Assembly (NCBI GenBank): GCA_037974665.1
Contig: CM075770.1
Coordinates: 64,739,850-64,803,849, forward strand
Reading direction: 5' to 3'
DNA from: Ehretia macrophylla
Taxonomy: Eukaryota > Streptophyta > Magnoliopsida > Boraginales > Ehretiaceae
DNA length: 64,000 nt
Below the pieces are notes generated by a model, which saw nothing but the letters and a program-made list of their open reading frames with translations, ran no database searches and had not been told where the DNA came from. The position numbers and the translations under genes were made by a program. Shown here in pieces: positions 1-64,000 of the stretch; positions within the stretch are counted from its first letter, which is position 1; every line of letters begins with the position of its first letter.

Positions 1-448
1 CATCCGCTTTAACAACGTAGCAACCTCGCAAGACGTGATATCGACGCGTTGTAGGGCCCTCTAAGGTTGTCGTCCTTTTAACAACTCACAACGTACGATT
101 AGGGATTGAAAAACCGAGCTAAATAAGAAAAATGGCCAGAAATTGATGAAAACATTCGATTTTGGGCTCCAAAAAGGGGCAAAACGAGCAAGTTGGCTGC
201 CCCAATCGTAGAGCTCACGGAGAGCTTTGCAACGGTATGTTGTGCGCTGCGTAACACCTTACGGATCAAAAGTTATGGGCACCGGAGCGACGGAGACTTG
301 GTCACAAGCCCTACGCCCTCGGTTTTCTAGACCAGCCTCCACGTGAAGCGAAGTTGTCTTGCCCCTGGTGCCGTGGGTCTCAATAATAGAAATGTGGTGG
401 ATAAAGTATCTTGGCAACCCTAACCGAAGCAAAAAAAATTGAAAAGGG

Positions 449-566
449 GGGTGCAACACGAGGACTTCCCAGGGGGTCACCTATCCTAGTATTACTCTCG
501 CCCAAGCACGGTTAACTTCGGAGTTCTGATGGGATCCAATGCATTAGTGCTGGTATGATTGCACCC
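449..566 (-). rRNA. 5S rRNA gene copy 1 (class A)
   Basis: Full-length 118-bp 5S sequence with six substitutions, five of them C-to-T or G-to-A and one in box A (nt 56). An oligo-T terminator follows at 431-445. Confidence 0.93.
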
Positions 567-1124
567 GTCATGTTGAGGGCACAATTACTTTATGTGTTAA
601 CGGTTCACAGTTCCAGCCTAGAGCGATGGCCTATTCAAATGGCCCAAAGGGATTAACGACAACCCATCCGCTTCAACAACGCATCATCCTCGCAAGACGT
701 GATATCGACGCGTTGTAGGGCCCTCTAATGTCCTGCGAGTAAGGTTGTCGTCCTTTTAACAGCTCACAATGTACGATCCGGGACGGAAAACATAGGAAAA
801 AAAGAAAAGTGGCCCGAAACTGATGAAAACGTTCGATTTGGGGCTCCAACAAGGGCACAGCGAGCAAGCTGGGTGCCCCCGTCGTAGAGCTCTCAGAGGG
901 CTTTGCAACGGTATGATGTGCGCTGTGTAACTCCTTACGGATCAAAAGTTATAGGCACCGGAGCGACGGAGACCTGGTCACAAGCCCTACGCCCTCGGTT
1001 TGCGGGCCCAACCTCCACATGAAGCGAAGTTGTCTTACCCAAGGTGCCGTAGGATTCGATAATAGAAATGTGGTGGATAAAGTATCTTGGCAACCCTAAC
1101 CGGAGCAAAAAAAATTGAAAATGG

Positions 1125-1242
1125 GGGTACAACACGAGGACTTCCCAGGGGGTCACCCATCCTAGTACTACTCTCGCCCAAGCACGCTTAACTTCAGAAT
1201 TCTGATGGGATCCGGTGCATTAGTGCTGGTATGATCGCACCC
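1125..1242 (-). rRNA. 5S rRNA gene copy 2 (class A)
   Basis: Three substitutions (nt 45, 47 and 114), all G-to-A on the + strand. Boxes A and C match the consensus, so this is one of the better-preserved copies. Confidence 0.95.
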
Positions 1243-1799
1243 GTCATGTTGAGGGCTTAATTCCTTTATGTGTTAATAGTTCACAGTCCCAGCCAAGAGA
1301 GATGGCCCATTCAAAAGGCCCAAGGGGCTTAACGACAACCCATCCGCTTCAACAACGTAGCATCCTCGCAGGAAGTGATATCAACGGGTTGTAGGGCCCT
1401 CTAATGTCCCGCGAGTAAGGTTGTCGTCCTTTTAACAGCTCACGACGTACGATCCGGGACGAAAAAATAGAGCAAAAATAGAAAAGTGGCCTGAAACTGA
1501 TGAACGTTCGATTATGGGCTCAAAAAAGGGCACAACGAGCAAGCTAGCTGCCCCCGTCGTAGGGCTCTCGGAAAGCTTTGCAACGGTTTGCTGTGCGCCG
1601 CGTAACTCATTACGGATAAAAAGTTATGGGCACCGGAGTGACGGCAACCTGGTCATAAGCCCTACGCCCTCGGTTTGATGGCCCAGCCTCCACGTGAAGT
1701 GAAGTTGTCTTGCCCAAGGTGCCGTGGGATTCGATAATAGAAATGTGGTGGACAAAGTATCTTGGCAACCCTAACGAGAGCAAAAAAAATTGAACAGGG

Positions 1800-1917
1800 G
1801 GGTGCAACACGAGGACTTCCAAGGGGGTCACCCATCCTAGTACTACTCTCGCCCAAGCAAGCTTAACTTCGGAGTTTTGATGGGATCTGCTGCGTTAGTG
1901 CTAGTATGATCACACCA
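1800..1917 (-). rRNA. 5S rRNA gene copy 3 (class A), diverged
   Basis: Nine substitutions, including box A nt 58, box C nt 97 and the first transcribed nucleotide. Likely a pseudogene. Confidence 0.88.
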
Positions 1918-2474
1918 ATCATGGTGAGAGCACAATTCCTTTATGTGTTAACGGTTCACAGTCCCAGCCTAGAGAGATGGCCCATTCACAAGGCCCATTG
2001 GGTTTAACGACTACCCATCCGCTTCAACAACGCAGCATCCTCGCAAGACGTGATATCGTCGCATTATAGGGCCCTCTAAATTCCCACGAGTAAGGTTGTC
2101 GTCCTTTTAATAGCTCACGACGCACGATCCGGGATGAAAAAACAGAGCAAAAATAGAAAAGTGGCCCAAACGGATGAAAACATTCAATTTAGGGTTCCAA
2201 AAAGGCAAAGCGAGCAAGTTGGCTGCCCCCGTCGTAGAGCACACGGAGAGCTTTCCAACGGTATACTGTACGCCGCGTAACTCCTCACGGATCAAAAGTT
2301 ATAGGCACCGGAGTGACTGAGACCTGGTCACAAGCCCTACGCCCTAGGTTTGCGGGCCCAGCCTACATGTGAAGCGAAGTTGTCTTGCTTAAGGTGCCGT
2401 GGGATTCGATAATAGAATTGTGCTGGATAAAGTATCTTGACAACCATAATCGGAGCAAAAAAAATTGAAAATGG

Positions 2475-2592
2475 GGGTGCAACACGAGGACTTCCGAGGG
2501 GGTCACCCATCCTAGTACTGCTCTTGCCCAAGCACGCTTAACTTCGGAGTTCTGGTGGGATCCGATGCATTAGTAATGGTATGATCTCACCC
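2475..2592 (-). rRNA. 5S rRNA gene copy 4 (class A), diverged
   Basis: Eight substitutions, including nt 68 in the intermediate element and nt 97 at the edge of box C. Box A is unchanged. Confidence 0.88.
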
Positions 2593-3153
2593 GTCATGTT
2601 GAGGGCACAATTCCTTTATGTGTTAACTGTTCACAGTCCTAGCCTAGAGAGATGGCCCATTCAAAAGGCCCAATGGGCTTAATGACAACCCATCCACTTC
2701 AACAACGCAGCATCCTCGCAAGACGTGATATCGACGAGTTGTAGGGCCTTCTAATGTCCTGCGAGTAAGGTTGTCGTCCTTTTATCAGCTCACAACGTAC
2801 GATCTGCGAAGGAAAAACAGATTAAAAGCAAAAAAAAGTGGCCTGAACTGATGAAAATTTTCAATTTTGGGCTCCAAAAAGGGCACAGCAAGCAACCTGG
2901 CTGCCCCCGTCGTAGAGCCCTCAGAGAGCTTTGCAACGGTACGTTGTGCGCCGCGTAACTCCTTACGGATCAAAAGTTATAGGTACCGGAGTGACGAAGA
3001 CCTGGTCACAAGCCTTATGCCCTCGGTTTGCTAGCTCAACCTCCACGTGAAGCGAAGTTGTCTTGCCCAAGGTATCGTGGGATTCGATAATAGAAATGTG
3101 GTGGATAAAGTATCTTGGCAACCCTAACCGGAGCAAAAAAAATTGAAAAGGGG

Positions 3154-3271
3154 GGGTGCAACATGAAGACTTCCCAAGGGGTCACCCATCCTAGTACTAC
3201 TCTCGCCCAAGCATGCTTAACTTCGGAGTTCTGATGGGATCCGGTGCATTAGAGCTGGTATGATCGCACTC
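3154..3271 (-). rRNA. 5S rRNA gene copy 5 (class A)
   Basis: Six substitutions, one in box A (nt 58) and one at nt 2. Confidence 0.92.
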
Positions 3272-3592
3272 GTCATGTTGAGGGCACAATTCCTTTATGT
3301 GTTAACGATTCACAGTCCCAACCTAGAGAGATGCCCCATTCAGAAGGCCCAATGGGCTTAACGACAACCCATTCGTTTCAACAACGCAGCATTCTCTCCA
3401 GACGTGATATCGACGCATTGTAGGGCCCTCTAATGTCCCACGAGTAGGGTTTTTGTCCTTTTAACAGCTTAGGACGTACGATCTGGGACGGAAAAAAAGA
3501 GAAAAATAAGAAATGTGGCCCGAAACTGATGAAAACGTTCGATTTTGGCTCTAAAAAGGGCACAGCGAGCAAGCTGGCCACCCCCGTCGTAG

Positions 3593-3607
3593 AGCTCTCG
3601 GAGAGCT
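3593..3607. other. Conserved 15-bp palindrome in the mid-spacer (representative)
   Basis: AGCTCTCGGAGAGCT is a perfect odd palindrome in the middle of the spacer. It or a one-base variant is found in nearly every unit of both subfamilies. No function is known to me. Confidence 0.6.
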
Positions 3608-3829
3608 TTCCAACGGTATGTTGTGCACCGCGTAACACCTTACGGATCAAAAGTTACGGGCACCGGAGCGACGACAACCTAGTCACAAGCCTTATGGCCT
3701 CGGTTTGCTGGCCCAGCCTCCACGTGAAGCGAAGTTTTCTTGCCCAAAGTGCCGTGGAATTCGATATTAGAAATGTGGTGGATAAAGTATCTTGGCAACC
3801 CTAACCGGAGCAAAAAAGATTGAAAAGGG

Positions 3830-3947
3830 GGGAGCAACACGAGGACTTCCCAGAGGGTCAACCATCCTAGTACTACTCTCGCCCAAGCACGCTTAACTTC
3901 GGAGTTCTGATGGGATCCGGTGCATTAGAGCTGCTATGATCGGACCC
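3830..3947 (-). rRNA. 5S rRNA gene copy 6 (class A), donor of a chimera
   Basis: Six substitutions. Its 5'-half variants (nt 5, 14 and 19) recur together in copy 11, 3222 bp away. This marks it as the left end of a duplicated block. Confidence 0.92.
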
Positions 3948-4507
3948 GTCATGTTGAGGGCACAATTCCTTTATGTGTTAACGGTTCACAGTCCCAGCCG
4001 AGAGAGATGGCCCATTCAAATGGCCCAATGGGCTTAACGACAACCCATCCGCTTCAACAACGTAGCATCGTCGCAAGACGTGATATCGATACTTTGTAGG
4101 GCCCTCTAATGTCCCGCGAGTAAGGTTGTCATCCTTTTAACAGCTCACGATGTACGAACCGGGACGGAAAAACAGAGCAAAAGAAGAAAAGTGGCCTGAA
4201 ACTGATGAAAACGTTCGATTTTGGGCTCCAAAAATGGGCAAAGTGAGCAAGCTGGCTGCCCCCGTCGTATAGCTCTCGGAGAGCTTTGCATCGGCGTGCT
4301 GTGCGCTGCGTAACTCCTTACGGATCAAAAGTTATGGGTACCGGAGCGACGGAGACCTGGTCACATGCCCTACACCCTCGGTTTGCTGGCCCAGCCTCCA
4401 CATGAAGCGAAGTTGTCTTGCCCAAGGTGCCGTGGGATTTGATAATAGAAATGTGGTGGATAAAGTATCTTGGCAACCTTAACCGGAGCAAAAAAAATTG
4501 AAAAGGG

Positions 4508-4625
4508 GGGTGCAACACGAGGACTTCCCAGGGGGTCACCCATCCTAGCACTACTCTCACCCAAGCACTCTTAACTTCGAAGTTCTGATGAGATCCGGTG
4601 CATTAGTGCTGGTATGATCGCACCT
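4508..4625 (-). rRNA. 5S rRNA gene copy 7 (class A)
   Basis: Six substitutions, with box A nt 57 and nt 67 altered. It shares four diagnostic variants with copy 12, its partner in the 3.22-kb block duplication. Confidence 0.92.
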
Positions 4626-5184
4626 GTCATGTTGACGGCATAATTCCTTTATGTGTTAACAGTTCACAGTCCCAGCCTAGAGAGAGGTCCCATTCAAAAG
4701 GCCCAATGGGCTTAACAAAAACCCATCTGCTTCAACAACGCAACATCCTCGCAAGACGTGATATTGACACGTTGTAGGGCCCTCTAATGTCCATCGAGTA
4801 AGGTTGTCATCCTTTTAACAACTCATGACGCACGATCCGGGACGAAAAAATAGAGCAAAAATAGAAAGGTGGCCCGAAACTGATGAAAACGTTCGATTTT
4901 GGACTCCAAAAAGGGCACAACGAGAAAGCTAGATGCCCCCGTCGTAGAGCTCTCGGAGAGGTTTGCAACGGTATGCCGTGCGCCGCCTAACTCCTTACGG
5001 ATCAAAAGTTATGGGCACCGGAGCAACGGAGTCCTGGTCACAAGTTCTACGCTCTCAGTTTGCGGGCCCAGCCTCCACGTGAATCAAAGTTGTCTTGCCC
5101 AAGGTGCCGTGGGATTCGATAATAGAATTGTGGTGGATAAAGTATCTTGGCAACCCTAACTGGAGCAAAAAAAATTGAAAATAA

Positions 5185-5302
5185 GGGTGCAACATGAGGA
5201 CTTCCCAGGGTGTCACCCATCCTAGTACTACTCTCGCCCAAGCACGCTTAACTTCGGAGTTCTGATGGGATCCGGTGCATTAGAGCTGGTATGATCACAC
5301 CC
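5185..5302 (-). rRNA. 5S rRNA gene copy 8 (class A)
   Basis: Four substitutions (nt 6, 19, 92 and 108), all also present in copy 13. Box A is intact. Confidence 0.93.
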
Positions 5303-5861
5303 GTCATGTTTAAGGCACAATTCCTTTATGTGTTAACGGTTCACAGTCCAAGCCTAGAGTGATGGCCCATTCTAAAGGCCCAATGTGCTGAACGACAACC
5401 CATCAGCTTCAACAACGTAGCATCCTCGCAAGACGTGATATCAACGCTTTATAGGGCCCTCTAATATCCTGCACATAAGGTTATCATCCTTTTAACAGTT
5501 TACGATGTGCGATCCGGGATAAAAAAATAGAGGAAAAGAAGAAAAGTGGCCCGAAACTGCTGAAAATGTTCAGTTTTGGGCTCCAAAAAGGGCAAAGCGA
5601 GCAAGCTAACTACCCCTGTCGTAGAGCTCTCGGAGAGCTTTGCAACGGTATGCTGTGCGCCGCGTAACTCATTATGGATCAAAAGATATGGGCACCGGAG
5701 CGACGGAGACCTGGTCACAAGCCCTTTGCCCTCGGTTTCCTGGCCCAGCCTCCACGTGAAGCGAAATTGTCTTGCCCAAGGTGCCGTGGGATTCGATAAT
5801 AGAAATGTGGTGGATAAATTATCTTGGCAACCCTTACCAGAGCAAAAAAAATTGAAAAGTG

Positions 5862-5979
5862 GGCTGCAACACGAGGACTTCCCAGGGGGTCACCCATCCT
5901 AGTACTACTCTCACCCAAGCACGCTTAACTTCAGAGTTCTGATGGGATCCGGTGCATTAGTGCTGGTATGATAGCACCC
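5862..5979 (-). rRNA. 5S rRNA gene copy 9 (class A)
   Basis: Four substitutions (nt 7, 47, 67 and 116). The sequence is identical to copy 14. The spacer at higher coordinates, upstream of this gene, is a short 477-bp form. Confidence 0.94.
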
Positions 5980-7051
5980 GTGATGTTGAGGGCACAATTC
6001 CTTTATGTGTTAACGGTTCACAGTCCCAGCCTAGAGACATGGCCCATTCAAATGGCCCAATGGCCTTAACGACAACCCATCCGGGACTGAACAGCTCACG
6101 ACGTATGATCCGGGACTGAAAAACAGAGCTAAAGAAGAAAAGTGGCCCGAAACTGATGAAACCGTTCGATTTTGGGCTCCAAAAAGGGCACAGCGAGCAA
6201 GCTAGCTGCCCCCATCGTAGAGCTCGCGGAGAGCTTTGCAACGGTTTGCTATGTGCCGCGTAACTCCTTACGGATCAAAAGTTATGGGCACCGGAGGGAT
6301 GGAGACCTTGTCACAACCCTACGCCCACGGTTTGTTGGCCCAACCTCCACGTGAAGCGAAGTTGTCTTGCCGAAGGTGCTGTGGTATTCGATAATAGAAA
6401 ATTGGTGGATAAAGTATCTTGGCAACCTTTACCGGAACAAAAAAAATTGAAAAGCGGGCTGTAACACGAGGACTTCCCAGGGGGTCACCCATCCAAGTAC
6501 TACTCTCGCCCAAGCACGCTTAACTTCAGAGTTCTGATGGGATCCGGTGCATTAGTGCTGGTATGATAGCACCCGTGATGTTGAGGACACAATTTCTTTA
6601 TGTGTTAATGGTTCACTGTCCCAGCCTAAAGACATGGCCCATTCAAATGGCCCAATGGCCTTAACGACAACCCATCCGGGACTGAACAGCTCACGACGTA
6701 CGATCCGGGACTGAAAAACAGAGAAAAAGAAGAAAAGTGGCCCGAAACTGATGAAAACGTTCGATTTTGGGCTCCAAAAAGGGCATAGCAAACAAGCTGG
6801 CTGCCCTCGTCGTAGAGCTCTCGGTGAGCTTTGCAACGGTATGCTGTACGTCGCGTAACTCCCTACGGATCAAAAGTTATGGGCACCGGAGCGATGGAGA
6901 CCTTGTCACAACCCTACGCCCACGGTTTGTTGGCCCAACCTCCACGTGAAGCGAAGTTGTCTTGCCGAAGGTGCTGTGGTATTCGATAATAGAAAATTGG
7001 TGGATAAAGTATCTTGGCAACCGTAACCGGAGCAAAAAAAATTGAAAAGGA
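5980..7051. repeat. Two short-spacer 5S units with an 82-bp deletion
   Basis: Two successive spacers are 477 bp rather than 559 bp. The segment from CGCTTCAACAACG to CCTTTTAACAG is missing and replaced by an 8-bp filler. As a result ATCCGGGACTGAA occurs twice 29 bp apart (6079-6091 and 6108-6120; 6674-6686 and 6703-6715). The same form recurs at 9201-10272. Confidence 0.85.
6457..6574 (-). rRNA. 5S rRNA gene copy 10 (class A, short-spacer unit)
   Basis: Five substitutions, four of them shared with copy 15. It is flanked by 477-bp spacers on both sides. Confidence 0.93.
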
Positions 7052-7169
7052 TGATGCAACACGAGGACTTCCCATGGAGTCATCCATCCTAGTACTACTC
7101 TCGTCCAAGAACGCTTAACTTCGGAGTTCTGATGGGATCCGGTGCATTAGAGCTGCTATGATCGGACCC
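7052..7169 (-). rRNA. 5S rRNA gene copy 11, chimeric
   Basis: Ten substitutions. The low-coordinate part (to 7110) carries the rare variants of copy 16, including box A nt 60. The high-coordinate part (from 7151) carries those of copy 6. The gene therefore looks like the crossover product of an unequal exchange inside the 5S coding region. Confidence 0.9.
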
Positions 7170-7728
7170 GTCATGTTGAGGGCACAATTCCTTTATGTGT
7201 TAACGGTTCACAGTCCCAGCCGAGAGAGATGGCCCATTCAAATGGCCCAATGGGCTTAACGACAACCCATCCGCTTCAACAACGCAGCATCCTCGCAAGA
7301 CGTGATATCGACGCATTGTAGGGCCCTCTAATGTCCCGCGAGTAAGGTTGTCGTCCTTTGAACAGCTGACGACGTACGATCCAGGACTGAAAAACAGACC
7401 AAAAGAAGAAAAGTGGCCCGAAACTGATGAAAACGTTCGATTTTGGGCTCCAAAAATTGCACAGTGAGCAAGTTGGCTACCCCTGTCGTATAGCTCTCAG
7501 AGAGCTTTGCATCGGCATGCTGTGCACCGCGTAACTCCTTACGGATCAAAAGTTATGGGTACCGGAGCGACAGAGACCAGGTCACAAGCCTTACGCTCTC
7601 GGTTTGCTAGCCCAGCCTCCACGTGAAGCGAAGTTGTCTTGCCCAAGGTGCCGTGGGATTTGATAATAGAAATGTGGTGGATAAAGTATCTTGGCAACCC
7701 TAACCGGAGCAAAAAAAATTGAAAAGGG

Positions 7729-7846
7729 GGGTGCAACATGAGGACTTCCCAGGGGGTCACCCATCCTAGCACTACTCTCACCCAAGCACTCTTAACTTCG
7801 GAGTTCTGATGAGATCCGGTGCATTAGTGCTTGTATGATCGCACCC
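7729..7846 (-). rRNA. 5S rRNA gene copy 12 (class A)
   Basis: Six substitutions, including box A nt 57 and nt 67, four of them shared with copy 7. Confidence 0.92.
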
Positions 7847-8405
7847 GTCATGTTGACAGCACAATTCCTTTATGTGTTAACAGTTCACAGTCTCAACCTA
7901 GAGAGATGGCCCATTCAAAAGGCCCAATGGGCTTAACGGCAACCCATCCACTTCAACAACGCAGCATCCTCACAAGACGTGATATCAATGCATTGTAGGG
8001 CCCTCTAATTTCCATCGAGTAAGGTTTTCGTCCTTTTAACAACTCACGACGCACGATCCGGGACTGAAAAACAGAGCAAAAATTGAAAGGTTGCCCGAAA
8101 CTGATGAAAACGTTTGATTTTGGGCTCCAAAATGGGCACCACGAGAAAGCTAGATGCCCACGTCGTAGAGCTCTCGGAGAGGTTTGCAACGGTATGCCGT
8201 GCGCCGCCTAACTCCTTACGGATCGAAAGTTATGGGCACCAGAGCAACGGAGACCTGGTCACAAGCTCTACGCTCTCGGTTTGCAGGCCCAGCCTCCATG
8301 TGAATCAAAGTTGTCTTGCCCAAGGTGCCGTGGGATTCGATAATAGAAATGTGGTGGATAAAGTATCTTGGCAACCCTAACCGGAGCAAAAAAAATTAAA
8401 AATAG

Positions 8406-8523
8406 GGGGGCAACATGAGGACTTCCCACGGTGTCACCTATCCTAGTACTACTCTCGCCCAAGCACGCTTAACTTCGGAGTTCTGATGGGATCCGGTGCA
8501 TTAGAGCTGGTATGATCACACCC
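8406..8523 (-). rRNA. 5S rRNA gene copy 13 (class A)
   Basis: Seven substitutions, four of them shared with copy 8. Box A is unchanged. Confidence 0.91.
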
Positions 8524-9082
8524 GTCATGTTTAAGGCACAATTCCTTTATGTGTTAACGGTTCACAGTCCAAGCCTAGAGTGATGGCCCATTCTAAAGGC
8601 CCAATGTGCTGAACGACAACCCATCAGCTTCAACAACGTAGCATCCTCGCAAGACGTGATATCAACGCTTTATAGGGCCCTCTAATATCCTGCTTGTAAG
8701 GATATCATCCTTTTAATAGCTCACGATGTGTGATCTGCGACGAAAAAATAGAGGAAAAGAAGAAAAGTGGCCCGAAACTGCTGAAAATGTTCAGTTTTGG
8801 GCTCCAAAAAGGGCAAAGCGAGCAAGCTAACTACCCCTGTCGTAGAGCTCTCGGAGAGCTTTGCAACGGTATGCTGTGCGCCGCGTAACTCATTATGGAT
8901 CAAAAGATATGGGCACCGGAGCGACGGAGACCTGGTCACAAGCCCTTTGCCCTCGGTTTCCTGGCCCAGCCTCCACGTGAAGCGAAATTGTCTTGCCCAA
9001 GGTGCCGTGGGATTCGATAATAGAAATGTGGTGGATAAATTATCTTGGCAACCCTTACCAGAGCAAAAAAAATTGAAAAGTG

Positions 9083-9200
9083 GGCTGCAACACGAGGACT
9101 TCCCAGGGGGTCACCCATCCTAGTACTACTCTCACCCAAGCACGCTTAACTTCAGAGTTCTGATGGGATCCGGTGCATTAGTGCTGGTATGATAGCACCC
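9083..9200 (-). rRNA. 5S rRNA gene copy 14 (class A)
   Basis: Identical to copy 9, which lies 3221 bp away. The flanking spacer is also nearly identical. Confidence 0.94.
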
Positions 9201-10272
9201 GTGATGTTGAGGGCACAATTCCTTTATGTGTTAACGGTTCACAGTCCCAGCCTAGAGACATGGCCCATTCAAATGGCCCAATGGCCTTAACGACAACCCA
9301 TCCGGGACTGAACAGCTCACGACGTACGATCCGGGACTGAAAAACAGAGAAAAAGAAGAAAAGTGGCCCGAAACTGATGAAAACGTTCGATTTTGGGCTC
9401 CAAAAAGGGCATAGCAAACAAGCTGGCTGCCCTCGTCGTAGAGCTCTCGGTGAGCTTTGCAACGGTATGCTGTACGTCGCGTAACTCCCTACGGATCAAA
9501 AGTTATGGGCACCGGAGCGATGGAGACCTTGTCACAACCCTACGCCCACGGTTTGTTGGCCCAACCTCCACGTGAAGCGAAGTTGTCTTGCCGAAGGTGC
9601 TGTGGTATTCGATAATAGAAAATTGGTGGATAAAGTATCTAGGCAACCCTTACCGGAACAAAAAAAATTGAAAAGCGGGCTGCAACACGTGGACTTCCCA
9701 GGGGGTCACCCATCCAAGTACTACTCTCGCCCAAGCACGCTTAACTTCAGAGTTCTGATGGGATCCGGTGCATTAGTGCTGGTATGATAGCACCCGTGAT
9801 GTTGAGGACACAATTTCTTTATGTGTTAATGGTTCACTGTCCCAGCCTAAAGACATGGCCCATTCAAATGGCCCAATGGCCTTAACGACAACCCATCCGG
9901 GACTGAACAGCTCATGACGTACGATCCGGGACTGAAAAACAGAGCAAAAGAAGAAAAGTGGTCCCAAACTAATGAAAACGTTCGATTTTGGGCTCCAAAA
10001 AGGGCACAGCGAGCATGCTGGCTGCCCCCGTCGTAGAACTCTCGGAGAGTTTTGCAATGGTATGTTGTGCGTCGCGTAACTCCTTACGGATCAAAAGTTA
10101 TGGCCACCAGAGCGATGGAGACCTTGTCACAACCCTACGCCCACGGTTTGTTGGCCCAACCTCCACGTGAAGCGAAGTTGTCTTGCCGAAGGTGCTGTGG
10201 TATTCGATAATAGAAAATTGGTGGATAAAGTATCTTGGCAACCGTAACCGGAGCAAAAAAAATTGAAAAGGA
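9201..10272. repeat. Two more short-spacer 5S units with the same deletion
   Basis: These have the same 82-bp deletion and filler as 5980-7051, with junctions at 9300-9312 and 9895-9907. They are the partners of those units in the block duplication. Confidence 0.85.
9678..9795 (-). rRNA. 5S rRNA gene copy 15 (class A, short-spacer unit)
   Basis: Five substitutions, four shared with copy 10. It sits between two 477-bp spacers. Confidence 0.93.
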
Positions 10273-10390
10273 TGATGCAACACGAGGACTTCCCATGGAG
10301 TCATCCATCCTAGTACTACTCTCGTCCAAGAACGCTTAACTTCGGAGTTCTGATGGGATCCGGTGCATTAGTGCTGCTATGATCGCACCT
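10273..10390 (-). rRNA. 5S rRNA gene copy 16 (class A), diverged
   Basis: Nine substitutions, including box A nt 60 and two in the last three transcribed nucleotides. It supplies the low-coordinate half of chimeric copy 11. Confidence 0.88.
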
Positions 10391-10949
10391 GTCATGTTGA
10401 GGGCATAATTCTTTTACGTGTTAACGGTTCACAGTCCCAGCCTAGAGAGATGGCCCATTCAAATGGCCCAATGGGCTTAACGACAACCCATCTGCATCAA
10501 CAACGCAGCATCCTCACAAGACGTGATATCGATGCATTGTAGGGCCCTCTTATGCCCCGCGAGTAAGGTTGTCGTCCTTTTAACAGCTCACGATGTACGA
10601 TCCGGGAAGGAAAAACATAGCAAAAGAAGAAAAGTGGCCCGAAACTGATGGAAACGTTCGATTTCGGGCTCCAAAAAGGCACAGCAAGCAAGTTGTCTAC
10701 CCTCGTCGTAGAGCTCTTAGAGAGCTTTGCAACGGTATGTTGTGCGCCACGTAAGTCCGTACGAATCAAAAGTTATGGGCACCGGAGCGACGGAGACCTG
10801 GTCCCAAGCCCTACGCCCTCGGTTTGCGGGCCCAGCCTCCACGTGAAGCGAAGTTGTCTTGCCCAAGGTGCCGTGGGATTCGATAATAGAATTGAGGTGG
10901 ATAAAGTATCTTGGCAACCCTAACCGGAGCAAAAAAAATTGAAAATGGG

Positions 10950-11067
10950 GGGTGCAAGACGAGGACTTCCCAAAGGGTCACCCATCCTAGTACTACTCTC
11001 GTCCAAGCACGCTTAAATTCGGAGTTCTGATGGGATCCGGTGCATTAGTGCTGGTATGATCGCACCC
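10950..11067 (-). rRNA. 5S rRNA gene copy 17 (class A)
   Basis: Five substitutions, one in box A (nt 51). The spacer returns to full length after this copy. Confidence 0.93.
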
Positions 11068-11627
11068 GTCATGTTGACGGCACAATTCCTTTAGGTGTAA
11101 ACAGTGCACAGTCCCAGCCTAGAGAGATGGCCTATTCAAAAGGCCCAATGGGCTTAACGACAACCCATCCGCTTCAACAACGTAGCATCCTCACAAGACG
11201 TTATATCGACGCGTTGTATGGCCCTCTAATGTCCCGCGAGTAAGGTTGTCGTCCTTTTAACAGCTCACGACGTACGATCGGGGATGGAAAAATAGAGCAA
11301 AAATAGAAAAGTGGCCCGAAACTGATGAAAACGTTCGATTTTGGGCACAAAAAAGCACACAACAAGCAAGCTAGAAACCCACGTCGTAAAGCTCTCGGAG
11401 ATCTTTGCAACGGTATGCTGTGCATCGAGAAACTCCTTACGGATCAAAAGTTATGGCCATCGGAGCGACGGAGACCTGGTCACAAGCCCTACGCCCTCGG
11501 TTTGCTGGCCCAGCCTCCACGTGAAGCGAAGTTGTCTTGGCCAAGGTGCCGTGGGATTCGATAATAGAAATGTGGTGGATAAAGTATCTTGGCAACCCTA
11601 ACCGAAGCAAAAAAAAATTGAAAAGGA

Positions 11628-11745
11628 GGGTGCAACACGAGGACTTCCAAGGGGGTCACATATCCTAGTACTACTCTCACCCATGCACGCTTAACTTCAG
11701 AGTTATGATGGGATCCGGTGCATTAGTGCTGGTATGATCGCACCC
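11628..11745 (-). rRNA. 5S rRNA gene copy 18 (class A)
   Basis: Seven substitutions, with box A nt 62 and box C nt 85, 86 and 97 altered. Confidence 0.91.
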
Positions 11746-12304
11746 GTCATGTTGTGGGCACAATTCCTTTTTGTGTTAATGGTTCACAGTCCCAGCCTAG
11801 AGAGTTGGCCAATTCAAATGGCCCAATGGGCTTAACGACATGCCATCCACTTCAACAACGCAGTATCCTCGAAAGACGTGATATCGACGCTTTGTAGGGC
11901 CCTCTAATGTCCCGCGAGTTAGGTTGTCGTCCTTTTAACAGCTCACGACGTACGATCCGGGACGAAAAAACAGAGTAAAAGAAGAAAAATGGACCGAAAC
12001 TGATGAAAACGTTCGATTTTGAGCTCCAAAAAGGGCACAACGAGCAATGTGGCTGCCCCCGTCGTAGAGCTCTCTGAGAGCTTTGCAACGGCATGTTCTG
12101 CTCCGCATAACTCCTTATGGATCAAAAGTTATGGGCACCGGAGCGACGGAGACTTGGTCACAAGCCTTACGCCCTCGGTTTGCGGGCCCAGCCTCGACGT
12201 GAAGCAAAGTTGTCTTGCCAAAGGTGCCGTGGGATTCGATAATAGAAATGTAGTGGATAAAGTATCTTGGCAACCATAACCGGAGCAAAAAAAATTGAAA
12301 AGTG

Positions 12305-12422
12305 GGGTGCAACACGAGGACTTCCCAGTGGGTCACCCATCTTAGTACTACTCTCGCCCAAGCACGCTTAACTTCGGAGCTCTGATGGGATCCAGTGCAT
12401 TAGTACTGCTATGATCGCACCT
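12305..12422 (-). rRNA. 5S rRNA gene copy 19 (class A)
   Basis: Seven substitutions, including the first transcribed nucleotide. Box A is unchanged. Confidence 0.91.
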
Positions 12423-12981
12423 GTTATGTTGAGGTCACAATTCCTTTATGTGTTAACGGTTCACAATCCCAGCCTAAAGTGATGGCCCATTCAAATGGCC
12501 CAATGGCCTTAATGACAACCCATCCGCTTCAACAACGCAGCACCCTCGAAAGACAGGATATCGACGCATTGTAGGGCCATCTAATGTCCCACGAGTAAGG
12601 TTGTCGTCCTTTTAACAGTTCACGACGTACGATCCAGGTTGGAAAAACAGAGCAATAGAAGAAAAATGGCCCGAAACTGATGAAAACATTTGATTATGGG
12701 CTCCAAAAAGGGCACAGCGAGCAAGCAGGCCACCCCTGTCGTAGAGCTCTCGGAGAGCTTTGCAACGGTATGATGTGCGTCGCGTAACTCCTTACGGATC
12801 AAAAGTTATGGGCACCGGAGCGACGAAGACCTGGTCACAAGCCCTACGCCCTCGGTTTGCGGGCTCAACCTCCACGTGAAGCGAAGTTGTCTTGGCCAAG
12901 GTGCCCTGGGATTCGATAATAGAAATGTAGTGGATAAAGTATCTTGGTAACCCTAACCGGAGCAAAAAAAATTGAAAAGGA

Positions 12982-13099
12982 TGGTGCAACATGAGGACTT
13001 CCCAAGGGGTCACCCATCCTTGTACTACTCTCGCCCAAGCACGCTTAACTTCGGAGTTCTGATGGGATCCGGTGCATTAGGGCTGGTATGATCGCACAC
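12982..13099 (-). rRNA. 5S rRNA gene copy 20 (class A)
   Basis: Six substitutions, including the last RNA nucleotide and nt 2. Box A is unchanged. Confidence 0.92.
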
Positions 13100-13656
13100 G
13101 TCATGTTAAGGGCACAATTCCTTTATGTGTTAACGGTTCACAGTCCAAGCCTAGAGAGATGGCCCATTCAAATAGCCCAATGGGCTTAACGACAACCCAT
13201 CCGCTTCAACAACGCAGCATCCTCGCAAGACATGCTATCGACGCATTGTAGGGGCCTCTAATGTCCCGCAAGTGAGGTTTTCGTCCTTTTAACAGCTCAC
13301 GACGTAAGATCCGGGATGGAAAATAAGGGCATAGATAGAAAAGTGGCCCGAAACTGATTAAATGTTCGATTTTGGGCTCTAAAAAGGGCAAAGCGAGCAA
13401 GCTGGCTACCCTCGTCGTAGAGCTCTCGGAGAGCTTTGCAACGGTATGCTGTGCGCCGCGTAACTCCTTACAGATCAAAAGTTATGGGCACCGGAGCGAC
13501 TGAGACCTGGTCACAAGCCCTACGCCCTCGGTTTGCCGGCCCAGCCTCCACGTGAAGCAAAGTTGTCTTGCCCAAGGTGCTGTGGGATTCGATAATAGAA
13601 ATGTGGTGGATAAAGTATGTTGGCAACCTTAACCGGAGCAAAAAAATTGAAAAGTG

Positions 13657-13774
13657 GGGTGCAACACGTGGACTTCCCAGGGGGTGACCCATCCTAGTAC
13701 TACTCTCGCCCAAGCACGCTTAACTTCGCAGTTCTGATGGGATCCGGTGCATTAGTGCTGGTATGATTGCACCT
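13657..13774 (-). rRNA. 5S rRNA gene copy 21 (class A)
   Basis: Five substitutions, including nt 1 and box C nt 89. Confidence 0.93.
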
Positions 13775-14333
13775 GTCATGTTGAGGGCACAATTCCTTTA
13801 TGTGTTAACGGTTCACTGTCCCAGCCTAGAGAGATGGCCCATTCAGAATGCCAACTGGGCTTAACGACAACCCATCCGCTTCAACAACGCAGCATCCTCG
13901 CAAGACGTGATATCGACGCGTTGTAGGGCACTCTAATGTCCCGCGAGTAAGGTTGTCATCCTTTTTACAGCTCACGATGTACGATCTAGAACAGAAAAAC
14001 AAAGCAAAAATAGAAAAGTGGCCCAAAACTGATGTAAACATTCGATTTTGGGCTCCGAAAAGGGCACAGCAAGCAATGTGGCTGCCGCCGTCATAGAGCT
14101 CTCAGAGAGCTTTGCAACGGTATGTTGTGCACCGCGTAACTCCTTGTGGATCAAAAGCTATGGGCACCGGAGCGACGGAGACCTAGTCACAAGCCTTACG
14201 CCCACGGTTTGCGGGCCCAGACTCCACGTGAAGCGAAGTTGTCTTTCCAAAGGTGCCGTGGGATTCGATAATAGAAATGTGGTGGATAAAGTATGTTGGC
14301 AACCATAACCGGAGCAAAAAAAATTGAAAAGTG

Positions 14334-14451
14334 GGGTGCAACACGAGGACTTCCCAGTGGGTCACCCATCCTAGTACTACTCTCGTCCAAGCACGCTTAA
14401 CTTCGAAGTTCTGATGGGATCCAGTGCATTAGTGCTGGTATGATCGCACCC
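14334..14451 (-). rRNA. 5S rRNA gene copy 22 (class A)
   Basis: Four substitutions (nt 29, 46, 66 and 94). Box A is intact. Confidence 0.94.
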
Positions 14452-15008
14452 GTGATGTTGAGGTCACAATTCCTTTATATGTTAACGGTTCACAGTCCCA
14501 GCCTAAAGAGATGGCCCATTCAAATGGCCCAATGGCCTTAATGACAACCCATCCGCTTCAACAACGCAGCACCCTCGAAAGACGTGATATCGACGTTGTA
14601 GGGCCCTCTAATGTCCCACGAGTAAGGTTGTCGTCCTTTTAACAGTTCACAACGTACGATCCAGGTTGGAAAAACAAAGCAAAAGAAGAAAAATGGCCCG
14701 AAACTGATGAAAACATTAGATCATGGGCTCCAAAAAGGGCACAGTGAGCAAGCTGGCTACCCCTGTCGTAGAGTTCTCGGAGAGCTTTGCAACGGTATGT
14801 TGTGCGTCGTGTAACTCCTTACGGATCAAAAGTTATGGGCACCAGAGCGACGAAGACCTGGTCACAAGCCCTACGCCCTCGGTTTGCGGGCCCAACCTCC
14901 ACGTGAAGCGAAGTTGTCTTGGCCAAGGTGACCTGGGATTCGATAATAGAAATGTGGTGGATAAAGTATCTTGGCAACCCTAACTGGAGCAAAAAAAATT
15001 GAAAACGA

Positions 15009-15126
15009 GGGTGCAACACGAGGACTTCCTAGGGGGTCACCCATCCTAGTACAACTCTCGCCTAGGCACGCTTAACCTCGGAGTTCTAATGGGATCCGGT
15101 GCATCAGTGCTGGTTTGATCGCACCC
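15009..15126 (-). rRNA. 5S rRNA gene copy 23 (class A), diverged
   Basis: Eight substitutions, three of them in box A (nt 50, 62 and 64). Transcription from this copy is doubtful. Confidence 0.88.
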
Positions 15127-15685
15127 GTCATGTTGAGGGCACAATTCCTTTATGTGTTAACGGTTCACAATCCCAGCCTAGAGAGATGGCCCATTCAAAT
15201 GGCCCAATGGGCTTAACTATAACCCATCTGCTTCAACAACGCAACATACTCGCAAGACGTGATATCGGCCAGTTGTAGGGCCCTCTAATGTCCTGCAAGT
15301 AAGGTTGTCGTCCTTTTAACAACTCACGACGTACGATCCGTGATGGAAAAACAAAACGAAAGAAGAAAAATGGCCCGAAACTTATGACAACGTTCGGTTT
15401 TGGGCTCCAAAAAGGGCTAAGCGAGCAAGCTAGCTGTCCCCATCGTAGAGCTCTCGGAGAGCTTTACAACGGTATGCTGTGCGCCGCGTAACTCCTTTCG
15501 GATAAAAAGTTATGCGCACCGGAGCGACGGAGACTTGGTCATAAGCCCTATGCCCTCGGTTTGCTGGCCCAGCCTCCTCGTGAAGCGAAGCTGTCTTGCC
15601 CAAGGTGCCGTGGGATTCGATAATAGAAATGTGGTGGATAAAGTATCTTGGAAACCCTAACCGGAGCAAAAAAGACTAAAAAGGG

Positions 15686-15803
15686 GGGTGCAACACGAGG
15701 ACTTCCCAAGGGGTCACCCATCCTAGTACTACTCTCACTCAAGCACGCTTAACTTCGGAGTTCTGATAGGATCCGGTACATTTGTGGTGGTATGATCGCG
15801 CCC
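15686..15803 (-). rRNA. 5S rRNA gene copy 24 (class A), diverged
   Basis: Eight substitutions, including nt 4 and nt 67. Box A as defined is intact. Confidence 0.88.
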
Positions 15804-16363
15804 GTCGTGTTGATGGCACAATTCCTTTATGTGTTAACAGTTCACAGTCCAAGCCTAGAGAGATGGCCCATTCAGAAGGCCCAATAGGATTAATGACAAC
15901 ACATCCGCTTGAACAACCCATCATCCTCGCAAGACGAGATATCGACGCGTTGTAGGGCCCTCTAATTTCGCATGAGTAAGGTTATCGTCCTTTTAACAGC
16001 TGACGACATACCATCCGGGAAAGAAAAATAGAGCAAAAATTAGAAAATTGGCCCGAAACTGATGAAAATGTTCAATTTTGGGCTCCAAAAAGGGCATAGC
16101 GAGCAAGCTAGCTACCTCTGTCGTAGAGCTCTCGGAGAGCTTTGCATCGGTATACTGTGCGCCGCGTAACTCCTTACGGATCAAAAGTTATGGGCACCGG
16201 AGCGACGGAGACCAGGTCACAAGCCCTACGCCCTTGGTTTGCTTGCCCAGCCTCCACGTGAAGAGAAGTAGTCTTGCCCAAGGTGCCGTGGGATTCGATA
16301 ATAGAAATGTGGTGGATAAAATACCTTGGCATCCCTAACCGGAGCAAAAAAAACTGAAAAAGG

Positions 16364-16481
16364 GGGTGCAACACGAGGACTTCCCAAGGGGTCACCCATC
16401 CTAGTACTACTGTCGCCCAAGCACGCTTAACTTCGGAGTTCTGATGGGATCCGGTGCATTAGTGCTGGTATGATCGGACCC
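16364..16481 (-). rRNA. 5S rRNA gene copy 25 (class A)
   Basis: Three substitutions (nt 5, 70 and 95). One of the best-preserved copies. Confidence 0.95.
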
Positions 16482-17041
16482 GTCATGTTGAGGGCACAAT
16501 TCCTTTATGTGTTAACGGTTCACAGTCCTAGCCTTGAGAGATGGCCCATTCGAAAGGCCGATTGGGCTTAACGACAACCCATCCGCTTCAACAACGCAGC
16601 ATCCTCGCAAGACGTGATATCGACACGTTGTAGGGCCCTCTAATATCCCGCGAGTAAGGTTGTCATCCTTTTAACAGCTCACGACGTACGATCCGTGAAG
16701 GAAAAACAGGGCAAAAAATAGAAAAGTGGCCCGAAACTGATGAAAATGTACGATTTTGGGCTCCAAAAAGGGCACCGCGAGCAAACTGGTTGTCCCCGTC
16801 GTAGTGCTCTGGGAGAGCTTTGCAACAGTATGCTGTGCACCGCGTAACTCCTTACGGATCAAAAGTTATGGGCACCGGAGCGACGGAGACCTGGTCATAA
16901 GCCCTACGCCCTCGGTTTGCTGGCCCAGCCTCCACGTGAAGTGAAGTTGTCTTGCCCAAGGTGCTGTGGCATTCGATAATAGAAATGTGGTGGATAAAAT
17001 ATCTTGGCAACCCTAACCGGGGCAAAAAAAACTGAAAAGGG

Positions 17042-17159
17042 GGGTGTAACACGAGGACTTCCCAAGGGGTCACACATCCTAGTACTACTCTCGCCCAAAC
17101 ACGCTTAACTTCGGAGTTCTGATGGAATCCGGTGCATTAGTGCTGGTATGATCACACCC
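17042..17159 (-). rRNA. 5S rRNA gene copy 26 (class A)
   Basis: Six substitutions, one in box A (nt 61). Confidence 0.92.
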
Positions 17160-17717
17160 GTCATGTTGAGGGCACAATTCCTTTTTGTGTAAACAGTTCA
17201 CAGTCCCAGCCTAGAGAGATGGCCCATTCAAAAGGCCCAATGGTCTTAACGACAACCCATCCGCTTCAACAACATAGCATCTGCGCAAGATGTGATATTG
17301 ATGCGTTGTAGGGCCCTTTAATATCCCGCGAGTAAGGTTGTCGTCCTTTTAACAGCTCACGACGTACGATCCGGGATGAAAAACAAAGCAAAAATAGAAA
17401 AGTGGCCCGAAACTCATCAAAACTATCGATTTTGGGCTCCAAAAAGGGCACAGCGAGAAAGCTGGCTGTCCCCGTCGTATAGCTCTCGGAGAGCTTTGCA
17501 ACGGTATGCTGTGCGCCATGTAACACCTTACAGATCAAAAGTTATGGGCACCGGAACAACGGAGACTTGGTCATAAGCCCTACGCCCTCGGTTTTCTGGC
17601 CCAGCCTCCACGTGAAGCGAAGTTGTCTTGCCCAAGGTGCTGTGGGATTCGATAATAGAAATGTGATGGATAAAGCATCTTGGCAAGGCTAACCGGGGCA
17701 AAAAAAATTGAAAAGGG

Positions 17718-17835
17718 GGGTACAACACGAGGACTTCCCTAGGGGTTGCCCATCCTAGTACTACTCTTGCCCAAGCACACTTAACTTCAGAGTTCTGATG
17801 GGATCCGGTGCACTAGTGTTGGTATGATCGCACCA
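17718..17835 (-). rRNA. 5S rRNA gene copy 27 (class A), strongly diverged
   Basis: Eleven substitutions, with box A nt 57 and four changes in box C (nt 88, 89, 95 and 96). The first nucleotide is also changed. Probably a pseudogene. Confidence 0.85.
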
Positions 17836-18375
17836 GTCATGTTCAGGGCACAATTCCTTTATTTGTTAACGGTTCACAGTCCCAGCCTAGAGAGATGGCC
17901 CATTGAGAAGACCCAATGGGCTTAACGACATCCCATCCACTTCAACAACACAGCATCCTCGCGAGACGTCATATAGACGTGTTGTAGGGCCCTCTAATGT
18001 CCCGCGAGTAAGGTTGTCCTCCTTTTTACAGCTCACGACGTATGATCCGCGACGGAAAAACAGAGCAAAAGAAGAAAAGTAGCCCAAAACTAATGAAAAT
18101 GTTCGGTTTTGGGCTCCAAAAAGGGCACATCGAGCAAGCTGGCTGCCCCCATCGTAGATCTCTCGGAGAGCTTTGCAACGGTATGTTGTGCGCCGCGTAA
18201 CTCCTTACGGATCAAAAGTTACGTGCACCTGAGCGACGGAGACCTGGTCACAAGACCCACGCCCTCGGTTTTCTGGCCCAGCCTCCACGTGAAGCGAAGT
18301 TGTCTTGCCCAAGGTGCTGTGGGATTCGATAATAGAAATGTGGGGGATAAAGTATCTTGGCAACCCTAACCGGAG

Positions 18376-18391
18376 AAAAAAAAATTGAAAA
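18376..18391 (-). terminator. Pol III oligo-T terminator of 5S copy 28 (representative)
   Basis: On the minus strand, a T4 run begins a few bases past the gene end and is followed by a T9 run. The arrangement TTTT-CAA-T8 is conserved behind nearly every 5S copy, as expected for RNA polymerase III termination. Confidence 0.8.
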
Positions 18392-18394
18392 GGG

Positions 18395-18512
18395 GGGTGC
18401 AACACGAGGACTTCCCAGGGGGTCACCCATCCTAGTACTACTCTCGCCCAAGCACGCTTAACTTCGGAGTTCTGATGGGATCCGGTGCATTAGTGCTTGT
18501 ATGATCGTACCC
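18395..18512 (-). rRNA. 5S rRNA gene copy 28 (class A), near consensus
   Basis: Only two substitutions (nt 5 and nt 15). Boxes A and C are intact, with a TATA-like box and oligo-T terminator in place. This is one of two copies closest to the consensus and a good candidate for a functional gene. Confidence 0.96.
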
Positions 18513-18534
18513 GTCATGTTGAGGGCACAATTCC

Positions 18535-18540
18535 TTTATG
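18535..18540 (-). promoter_or_regulatory. TATA-like box of 5S copy 28 (representative)
   Basis: CATAAA on the minus strand ends 23 bp upstream of the predicted start at 18512, and the base at -1 is C. Both are known upstream signals of plant 5S genes. Most spacers in the array keep this box at the same distance. Confidence 0.7.
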
Positions 18541-18573
18541 TTTTAACAGTTCACAGTCCCAGCCTAGAGAGAT

Positions 18574-18599
18574 GGCCCATTCAAATGGCCCAATGGGCT
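18574..18599. promoter_or_regulatory. GGCCCA/TGGGCT motif cluster upstream of 5S copy 28 (representative)
   Basis: Two GGCCCA motifs and one TGGGCT lie 62-87 bp upstream of the predicted 5S start. They resemble plant site II (TGGGCY) elements known from promoters of translation-related Pol II genes. The cluster recurs at the same distance in most units of both classes. A role in 5S expression is my inference. Confidence 0.4.
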
Positions 18600-19070
18600 T
18601 AACGACAACCCATCCAATTCAACAACGCAGCATCCTCGCAAGACGTGATATCGACACGTTGTAGGGCCCTCTAATATCCAGCGAGTAAGGTTGTCATCTT
18701 TTTAACAGCTCACGACGTACGATCCGGGATGAAAAAACAGAGCAAAAATAGAAAAGTGGCCCGAAACTGATGAAAATGTTCGATTTTGGCTCCAAAAATG
18801 GAACCGCGAGCAAGCTGGCTGTCCCCGTCATAGTGCTCTCGGAGAGCTTTGCAACGATATGCTCTGCGCCGCGTCACTCCTTACGGATAAAAAATTATGG
18901 GCACTGGAGCGACGGAGACCTGGTCATAAGCCCTACGCCCCCGGTTTGTTGGCCCAGCCTCCACGTGAAGTGAAGTTGTCTTGCCCAAGGTGCCGTGGGA
19001 TTCGATAATAGAAATATGGTGGATAAAATATCTTGGCAACCCTAACCAGAGCAAAAAAAACTGAAAATGG

Positions 19071-19188
19071 GGGTGCAACACGAGGACTTCCCAGGGGGTC
19101 ACCCATCCTAGTACTACTCTCGCCCAAGCACGCTTAACTTCGGAGTTCGGATGGCATCCGGTGCATTAGTGCTGGTATGATCGCACCC
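19071..19188 (-). rRNA. 5S rRNA gene copy 29 (class A), near consensus
   Basis: Two substitutions (nt 34 and nt 40), with all internal promoter boxes intact. Confidence 0.96.
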
Positions 19189-19746
19189 GTCATGTTGAGG
19201 GCACAATTCCTTTATGTGTAAATAGTTCACAGTCCCAGCCTAGAGAGATTGCCAATTCAAAAGGCCCAATAGGCTTAACGACAACCCATCCACTTTAACA
19301 ACGCAACATCCTCGCAAGACGTGATATCGACGCGTTTTAGGGCCCTCTAATATCCCGCGAGTAAGGTTGTCGTCCTTTTAACAGCTCACGACGTATGATT
19401 CGGGATGAAAAAACAAAGCGAAATTAGAAAATTGGCCCGAAACTGATCAAAACGATCAATTTTGGGCTCCAAAAAGATCACAGTGAGAAAGCTGGCTGTC
19501 CCCGGCGTAGAGCTCTTGGAGAGCTTTGTAACGGTATGCTGTGCGCCGCGTAACTCCTTACGGATAAAAAGTTATGGGCACTGGAGCGACGGAGACCTGG
19601 TCATATGGCCTACGCCCTAGGTTTGCTGGCCTAGCCTTCACGTGAAGCAAAGTTGTCATGCACAAGGTGCCGTGGGATTCAATAATAGAAATGTGGTGGT
19701 TAAAATATCTTGGCAAACCTAACTGGAGCAAAAAAAATTGGAAAGG

Positions 19747-19864
19747 GGGTGCAACACGAGGACTTCCCAAGGGGTCACCCATCCTAGTACTACTCTCGCC
19801 CAAGCACACTTAACTTCGGAGTTCTGATGGGATCCAATGCATTAGTGCTGGTATGATCGCACCC
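19747..19864 (-). rRNA. 5S rRNA gene copy 30 (class A)
   Basis: Four substitutions, one in box A (nt 57). Confidence 0.94.
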
Positions 19865-20422
19865 GTCATGTTGAGGGTACAATTCCTTTATGTGTAAACA
19901 GTTCACAGTCCCAGCCTAGAGAGATGGCCCATTCAGAAGGCCCAATGGGCTTAACGACAACCCATCCGCTTCAACAACGTAGCATCCTCGCAACACGTAA
20001 TATAGACACATTGTAGGGCCCTCTAATTTCCCGCGAGTAAGGTTCTCCACCTTTTAACAGCTCACAACGCACGATCCGCAACGAAAAAACAGAGCAAAAG
20101 AAGAAAAATGGCCCGAAACAGATGAAAACGTTCGATTTTGGGCTCCAAAAAGGGCACAGCGAGTAAGTTGGCTGCCCCCGTCGTAGATCTCTCGGAGTGC
20201 TTTGCAACTGTATACTGTGCGCCGCGTAACTACTTACGGATCAAAAGTTATGTGGACTTGAGCGACGGAGACCTGCTCACAAGCCCTACGCCCTCGGTTT
20301 GCGGTCCCAGCCTCCACATGAAGCGAAGTTGGCTTGCCCAAGGTGCCGTGGGATTCGATAATAGAAATGTGGTGGATAAAGTATCTTTGCAACCCTAACC
20401 GTAGAAAAAAAATTGAAAAGGG

Positions 20423-20540
20423 GGGTGCAACACGAGGACTTCCCAGGGGGTCACGCATCCTAGCACTACTCTCGCCCAAGCACGCTTAACTTCAGAGTTC
20501 TGATGGGATCCGGTGCATTAGTGCAGGTATGATTGCACCC
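20423..20540 (-). rRNA. 5S rRNA gene copy 31 (class A)
   Basis: Five substitutions. The variants at nt 16, 47 and 77 recur in copy 34, suggesting exchange between non-adjacent units. Confidence 0.93.
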
Positions 20541-21099
20541 ATCTTGTTGAGTGCACAATTCCTTTATGTGTTAACAGTTCACAGTCCTAGCCTAGAGAGA
20601 TGGCCCATTCAAAAGGCCCAATGGTCTTAAGAAAAACCCATCTGCTTCAACAACGCAGCATCCTCGCAAGACGTGATATTGATGCGTTGTAGGGCCCTCT
20701 AATGTCCGGTGACTAAGGTTGTCATCCTTTTAACAGCTCACGACGTACGATCCGGGATGGAAAAATAGAGCCAAAGAAGAAAAATGGCCCAAAACTCATG
20801 AAAACATTCAATTTTGGGCTCTGAAAATGGCATAGGGACCAAGCTAGATGCCCCCGTCGTAGAGCTCTCGAAGAGCTTTGCAACGGTATGTTGTGTGCCG
20901 CGTAACGCCTTACGGATCAAAAGTTATAGGCACCAGAGCGACGGAGACGTGGTCACAAGCCCTACGCCCTCGGTTTCCGGGACCAGCCTCCATGTGAAGT
21001 GAAGTTGTCTTGCCCAAGGTGTCGTGGGATTCAATAATAGAAATGTGGTGGATAAAGTATCTTGGCAACCCTAACCGGAGCAAAAAAAATTGAAAAGTG

Positions 21100-21217
21100 G
21101 GGTGCAACACGAGGACTTCCCAGGGGGTCACCCATCCTAGTACTACTCTCGCCCAAGCACGCTTAACTTCGAAGTTCTGATAGGATCCGGTGCATTAGTA
21201 CTGGTATGATAGCACCC
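21100..21217 (-). rRNA. 5S rRNA gene copy 32 (class A)
   Basis: Four substitutions (nt 7, 18, 36 and 46). Box A is intact. Confidence 0.94.
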
Positions 21218-21777
21218 GTCGTGTTGAGGGTACAATTCCTTTTTGTGTTAACGGTTCACAGTCCCAGCCTAGAGAGATGGTCCATTCATAAGGCCCAATG
21301 GGCTTAACGACAACCCCTCCGCTTCAACAATGCAGCATCCTCGCAAGACGTGATATAGACGCGTTGTAGGGCCCTCTAATGTCTGGCGAGGTAGGTTGTC
21401 ATCCTTTTAACAGCTCACAACGTTTGATACGGGACAAAAAAATAAAGCAAAAGAAGAAAAGTGGCCCGAAACTTATGGAAACGTTCGATTTTGGGATCCA
21501 AAAAGGGCACAGTCAGCAAGCTGGTTGCCCCTGTCGTAGAGCTCTCGGAGAGCTTTGCAACGGTATGCTATGTGCATCGTAATTCCTTACGGATCGAAAG
21601 TTATGGGCACCGGAGCGACAGAGACCTGGTCATATGGCCTACGCCCTCGGTTTGCTGGCCTAGCCTCCATGTGAAGCGAAGTTGTCTTGCCCAAGGTGCC
21701 GTGGGATTCGATAATAGAAATGTGGTGGTTAAAATATCTTGGCAACCCTAACCGGAGCAAAAAAAACTAAAAAAGGG

Positions 21778-21895
21778 GGGTGCAACACGGGGACTTCCCA
21801 GGGGGTCACCCATCCAAGTACTACTCTCGCCCAAGCACGCTTAACTTCGGAGTTCTGATGGGATCCAGTGCATTAGTGCTGGTACGATCGCACCC
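21778..21895 (-). rRNA. 5S rRNA gene copy 33 (class A)
   Basis: Four substitutions (nt 11, 29, 80 and 106). Box A is intact. Confidence 0.94.
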
Positions 21896-22454
21896 GTCTT
21901 GTTGAGGGCACAATTCCTTTCTGTTTAAATAGTTCACAGTCCCAACCTAGAGAAATGGGCCATTCAGAAGGCCCAATGGGCTTAACGACAACCCATCCGC
22001 TTCAATAACGCAGCATCCTCGCAACACGTAATATAGAAGTGTTGAAGGGGCCTCTAATGTCCCGCGAGTAAGGTTGTCCTCCTTTTAAAAGCTAACGACG
22101 CACGATCCGCAACGAAAAAACAGAGCAAATGAAGAAAAGTGGCCCGAAACTGATGAAAACGTTCGATTTTGGGCTCCAAAAAGGGCACAGGAAGCAAGCT
22201 GGATGCCCCCGTCGTAGATCTCTCGGAGATTTTTGCAACGGTATGTTGTGCGCCGCGTAACTCCTTACGGATCAAAAGGTATGTGCACCTGAGCGACGGA
22301 GACCTGATCACAAGCCCTACGCCCTTGGTTTGCGGTCCCAGCCTCCACGTGAAGCGAAGTTGTCTTGCCCAAGGTGCCGTGGGATTCGATAATAGAAATG
22401 TGGTGGATAAAGTATCTTTACAACCCTAACCGGAGCTAAAAAAATTGAAAAGGG

Positions 22455-22572
22455 GGGTGCAACACGAGGACTTCCCAGGGGGTCACCCATCCTAGCACAA
22501 CTCTCGCCCAAGCACGCTTAACTTCAGAGTTCTGATGGGATCCGGTGCATTAGTGCAGGTATGATCGCACCC
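22455..22572 (-). rRNA. 5S rRNA gene copy 34 (class A)
   Basis: Four substitutions, three shared with copy 31 located 2032 bp to the left (three units). Confidence 0.94.
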
Positions 22573-23132
22573 GTCTTGTTGAGGGCACAATTCCTTTATG
22601 TGTTAACAGTTCACAGTCCCAGCCTAGAGAAATGGCCCATTCAAAAGGCTTAATGGGCTTAACAAAAACCCATCTGCTTCAACAACGCAACATCCTCGCA
22701 AGACGTGATATTGACACGTTGTAGGGCCCTCTAATGTCCTGTGACTAAGGTTGTCGTCCTTTTAACAGCTCACGATGTACGATCCGGGACGGAAAAATAG
22801 AGCAAAAGAAGAAAAATGGCCCGAAACTGATGAAAACATTCAATTTTGGGCTCCAAAAATGGCATAGCGACCAAGCTGAATGCCCCCATCGTAGAGCTCT
22901 CGAAGAGTTATGCAACGGTATCTTGTGTGCCACGTAACTCCTTACGGATCAAAAGTTATAGGCACCAGAGTGACGGAGAGCTGGTCACAAGCCCTATGCC
23001 CTCTGTTTGCTGGCCCAGCCTCCATGTGAAGCGAAGTTGTCTTGCCCAAGGTGCCATGGGATTCGATAATAGAAATGTGGTGGATAAAGTATCTTGGCAA
23101 CCCTAACTGGAGCAAAAAAAAATTGAAAAGTG

Positions 23133-23250
23133 GGGTGCAACACAAGGACTTCCCAGGGGATCACCCATCCTAGTAATACTCTCGCCCAAGCACACTTAAC
23201 TTCGGAGTTCTGATGGGATCCGGTGCATTAGTGCTGGCATGATCGCACCC
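23133..23250 (-). rRNA. 5S rRNA gene copy 35 (class A)
   Basis: Five substitutions, one in box A (nt 57). Confidence 0.93.
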
Positions 23251-23810
23251 GTCGTGTTGAGGGCACAATTCCTTTTTGTGTTAATGGTTCACAGTCCTAG
23301 CCTAGAGAGATGACCCATTGAGAAGGCCCAATGGTCTTAACGACAACCCATCCACTTCAACAAAGCAGCATCCTCGCAAGACGTGATATCGATGCGTTGT
23401 AGGGCCCTCTAATGTCCCGCGAGTAAGGTCGTTGTCTTTTTAACAGCCCACGACGTATGATTTGGGATGGAAAAACACAGCAAAAATAGAAAAATGGCCT
23501 GAAACTGATGAAAATGTTTGATTTTGGGCTCTAAAAAGGGCACAACGAGCAAACTTCCTGCCCCCGTCGTATTCCTCTAGGAGAGCTTTGCAACAGTATG
23601 ATGTGCGCCGCGTAACTCCGTATGGATCAAAAGTTATGGGCACCGGAGCGACGGAGACCTGGTCACAAGCCCTACGCCCTCGGTTTGCTGGGCCAGCCTC
23701 CACGTGAAGTGAAATTGTCTAGCCCAAGGTGCCGTGGGATTCAATAATAGAAATGTGGTGGATAAAGTATCTTGGCAACCCTAACCGGAGCAAAAAAAAA
23801 TTGAAAAGGG

Positions 23811-23928
23811 GGGTGCAACACGAGGACTTCCTAGGGGGTCACCCATCCTAGTACTACTCTAGCCCAAGCACGCTTAACTTTGGAGTTCAGATGGGATCTT
23901 GTACATTAATGTTGGTATGATCGCACCC
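23811..23928 (-). rRNA. 5S rRNA gene copy 36 (class A), diverged
   Basis: Nine substitutions. Its 5' third shares nt 17, 20, 29 (G-to-T on the + strand) and 40 with copy 41, five units away. Confidence 0.88.
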
Positions 23929-24487
23929 ATCATATTTAGGGCACAATTTCGTTATGTGTTAGTGGTTCATAGTCCCTGCCTTGAGAGATGGTCCATTCAG
24001 AAGGCCCAATGGGCTTAACGACAACCCATCCACTTCAACAACACAGCATCCTCGCAAGACATGATATCGACGCATTGTAAGGCCCTCTAATGTCCTGCGA
24101 GTAAGGTTGTCGTGCTTTTAACATCTCACGACGTACGATACGGGACGAAAAAATAGAGCAAAAAAAGAAAAGTGGCCCGAAACTGAAGAAAACGTTCGAT
24201 TTGGGGCTCCAAAAAGGGCACAGCAAGCAAGCTGGATACCCCTGTCATAGACCTCTCGGAGAGCTTTGCAACGGTATGTTGTGCGCCGTGTAACTCCTTA
24301 CGGATCAAAAGTTATACGCACCAGAGCGACGGAGACCTGGTCACAAGCCCTACGCCCTCGGTTTGCTGGCCCAGCCTCCATGTGAAGCGAAGTTGTCTTG
24401 CCCAAGGTGCCGTGGGATTCAATAATAGAAATGTGGTGGATAACGTATCTTGGCAACCCTAACCGAAACAAAAAAAATTGAAAAGCG

Positions 24488-24605
24488 GGGTGCAACACGA
24501 TGACTTCCCAGGGGGTCACCCATCCTAGTACTACTCTTGCCCAAGCACGCTTAACTTCGGAGTTCTGATGGGATCCGGTACATTAGTGCTGGTATGATCG
24601 CACCC
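24488..24605 (-). rRNA. 5S rRNA gene copy 37 (class A)
   Basis: Three substitutions (nt 26, 68 and 105). Box A is intact. Confidence 0.95.
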
Positions 24606-25164
24606 GTCGTGTTGAGGGCACAATTCCTTTTTGTGTTAACGGTTCACTGTCCCTGCCTAGAGAGATGGCCCATTCAGAAGGCCCAATGGTCTTAACGACA
24701 ACCCATCAGCTTCAACGACGCAGCATCCTCGCAAGCCGTGATATCGACGCGTTGAAGGGCCCTCTAATGTCTCGCGAGTAAGGTTGTCGTCCTTTTAACA
24801 GCTCACGACGTACGATCTGGGACGGAGAAACAGAGCAAAAATAGAAAAATGGCCCGAAACTGATGAAAATGTTCGATTTTGGGCTCTAAAAAGGGCACAG
24901 CTAGAAAGCTTGCTGCCCCCGTCGTAGTGCTCTCGGAGAGCTTTGCAACGGTATGCTGTGCGCCGTGTAACTCCGTACGGATCAAAAGTTATAGGCACCA
25001 GAGCGACGGAGACCTGGTCACAAGCCCTACGCCCTCGGTTTGCTGGCCCAGCTTCTACGTGAATCCAAGTTGTCTTGCTCAAGGTGCCGTGGGATTCAAT
25101 AATAGAAAAGTGGTGGATAAAGTATCTTGGCAGCCCTAACCGAATCAAAAAAAATTGAAAAATG

Positions 25165-25282
25165 GGGTGCAACACGAGGACTTCCCAAGGGGTCACCCAT
25201 CCTACTACTATTGTCACCCAAGCACGCTTAACTTCGGAGTTCTGATGGGATCCGGTGCATTAGTGCTGGTATGATCGCACCC
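25165..25282 (-). rRNA. 5S rRNA gene copy 38 (class A)
   Basis: Five substitutions, three of them in the intermediate element (nt 67, 70 and 72). Confidence 0.92.
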
Positions 25283-25845
25283 GTCGTGTTGATGGCACAA
25301 TTCCCTTATGTGTTAACGATTCACAGTCCCAACCTAGATAGATGGCTTATTGAGAAGGCCTAATGGGCTTAACGACAACCCATCCGCTTCAACAACCCAT
25401 CATCCTCACAAGGTAAGATATCGACGCGTTGTATGGCCCTTTAATGTCATGCGAGTAAGGTTGACGTCATTTTAACAGCTCACGACGTACGATCCGAGAC
25501 AGAAGAACAGAGCAAAAATAGAAAAGTAGCCAAAAACTGATGAAAACGTTCAATTTTGGGCTCCAGAAAGGGCATAGCAAGCAAGCAAGCAAGCTATCAC
25601 TATCGTAGAGCTCTCATAGAGCATTGCAATGGTATGTTGTGCGCCGTATAGCTCCTTACGGATCAAAAGTTATGGGCTCCTGAGCGACGGAGAGCAGGTC
25701 ACAAACCCTACGCCCTCGGTTTGCTGGCCCACCTCTACGTGAAGCGAAGTTGTCTTGCTCAAGGTGCCATGGGATTTTATAATAGAAATATGGTGGATAA
25801 AGTATCTTGGCAACCCTAACCGGAGCGAAAAAAAATAGAAAAGGG

Positions 25846-25963
25846 GGGTGCAACACGAGGACTTCCCAGGGGGTCTCCCATCCTAGTACTACTCTCGCCC
25901 AAGCACGCTTAACTTCGGAGTTCTGATGGGATCCGGTACATTAGTGCTGGTATGATCGCACTC
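25846..25963 (-). rRNA. 5S rRNA gene copy 39 (class A)
   Basis: Three substitutions (nt 2, 26 and 88). The spacer at lower coordinates carries a small GCAA expansion near 25577-25594, giving a 681-bp unit. Confidence 0.95.
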
Positions 25964-26522
25964 GTTGTGTTGAGGGCATAATTCCGTTATGTGTTAACGG
26001 TTCACAGTCCTAGCCTAGAGAGATGGCTCATTCAAAAGGCCCAATGTGCTTAACGACAACCTATCTGCTTCAACAACGTAGCATCCTCGCAAGACGTGAT
26101 ATCAACGTGTTGTAGGGCCCTCTAATGTCCCGCGAGTAAGGTTGTCGTCCTTTTAACAGCTCACGATGTATGATTTGGGACGGAAAAATAGAACAAAAAT
26201 AAAAAAATTACCCGAAACAGATGAAAATGTTCGATTTTGGGCTCTGAAAAGGGTACAACGACCAAACTTGCTGCCCCCGTCGTAGTGCTCTCGGAGAGCT
26301 TTGCAACGGTATGTTGTGCGCCGCGTAACTCCGTACGGATCAAAAGTTATGGGCACCGGAGCGCTGGAGGCCTGGTCAAAAGCCCTACGCCCTCGATTTG
26401 CTGGCCCAACATCCACGTGAAGCGAAGTTGTCTTGCCCAAGGTGCCGTGGGATTCAATAATAGAAATGTGGTGGATAAAGTATCTTGGCAACCCTATCTG
26501 GAGCAAAAAAAATTGAAAAAGC

Positions 26523-26640
26523 GGGTGCAACAGGAGGACTTCCCAGGGGGTCAACCATCCTAGTACTACTCTCACCCAAGCACGCTTAACTTCGGAGTTC
26601 TGATGGGATCCGGTGCATTAGTGCTGGTATTATCGCACCC
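26523..26640 (-). rRNA. 5S rRNA gene copy 40 (class A)
   Basis: Four substitutions (nt 10, 67, 87 and 108). Box A is intact. Confidence 0.94.
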
Positions 26641-27199
26641 GTCGTGTTGAGGGCACAATTCCTTTATGTGTTAACGGTTCACAGTCCCAGCCTAGAGAGA
26701 TGGCCCATTCAGAAGGCCCAATGGGCTTAACGACAACCCATCTGCTTCAACGACGCAGCATCCTCGCAAGACAAGATATCGATGCATTGTAGGGCCCTCT
26801 AATGTCCTGCGAGTAAGGTTGTCCTCCTTTTAACAGCTCATGACGAACGATACGGGACGGAAAAACAGAGTAAAAATAGAAAAGTGGCCTGAAACTGATG
26901 AAAACGTTCGATTTTGGTCTCCAAAAAGGGCACAGCAAGCAAGCTAGTTGCCCCTGTCGTAGAGCTCTCGGAAAGCTTTGCAACGGTATGTTGTGCGCCG
27001 CGTAATTCCTTACGGATCAAAAGTTATGGGCTCCGGAGCAACGAAGACCAGGTCACAAGCCCTACGCCCTCGGTTTGCTGGCCCAGCCTCCACGTGAAGC
27101 GAAGTTGTCTTGCCTAAGGAGCCGTGGGATTCGATAATAGAAATGTAGTGGATAAAGTATCTTGGCAACCCTAACCGGAGCAAAAAAAATTGAAAAGGG

Positions 27200-27317
27200 G
27201 GGTGCAACACGAGAACTTCCCAGGGGGTCACCCATCCTAATACTACTCTCGCCCAAGCACGCTTAACTTCGGAGTTCAGATGGGATCCTGGGCATTAATG
27301 TTGGTATGATCGCACCC
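27200..27317 (-). rRNA. 5S rRNA gene copy 41 (last class A copy)
   Basis: Seven substitutions. It is the last gene before the over-long 839-bp unit in which the array switches to class B. Confidence 0.91.
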
Positions 27318-27526
27318 GTCATATTGAGGGCACAATTCTGTTATGTGTTAACGGTTCACAGTCCCTGCCTTGAGAGATGGCCCATTCAGAAGGCCCAATG
27401 GCCTTAACGACAACCCATCCACTTCAACAACGCAGCATCCTCGCAAGTTGTGATATCGACGCATTGTAGGGCGCTCTAATGTCCCGCGAGTAAGATTGTC
27501 ATCCTTTTGACAGCTCACGACGTACG

Positions 27527-27848
27527 ATCTGGGACGGAAAAACAGAGCAAAAATAGAAAAATGGCCCGAAACTGATGAAAATGTTCGATTTTGGGCTCTA
27601 AAAAGGGCACAGCGACCAAGCTTGCTGCCCCCGTTGTAGTGCTCTTGGATAGATTTTCAACGGTATGTTGTGCGCCGTGTAACTCCATCCGTGACGGAAA
27701 AACTTAGCAAAAGAAGAAAAGTGGTCTGAAACTGAGGAAAACGTTTGATTTTGGGCTCCGAAAATAGGTTCAGCCGAGCAAGCTTGCTGCCCCCATCGTA
27801 GAGCTCTCAAATAGATTTCCAACGGTACGCTGTGCACCGTATAACTCC
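27527..27848. repeat. Internal spacer duplication at the class A/B switch
   Basis: A spacer segment occurs twice in tandem: 27527-27686 in class A form and 27687-27848 in class B form, making an 839-bp unit. The first copy has AAAAAGGGCACAGCG. The second has the GCAGCCGAGCAAGC form. Confidence 0.85.
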
Positions 27849-28038
27849 TTACGGATCAAAAGTTATGGGCACCGGAGCGACGGAGACCTGGTCACAAGCC
27901 CTACGCCCTTGGTTTAATGGCCCAGCCTCTACGTGAAGCGAAGTTGTCTTGCCCAAGGTGCCGTGGGATTCGATAATAGAAATGTTGTGGATAAAGTATC
28001 TTGGCAACCCTAACTGGGGAAAAAAAAATTGAAAAGGT

Positions 28039-28156
28039 GGGTGCAACACGAGGACTTCCTAGGGGGTCACCCATCCTAGTACTACTATCGCCCAAGCATG
28101 CTTAACTTCGGAGTTCTGATGGGATCCGGTGCAATAGTACTGGTATGATAGCACCC
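28039..28156 (-). rRNA. 5S rRNA gene copy 42 (first class B copy)
   Basis: Six substitutions, one in box A (nt 58). Its upstream flank already has the class B form ACAAATCC. Confidence 0.92.
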
Positions 28157-28717
28157 GTCATGTTGAGAGCACAAATCCTTTATGTGTTGACGGTTCACAG
28201 CCCCAGCCCAGAGAGATGGCCCATTCAAAAGGCCCAATGGGCTTAACGACAACCGATCCGCTTCAACAACGCAGCATCCTCGTAGGACTTGATATTGACG
28301 TGTTGTAGGGCCTGTAATATCCCTCAAGTTAGGTTGTCGTCGTCTTAACATCTCACGACGTACGATCTGGGACGAAAAAATAGAGCAAAAGAAGAAAAGT
28401 GGCCCGAAACTGATGAAAACATTCAATTTTTGGCTCCAAAAATAGGCGCAGCCGAGCAGGCTAGCTGCCCTCGTCGTAGAGCTCTCGGAGAGCTTTCCAA
28501 CGGTATGCTGTGCACCGCATAAATCCTTACGAATTAAAAGTTATGGGCACCAGAGCGACGGAGACCTTATCAAAATCCCCACGCCCTCGGTTTGCGGGCC
28601 CAGCCTCTACGTGAAGCGAAGTTGTCTTGCCGAAGGTGCCGTGGGATTAGGTAATAGAAATGTGGTGGATAAAGTATCTTGGCAACCCTAACCGGGGCAA
28701 AAAAAATTGAAAATGGG

Positions 28718-28835
28718 GGGTACAACACGAGGACTTCGCAGGGGGTCACCCATCCTAGCACTACTCTTGCCCAAGCACGCTTAACTTCGGAGTTCTGATG
28801 GGATCCGGCGCATTATTGCTGGTATGATCGTACCT
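28718..28835 (-). rRNA. 5S rRNA gene copy 43 (class B), diverged
   Basis: Eight substitutions, including nt 1 and nt 5. The LTR element lies 531 bp further right, in the next unit's spacer. Confidence 0.88.
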
Positions 28836-29361
28836 GTCATGTTGTGGTCACAAATCCTTTATGTGTTGACGGTTCACAGTCCCAGCATAGAGAGATGGCC
28901 CATTCAAAAGGCCCAATGGGCTTAATGACAACCCATCTGCTTTAACAACGCAGCATCCTCACAAGACGTGATATCGACGGGTTGTAGGGCCCTGTAATAT
29001 CCCGTGAGTTAGGTAGTCGTCCTTTTAACAGCTCACGACGTACGATCCAGGACAAAAAAACATAGCAAAAGAAGAAAAGTGGCTCGAAACTGATGAAAAC
29101 ATTCAATTTTGGGCTTCGAAAATAGGCGCAGCTCAACAAGCTTGCTGCCCCTGTCGTAGAGCTCGTGGAGAGCTTTTCAACGGTATGCTGTGCGCCGTGT
29201 AACTCCTTACGGATGATAAGTTATGGGCACCGGAGCGACGGAGACCTGGTGACAAGCCCTACGCCTTCGGTTTGCGGGCCCAGCCTCTACGTGAAGCGAA
29301 GTTGTCTTGCCCAAGGTGCTGTGGGATTCGGTAATAGAAATTTGGTTGATAAAGTATCTTG

Positions 29362-29366
29362 GCAAC
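29362..29366. repeat. Target site duplication GCAAC, left
   Basis: GCAAC directly precedes the LTR start TGTGATACC and matches 36414-36418. In uninterrupted units the site reads CTTGGCAACCCTAACC. Confidence 0.9.
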
Positions 29367-32122
29367 TGTGATACCCCGAACCTAACACGCATTTAGTAGT
29401 ATTTAACTCCATTTAATTAAGTGTTTAATTAATTTGATCATTCATTTTGCACTATTTTGATATTTCTTTTAATAGCATTCAAATAATTTTTATATTGATT
29501 AGTTTAAAAGATTATTACCTATTTTTGTTGTTTATAGTAATTGGATTTATTTTCTTATATTTAATTAAGTGTCATCTTAAATGTTAGTATTTAATTGCTT
29601 TTGATTACTTGCTTATATTAACTTGTTCATTTGAATCTTAGCATTAATTTCATAATTCGTTAAAATATTCTAGAAATAGTTAAATTATTTATTTTTAAAT
29701 GAATATTGATTATTTTGATTATTTTAATAATCGATTTTAATTGTCTTGCATTAAAATTACTCGGTTTTCAATTAAATGAGAAAAGTAACTTCGAGCCGGA
29801 GTGAATTTTAAACTATTCTATTATTTTACTTTTCAAAAAAAATTATAGTTTTATATTATTGCTCATCATTTTATTAGCGATCATTTATTGACCGTTTGAT
29901 CGTAGTGCATCGAAAATGAGAGTTAGAGAAATATTCATCGGACTTAGTGAAAAATGGTTTTAGCTTAATTTAACTAGTTTTAGTTGTTTTTCATTTAATT
30001 GCATTGTTTTAACTTGAATTAGATTAAATGGTATCAAAATAAGCTTATTTGACTGTTTTTAACTTAAGCTTGATTTTGCAAAAGACCAAAATTCCCTTTG
30101 TCATCTTTTAAAAATAAAACAAGGCAAAAATCAAAACAAACAAAACCACAAATGACCATTTTGTCCCCCCACCCATGGTCGAATGCTTCCAAGGAGAAAA
30201 AAAATAATTTTGCTTCAATTTTCTTCTACAATCATGTGTGGAATTGCTTGGGAGTAGTAGCTCGGGTCCTTGTAGGGCTTCCTCGTCAATCTCTGTGAGC
30301 GTTTTCACGTTTTTGTTCATTTATATTCAAATTTGATTTTTGATTCAATTTCTTAGATTTGATATTTAATGCGTTATAATGCTTGAAATTCCTTGGAATT
30401 GCCTCTTTAGAGTTCGTAGAGCATTGCTTGTTAGTTATTTAGCAATTTTTACGGTTAGAAATGCAAATTGAATTTAGGCAAGAATGTGAATAGTAAAAGT
30501 GAATAGTAAAACCCTAGAATTTCATATTTTTTATCCGAATTGCGATTTCTTGATTTGGATAGGTGCCATTAATGATAGAAAGATAAAATGTCCAATAAAA
30601 ACAGACCGGCCTTTGTTAAAATTTGAAATTAGACAAAGAAACGAAAAGGGGCCGTTTGACCAAAAGTTGACCGTGCTCGAATTGAGTTGGGGTTTTTGCT
30701 ATTGAGGGCATCGAAGCATTTTTGGCGCTGTTGTGGCGTTGAATGAGTGACCGGTTAACATAGCTCTAGTTCAAATGTAGTAGGTGGACTTTCGGGCTTC
30801 GGTTGGAAAAATGAAGTTTCGTGACATATAAACGTGCCTTGTAGTGCCTAAGTGAATGTAGTGAAATCGATTTCCTAATCCCGTAGCTCGTTTGCTCGTA
30901 ATTGACTTTGGAAGTTAAGAATTAAATAGTGATATTTGACGTTTTCGTGTTTGAATTGCTATTACGTGTTTAGTTGATGTTCTTGTTAAAGTTAATGATA
31001 ATCATGCTTGAAAAGTTAATTGAATGCTAATGTTGATTGTAAATGCTTGATATCTCGTTTATCACCACTAATCTGCACTTTCGTGCTATTGCTCGTTTAT
31101 TGCTTGTATCTCGTATTGCATTGCATAGTGTCAGGCGCGTGAGTGATGGGCCTCTCTGGGTAGTCTTGGGCTGCCAGGGTTGGTTGCTCTAGCTCCGTGT
31201 CCTATTCCCATTCTCGCTAGGGATGCCGCCTTGGGTGATTTGGGTCGTAGATGTGTCGGGGTACTTTCAGAGTACACCCAGTGGATGTTATAAGGTGGTT
31301 GCGCGCTTATTGTCATCGTTGTCAACATCAAGCTCGAGATTGATGTAATGCTCGTGGAATCGAATCGCATGGTACATTGCTCGTATGAGTGAACCATAGC
31401 CTTCAGAGTGTGGTATAGCTTTGAATGGTTGTGATAATGCTTTTATTAATTGTTTATTGTATTGATTGTTTATATTGTTTGCTTACTTGTTAGTTATATT
31501 ACTTAACTGCCTTATTTGCATTGCACGACTTTCTTTCTCTCCACCTCGATATCTGTCTCGCCCTCACTAAGTATACGTGTTGTGTATACTCACTCCTCAC
31601 CACCACATTTCAGGAAATGCCATGTTAGCTGGAAAGTTCGTGGTTACGTGAAAGATCGTGCTTGAAGAGTTGTCTTGCGTGTTATGTGGCTGAGTTGTAG
31701 AAAGATGCAAAGATGTATATTTTCATGTAATGTATGTATTTAATGTTAAAAGTTATGTAATTAACTTAACTAGGTTTATTAGAATGGTATGATAGTCTAT
31801 TTTATGCAATAGGTTAGTATGGTTTAATTGTCAAGCATGAATGTACTTGTCAAAGTTGAGAAGAGATAGGTTAGTTTTTAAACTGGAATTGTATATTTAC
31901 TTGTGTTCGCTTGTTGAGAACCAAGGCTCGGATGGCCTTGAGGTGTTTGTATGGTTGGACACGGTGCTGGTCCACTTATATGCTGTCGCAGGTTTAGCAT
32001 TTTGCCTAGAAACAGGGGAGACTCTGTCCGTTTTCCCTAAAAAAATTTCCCGGGTTTGGAATTGGGTTGCGATTAGACTGATTGATAGAACTTCCGGTCT
32101 CGAGAGGGATCGGGGTGTTACA
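29367..32122 (+). repeat. 5' LTR of the large-LTR element
   Basis: 2,756 bp, nearly identical to 33649-36413, bounded by TG and CA. It contains only short spurious reading frames. One 88-codon minus-strand frame (31131-31397) is present in both LTRs simply because the LTRs are copies. Confidence 0.92.
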
Positions 32123-32125
32123 AGG

Positions 32126-32137
32126 TGGTATGAGAGC
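32126..32137 (+). other. Primer-binding site (initiator tRNA-Met)
   Basis: TGGTATGAGAGC begins three bases after the 5' LTR. It differs by one base from TGGTATCAGAGC, the usual complement of the plant initiator tRNA-Met 3' end. Confidence 0.75.
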
Positions 32138-33634
32138 TTGTTTAGCTCATAAGCCAGGACAGGGTCCTCGGTTTGTCAGGTAGTGATCCTTGAATGTGTG
32201 CTTGATAAGTGTGTCTTGAAAGTGTATGCTTGTATGTGAGATTGTGTGTCTTGACTTGAATGTATGCACCTATGTGATATAGTTATGTGTTATGTGCTAA
32301 ATGTGTGTTACGTGAAGTGAAGTGACTACTCATGTATCGAATTGGCATCGTGAATCGAATCGACCTCGTGAATTGTTATTTACTTGAAGTATTGCTTGTA
32401 ATGTGTGTATTGGAATGTCTTGACTTGGTTGTGCCGTGATTTGAATTGATTATGTTGTGCTTGACTTGATTGTCGTGCTTGAATGACTTTGATGATTAAA
32501 TTGTTTTGTAAACTCTTTTACAAATATGCTTGCATAATAGATTAAAGCATATATGTATAACTGTGATATCTTGGCATTCATACATGTCTTGTTGAAATGG
32601 TAAGAAAGACTTCTTCCTTCCCCTGAAGAGAGGTGATTTGTAGCAGGCCTCCAAGTTGTGTGGACTAGCGGGAATGAGAAGTATTTGGTTAGCCTTTATT
32701 TGGGAGTTGGTATTTGTCTTTGAAGCACTGTTACTAGCATTCTTCTAAGGCTTTCATTTGCGGTTGGCAATCATAAAAGGATAACTTTCCTTGGGATTTC
32801 TATACGACGACTCTTGCGAACATTCTTTTGGTATTTTCTTACTGGGTTTCCTTATTGGCAAGTTTGTACGAAGTTCTCACTTGGTGAACAGTGAAAAGGC
32901 CTTGGAGTTTGGTTTTGTATGTTGTGCACCTACTCGGGAATCTCACTCGGGTTTCTCATCTGGTTGGAAAAACTATATTTGTTATTTAACTTGACTGTCT
33001 TATTAGACACATGATAATTTCTCAAGTATTTCCTTTGGCATTCTTTTCAGCATTTGATAGTGGTACTCGGAATCTAATTGGTTATCTTGTTAGGTCTTTC
33101 ACTCGAAGACTATCTCGATGTATTGGTATATATAGGCATACATACTGGATTCCTTATTCAGGGACATATGGGAGTTATTATTTGAAAGACTTCTTTGGAA
33201 CTTTTTGAAGTATGTTTGACTTGGTTTTCTTAGTATTTTCTCAGCACTCCTAACAGAGAATTCTTCTATGGTATTCATGACCAGCGAGGTACTTCTACGA
33301 ACCTCTGGATGGGGTCTTTGTTTGAGCCTTTATTTGGCATCTTGCTTGGGAGTTCTCGGGCAGTAATAGTTGAACTTCTACTGGATATTCGTATGTGGGA
33401 TATTCTTTCGGTATTTTCTTGTCATTATTATGCGGTATTAGTATTATTTACAGTACATTTGCTTTAGTCTTTAGTTGGTATTTTCTCGACACTCTTGGTT
33501 AGGATTTCTATTTGGATTTTCCTACGGTTGTCTTATTCAGTATCATACTCAGCAACCGATGAAGATTAGTCAGAGTTGGATGTTAGATGATGCGAAGTTC
33601 TATTGGAAGAAGAATTGCGAGGATGCAATTGTTT
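32138..33634 (+). other. Interior of the large-LTR element, no coding capacity
   Basis: A T-rich stretch between the primer-binding site and the polypurine tract. The longest reading frames are about 65 codons and I recognise none. The string GTATTTTCT recurs at about 32830, 33233, 33412 and 33478, so part of the interior may come from degenerate short repeats. Confidence 0.6.
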
Positions 33635-33648
33635 TAAGGGGCGAAACA
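33635..33648 (+). other. Polypurine tract of the large-LTR element
   Basis: AAGGGGCGAAACA lies immediately before the 3' LTR, where plus-strand priming would occur. It is interrupted by two C bases, so the call rests mainly on position. Confidence 0.55.
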
Positions 33649-36413
33649 TGTGATACCCCGAACCTGACACGCATTTAATAGTATTTAACTGCATTTAATT
33701 AAGTGTTTAATTAATTAGATCATTCATTTTGCACTATTTTGATATTTCTTTTAATAGCATTCAAATAATTTTTATATTGATTAGTTTAAAAGATTATTAC
33801 CTATTTTTATTGTTTATAGTAATTGGATTTATTTTCTTATATTTAATTAAGTGTCATCTTAAATGTTAGTATTTAATTGCATTTGATTACTTGCTTATAT
33901 TAACTTGTTCATTTGAATCTTAGCATTAATTTCATAATTCATTAAAACATTCTAGAAATAGTTAAATTATTTATTTTTAAATGAATATTGATTATTTTGA
34001 TTATTTTAATAATCGGTTTTAATTGTCTTGCATTAAAATTACTCGGTTTTCAATTAAATGAGAAAAGTAACTCCGAGGCGGAGTGAATTTTAAACTATTC
34101 TATTATTTTACTTTTCAAAAAAAATTGTAGTTTTATATTATTGCTCAATATTTTATTAGCGATCATTTATTGACCGTTTGATCGTAGTGCATCGAAAATG
34201 AGAGTTAGAGAAATATTCCTCAGACTTAGTGAAAAATGTTTTTAGCTTAATTTAACTAGTTTTAGTTGTTTTTCACTTAATTGCATTGTTTTAACATGAA
34301 TTAGATTAAATGGCATCAAAATAAGCTTATTTGACAATTTTTAACTTAAGCTTGATTTTGCAAAAGATCAAAATGCCCTTTGTCATCTTTTAAAAATAAA
34401 ACAAGGCAAAAATCAAAACAAACAAAACCACAAATGACCATTTTGTCCCCCCCTCCCCCCTCCCCATGGCCGAATGTTTCCAAGGAGAAAAAAAATGATT
34501 TTGCTTCAATTTTCTTCTACAATCATGCGTGGAATTACTTGGGGGTCGTAGCTCGGGTCCTTGTAGGGCTTCCTCGTCAATCTCTGTGAGGGTTTTCACG
34601 TTTTTGTGCATTTATATTCAAATTTGATTTTTGATTCAATTTCTTAGATTTGATATTTAATGTGTTATAATGCTTGAAATTGTTTGGAATTGCCTCTTTA
34701 GGGTTCGTAGAGCATTGCTTGTTAGTTATTTAGTGATTTTTATAGTTAGAAATGCAAATTGAATTTAGGCAAGAAAGTGAATAGTAAAAATGAATAGTAA
34801 AACCCTAGAATTTCATATTTTTGATCCGAATTATGATTTCTTGATTTGGATAGGTGCCATTAATGATAGAAAGATAAAATGTTCAATAAAAACGGACTGG
34901 CCTTTGTTAAAATTGGAAATTAGACAATGAAACGAAAAGGGGCCGTTTGACCAAAAGTTGACCGTGCTCGAATTGAGTTGGGGGTTTTGCTATTGAGGGC
35001 ATGGAAGCACTTTTGGCACTGTTGTGGCGTTGATTGAGCGACTGGTTAACATAACTGTAGTTCAAACGCCATAGGTGGACTTTCGGGCTTCGGTTGGGAA
35101 AATGAAGTTTCGTGACATAGAAACGTGCCTTGTAGTGCCTAAGTGAATGTAGTGAAATCAATTTCCTAATCCCGTAGCTCGTTTGCTCGTAATTGCCTTT
35201 GGAAGTTAGGGATTGAATAGTGATATTTGATGTTTTCGTGTTTGAACTGCTATTACATGTTTAGTTGATGTTCTTGTTAAAGTTAATGATAATCATGCTT
35301 GAAAAGTTAATTGAATGCTAATGTTGATTGTAAATGCTTGATATCTCATTTATCGCCACTAATCTGCACTTTCGTGCTATTGCTCGTTTATTGCTTGTAT
35401 CTCGTATTGCATTGCATAGTGTCAGGCGCGTGAGTGATGGGCCTCTCTGGGTAGTCTCGGGCTGCCAGGGTTGGTTGCTCTAGCTCCGTGTCCTATTCCC
35501 ATTCTCGCTAGGGATGCCGCCCTGGGTGATTTGGGTCGTAGATGTGTCGGGGTACTTTCAGAGTACACCCAGTGGATGTTATAAGGTGGTTGCGCGCTTA
35601 TTGTCATCGTTGTCAACATCAAGCTCGAGATTGATGTAATGCTCGTGGAATCGAATCGCATGGTACATTGCTCGTATGAGTGAACCATAGCCTTCAGAGT
35701 GTGGTATAGCTTTGAATGGTTGTGATAATGCTTTTATTAATTGTTTATTGTATTGATTGTTTATATTGTTTGCTTACTTGTCAGTTATATTGCTTAACTG
35801 CCTTATTTGCATTGCACGACTTTCTTTCTCTCCACCTCGATATCTGTCTCGCCCTCACTGAGTATACGTGTTGTGTATACTCACTCCTCACCACCACATT
35901 TCAGGAAATGCCATGTTAGCTGGAAAGTTCGTGGTTACGTGAAAGATCGTGCTTGAAGAGTTGTCTTGCGTGTTATGTGGCTGAGTTGTAGAAAGATGCA
36001 AAGATGTATATTTTCATGTAATGTATGTATTTAATGTTAAAAGTTATGTAATTAACTTAACTAGGTTTATTAGAATGGTATGACAGTCTATTTTATGCAA
36101 TAGGTTAGTATGGTTTAATTGTCAAGCATGAATGTACTTGTCAAAGTTGAGAAGAGATAGGTTAGTTTTTAAACTGGAAATGTATATTTAATTGTGTTCG
36201 CTTGTTGAGAACCAAGGCTCGGATGGCCTTGAGGTGTTTGTATGGTTGGACACGGTGCTGGTCCACTTATATGTTGTCGCAGGTTTAGCATTTTGCCTAG
36301 AAACAGGGGAGACTCTGTCCGTTTTCCCTAAAAATTTTGCCCGGGTTTGGAATTGGGTTGCGATTAGATTGATTGATAGAACTTCCGGTCTCGAGAGGGA
36401 TCGAGGTGTTACA
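33649..36413 (+). repeat. 3' LTR of the large-LTR element
   Basis: 2,765 bp. It is longer than the 5' LTR mainly because of an expanded C/T-rich tract near 34446-34466. It ends GGTGTTACA before GCAAC. Confidence 0.92.
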
Positions 36414-36418
36414 GCAAC
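36414..36418. repeat. Target site duplication GCAAC, right
   Basis: Matches 29362-29366 and is followed by CCTAACCGAGG, the continuation of the interrupted 5S spacer. Confidence 0.9.
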
Positions 36419-36449
36419 CCTAACCGAGGAAAAAAAATTTGAAAAGGGG

Positions 36450-36567
36450 GGGTGCAACACGAGGACTTCCCAGGGGGTCACCTATCCTAGTACTACTCTC
36501 ACCCAACCATGCTTGACTTCGGAGTTCTGATGGGAGCCGGTGTATTAGTGCTGGTATGATCGCACTC
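36450..36567 (-). rRNA. 5S rRNA gene copy 44 (class B), next to the LTR insertion
   Basis: Eight substitutions, three in box A (nt 53, 58 and 61). The LTR element sits 36 bp beyond its 3' end. Its own oligo-T terminator (36429-36446) is retained on the gene side. Confidence 0.88.
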
Positions 36568-37129
36568 GTCATGTTGTGGGGACAAATCCTTTATGTGTTG
36601 ACCGTTCACAGTCCCAGCCCAGAGAGATGGCCCATTCAAAAGGCCCAATGTGCTTAACGACAACCCATCCGCTTCAACAACGCAGCATCCTCGCAAGACG
36701 TGATATCGACGCGTTGTAGGGCCTTTTAATGTCCCGCGAGTTAGGTTGTCGTCCTTTTAACAGCTCACGACGTACGATTCGGGACGGAAAAACAGAGCAA
36801 AAGAAGAAAAGTGGTCTGAAACTGATGAAAACGTTCGATTTTGGGCTCCGAAAACAGGTGCAGCCGAGCAAGCTTATTGCCCCGGTCGTAGAGCTCTCGG
36901 AGAGCTTTCCAACGTTACGCTATGCGCCGCGAAACTCCTTACGGATCAAAAGTTATGGGCACCGGAGCGACGGAGACCTGGTCAGAAGCCCTACGCCCTC
37001 GGTTTGCAGGCCCAGCATCTACGTGAAGCGAAGTTGTCTTGCCCAACGTGCCGTGGGATTCGGTAATAGAAATGTGGTGGATAAAGTATCTTGGAAAACC
37101 CTAACTGGGGTAAAAAAAATTGAAAATGG

Positions 37130-37247
37130 GGGTGCAACACGACGACTTCCTAGGGGGTCACCCATCCTAGTACTACTCTCGCCTAAGCACGCATAACTTA
37201 GGTGTTTTGATGGCATCCGGTGCAATAGTGCTGGTATGATTGCACCT
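37130..37247 (-). rRNA. 5S rRNA gene copy 45 (class B), strongly diverged
   Basis: Eleven substitutions, with box A nt 55 and 64 altered. Probably a pseudogene. Confidence 0.85.
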
Positions 37248-37809
37248 GACATGTTGAGGGCACAAATCCTTTATGTGTTGACAGTTCACAGCCCCAGCCC
37301 AGAGTGATGGCCCATTCAAAAGGCCCAATGGGCTTAACGACAACCCATCTGCTTCAACAACGTAGCATCCTCGTAAGACTTGATATCGAAGAGTTGTAGG
37401 GAACTATAATATCTCGCGAGTTAGGTTGTCGTCCTTTTAACAGCACACAACGTACGATCCGGGATGAAAAAACATAGCAAAAGAAGAAAAGTGGCCCGAA
37501 ACTGATGAAAACATTCAATTTTGGGCTCTGAAAATAGCCGCAGCCGAGCAGGCTAGCTGCCCCCGTCATAGAGCTCTCGGAGAGCTTTCCAACGGTATGT
37601 TGTTCGCCGCGTAACTCCTTACGAATCGAAAGTTATGGGCGTCGGATCGACGGAGACTTGGTCACAAGCCCTACGCCCTCGGTTTGCAGGCCCAGCCTCT
37701 ATGTGAAGCAAAGTTGTCTTGCCCAAGGTGCCGTGGGATTCGGAAATAGAAATGTGGTGGATAAAGTATCTTGGCAACCCTAACCGGGGCAAAAAAAAAT
37801 GAAAAGGGG

Positions 37810-37927
37810 TGGTGCAACACGAGAACTTCCCAGGGGGTCACCCATCCTAGTACTACTCTCGCCCAAGCTTGCTTAACTTCTGAGTTCTGATGGGATCTGG
37901 TGCATTAGTGCTGGTATGATTGCACCC
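37810..37927 (-). rRNA. 5S rRNA gene copy 46 (class B)
   Basis: Seven substitutions, two adjacent ones in box A (nt 58 and 59). Confidence 0.9.
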
Positions 37928-38485
37928 GTCATGTTGTGGGTGCAAATCCTTTATGTGTTGATGGTTCACAATCCCAGCCCGGAGATATGGCCCATTCAAA
38001 AGGCCCAATGGGCTTAACGACAACCTATCCGCTTCAACAACGCAGCATCCTCGCAAGACGTGGTATCGACGCGTTGTAGGGCCCTCTAATGTTCCGCGAG
38101 TTAGGTTGTCGTCCTTTTAACAGCTTACGTCGTACGATCCGGGACGGAAAAATAGAGCAAAAGAAGAAATTGGGCCGAAACTAATGAAAACATTCGATTT
38201 TGGATCCAAAAATAGGCGCAGCCAAGCAGGCTTGATGCCCCCGTCAAAAATCTCTCTGAGAGCTTTTCAACGGTACGCTGTGAGCCGCATAACGCCTTAC
38301 GGATCAAAAGTTATGGGCACCGGAGCAACGAAGACTTGATCATAAGCCCTACTCCTTCGGTTTACTGGCCCAGCCTCTTCGTGAAAAGAATTTGTCTTGC
38401 CCAAGATGCCATGGGAGTCGGTAATAGAAATATGGTGGTTAAAGTATTTTGGCAACCCTAACCGGGTAAAAAAAATTGAAAAAGG

Positions 38486-38603
38486 GGGTGCAACACGAGG
38501 ACTTCTCAGGGGGTCACCCATCCTAGTACTACTCTCGTCCAAGCACGCTTAACTTTGGAGTTATGATGGGATCCCATGCATTAGTGCTGGTATGATCGCA
38601 CCG
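38486..38603 (-). rRNA. 5S rRNA gene copy 47 (class B)
   Basis: Seven substitutions, including the first transcribed nucleotide. Box A is unchanged. Confidence 0.9.
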
Positions 38604-39164
38604 TTCATGTTGAGGGCACAAATCATTTATGTGTTGACGGTTCACAGTCCTAGCCCATAGAGATGGCCCATTCAAAAGGCCCAATGGGCTTAACGACAAC
38701 CCATCCACTTCAACAACGCAACATCCTCGTAAGACTTGATATCGACGCGTTGTAGGGCTCTGTAATATCCTGTGAGTTAGGTTGTAGTCCTTTTAACAGC
38801 TCATGACGTACGATACGGGATGAAAAAACAGAGCAAAAGAAGAAAAGTGGCCCAAAACTGATGAAAACGTTTGATTTTGGGCTCTGAAAACAGGCGCAGC
38901 CGAGCAGGCTTGTTGCCCCGTCTTAGAGCTCTCGGAGAGCTTTCCAAAAGTATGCTGTGGGCCGCGTAACTCCTTACGGATTAAAAGTTATGGGCACCGA
39001 AGCGACGGAGACCTTGTCACAAGCACCACACCATCGTTTTGCGGGCCCAGCCTCTACGTGAAGCGAAGTTGTCTTGCCCAAGGTTCCGTGGGATTTGGTA
39101 ATAGAAATGTGGTGGATAAAGTATCTTGGCAACCCTAATCGGGGCAAAAAAAATTGAAAAGGGG

Positions 39165-39282
39165 GGGTACAACAAGATGACTTCCCAAGGGGTCACCCAT
39201 CCTAGTACTACTCTCGGCCAAGCACACTTAACTTCGGAGTTCTATTGGGATCCGGTGCATTAGTGCTGGTATGATCGCACCC
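39165..39282 (-). rRNA. 5S rRNA gene copy 48 (class B), diverged
   Basis: Eight substitutions, one in box A (nt 57). Confidence 0.88.
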
Positions 39283-39843
39283 GTCATGTTGTGGGCACAA
39301 ATCCTTTATGTGTTGACGGTTCACATTCCCACCCCAGAGATATGGCCCATTCAAAAGGCCCAATGGGCTTAACGACAACCCATCCGCTTTAACAACGTAA
39401 CATCCTCGCAAGACTTGATATCGACACGTTGTAGGGCCCTGTAATATCCCGCTAGTTAGGTTGTCATCCTTGTAACAGCTCACGACATACGATCCATGGT
39501 GAAAAAACAGAGCAAAAGAAGAAAAATGGCGCAAAACTGTTGAAAACGTTCAATTTTGGGCTACGAAAACAGGCGCAGCCGAGCAGGCTTGCTGCACCCA
39601 TCGCAGAGCTCTCAGAGAGCTTTCCAACTGTATGTTGTACGCCGTGTAACTCTTTACGGATCAAAAGTTATGGGCACCGGAGCGATGGAGACCTGGTCAC
39701 AAGCCCCACGCCCTCGGTTTGCGGGCCCAGCCTCTACGTGAACTGAAGTTTCCTTGCCCAAGGTGCTATGGGATTTGGTAATAGAAATGTGTGGATAAAG
39801 TATCTTGGCAACCTTAAATGGGGCAAAAAAATTTGAAAAGGGG

Positions 39844-39961
39844 GGGTGCAACACGAGGACTTCTTAGGGGGTCACCCATCCTAGTACGACTCTCGCCCAA
39901 GCACGCTTAACTTTGGAGTTCTAATGGGATCCGGTGCATTAATGTTGGTATGATCGCACCC
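39844..39961 (-). rRNA. 5S rRNA gene copy 49 (class B)
   Basis: Seven substitutions, two adjacent ones at nt 97-98. Box A is unchanged. Confidence 0.9.
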
Positions 39962-40516
39962 ATCATGTTGTGGGCACAAATCCTTTATGTGTTAATGGTT
40001 CACAGTCCCAACCGAGAGAGATGGCCCATTCAAAAGGCCCAATGGGCTTAACGACAACCATCCGCTTTAAGAACGCAGTATCTTCGCAAGATGTGATATC
40101 AAAGTGTTGTAAGGCCTTGTAATATCCCGCGAGTTAGGTTGTCGTCCTTTTAACAGCTCACGACGTACGATCTGGGGTGAAAAAACAGAGCAAAAGACGA
40201 AAAGTGGCCCGAAACTGATGAAAACGTTCAATTTTGGGATCCGAAAACAGGCGCAGCCGAGCAGGCTTTTTGCCCCCGTCGTAGAGCTCCTGGAGAGCTT
40301 TCCAACGGTATGTTGTACGTCGCGTAACTCCTTACGGATCAAAAGTTATGGGCACCGGAGCGACGGAGACATAGTCAAAAGCCCTACGCCCTCGGTTTGC
40401 CGGCCCAGCCTCTACGTGAAGCGAAGTTGTCTTGCCAAAGGTGCCGTGGGATTCGTTAATAGAAATGTGGTGGATAAAGTATCTTGGCAACCCTAAACGG
40501 AGGAAAAAAATTGAAA

Positions 40517-40634
40517 AGGTGCAACACGAGAACTTCCCAAGGGGTCACCCATCCTAGTACTACTCTTGCCCAAGCATGCTTAACGTCGGAGTTCTAATGA
40601 AATCCGGTGCATTAATTCTGGTATGATTGCACCC
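40517..40634 (-). rRNA. 5S rRNA gene copy 50 (class B), strongly diverged
   Basis: Twelve substitutions, with box A nt 50 and 58. The G-run that normally precedes the gene end on the + strand is almost lost, so the unit is 673 bp. Confidence 0.85.
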
Positions 40635-41195
40635 GTCATGTTGTGGGCACAAATCCTTTATATGTTGATGGTTCACAGTCCCAGCCTACAAAGATGGGTC
40701 ATTCAAAAGGCCCAATGGGCTTAACGACAACCTATCTGCTTCAACAATGCAGCATCCTTGCAAGATGTGATATCGACGCGTTGTAGGGCCCTCTAATGTC
40801 CTATGAGTTAGGTTGTCGTCCTTTTAACAGCTCACGATGTACGATCCGGGACGGAAAAACAGAGCAAAAGAAGAAAAGTGGGCCGAAACTGATGAAAACG
40901 TTCGATTTTGGGCTCCAAAAATAGGCGGAGCTGAGCAGGCTTGCTGCCCCCGTCATAGAGCTCTCGGAAAGCGTTTCAACGGTATGCTGTGCACCGCGTA
41001 ACTCCTTACAGATCAAAAGTTATGGGCACCGGAGCGATGGAGATCTGGTCACAAGCCCTACGCCCTCGGTTTGCTAGCCCAGCCTCTACGTGAAGTGAAG
41101 TTTCCTTGCCCAAGGTGCCGTGGGATTCGTTAATAGAAATGTGGTGGATAAAGTATCTTGGCAACCCTAACCTGAGACAAAAAAATTGAAAAGGG

Positions 41196-41313
41196 GGGTG
41201 CAACACAAGGACTTCCCAGGGGGTGACCCATCCTAGTACTACTCTCGCCCAAGCACGCTTAACTTCGGAGTTCTGATGGAATCCGGTGCATTATTGCTGG
41301 TATGATCGCACCC
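41196..41313 (-). rRNA. 5S rRNA gene copy 51 (class B)
   Basis: Four substitutions (nt 20, 34, 89 and 107). Box A is intact. Confidence 0.94.
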
Positions 41314-41875
41314 GTCATGTTTAGGGCACAAATCCTTTATGTGTTGACGGTTAACAGTCCTAGCCCAGAGAGATGGCCCATTCAAAAGGCCCAATGGGCT
41401 TAACGACAACCCATCCACTTTAACAACGCAGCATCCTCATAAGACTTGATATTGACGCGTTGTAGGGCCCTGTAATATCCCGCGAGTTAGGTTGTCGTCC
41501 TTTTAACAGCTCATGACGCATAATCCGGGATGGAAAAACAGAGAAAACGAAGAAAAGTGGCCCAAAACTAATGAAAACATTCAATTTTGGGCTCCGAAAA
41601 CAGTCACAGCCGAGTAGGATAGCTACCCCGGTCGTAGAGCTCTCGGAGAGCTTTCCAACGGTATATTGTGCTTTGCATAACTCCTTACGGATTAACAGTT
41701 ATGGGCACCGGAGCGATTGATACCTGGTCACAAGCCCCACGCCCTCGATTAGAGGGCCCAGCCTCTACGTGAAGCGAAGTTGTCTTGCCCAAGGTGCCGT
41801 GGGATTTGGTAATAGAAATGTGGTAGATAAAGTATCTTGGCAACCCTAACTGGGGCAAAAAAAATTGAAAATGGG

Positions 41876-41993
41876 GGGTGCAACACGAGGACTTCCCAGG
41901 GGGTCACCCAACCTAGTACTACTCTTCCCCAAGCACGCTTAACTTCGGAGTTTTGATGGGATTCGGTGCATTAGTGCTGGTATGATCGCACCC
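41876..41993 (-). rRNA. 5S rRNA gene copy 52 (class B)
   Basis: Five substitutions, two in the intermediate element (nt 67 and 68). Box A is intact. Confidence 0.93.
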
Positions 41994-42554
41994 GTCATGT
42001 TGTGGGCACAAATCCTTTATGTGTTGACAGTTCACAGTCCCAGCCCAGAGAGATGGCCCATTCAAAAGGCCCAATGGGCTTAACGACAACCCATCTGCTT
42101 TAACAACGCAGCATCCTTGTAAGACGTGATATCAACTCATTGTAAGGACCTGTAATATCTCGTGAGTTAGGTTGTCGTCCTTTTAACAGCTCACGACGTA
42201 CGATCCAGGACGAAAAAACTGAGTAAAAGGAGAAAAGTGGCCCGAAACTGATGAAAACATTCAATTTTGGGCTCCGAAAACAGGCACAGCCAAGCAAGCT
42301 TGCTGCCCCTGCCGTAGAGCTCTCAGAGAGCTTTTCAACGGTATGTTGTGCGCCGCGTAACTCCTTACAGATCAAAAGTTATGGGTGCCGGAGCGACGGA
42401 GACCTGGTCACAAGCCCTACACCCTCGGTTTGCGGGCCCAGCCTCTACGTGAAGCGAAGTTGTCTTTCCCAAGGTGCCGTGGGATTCGGTAATAGAAATA
42501 TGGTGGACAAAGTATCTTGGCAACCATAACCAGGGAAAAAAAATTGAAAATGGG

Positions 42555-42672
42555 GGGTGCAACACGAGGACTTCCCAGGGGGTCACACATCCTAGAAATA
42601 CTATCACTTAAGCACGCTTGACTTCGGACTTCTAGTGGGATCCGATGCATTAGTGCTGGTATGATCGCACCC
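42555..42672 (-). rRNA. 5S rRNA gene copy 53 (class B), strongly diverged
   Basis: Twelve substitutions, including box A nt 53 and 64. The next unit to the right is the expanded 1228-bp unit. Confidence 0.85.
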
Positions 42673-42830
42673 TTCATGTTGTGGGCACAAATCCTTTATG
42701 TGTTGACCGTTCACAGTCCCAGCCCAGAGATATGGCCCATTCAAAAGTCTCAATGGGCTTAACAACAACCCATCTACTTCAACAACGTAGCATCCAAATA
42801 AGACGTGATATCGAAGCATTGTAGGGCCCT

Positions 42831-43653
42831 TTAATGTCCCGCGAGTTAGGTTGTCGTCTTTTTAATAGCTCACGACGTACGATCCGGGATGAAAAAACAG
42901 AGCAAAAGAAGAAAAGTGGTCTAAAACTGATGAAAACGTTCGATTTTGGGTTCCGAAAATTGGCACAGCCGAGCAAGTTTACTGCCCCCATCGTACAGCT
43001 CTCGGAGAGCTTTCCAACAGTATGCTGTGCACCGCGTAACTCCGTACGGATTAAAAGTTATGCGCACCGGAACGAAGGAAACCAGGTCACAAGCCCCTCG
43101 CCCTGTAATATCCTGCAAGTTAGGTTGTCTTCCTTTTAACAACTCACGAACGTACGATCTGGGACAAAAAAATAGATCAAAAAAAGAAAAGTGGCCCAAA
43201 ACTGATAAAAACAATTTATTTTGTGCTCTAAAAACAGGCACAGCCGAGCATGTTTGTTGCCCCCGTCGTAGAGCTCTCGGAGTGCTTTCCAACAGTATGT
43301 TGTGCGCCGCGTAACTCCTTACGGATTAAAAGGTAGGGGCGCCGGAGCAACGGAAACATGGTCACAAGCCCCTCGCCCTGTAATATCCTGCGAGTTAGGT
43401 TGTTGTCCTTTTAACAGCTCACGACGTACGATCCGGGGCAAAAAAACAGGGCAAAAAATGAAAAGTAGCCTAAAACTGATGAAAACATTCTATTTCGGGC
43501 TCCGAAAATAGGCGCAGCCGAGCAGGATTGCTGCCCCTGTCGTAGAGCTCACGGAAAGCTTTTCAATGGCATGCTGTGCGCTGCGTAACTCCTTACGGAT
43601 CAAAAGTTATGGGCACCGGAGCGACGGAGACCTGGTCACAAGCCCTATGCCCT
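42831..43653. repeat. Spacer segment triplicated in one 5S unit
   Basis: A segment of about 275 bp occurs three times in tandem (42831-43104, 43105-43379, 43380-43653), giving a 1228-bp unit with one 5S gene. Both junctions read CTCGCCCTGTAATATCC. They fuse the CGCCCTC site to the GGGCCCTGTAATATC site through a shared GCCCT. Confidence 0.88.
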
Positions 43654-43782
43654 CGATTTGCGGGCCCAACCTCTACGTGAAGCGAAGTTGTCTTGCCCAA
43701 GGTGCTGTGGGATTCGGTAATAGAAATGTGGTGGATGAAGTATCTTGGCAACGCTAACCGGGGCAAAAAAAAGGGAAAAGGG

Positions 43783-43900
43783 AGGTGCAACACGAGGACT
43801 TCCCAGGGGGTCACCCATCCTAGTACTACTCTCGCCCATGCACGCTTAACTTCAGAGTTCTGATGGGATCCGTTGCATTAGTGCTGGTATGATCGCACCC
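43783..43900 (-). rRNA. 5S rRNA gene copy 54 (class B)
   Basis: Four substitutions, one in box A (nt 62). Downstream on its own strand lies the triplicated spacer, so its unit is the longest in the array. Confidence 0.94.
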
Positions 43901-44191
43901 TTCATGTCGAAGGCATAAATCCTTTACGTGCTGACGGTTCACAGTCCCAGCCCAGTGAGATGCCCATTCAAAAGGCCCAATGGGCTTAACGACAACCCAT
44001 CCGCTTCAACAACGCAGCATCCTCGTAAGACTTGATATCGACGCGTTGTAAGGCCCTGTAATATCCTACGAGTTAGGTTGTCGTCCTTTTAACAACTCAT
44101 GATGTACGATCCGGGATGAAAAAATAGAGCAAAATAAGTAAAGTGGCCCGAAACTTATTATAACGTTCAATTTTGGGCTCCGAAAATAGGC

Positions 44192-44219
44192 GCAGCCGAA
44201 CAGGGGCAGCCGAGCAGGC
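44192..44219. repeat. 14-bp tandem duplication in a 5S spacer
   Basis: GCAGCCGAACAGGG is followed directly by GCAGCCGAGCAGGC. It accounts for most of the extra length of the 693-bp unit. Confidence 0.8.
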
Positions 44220-44475
44220 TTGTTGCCCCCGTTGTAGAGCTCTCGGAGAGATTTGCAATGGTATGCTGTGCACCGTGTAACTCCGTACGGATTAAAAGTT
44301 ATGGGCACCGGAGCGACGGAGACCTGGTGACAAGCCCCACGCCCTTGGTTTGCGGGCCCAGCCTCTACGTGAAGCGAAGTTGTCTTGCCCAAGGTGCCGT
44401 GTGATTCTGTAATAGAAATGTGGAGGATAAAGTATCTTGGCAACCCTAACCGGGGAAAAAAAATTGAAAATAAGG

Positions 44476-44593
44476 GGGTGCAACACGAGGACTTCCCAGG
44501 GGGTCACCCATCCTAGTATTGCTCTCACCCAAGCACGCTTGACATCGGAGTTCTGATGGGATCCGGTGCATTAGTGCTGGTATGATCGCACCC
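44476..44593 (-). rRNA. 5S rRNA gene copy 55 (class B)
   Basis: Five substitutions, two in box A (nt 50 and 53). Confidence 0.92.
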
Positions 44594-45152
44594 GTCATGT
44601 TGTGGGCACAAATCCTTTATGTGTTGACCGTTCAATGTCCCAGCCCAGAAAGATGGCCCAATCAAAGGCCCAATGGGCTTAACGACAACCTATTCACTTC
44701 AACAATGCAGCATCCTCACAAGACATGATATTGACGTGTTGTAGGGCCCTCTAATGTCCCACGAGTTAGGTTGTCGTCCTTTTAACAGCTCACAACGTAC
44801 GATACGGGATGGAAAAAAAGAGCAAAAAAAGAAAAGTGGTCTGAAACTGATGAAAACATTCGATTTTGGGCTCCAAAAATAGGCGCAGTAGAGCAAGCTG
44901 GCTGGCCCCATCGTAGAGCCCTCGGAGAGCTTTCTAACGGTATGCTGTGCGCCATGTAACTCCTTATGGATCAAAAGTTATGGGCACCGGAGCGACGGAG
45001 ACCTGGTCATAAGCCCCACGCACTCGGTTTGTGGGCCCAGCCTTTACATGAAGTGAAGTTGTCTTGACCAAGGTGCCGTGGGATTCGGTAATAGAAATGT
45101 GGTGGATAAAGTATCTTGGCAACCCTAACCAGGGCATTAAAAATTGAAAAGG

Positions 45153-45268
45153 GGGTGGAACACGAGGACTTACAAGGGTCACCCATCCTAGTACTACTCT
45201 CGCCCAAGCATGCTTAACTTCGAAGTTCTGATTGGATCCGGTGCATTAGTGCTGGTATGATCGCACCC
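45153..45268 (-). rRNA. 5S rRNA gene copy 56 (class B), 2-bp deletion
   Basis: Only 116 bp long: two bases are missing in the box C side (about nt 91-98). Further substitutions include box A nt 58. Likely a pseudogene. Confidence 0.88.
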
Positions 45269-45828
45269 GTCATGTTGAGGCATAAATTCTTTAGTTGTTG
45301 ACGGTTCACAGTCCCAGCCTAGAGACATGGCCCATTCAAAAGGCCCAATGGGCTTAACGATAACCCATCTGCTTCAACAACGCAGCATCCTCGTAAGACG
45401 TGATATCGACGTATTTTAGGGCACTATAATATCCCGCGAGTTAGGTTGTCTTCCTTTTAACAGCTCACGATGTATGATCCGGGACGAAAATATAGAGCAA
45501 AAGAAGAAAAGTGGCCCGAAGATGATGAAAACGTTCAATTTTGGGCTCCAAAAACAGGCGCAGCCAAGTAAGCTTGATGCCCCCGTCGTAGAGCTCTCAG
45601 AGTGCCTTCCAATGTTATGCTGTGTACCGCGTAACTCATTACGGAATAAAGTTATGGGCACCGGAGTGACGGAGAACAAGTCATAAGCCCCACGCCCTCG
45701 TTTTGTGGGCCCAGCCTCTACGTGAAGCGAAGTTGTCTTGCCCAAGGTGTTGTGGGATTCGATAATAGAAATGTGGTGGATAAAGTATCTTGGCAACCCT
45801 AATTGGAGCAAAAAACATTGAAAAGGGG

Positions 45829-45946
45829 GGGTGCAATATGAGGACTTCTCAGGGGGTCGCTCATCCTAGTACTACTCTCGTCCAAGCACGCTTAACTTCG
45901 GAGTTCTGATGGGATCCGATGCATTAGTGCTGGTATGATCGCACCC
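45829..45946 (-). rRNA. 5S rRNA gene copy 57 (class B)
   Basis: Seven substitutions, all transitions, three of them in or at the edge of box C (nt 86, 88 and 98). Confidence 0.9.
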
Positions 45947-46505
45947 GTCATGTTAAAGGCATAAATCCTTTATGTGTTGACAGTTCACAGTCCTAGCCCA
46001 GAGAGATGGCCCATTCAAAAGGCCCAATGGGCTTAACGAAAACACAACTGCTTCAACAATGCAGCATCCTCGGAAGACGTGATATCGACGCATTATAAGG
46101 CCCTCTAATGTTCCACGAGTTAGGTTGTCGTTCTTTTAACAGCTAACAACGTACGATCTGGGACGGGAAAACAGAGCAAAAGAAGAAAAGTGGCCCGAAA
46201 CTGATGAAAACTTTCAATTTTGGGCTCCAAAAATAGGCGCAGCCGAGCAAGCTTGTTGCCCCATCGTAGGGCTCTAAGAGAGCTTTCCAACGGTATGCTG
46301 TGCGCCGCGTAACTCCTTACAGATCAAAAGTTATGGGCACCAAAAGGACGGACACCTGGTCACAAGCGCTATGCCCTCGGTTTACGGGCCAAGCCTCTAC
46401 GTGAAGCGAAGTTGTCTTGCCCAAGGTGCAGTCGGATTTGGTAATAGAAATGTGGTTGATAAAGAATCTTGGCAACCGTAACAGGGCAAAAAAAATTGAA
46501 AAGGG

Positions 46506-46623
46506 GGGTACAACACGAGGACTTCCCAGGGGATCACCCATCCTATTACTACTCTCACCCAAGCATGCTTAACTTCGGAGTTCTGATTGGATCCGGTGCA
46601 TTAGTGCTGGTATGATCGTACTC
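46506..46623 (-). rRNA. 5S rRNA gene copy 58 (class B), diverged
   Basis: Eight substitutions, one in box A (nt 58), plus nt 2 and nt 5. Confidence 0.88.
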
Positions 46624-47185
46624 ATCATGTTGAGGGTACAAATCCTTTATGTGTTGACAATTCACAGTCCCAGCCCAGAGAGATGGCCCATTCAAAAAGC
46701 CCAATGGGCTAAACGACAACCCTTCCACTTCAACAACGCCGCATCGTCGTAAGACGTGATATTGACGCATTGTAGGGCCCTGTAATATCCCACGACTTAG
46801 ATTGTCGTCCTTTTAACAGCTCACGACGTACGATCCGGGAAGAAAAAATAGAGCAAAAGAAGAAAATTGGCACGAAAAAGATGAAAATGTTCAATTTTGG
46901 TCTTAGAAAATAGGCGTAACTGAGCAAACTTGCTTCCCCAATCGTAGAGCTCTCAGAGAGCTTTCCAACGGTATGGTATGCGCCGCGTAGCTCCTTACGG
47001 ATTAAAAGTTATGGGCACCGAAGTGATGGAGACCTAGTCACAAGCCCCACGCCCTCGGTTTGCGGGCCCAGCCTCTACGTGAAGCGAAATTGTCTTGCCC
47101 AAGGTGCCGTGGGATTCAGTAATAGAAATATGGTGGATAAAGTATCTTGGCAACCCTAACCGGGGCAAATAAAATTGAAAAGGGG

Positions 47186-47303
47186 GGGTTCAACATGAGG
47201 ACTTCCTTGGGGGTCACCCATCCTAGTACTAATCTCGCCCAAGCACGCTTAACTTCGGAGTTCTGATGGGATCCGATGCATTAGTGCTGGTATGATCACA
47301 CCC
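47186..47303 (-). rRNA. 5S rRNA gene copy 59 (class B)
   Basis: Seven substitutions, with nt 96-97 changed together. Box A is intact. Confidence 0.9.
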
Positions 47304-47866
47304 ATCATGTTGTAGTCACAAATCCTTTATGTGTTGACGGTTCACAATCCTAGCCCAGAGAGATGGCCCATTCAAAAGGCCCAATGGGCTTAACGACAAC
47401 CAATCCACTTCAACAACGCAGCAACCTCGCAAGACGTGATATCAACTCGTTGTAGGGCCCACTAATGTCCCGCGAGTTAGGTTGTCGTCCTTTTAACAGC
47501 TCACAATGTACGATCCGGGATGGAAAAATAGAGCAAAAGAAGAAAAGTGGCTCGAAACTAATGAAAACGATCGATTTTAGGCTCCAAAAATGGGAGCAGC
47601 TGAGCAGGCTTGCTGCCCCAATGGTAGAACTCTCAGAAGAGCTTTCCAACGGTATGCTCTGCACTGCATAACTCCTCACGGATCAAAAGTTATGAGCACC
47701 GGACCAACAGAGACCTGGTCACAAACCCCACGCCCTTGGTTTGCGGGCCCAGCCTCTACATGAAGTGAAGTTGTCTTGCCCAAGGTGTCGTGGGATTCGG
47801 TAATAGAAATGTGGTGGATAAAGAATCTTGGCAACCCTAACCGGGGCAATAAAAATTGAAAATGGG

Positions 47867-47984
47867 GGGTGGAACACGAGGACTTCTAAGGGGGTCACCC
47901 ATCCTAGTACTACTCTCGCCCGAGCACGCTTAACTTCAGAGTTCTGATGGGATCCGGTATATTAGTGGTGGTATGATCGCACCC
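47867..47984 (-). rRNA. 5S rRNA gene copy 60 (class B), diverged
   Basis: Eight substitutions, one in box A (nt 63). Confidence 0.88.
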
Positions 47985-48545
47985 TTCATGTTGAGGGCAC
48001 AAATCCTTTATGTGTTGACGGTTCACAGTCCCAGCCCAAAGAGATGGCCCATTCAAAAGGCCCAATGGGCTTAACGACAACCCATCCGCTTCAACAACGC
48101 AGCATGCTTGCAAGATGTGATATCGGCGCGTTGTAGGGCCCTTTACTGTCCCGCGAGTTAGGTTGTCGTCCTTTTAACAGCTCACGACGAACAATCCGAG
48201 ACGGAAAAACAGAGCAAAATAAGAAAAGGGGCTTGAAATTGATGACAATATTCGATTTTGGGCTCCAAAAACGGGCGCAGCCGTAGAGGCTTGCTGCACC
48301 CGTTGTAGAGCTCTCAGAGAGCTTTCCAACGGTATGTTGTGCGCCGGGTAATTCCTTACGGCTCAAAAGTTATGGGCACCGGAACGACAGAGACCCGGTC
48401 ACAAGCCCTTCACCCTCGGTTTATGGGCCAAGCCTCTACGTGAAGCGAAGTTGTCTTGCCCAAGGTGCCGTGAGATTCGGTAATAGAAATGTGGTGGATG
48501 AAGAATCTTGGCAACCCTAACCTGGGCAAAAAAAATTGAAAAGAG

Positions 48546-48663
48546 GGGTGCCACACGAGGACTTCCCAAGAGGTCACCCATCCTAGTACTACTCTCACCC
48601 AAGCACGCTTAACTTCGGAGTTCTAATGGGATCCGGTGCATTAGTGCTGGTATGATCACACCC
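48546..48663 (-). rRNA. 5S rRNA gene copy 61 (class B)
   Basis: Six substitutions, with box A intact. The spacer that follows at higher coordinates shares the rare GTAAGTGGTGAT string with the spacer beyond copy 67. Confidence 0.92.
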
Positions 48664-49222
48664 GTCATGTTAAGGGCACAAATCCTTTATGTGTTGACGG
48701 TTCACAGTCCCAGCCCAGAGAGATGGCCCATTCAAAAGGCCCAATTGGCTTAATCACAACCCATCCGCTTCAACAACGTTGCATCCTCGTAAGTGGTGAT
48801 TTCGACGCTTTGTAGGGCCCTGTAATATCCCGCGAGTTAGGTTGTCGTCCTTTTAACAACTCACGACGTACGATCCAGGACAGAAAAACAGAGCAAAAGA
48901 AGAAAAGTGGCCCGAAAATGCTGAAAACGTTCAATTTTGGGCACTGAATATAGGCGCAGCCAAGCAGGCTGCTGCCCATCTTAGAGCTCTCGAAGAGCTT
49001 TCCAACGGTATGCTATGCACCGCGTAACTCCTTACGGATTAAAAGTTATGGGCACCGGAGCAACGGAGACCTGGTCACAAGCCCCACTCCCTCCGTTTGC
49101 TGGCCCAGCCTCTACGTGAAGCGAAGTTGTCTTGCCCAAGGTGCCGTGGGATTCGGTAATAGAAATGTGGTGGATAAAGTATCTTGGCAACCCTAACCGG
49201 GGCAAAAAAAATTGAAAAGGTA

Positions 49223-49340
49223 GGGTGCAACACGAGGACTTCCCAGGGGGTCACCCATCCTACTACTACTCTTGCCCAAGTACGCTTAACTTCAGAGTTC
49301 TGATGGGATCCAGTGCATTAGTGCTAGTATGATCGCACCC
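49223..49340 (-). rRNA. 5S rRNA gene copy 62 (class B)
   Basis: Six substitutions, one in box A (nt 60). Confidence 0.92.
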
Positions 49341-49900
49341 GTCATGTTGAGTGTACAAATCCTTTATGTGTTGACGGTTCACAGTCCCAGCCTAGAGAGA
49401 TGACCCATTCAAAAGGCCCAATGGGCTTAACGACAACCCATCCACTTCAACAACGCAGCATCTTCGCAAGACGTAATATCTACGCATTGTAGGGCCCTGT
49501 AATGTCCCACGAGTTAGGTTGTCGTCCTTTTAACAGCTCACGACGTACGATCCGGGACGGAAAAACAGAGCGAAAGAAATAAAGTGGCCCAAAACTAATG
49601 AAAATGTTCAATTTTGGGATCCAAAAACTGGCGAAGCCGAGCAAGCTGACTACCCCCGTCGTAGAGCTCTCGGAGAGCTTTCCAACGGTATGTTGTGCGT
49701 CGCGTAACTCCTTACGAATCAAAAGTTATGGGTACCGGAGCGACAAAGACCTGGTCACAAGCCCTACCCCCTCGGTTTGCAGGCCCTGCCTCTATGTGAA
49801 GCGAAGTTGTCTTGCCCAAGGTGCCTTGGGATTCGGTAATAGAAATGTGCTGGTTAAAGTATCTTGGCAACCCTAACCGGGGCAAAAAAAATTGAAAAGG

Positions 49901-50018
49901 GGGTGCAACACGAGGACTTCCCAGGGGGTCACCCATCCTAGAACTACTCTCGCCCAAGCACGCTTAACCTCGGAGTTCTGATGGGATCTGGTGCATTAGT
50001 GCAGGCATGATCGCACCC
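49901..50018 (-). rRNA. 5S rRNA gene copy 63 (class B)
   Basis: Five substitutions, one at the edge of box A (nt 50). Confidence 0.93.
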
Positions 50019-50579
50019 ATCAAGTTGAGGGTACAAATCCTTTATGTGTTGACGGTACACCGTCCCAACCCAGAGAGATGGCCCATTCAAAAGGCCTAAT
50101 GGGCTTAACAACAACCTATCCACTTCAACAATGCAGCATCCTCGTAAGACATGATATCGACGCGTTGTAGGGCCCTATAATTTCCCGCGAGTTAGGTTGT
50201 CGTCCTTTTAACAGCTCACGACGTACGATCCGGGACAGAAAACAGAGCAAAAGAAGAAAGGTGGCGCGAAACTGATGAAAATGTTCAATTTTGGGATCCA
50301 AAAATAGATGCAGCTGAGCATGCTTACTGTCCCAATCGTAGAGCTCTCGGAGAGCTTTCCAACGGTATGTTGTGCACTGCGTAACTCCTTACGGATCAAA
50401 AGTTATGGGCATTGGAGTGACGGAGACCTGGTTACAAGCCCTACGCCCTCGGTTTGCGTGCCCAGCCTCTATGTGAAGGGAAGTTGTCCTGCCCAAGGTG
50501 TCGTGGGATTCGGTAATAGAAATGTGGTGGATAAAGTATCTTGGCAACCCAAACCGGGGCAAAAAAAATTGAAAAGGTG

Positions 50580-50696
50580 GGGTGCAACACAAGGACTTCC
50601 CAGAGGGACCCCCATCCCAGTACTACTCTCGCCAAGCACGCTTAACTTCGGAGTTCTGATGGGATCCGGTGCATTAGTGCTGGTATGATCGCACCC
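50580..50696 (-). rRNA. 5S rRNA gene copy 64 (class B), 1-bp deletion
   Basis: The copy is 117 bp, with one C missing beside box A (nt 64-66). Several substitutions cluster in box C (nt 80, 88, 90 and 94). The 5' half matches the consensus. Confidence 0.88.
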
Positions 50697-51255
50697 GTCA
50701 TGTTGCAGGCGCAAATCCTTTATGTGTTGACGGTTCACAGTGCTAGCCTAGAATGATGGCCCATTCAAAAGGCCAAATGGGCTTAACGACAACCCATCCT
50801 CTTCAACAACGCAGCATCCTCGCAAGACGTGATATCGACGCGTTGGAGGGCCCTCTAATGTCCCGCGAGTTAGGTTGTAGTCCTTTTAACAGCTCACGAC
50901 GTACGATTCGGGACGGAAAAATAGAGCAAAAGAAGAAAAGTGGCCCAAATTGATGAAAACGTTCGATTTGGGCTCCAAAAACAGGTGCATCCGAGCAAGC
51001 TTGCTGCCCCCGTCGTTGTGTTCTCGGAGAGCTTTCCAACTGTATGCTGTGCGCTGCGTAACTCCTTACGGATGAAAAGTTATGAGTACCAGAGCGATGG
51101 AGACTTGGTCACAAGCCCTACGCCCTCAGTTTGTGGGCCAAGCCTCTATGCGAAGCGAAGTTGTCTTGCCCAAGGTGCCGTGCGATTCGGTAATAGAAAT
51201 GTGGTGGATAAAGAATCTTGGCAACCCTAACCGGGGCAATAAAAATTGAAATGGG

Positions 51256-51373
51256 GGGTGCAACACGAGGACTTCCCAGGGGGTCACCCATCCTAATACT
51301 ACTCTCGCCCAAGCACGCTTAACTTCGGAGTTCTGATGGGATCTAGTGCATTAGGGCTGGCATGATCGCACCA
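51256..51373 (-). rRNA. 5S rRNA gene copy 65 (class B)
   Basis: Six substitutions, including nt 1. Box A is intact. Confidence 0.92.
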
Positions 51374-51934
51374 GTCATGTTGAGGGCACAAATCCTTTAT
51401 GTGTTGATGGTTCACAGTCCCAGCCCAGAGAAATGGCCCATTCAAAAGGCCCAATAAGCTTAGAGACAACCCATCCGCTTCAACAATGCAGCATCCTCGT
51501 AAGACGTAATATCGACGGGTTGTAGGGCCATGTAATATCCCGCGAATTATGTTGTCGTCCTTTTAACTGCTCATGACGTACGATCCAGGATGGAAAAACA
51601 TAGCAAAAGAAGAAAAGTGGTCCAAAAATGATGAAAACATTCAATTTTGGGCTCTGAACGCAGGCGCAGCCGAGCAGGCTTGTTGCCCCTATCGTAGAGC
51701 TCTCAGAGAGCTTTCCAACGGTATGCTGTGCGCCGCGTAACTCCTTACGGAATAAAAGTTATGGGCACCGGAGCGACGGAGACCTGGTCACATTCCCACG
51801 CCCTCGGTTTGCGGGCCTATCCTCTACGTGAAGCGAAGTTGTCTTGCCCAAGGTACCGTAGGATTCGGTAATAGAAATGTGCTAGATAAACTATCTTGGC
51901 AACCCTAACCGGAGCAAAAAAAATTGAAAATGGG

Positions 51935-52052
51935 GGGTACAACACGAGGACTTCCCAGGGGGTTACCCATCCTAGTACTACTCTCGGCCAAGCACGCTTA
52001 ACTTAGTAGTTCTGATCGGATCCGGTGCTTTAGTGCTGATATGATCGCACTC
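51935..52052 (-). rRNA. 5S rRNA gene copy 66 (class B), left of the copia element
   Basis: Nine substitutions. Eight of them (nt 2, 14, 24, 36, 46, 48, 89 and 114) recur in copy 68, 11,204 bp away. Confidence 0.88.
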
Positions 52053-52612
52053 GTCATGTTGAGAGCACAAATCCTTTATGAGTTGACGGTTCACTGTCCC
52101 AGCCTAGAGAGATGGCCCATTCAAAAGGCCCAATGGGCTTAACGACAACCCATCCGCTTCAACAACGCAGCATCCTCGCAAGACGTGATATCGACGCATT
52201 GTAGGGCCCTCTACTATCCTGCGAGTTAGGTTGTCGTCCTTTTAACAACTCACGACGTACGATCCAGGATAGAAAAACAGAGCAAAAGAAGAAAAGTGGC
52301 CCAAAACTGATAAAAATGTTCGATTTTGGGCTCCAAAAATGGCTGCAGCCAAGCAGGCTTGCTACCCCCGTCGTAGAGCTCTCGGAGAGCTTTCCAACGG
52401 TATGCTGTGCGCCACGTAACTCCTTACGGATCAAAAGTTATGGGCACCAGAACGACGAAGACCTAGTCACAAGCCCTACGCCCTCGGTTTGCGGGCCAAG
52501 CCTCTACGTGAAGTGAAGTTGTCTTGCCCAAGGTGCCATGGGATTTGGTAATAGAAATGTGGTGGATAAAGAATCTTGGCAACCCTAACCGGGGCAAAAA
52601 AAATTGAAAAGG

Positions 52613-52617
52613 GGGGT
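52613..52617. repeat. Target site duplication GGGGT, left
   Basis: GGGGT precedes the LTR start TGTTGGCC and matches 62457-62461. It is the sequence at the 3' terminus of a 5S gene. Confidence 0.9.
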
Positions 52618-54121
52618 TGTTGGCCTGAAAAGCCTATAATCTTTATTTTGATAATAACAAAACATCTAAATCGTGCTTTAGCATTCTCTCTTATTGTATG
52701 ACCTTCATTCCAACAAAGCAAGTCCACATCAACATTGGATCAACTTGTCTTAGTCAAAGAGTAGAAAGCTATTTGGATCAAAGTCCAAGCACTATCAAAT
52801 TGTATCCAAGCCCAAAAGAATTCAAGTTATTGACTCATCGATAAAGAGGGAGTCACAAGGAATGAGAAGTGGTGACATAAGGGGTACCGGCCTTAAAAGA
52901 TGTCGCTTGCCTAAGTATGATTTGTATTGCTCATAATTTCTCCAAAAATGTTTTTCGATCAACATCTATTCAAAATCATCCTTAAAAAATATTTTTTTAT
53001 TTCAAACTCTTGTATTTGAAATCATTTTAAATAAATACCTTTCAACTGGTTTGAAAATATTTTGGGATGTTAAAAAATGCTAAGAAATCTCTCTTTTATG
53101 TGCCCAAATATTTTTGGGCTCAAAATATACCTTTTCAGCAATTTTTAAGCATCCGGGCATTACTGGCTTTTTTCGGTCGCCCGGATAGAAGGAGCAACGC
53201 CCAGCAGAAAAGTCTGATCCGGGCGATACATGCTCTTTCCGGGCGCCCGGATCAATGCCTCAGCGCCCGGATGGGTTAACGGGAAAATCCAGAAATTTTG
53301 TTTAAAATCCGATTTGTGTCTAAACTTTCCCTCTTTTTAAGCCATGCTCTCTCACCTTCTAAACAACCCCTCCAAGCCATAATTTTCAGATTTCAAAAGA
53401 GCTTTCATATCATTCTTTTTGAGAAATCTTGAGCTATCATTATCATATTTTTGAGCATTCAAAGCTATTCTTCAATTGTAATATCAAACTCAAATAGGAG
53501 TTGCAATTGTCATTTATTCTATCACATAATCTCTGTAATATATTCTTTCACATAGGTTGAGAGAATCATTGTGAGAAGAAGTATTGTAATCCTTTGTGGA
53601 CTCAAAGGAAGAAAGGGTAGTAGGTTAAGCTTCACCTACATTTGAAGGAGCTTGTGTAACTCTTGTGGACTCAAGAGTAATTGTAGTTGGTTCTTGCTTC
53701 ACCAACATTTGAAGAAGCATCTTAGTAAAGAGTTATTAAATCATAAGGGAAGAGAAGACCTTAGGTGGTGGACTAGGCCTCCGGGAGTGCGAACCACTTA
53801 AAAATCATCGTGTTTGATTTCTCTTACTCTATTCTCTTTATTTTCAAGTCATTTACTTTCGTGTGAATATTGCTCACATTAATTGTTTGATAATTGTTTA
53901 GATATCTATTTGATATTTTACCTTGAAGTTCTAATTGCACATCTAGTGTTGAATACTTGTATACTCACTAAGTGTTTGATAAATTGCCTACAAGAAATTC
54001 TAGTGTATTATCAATCTTTACTAGACATTGCCTTCGTATTAAGAATTTTTTAAATTGCTTTAACTTGGCTATCAACCTAATTTACCCCCCTCCCCCCCTT
54101 TTAGTTTATTAAGGACCAACA
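52618..54121 (+). repeat. 5' LTR of the copia element
   Basis: 1,504 bp from TGTTGGCC to GGACCAACA, with inverted termini TGTTGG and CCAACA. It differs from the 3' LTR by a few percent by eye. It contains a pair of GC-rich palindromes at 53153-53270. Confidence 0.94.
53153..53270. promoter_or_regulatory. Palindrome pair in the 5' LTR
   Basis: Two 52-bp imperfect palindromes start 66 bp apart (53153 and 53219). Each has an outer arm CCGGGCG, a central CCGGGCGCCCGG and a closing CGCCCGG. The first is more degraded. The cassette lies about 850 bp before the end of the LTR. Conserved palindromes are known in Sirevirus LTRs; the regulatory role here is inferred. Confidence 0.65.
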
Positions 54122-54123
54122 AG

Positions 54124-54137
54124 TGGTATCAAGAGCT
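54124..54137 (+). other. Primer-binding site of the copia element
   Basis: TGGTATCAAGAGCT starts three bases after the 5' LTR. It resembles the complement of initiator tRNA-Met (TGGTATCAGAGC) with one extra A. Confidence 0.85.
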
Positions 54138-54177
54138 AGTACTCTACATATAGCTTAACATCTAGTAGAGGATCCCT

Positions 54178-55851
54178 ATGGCAAGCTCATCAATGTCTAA
54201 TATAGTTGAAGGACAATCTTCCTCTAGACCACCATTGTTTAATGGAACAAACTATTCTTTTTGGAAAACTAGGATGAGAATCTATATTCTAGCAAATGAC
54301 ATAAGAGTTTGGAATGTGATAAAAAAATGGACCAATCAATCCTACTTTAACTAAAAAGGAAGGAGAACAAAGTATCACTATCCCTAAACCGGAAAAAGAT
54401 TATAATGATGATGATTTCAAAATGTGTGAAAGAAACTATAAAGCTATGAATATGTTATATCTTGCTTTAGATTCAAATGAGTTCAATAAAATTTTTACGG
54501 ATGCAAAAGTGCTAAAGAAATTTGGGATCAATTAGAAGTCACATATGAGGGCACCAATCAAGTTAAAGAAACTAGAATAAACATGCTTGTTCATAAATAT
54601 GAAATGTTCAAGATGTCTTTTGATGAAAATATAGAACAAATGTTTTCTAGATTCACTGATATTGTTAATGCTCTAAAATCTCTTGGAAAAGAGTATTCTA
54701 ATGAAGAATTGGTAGGAAAAGTTCTCCGAAGCTTAACCGAGCCATGGGAAGCTAAAGTAACGGCTATTGAAGAAGCTAGAGACCTCAAAACTCTCACTCT
54801 TAGTGAACTTATGGGATCTCTTATGAGCCATGAGTTGAAGAAGAAAGATCGAGAAGAAGAAAAAAGGAATAACAAAAAGTCACTTGCACTTCTTGCATCA
54901 AAGGCTTACTCAAGTGATGAAGAAGAAGAAAACAAAGAAGATGATGATGAGATAGCTCTTCTTACAAGGAACTTTAAGAAATTTCTCAAATTCAAAAAGG
55001 TAAGCAAAGCTCCCTACAATAGGTTTATGAACAAAGGAAGAAACAAATCAAAAGAAGAAGGAAGGTGTTTCAATTGTGACAAGACAGGTCACATAAAAGT
55101 AAATTGTCCAAAACCAATCAAAACCAAGGGAGGAAAAGCTTTGAAAGCAACATACGTTGATGACAATGCATCAACCGGTGAGGAAAGTGAAAATGAAGAA
55201 GTGGCAAACATCGTTTGTCTTATGACAAAAGAAGATGATGAGGTATGTTCTTCCTTTAATTCCGAATATTACACCTCTAGCTCATTAATTGAAAATGAAT
55301 GTTCTTTTGAAGAATTACAAAATGAATTTTCAAAAATACATGATAGTTTTGAAATTGCAATTATCAAGATACATGAACTTCAAAAGGAAAATAATACCTT
55401 AAAAGAAGAAAATAAGTTGCTTGAAAAAGATCGAAATTTTGCTCATGAAAAAGCACTTAAAATTCATTTCGAAAATAATAATCTTCAAACAAAAATTGAA
55501 AAACTTGAAAAAGAAAATCAAGGATTAAATGGAAACCTTGCAAGATTTACAAAAGGAAAAGAAAATCTTGATAAAATGCTTGGCTCTCAAAAAATGGCTT
55601 TTGATAAAAGTGGATTAGGATATGAACCTTCTTCAAAACAAAAATCTCTAAAAAATTATTTTGTTAAAGCATCATCCTCTACAAATGAAGCATCAACATC
55701 TAAAGGATTTCAAAAAACATGCACCTATTGTGAAAGACAAGGTCACATAACATCACATTGTAAATTTCGAAATATGATAGGTAGAGACTCCAAAATTCCT
55801 TCTTGGCTTAAACCAAAATGGATTATTAAAAGTGTTAAAAGTAAATACTAA
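54178..55851 (+). pseudogene. gag: copia gag, frameshifted
   Basis: Gag forms the virus-like particle and binds the RNA genome. The likely start is the ATG at 54178, which opens into a copia-type N-terminal motif (FNGTNYSFWKTRM). A frameshift at the A7 run 54321-54327 and a compensating one near 54503 interrupt the frame. From 54583 a 422-codon stretch is open. In that stretch residues 162-175 (CFNCDKTGHIKVNC) and 380-393 (CTYCERQGHITSHC) are CX2CX4HX4C zinc knuckles. They flank an acidic region and a coiled coil of about 70 residues. Two knuckles and the coiled coil are typical of Sirevirus gag. Gag ends at a TAA (55849-55851) and pol lies in another frame. Confidence 0.88.
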
Positions 55852-55915
55852 CAATATAGGACCCAATAGAACTTGGGGACCTAAATTTTATTTTTGTATA
55901 TAGGTTACCCAAAGG

Positions 55916-56809
55916 ATGAAGTATGAAGGAAATTGGGTCATTGATAGTGGATGTTCAAGACATATGACCGGTGATCCATCTCTTTTCTATGAGCCTATCA
56001 AAAATTACAAAGGCTTTGTGAGTTTTGGAAATAATGAAAAAGGTAAAATTATTGGTAAAGGTAGCATTGGAAATAATGAAATAATGAAAGGATTGCAACA
56101 TAATTTGCTTAGTGTAAGTCAACTATGCGATAATGATTATCTAGTTAAATTTAAATCATCATGTTGCACCATTTTTGACAAAATGAAAAATGTGTTGTTT
56201 ATTGCAAATAGACATGAAAATGTCTATATTATTGACTTTGAAAGTATATCATGCCAAAATATTGATTGTTTAATCACAACAAATGAAAGTTCTTGGTTAT
56301 GGCATAGAAGATTAGGATATATCAGTATGGATCTACTTGGTAAACTTTCTCGAAAGGATCTTGTGAGAGGCCTTCCTAAGACCAAGTTTAAAAAAGATCA
56401 TTTATGTGATGCATGTCAATTTGGAAAACAACATAAAGTATCTTTCATTACCGTTAGCCATGTGACTACATCAAAAGCTCTACAAAAACTTCATATGGAC
56501 CTTTTTGGACCAATGGATGTAATAAGTCTAGGAGGATCTAGATATGTTTTTGTTATTGTTGATGATTATACTAGATACACATGGGTAATGTTTCTTGTTT
56601 TCAAAAGTGATGCTTTCAATGAATTTGCAAAATTCTGTAAAAGAGTGCAAAATGAGAAAGGATACTATATTTCATGCATTCATAGTGATCAAGGCACAGA
56701 GTTCATAAATGCATCTTTTGTGGAATTATGTGAACAAAATGGCATTAAGCATAACTTTTCGGCTCCTAGAACTCCTCAACAAAATGGGGTTGTTGAAAGG
56801 AAAAACTGA
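55916..56809 (+). pseudogene. pol: copia pol: protease and integrase core
   Basis: This 297-codon open stretch starts with the aspartic protease active site DSG (residues 10-12). The integrase zinc region follows: H130, C164 and C167 are present, but the second histidine, usually in RLGH, is Y135. The integrase catalytic triad is D195, D258 and E294 with the expected DX35E spacing. A TGA at 56807-56809, just after VVERKN, truncates the integrase. The frame continues open beyond it, so this is a nonsense mutation. About 60 bp separate it from the end of gag. Confidence 0.88.
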
Positions 56810-57484
56810 AATTTACAAGAAATGGCAAGAACAATGTTGAAAGAAAACAATTTGCCTACATACTTTTGGGGAGAAACTGTTAATACGGCTTGTTATACTC
56901 TAAATAGAGTTTTAATTAGACCTTCTCTCAAGAAAACTCCATATGAATTATGGAAAGGACGTACTCCAAATATCTCACATTTTAAAGTTTTTGGATGTAA
57001 ATGCTTCATCTTAAATAATAAAGAGTATCTTGGTAAGTTTGATTCAAAATCCGACGAAGGTATTTTTATTGGATATTCTTCTAGAAGCACGGCACATCGA
57101 GTTTCAAATAAAAGAACCTCCGTAATTGAGGAATCTATGCATATTAACTTTGATAAAACTAACCCATTTATGTCAAGAAAAGATGAAGATGAGGATGTAA
57201 GCTTTCAACAAGTTGAAGAACAAAGTCAACCTATTCCGACAAGTGAAGAAGGCAATACATCCACAAGCAATCAAATTGATACTCCACTAGAGGAAGAACA
57301 ACCAACTTCAAATGATCAAATCATATCAACAAATCAAGATCTTCCAAAATGTTGGAAATTTGTCAAAAATCATCCAAATGATCAAATCCTTGGGGATCCA
57401 TCACAAGGTGTAAGAACTCGTTCCAATCTAAATACTTTTTGTGAACATGTAGCTTTTATATCTCAAATTGAACCTAAAATATAA
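56810..57484 (+). pseudogene. pol: copia pol: integrase C-terminal part
   Basis: Same frame as the preceding stretch, after the TGA. It contains the conserved copia integrase region around PYELWKGRTPNISHFKVFGCKCF and a variable hydrophilic linker rich in E, Q, S and T leading to reverse transcriptase. It ends at 57484 because of a frameshift just before the reverse transcriptase domain. Confidence 0.85.
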
Positions 57485-58440
57485 AAGAAGCATTATTGGA
57501 TGATGATTGGATTATTGCTATGCAAGAAGAGCTTAATCAATTTGAAAGAAATCAAGTTTGGACCTTAGTTGAAAGACCTAGTAATTACCCAATTATTGGT
57601 ACAAAATGGGTTTTCTGAAACAAACTAGATGAATCCGGTAATGTAACTAGAAATAAGGCTAGATTAGTTGCTCAAGGGTATAATCAAGAAGAAGGAATAG
57701 ACTATGAAGAAACCTTTGCACCGGTAGCTCGACTTGAATCCATTAGAATGTTACTATCATATGCATGCTTTATGAACTTCAAACTTTATCAAATGGATGT
57801 CAAAAGTGCTTTCTTAAATGGATATCTTCAAGAAGAAGTTTATGTTGAACAACCACCCGGTTTTGAAAATACAAATTTATTAAGTCATGTATTCAAACTT
57901 CAAAAAGCTCTTTATGGACTTAAACAAGCACCTAGGGCATGATATGATAGATTAAGTAATTATCTACTTGACAACGGCTTTTCTAGAGGTAAATTAGACT
58001 CTACATTATTTGTAAAAAGAAAAGCTAAAGATATCTTGCTTGTTCAAATATATGTTGATGATATTATCTTTGGTACTACTAACGAATCCATTTGCAAGTA
58101 TTTCTCTGAATGTATGCATAAAGAATTTGAAATGAGCATGATGGGAGAATTAAATTTCTTCCTTGGACTTCAAATCAAACAAACAAAAGAAGGGATCTTC
58201 ATTAATCAAGCCAAGTACATTAAGGAACTCATCAAAAGGTTTGGGCTTGAAACTACAAAAGAAATGAGCACTCCTATGGGAACGTCAATCAAACTTGACA
58301 AAGATGAAAAAGGTAAATCGGTTGATGAAAAACAATATCGAGGTATGATTGGAAGCCTTTTCTATTTAACTGCTTCAAGACCTAATATTATGTTTTCTGT
58401 ATGCTTGTGTGCTCGTTTTCAATCAAAGAATCACACTTGA
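57485..58440 (+). pseudogene. pol: copia pol: reverse transcriptase
   Basis: Copies the element's RNA into DNA. In the frame opened by the preceding shift, conserved copia blocks are visible: [21 protein letters not shown], then [12 protein letters not shown] with the first catalytic Asp, EQPPGFE, and YVDDIIFG (58051-58074) with the catalytic YVDD. TGA stops at 57616-57618 and 57940-57942 interrupt the frame. A further frameshift near 58425 separates it from RNase H. The enzyme cannot be made intact from this copy. Confidence 0.9.
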
Positions 58441-58988
58441 ATGCTGTAAAAAGGATTATTAGATACCTTAAGGGTACTATCAATCTAGGACTCTTTTATC
58501 CTAAAGGCATATCTTTCGAACTTCTAGGATACTCTGATGCCGATTATGCGGGGTGTAAAATTGATAGAAAAAGCACTAGTGGCAGTTGTCAATTTCTAGG
58601 ACACGCTTTAGTTTCATGGTCTAGCAAGAAACAACATAGTGTAGCCCTTTCAACAAAAGAAGCCGAGTATGTAGCTATAGGTAATTGTATTGCACAAATT
58701 CTATGGATGAAACAAACTTTACTTGACTTTGGTCTAGAATATGATCATGTGCTTATCAGGTGTGATAATACAAGTGCTATAAGTCTATCAAAGAACCCAA
58801 TTCAACATTCTAGAACTAAGCATATTGAAATTCGTCATCATTTTCTAAGAGATCATGTGCAAAAAGGAGATACTGAACTTGTTTTTGTTGATTCTTTGCA
58901 TCAATTGGACGATATTTTTACAAAACCATTGCATGAGAATCAATTTTGTGCTATTAGAAGGGAGCTAGGAATGCTTTGGGTCACTTAA
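58401..58988 (+). pseudogene. pol: copia pol: RNase H
   Basis: C-terminal pol domain that degrades the RNA strand during reverse transcription. Motifs seen are YSDADYAG (first Asp), the STSG box, KEAEY (Glu), CDNTSA (second Asp) and the closing KHIEIRHHFLRD...FTKPL typical of copia RNase H. It is open to its natural stop at 58986-58988 but lies in a different frame from reverse transcriptase. Confidence 0.9.
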
Positions 58989-59026
58989 CTTTGCAAAAAA
59001 TTGCATTTTTTTTGTAAAATAGTGAT

Positions 59027-59144
59027 CCGGACATTACTACCTTCTTCCGGGTGCCCGGAAGAAGCATGTAACGACCGGAACATTGTTCTCTGCCGGGCGT
59101 TACTGCCCTTATCCGGGCGCCCGGAACAAGGGCATATCGCCCGG
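59027..59144. promoter_or_regulatory. Palindrome pair between pol and the third ORF
   Basis: Two 52-bp imperfect palindromes at 59027-59078 and 59093-59144, with the same 66-bp offset and the same CCGGGCG arms and centre as the LTR pairs. The second is close to a full dyad around TCCGGGCGCCCGGA. A pyrimidine-rich stretch (CTCTCTTCTCTCC) follows, then the ORF start 295 bp on. It may be an LTR-derived promoter or leader for the third ORF (inference). Confidence 0.6.
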
Positions 59145-59438
59145 ATCGCACAGCTTGAAAACCGTAAATCCTCTCTTCTCTCCTCACTTTTTCACATCTC
59201 TTCAAATACAAACTCAATTTTCTCTCAATTCCTCATATTTATACACCAACACCTTCACCATCACTCACCATTATTTGCATCAAAACACTCTTTAATCATC
59301 AAAATCTTGTGTTTTCATCATCAAAGCTTTCAAAATCTTCAACATCAAATCCTTCAAAAAACCTTGTGTACAAGGTGTTCACTAGAATTCCTCAATCAAG
59401 TCTTTCTTCTAACAAGCTTCACAATCTTACAACTTCCA

Positions 59439-60506
59439 ATGGCACCACCAAGAGCTGACTCTAAGAAACGCAAGCAAGGAGAATCTTTATCATCAGGCCC
59501 TCAAATCATTGTTAATCCCGATGCTTTTCCACAACAAAACATCTTAGGGGGTAAGACTTTAGACCCTTCTACCTTGCTTAATAGCACTAGAATTTATAGG
59601 CTTTTAGATGCTCAAGGGTGGCTACTTATGTTAAGGTTTGAAAACAAAGGAAATACTTCATGGATTAGAGAATTCTATTACTATGTTGACTTAGATTTCA
59701 ACACCATGAAATTGAATAGTCAAGTTAAGTCTAAAGAACTGGAATTAACTGCAAGTATTGTTGCTAGAGCTTTTGGGATTCCAAATCAAGGCACAAAGCT
59801 TTATTCTTATAGAGGCATGCTAGAAGGTGTTCTTGATAACTTAGAAGCCAATGTTATAGAATTTCTTTGGGAAGGAACGGGAACAAGCTCCTTAAGTTAT
59901 CCTAAGACTAAGGATCTCACTCCAGAAAAGAAACTGTTATTTTACATTCTTCATGAAGTCATTATTCCACGAGAAGTTAAAGATGGTTCGATTCCAAAAT
60001 TCACTGCTTTGTTGATGTATTTGATGTATGAAGCCAAACGTATCAATCTTCCACATATCATCATTAACCATATCATCCACACCAAGCAAGCTCAAAATCA
60101 ACTTGCTTATGGGGTACCCTTAACTTACCTTTTTGAGTCGCTAGAAGTTCCGCGTGTTCAAGAGTTTGAGGCCATTAGTGATAGATCCTATCTTCTCAAT
60201 GTCACTAGCCTCACTCGCCAAAAGTTGAAAATCCATAACTCTCGCGTTCTCAATATTGGTGATGATACGAGTGATGATCCTCTTGAATTTGAACCTCTTG
60301 ATGTTGACCCTACTACTTTTAGAGATCCTATGGAACGTCAAGGCAGCAGTGGTGTTGGCACTTCTCAAGGACAAAGAGCTAGACCGTCTTCCTCTCACTC
60401 CTCCTCACATGATGAAATTCTTGCACACCTACATGCACAAGACGTTCATTTGGACGGAATGGAGCAGATGTTGAAGGCTTTATATGACCACCACATTGGT
60501 CCTTAG
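59439..60506 (+). CDS. Third ORF of the copia element (plant-transposon-type accessory protein)
   Basis: An intact 355-codon frame lies between RNase H and the polypurine tracts. I chose the ATG at 59439 (MAPPRADSKKRKQ) because the frame upstream to 59001 has no ATG-type start and crosses the palindromes. Visible features are a basic KKRKQ cluster near residue 9, a central alpha/beta-like domain (about 30-260) with REFYYYVDLD and VARAFGIP, a Ser-rich stretch near 310-325, and an amphipathic C-terminal helix. The centre resembles the putative plant transposon protein domain found in ORFs carried by plant retroelements. Its function is unknown. Sirevirus third ORFs are often called env-like, but I see no signal peptide or clear membrane anchor. 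It is the only long frame in the element without a lesion. Confidence 0.7.
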   Translation: MAPPRADSKKRKQGESLSSGPQIIVNPDAFPQQNILGGKTLDPSTLLNSTRIYRLLDAQGWLLMLRFENKGNTSWIREFYYYVDLDFNTMKLNSQVKSKELELTASIVARAFGIPNQGTKLYSYRGMLEGVLDNLEANVIEFLWEGTGTSSLSYPKTKDLTPEKKLLFYILHEVIIPREVKDGSIPKFTALLMYLMYEAKRINLPHIIINHIIHTKQAQNQLAYGVPLTYLFESLEVPRVQEFEAISDRSYLLNVTSLTRQKLKIHNSRVLNIGDDTSDDPLEFEPLDVDPTTFRDPMERQGSSGVGTSQGQRARPSSSHSSSHDEILAHLHAQDVHLDGMEQMLKALYDHHIGP

Positions 60507-60746
60507 TCTGTGGATGCCTTGAGATGTGTTTTCTCTTCAAACATTCTTTTTTTGCTTTCAGTTGTTTCTTTCATAAAAAACTCCTTAGTTTTTTTTTTCT
60601 TGTCTTTTAACATTGTTTGGATACTTTGCTTCATTTCATTAATGCTTTGCATTTCCCTTCCTTATCTCTTGTCTTATACCTATTATCTCTTACTGTGGCT
60701 TTTACTCTTATGATTATTTGCTATAGACAACTATACTTTGTTGATG
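60507..60746. other. T-rich noncoding stretch after the third ORF
   Basis: A T-rich region with a 67-codon hydrophobic frame that starts with GTG, not ATG. I consider it a composition artefact. It leads into the repeated polypurine tracts. Confidence 0.5.
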
Positions 60747-60752
60747 ACAAAT

Positions 60753-60764
60753 AGGGGGAGAAAG
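60753..60764 (+). other. Upstream polypurine tract 1
   Basis: AGGGGGAGAAAG preceded by TTGATGACAAAT, the same context as the final tract. Repeated polypurine tracts before the 3' LTR are a known Sirevirus feature. Confidence 0.7.
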
Positions 60765-60816
60765 TATATATGGTAATTGAAATGAAATAAAAGTATGTCT
60801 GTCATTGCAGTTATTC

Positions 60817-60825
60817 AGGGGGAGA
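60817..60825 (+). other. Upstream polypurine tract 2
   Basis: AGGGGGAGA followed by TTGCT, resembling the final tract's junction with TTGTTGG. Confidence 0.65.
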
Positions 60826-60867
60826 TTGCTTTTCAAGGTCAAGCTAAATTTTATCAAGCACAAATTG

Positions 60868-60876
60868 AGGGGGAGA
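60868..60876 (+). other. Upstream polypurine tract 3
   Basis: AGGGGGAGA within CAAATTGAGGGGGAGACC. Confidence 0.65.
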
Positions 60877-60946
60877 CCTCAAATCAAGTTTTATTCTTTA
60901 ATTTCAACTATTTCATGCTTGTTAACTTCAATGTTTTGTCATCATC

Positions 60947-60960
60947 AAAAAGGGGGAGAT
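60947..60960 (+). other. Functional polypurine tract of the copia element
   Basis: AAAAAGGGGGAGAT sits directly before the 3' LTR, as needed for plus-strand priming. Confidence 0.85.
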
Positions 60961-62456
60961 TGTTGGCCTGAAAAGCCTATAATCTTTATTTTGATAATAA
61001 CAAAACATCTAAATCGTGCTTTAGCATTCTCTCTTATTGTATGACCTTCATTCCAACAAGGCAAGTCCACATCAACATTGGATCAACTTGTCTCAGTCAA
61101 AGAGTAGAAAGATATTTGGATCAAAGTCCAAGCACTATCAAATTGTATCCAAGCCCAAAAGAATTCAAGTTATTCACTCATCGATAAAGAGGGAGTCACA
61201 AGGAAGGAGAAGTGGTGACATATGGGGTACCGGCCTTAAAAGATGTCGCTTGCCTAAGTATGATTTGTATTGCTCATAATTTCTCCAAAAATGTTTTTCG
61301 ATCAACTTCAATTCAAAATCATCCTTAAAAAATATTTTTTTATTTCAAACTCTTGTATTTGAAATCATTTTAAATAAATACCTTTCAACTAGTTTGAAAA
61401 TATTTTGGGATGTTAAAAAATGCTAAGAAATCTCTCTTTTATGTGCCCAAATATTTCTGGGCTCAAAATATACCTTTTCAGCATTTTTTAAGCATCCGGG
61501 CGTTACTGGCCTTTTCCGGTCGCCCGGATAGAAGGAGCAACGCCCGGCAGAAAAGTCTGATCCGGGCGATACATGCTCTTTCCGGGCGCCCGGATCAATG
61601 CCTCAGCTCCCGGATGGGTTAACGGGAAAATTCGAAAATTTTGCTTAAAATCCGATTTGTGTCTAAACTTTCCCTCTTTTTAAGCCATGCTCTCTAACCT
61701 TCTAAACAACCCCTCCAAGCCATAATTTTCAGATTTCAAAAGAGCTTTCATATCATTCTTTTTGAGAAATCTTGAGCTATCATTATCATATTTTTGAGCA
61801 TTCAAAGCTATTCTTCAATTGTAATATCAAACTCAAATAGGAGTTGCAATTCTCATTTATTCTATCACATAATCTCTGTAATATATTCTTTCACATAGGT
61901 TGAGAGAATCATTGTGAGAAGAAGTATTGTAATCCTTTGTGGACTCAAAATAAGAAAGGGTAGTAGGTTAAGCTTCACCTACATTTGAAGGAACTTGTGT
62001 AACTCTTGTGGACTCAAGAGTAATTGTAGTTGGTTCTTGCTTCACTAACATTTGAAGAAGCATCTTAGTAAAGAGTTATTAAATCATAAGGGAAGAGAAG
62101 ACCTTAGGTGGTGGACTAGGCCTCCGGGAGTGCGAACCACTTGAAAATCATCGTGTTTGATTTCTCTTACTCTATTCTCTTTATTTTCAAGTCATTTACT
62201 TTCGTGTGAATATTGCTCACATTAATTGTTTGATAATTGTGTAGATATCTATTTGATATTTTACCTTGAAGTTCTAATTGCACATCAAGTGTCGAATACT
62301 TGTATGCTCACTAAGTGTTCGATAAATTACATACAAGAACTTCTAGTGTATTATCAATCTATACTAGACATTGCCTTCGTATAAAGAATTTTTTAAATTG
62401 CTTAAACTTGCCTAACAACCTAATTCACCCCCCTTTTAGATTATTAAGGACCAACA
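60961..62456 (+). repeat. 3' LTR of the copia element
   Basis: 1,496 bp from TGTTGGCC to CCAACA. In the first 179 bp it differs from the 5' LTR at three sites. It is a few bases shorter, partly because a C-run near 54086-54108 is contracted here. Confidence 0.94.
61496..61613. promoter_or_regulatory. Palindrome pair in the 3' LTR
   Basis: Counterpart of 53153-53270, with palindromes at 61496-61547 and 61562-61613. The first is better preserved than in the 5' LTR. Confidence 0.65.
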
Positions 62457-62461
62457 GGGGT
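62457..62461. repeat. Target site duplication GGGGT, right
   Basis: Follows CCAACA directly and forms the 3' terminal bases of 5S copy 67. Matches 52613-52617. Confidence 0.9.
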
Positions 62462-62575
62462 ACAACATGAGGACTTCCCAGGGGGTCACCCATCCTAGTA
62501 CTACTCTCGCCCAAGCACGCTTAACTTCGGAGTTCTGATGGGATCCGGTGCATTAGTGCTGGAATGATCGCACCC
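62458..62575 (-). rRNA. 5S rRNA gene copy 67 (class B), cut off from its terminator
   Basis: Three substitutions (nt 13, 108 and 114) and intact boxes. The copia element inserted at the last bases of this gene. Target duplication kept the gene full length but moved its oligo-T terminator to the far side of the element, near 52600. On the minus strand the first run of four T lies about 310 bp downstream, at 62144-62147 inside the LTR. Confidence 0.94.
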
Positions 62576-63138
62576 ATCATGTTGAGGGCACAAATCTTTT
62601 ATGTGTTGACGGTTCATAGTCCCAACCCAGAGAGATGGCCCATTCAAAAGGCCCAATGGGCTTAACGACAGCCCATCCGCTTCAACAACGCATCATCCTG
62701 GTAAGTGGTGATATAGTCGCATAGTAGGGCCCTGTAATATCCCACGAGTTAGGTTGTCGTCCTTTTAACAGCTCACGACGTACGATCCAGGATGGAAAAA
62801 CAGAGCAAAAGAAGAAAAGTGGCCCGAAAATGATGAAAACGTTCGATTTTGGGATCTGAAAATGGGCGCAGCCGAGCAGGCTTGCTGCCCACATCTTAGA
62901 GCTCTCAGAGAGCTTTCCAACGGTATGCTGTGCACCGCGTAACTCCTTACGGATTAAAAGTTTTGGGCACCGGTGCGACGGAGACCTAGTCACAAGCCCC
63001 ACGCCCTCGGTTTGCGGCCCCAGCCTCTACGTGAAGCGAAGTTGTCTTGCCCAAGGTGCCGTGGGATTCGGTAATAGAAATATGGTGGATAAAGTATCTT
63101 GGCAACCCTAACTGGGGCAAAAAAAAATTAAAAATGGG

Positions 63139-63256
63139 GGGTACAACACGGGGACTTCCCAGGGGGTTACCCATCCTAGTACTACTCTCGCCCAAGCACG
63201 CTTAACTTAGTAGTTCTGATCGGATCCGGTGCTTTAATGCTGATATGATCGCACTC
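63139..63256 (-). rRNA. 5S rRNA gene copy 68 (class B)
   Basis: Ten substitutions, eight of them shared with copy 66. It is the unit just left of the second copia LTR copy. Confidence 0.88.
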
Positions 63257-63821
63257 GTCATGTTGAGAGCACAAATCCTTTATGAGTTGATGGTTCACTG
63301 TCCCAGCCCAGAGAGATGGCCCATTCAAAAGGCCCAATGGGCTTAACGACAACCCATCCGCTTCAACAACGCAGCATCCTCGCAAGACGTGATATCGACG
63401 CATTGTAGGGCCCTCTACTGTCCCGCGAGTTAGGTTATCGTCCTTTTAACAGCTCACGACGTACGATCCGGGACAGAAAAACAGAGCAAAAGAAGAAAAG
63501 TGGCTCGAAACTGATAAAAACGTTCGATTTTGGGCTCCAAAAATGGCCGCAGCCAAGCAGGCTTGCTACCCCCGTCGTAGAGCTCTCGGAGATATTTCCA
63601 ACGGTATGCTGTGCGCCACGTAACTCCTTACGGATCAAAAGTTATGGGCACCAGAACGACGAAGACCTAGTCACAAGCCCTGCGCCCTCGGTTTGCGGGC
63701 CAAGCCTCTACGTGAAGTGAAGTTGTCTTGCCCAAGGTGCCATGGGATTTGGTAATAGAAATGTGGTGGATAAAGAATCTTGGCAACCCTAACCGGGGCA
63801 AAAAAAATTGAAAAGGGGGGT

Positions 63822-64000
63822 TGTTGGCCTGAAAAGCCTATAATCTTTATTTTGATAATAACAAAACATCTAAATCGTGCTTTAGCATTATCTCTTATTG
63901 TATGACCTTCATTCCAACAAAGCAAGTCCACATCAACATTGGATCAACTTGTCTTAGTCAAAGAGTATAAAGCTATTTGGATCAAAGTCCAAGCACTATC
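63822..64000 (+). mobile_element. Second copy of the copia element, 5' LTR start, cut by the window edge
   Basis: 179 bp of LTR start at the same base of a 5S unit as the 52618 element, again after GGGGT. It matches the 5' LTR at all three sites where the 5' and 3' LTRs of the complete element differ, and has two private changes. Whether a full element follows cannot be seen. Confidence 0.92.

What the first reader, a model, noticed from the sequence alone, without database searches (positions are those of the whole stretch)
51935..64000. A Sirevirus-like element has become part of an 11.2-kb higher-order 5S repeat
The LTR at 63822 begins exactly 11,204 bp after the LTR at 52618, at the same base of the 5S unit, after the same GGGGT. 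The preceding units (51935-52617 and 63139-63821) are both 683 bp and share rare 5S variants (eight common changes) and spacer variants. They differ at only about 18 sites by eye, far fewer than typical unit pairs. The edge LTR carries all three diagnostic states of the 5' LTR rather than the 3' LTR. Segmental duplication by unequal exchange after insertion explains this better than two independent insertions. The retroelement would then be amplified as part of the rDNA repeat, without transposing.
Basis: partly seen in the sequence, partly recalled or inferred. Interest (0 to 1): 0.8.

Follow-up and report, generated by a model that had tools for sequence, protein, structure and literature searches.

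The report
Retroelement trapped in duplicated 5S repeats
A mobile element jumped once into a row of 5S ribosomal RNA genes and was then copied twice along with its neighbours by ordinary DNA recombination, giving three tandem 11.2-kb copies, a clear new example of a process already known from plant centromeres.

Summary
The window lies on contig C7 of an unnamed 1.58-Gb genome. Past its edge the period continues, giving three tandem copies (periods 11,204 and 11,216 bp). Each is a 5S unit, a Sirevirus element (Ty1/copia, SIRE lineage) flanked by GGGGT, and another 5S unit. Copies differ by 1.0-1.4%, whereas 5S units of this array differ by about 13% on average. Each insertion junction occurs exactly three times in the genome, all here. 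Thirteen LTR sites separate the three 5' LTRs from the three 3' LTRs: one insertion, then duplication. LTR divergence puts the duplications at somewhat under half the age of the insertion. The first exchange maps to an 18-bp A/T tract beside the 5S gene's 3' end, and both internal joins carry it, which fits two rounds of unequal exchange. Gene conversion blurs the branching order. Upstream, a 27.3-kb duplication carries a second, noncoding LTR element. Segmental duplications carrying LTR elements are published for maize centromere 10, so this is a new member of a known kind. A side result may matter more: a 35-base 5S core matches 210,164 times in this genome. Read coverage could not be checked.

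The parts
51935..52617 (-). 5S unit U1, left flank of element copy 1; 5S gene on the minus strand
   Evidence: 683 bp; 18 differences from U2
52613..52617 (+). left copy of target site duplication GGGGT
52618..54121 (+). 5' LTR of copy 1 (1504 bp)
54583..58988 (+). interrupted gag-pol region of copy 1: gag, zinc knuckle, pre-integrase/integrase, SH3-like and reverse transcriptase matches in separate ORF pieces
   Evidence: the last piece (58401-58988) had no Pfam match
59001..60506 (+). extra ORF between pol and 3' LTR (Pfam Transposase_32 match)
60951..60958 (+). Sirevirus-type polypurine tract AGGGGGAG, 10 bp before the 3' LTR
60961..62456 (+). 3' LTR of copy 1 (1496 bp)
62457..62461 (+). 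right copy of target site duplication GGGGT
62457..63138 (-). 5S unit F1, right flank of copy 1; 5S gene on the minus strand
63117..63134 (.). A/T tract to which the exchange point maps: right-flank state up to 63116, left-flank state from 63135
63139..63821 (-). 5S unit U2, left flank of element copy 2
63822..64000 (+). start of the 5' LTR of copy 2, cut by the window edge; the element runs on to window position 73673 and copy 3 lies at 75038-84891 in extended coordinates

Best explanation
A Sirevirus inserted once at the 3' end of a 5S gene in a diverged 5S array (shown: LTR structure, target duplication, LTR-specific sites). Later, misaligned chromatids exchanged within the A/T tract beside a 5S gene and duplicated the block U + element + F in tandem (shown: block structure and position of the join; inferred: unequal exchange as the process). 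A second exchange, between the two long copies and in register, gave the third copy (inferred: the same F|U join stands at both internal junctions but not after F3). The element thus gained two copies without transposing. Gene conversion has since mixed some sites between LTRs and between 5S units (inferred).
For: Three tandem copies 1.04-1.41% apart over 11.1 kb. Left and right junction patterns each found 3 times genome-wide with 0 mismatches, reversed-pattern controls 0. 13 of 59 two-state LTR sites split 5' from 3' LTRs in all three copies, split support 100. LTR divergence within copies 2.3-2.8%, same-end between copies 0.7-1.4%. U units match each other at 97.1-99.1% and F units at 96.6-99.0% against a background of 87.0%. 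A genome search with U2 plus LTR start found nothing closer than 91% outside the three copies among the 40 candidates scored of 11,580. Join mapped to 63117-63134 in both F1 and F2.
Against: Branching is not clean: 7 LTR sites join the 3' LTRs of copies 1 and 3, 5 join the 5' LTRs of copies 2 and 3, 4 join the 5' LTRs of copies 1 and 2, and element singletons are nearly even, 67, 55 and 51. The 5S units of period 1 differ from the others by 2.6-3.0%, about twice the element's 1.2-1.3%. Upstream of the join, 12 of 74 informative sites in F1 and 4 of 74 in F2 already carry the left-flank state. Sequence alone does not tell unequal exchange from other recombination routes.
Confidence: 0.85

Rival explanations
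1. The same tandem block arose through another recombination route: excision of a circle holding the element and two 5S units and its re-insertion in the array, or break-induced replication restarting at a wrong 5S unit.
For: It would leave the same block and the same F|U join (inference); the join lies in a short A/T tract.
Against: No independent trace of a circle; simple unequal exchange needs fewer steps. Not separable with the data on hand.
Confidence: 0.2
2. Three independent insertions into the same base of similar 5S units.
For: Elements do hit the same base of the 5S unit repeatedly: for the second, noncoding LTR element, 22 junctions share one base, with LTRs of only 71.5% median identity among 21 loci compared.
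Against: Both flanking 5S units are shared between copies far above background; 13 LTR-end-specific sites are shared by all copies; both junctions are confined to this spot.
Confidence: 0.01
3. Assembly artefact: one real copy written out three times, or haplotypes joined in tandem.
For: Tandem arrays are prone to misassembly (general knowledge); no reads were available.
Against: Each pair differs by 116-157 substitutions and 5-7 indel events over 11.1 kb; no N in the 16 C7 stretches checked.
Confidence: 0.04

Closest known systems
Maize centromere 10: 22.7-kb segmental duplication holding centromeric retroelements, and CentC higher-order repeats (PMC4806543, passages read)
   Same: LTR elements copied in place by local duplication, dated by divergence of the copies, in a tandem-repeat region.
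   Different: Centromeric array and CR elements; junction by 5-nt end joining inside elements there, in-register 5S homology here.
Maize Mo17 5S array (PMC10335936, passages read)
   Same: 5S array with transposon insertions, mostly Copia, in its more diverse end.
   Different: One array of 1,387 genes; the passages do not describe an element copied with 5S units.
Pike (Esox) 5S rDNA (PMC5437419, passages read)
   Same: Extreme 5S amplification on many chromosomes: over 20,000 copies by sequencing, above 200,000 by slot blot, with higher-order organisation.
   Different: Few SNPs there, about 13% unit divergence in the array here; the passages shown do not describe an LTR element in a repeated block.
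Cassandra TRIM tandem arrays (PMC7215508, abstract read)
   Same: Tandem LTR-element arrays linked to 5S sequence and attributed to recombination.
   Different: Small elements that carry 5S sequence in their LTRs; here a coding Sirevirus sits between real 5S units.
ATHILA copies duplicated within Arabidopsis centromere satellites (recalled; the paper is not held)
   Same: Element copied with surrounding satellite after insertion.
   Different: Other superfamily and other array; nothing was read here to confirm details.

Membership tests
Sirevirus (Ty1/copia, SIRE lineage) | copia-type gag and pol with integrase before reverse transcriptase | tested here: met
   Pfam matches in separate ORF pieces, in that order
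Sirevirus (Ty1/copia, SIRE lineage) | PPT AGGGGGAG 10 bp before the 3' LTR, followed by AT/TG, with further copies in the linker (PMC2829016) | tested here: met
   Terminal PPT present in copies 1 and 3, altered in copy 2; 4, 3 and 2 octamers in copies 1, 2 and 3
Sirevirus (Ty1/copia, SIRE lineage) | conserved 5' LTR/PBS junction (PMC2829016) | tested here: met
   Matches in copies 2 and 3; copy 1 has a private change
Sirevirus (Ty1/copia, SIRE lineage) | repeated palindromes with CGG-CCG core, at least 8 copies | tested here: inconclusive
   Such palindromes occur in LTR and linker, but only 1-2 strict ones per region; more with one mismatch allowed in half sites
Sirevirus (Ty1/copia, SIRE lineage) | polyC-rich signal near the LTR 3' end | tested here: met
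   C run about 25 bases before the LTR end in all three 3' LTRs, judged by eye
Sirevirus (Ty1/copia, SIRE lineage) | extra ORF downstream of pol (74% of SIRE elements, PMC6317226) | tested here: met
   501-aa ORF 59001-60506
Sirevirus (Ty1/copia, SIRE lineage) | placement in an RT/integrase tree | not tested
   no reference set on hand
Higher-order repeat formed by segmental duplication | multi-unit block repeated in tandem, blocks much more alike than units within a block | tested here: met
   blocks 98.6-99.0% alike, U against F units about 89-90%
Cassandra TRIM | small element without coding region and 5S sequence in its LTRs | tested here: not met
   9.8-kb element with gag and pol matches; no 5S Rfam match inside the element

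The most novel reading that the evidence does not exclude
In this genome the 5S repeat has become a major satellite (210,164 core matches, about 9% of the genome if each stands for a 680-bp unit), and recombination inside its arrays is a recurrent route by which LTR elements gain copies without transposing, at times between chromosomes: this Sirevirus block (three copies), a noncoding LTR element in 27-kb blocks upstream on C7, and loci on C4, C8 and C1 where LTR and 5S flank are both closely matched.
Probability: 0.5. Interest if true: 0.6.

Novelty: new member of a known kind. Interest (0 to 1): 0.42.

Why it matters
It is a clean case in which element copy number rises by array recombination, with the insertion, the exchange point and the order of events readable from sequence. 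Counting such copies as transpositions would overstate activity. Because LTR pairs date the insertion and copy pairs date the duplications, such blocks can serve as clocks for the turnover of 5S arrays.

Tried and rejected
Targeting of the Sirevirus family to 5S 3' ends: of 10 other LTR pairs whose flanks I fetched, 3 had 5S or 5S-spacer-derived flanks and 7 had none; no flank seen ended at the site found here. Gaps in that test: the 5' flank of the C3 copy was element-internal, the C9 5' boundary was mis-set by my script, and the 3' end was not located for C17, C12 and C7. Targeting is unsupported.

One dispersed insertion of the second, noncoding LTR element: its left junction with the 5S spacer occurs 22 times and its right junction 22 times, which first looked like a single amplified repeat. 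I compared 21 of the 22 left junctions (C4:85153569 was not fetched); 3 of the 21 turned out to be a different target site but stayed in the counts. Median LTR identity is 71.5%, flank identity (87.1%) equals that of control units (87.1%), and LTR and flank distances do not correlate (Spearman -0.06, Mantel p 0.64). With 36,943 LTR starts and 5S-type flanks in 9 of 12 copies sampled from the 40 best hits (one of the 12 showed no LTR start), same-base hits of this number are about what chance gives (rough estimate, inference). Local duplicate clusters remain within the set.

Two solo-LTR-plus-unit repeats at C4:76.63 Mb (spacing 4,406): LTRs 98.0% alike but flanks only 88.1%; left open.

A viral-contig search with the last pol piece found no relative. 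The organism was not identified.

Full report
Setting. The window is C7:64739850-64803849 of an unnamed 1.58-Gb genome in 20 contigs. It is mostly a 5S array: 68 Rfam 5S matches, all on the minus strand. Over 64.69-64.84 Mb I cut out 102 units, 65 of them inside the window. Their mean pairwise identity is 87.0%, sd 1.7%, over 5,151 pairs. The array is diverged, so a 97% pair stands out.

The observation. The edge LTR has the 5' state at the three differences visible before the window ends.

Extension. LTR pairs lie at C7 64792467/64800810, 64803671/64812027 and 64814887/64823245. That is three tandem copies. Compared slice by slice from window position 51989 on, copies 1-2, 1-3 and 2-3 differ by 1.41%, 1.41% and 1.04% over 11.14-11.16 kb, with 7, 7 and 5 indel events. 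A left-junction pattern of 33 bases and a right-junction pattern of 32 bases, up to 3 mismatches allowed, each occur exactly three times in the genome, all without mismatch; reversed-pattern controls gave none.

Structure of one period. U unit, element (9,839 bp in copy 1, LTRs of 1,504 and 1,496 bp), F unit: 9,839 + 682 + 683 = 11,204. GGGGT stands on both sides of the element, at the 3' end of the 5S gene.

One insertion, then duplication. Of 59 two-state LTR sites, 13 separate the three 5' LTRs from the three 3' LTRs; the same split has bootstrap support 100 in an unrooted tree. LTR divergence within copies is 2.8, 2.3 and 2.5%; same-end LTRs of different copies differ by 0.7-1.4%. The ratio of the means is 0.44, so on a common clock the duplications are somewhat under half as old as the insertion. 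I give no absolute dates because species and rate are unknown. Of six ORF-ending stops of copy 1, five are at the same place in copies 2 and 3 and one is private to copy 1. Some of the five may be natural ORF ends, and other family members were not checked, so this is weaker evidence than the LTR sites.

Exchange point. I took F3 as the original right flank and the unit left of U1 as the original left flank. At 78 sites where these differ, F1 and F2 have the left-flank state at the last four sites (window 63135 on) and the right-flank state at 63116; between lies an 18-bp A/T tract beside the 5S gene. Upstream, F1 has the right-flank state at 62 of 74 sites and F2 at 70 of 74; the rest I read as conversion or later change in F3. 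The same join in F1 and F2 fits a first exchange between 5S units and a second one in register between the long copies.

What does not fit neatly. 5S units of period 1 differ from those of periods 2 and 3 by 2.6-3.0%, while the element differs by 1.2-1.3%. LTR sites give conflicting groupings: 7 sites join the 3' LTRs of copies 1 and 3, 5 join the 5' LTRs of copies 2 and 3, 4 join the 5' LTRs of copies 1 and 2. Element singletons are 67, 55 and 51, close to a star. Conversion among copies and with neighbouring units is likely but not proven.

What the element is. Pieces match copia-type gag, integrase and reverse transcriptase in that order, with an extra ORF before the 3' LTR. The Sirevirus polypurine tract stands 10 bp before the 3' LTR in copies 1 and 3, with further octamers in the linker; the primer-site junction matches in copies 2 and 3 (definitions from passages of PMC2829016 and PMC6317226). 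CGG-CCG palindromes are present but fewer than the published minimum. No tree of polymerase domains was made.

Other duplications in the same array. Of 17 unit pairs above 95% identity, 6 belong to the 11.2-kb block, 6 to a 27.3-kb duplication upstream, 4 to a 3.2-kb one at window 5184-10271, and 1 is a separate pair at 12304 and 14333. In the 27.3-kb duplication 14 of 14 unit pairs taken in order are 91.9-99.7% alike. It carries a noncoding LTR element with LTRs of about 3.8 kb; its inserts there are 17.25 kb, apparently with three LTRs, and 10.56 kb. No ORF of 130 aa or more was found in the 10-kb piece L019. A third left junction of it lies at C7:64680366, with flank 99.8% and LTR 98.0% like the one at 64727962.

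Wider genome. A 35-base 5S core matches 210,164 times with up to 3 mismatches, a 118-base 5S sequence 33,443 times with up to 3, and a 26-base spacer piece 56,603 times with up to 1; reversed controls gave none. If each core stands for a 680-bp unit that is 143 Mb or 9% (inference). Loci with both LTR and flank closely matched occur at C8:92.66 and C4:73.41 (flank 97.0%, LTR 98.8%), C8:92.69 and C4:73.41 (95.2%, 98.3%), and C4:75.78 and C4:77.99 (97.2%, 97.7%); three C1 loci have LTRs 97.8-98.5% and flanks 89.5-93.2%. The control flanks reach at most 92.3% to junction loci. So duplication carrying LTR elements looks recurrent, though most same-base junctions of that element look independent.

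Literature. Seven searches on 5S arrays, retroelements, higher-order repeats, ATHILA and 5S-derived satellites showed no listed title or abstract start that describes a complete LTR element duplicated together with 5S units; lists were cut at 8-15 papers and only passages of a few were read. Maize centromere 10 (PMC4806543) documents the same kind of event elsewhere, and the maize 5S array carries Copia insertions (PMC10335936). Hence: new member of a known kind.

Noticed in passing
whole genome G000: A 35-base 5S gene core matches 210,164 times (up to 3 mismatches) and a 118-base 5S sequence 33,443 times (up to 3); the 5S repeat looks like a major satellite of this genome.
   Followed up: partly
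L029-L048 and L068-L079 (e.g. flanks on C12, C17, C9, C1): Flanks of several LTR-element copies show a tandem repeat of about 342 bp made of 5S-spacer positions 293-634, apparently a 5S-spacer-derived satellite.
   Followed up: no
C7:64690546-64738535 (window -49303 to -1314): 27.3-kb duplication of about 14 5S units with a noncoding LTR element (LTR about 3.8 kb, TSD GTTGT), inserts of 17.25 and 10.56 kb, the former apparently LTR-internal-LTR-internal-LTR.
   Followed up: partly
window 29366-36449: Insert of about 7.1 kb in the array with two direct repeats of about 2.8 kb (92-99% alike per 400-base piece) and only two ORFs of 100 aa or more: a second noncoding LTR-type element.
   Followed up: no
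window 5184-10271: Duplication with 3,221-bp spacing that contains shortened 595-bp 5S units.
   Followed up: no
window 42826-43645: A 275-bp piece of the 5S spacer stands in three tandem copies inside one unit.
   Followed up: no
C7:64833110-64890277 and from 64890748: About 57 kb without 5S matches, after which the 5S array continues in the opposite orientation up to at least 64902907.
   Followed up: no
C4:76632973-76641131: Two junctions of the noncoding element 4,406 bp apart, with right junctions 4,404 bp apart, as for a solo LTR plus one 5S unit in tandem; LTRs 98.0% alike, flanks 88.1%.
   Followed up: partly
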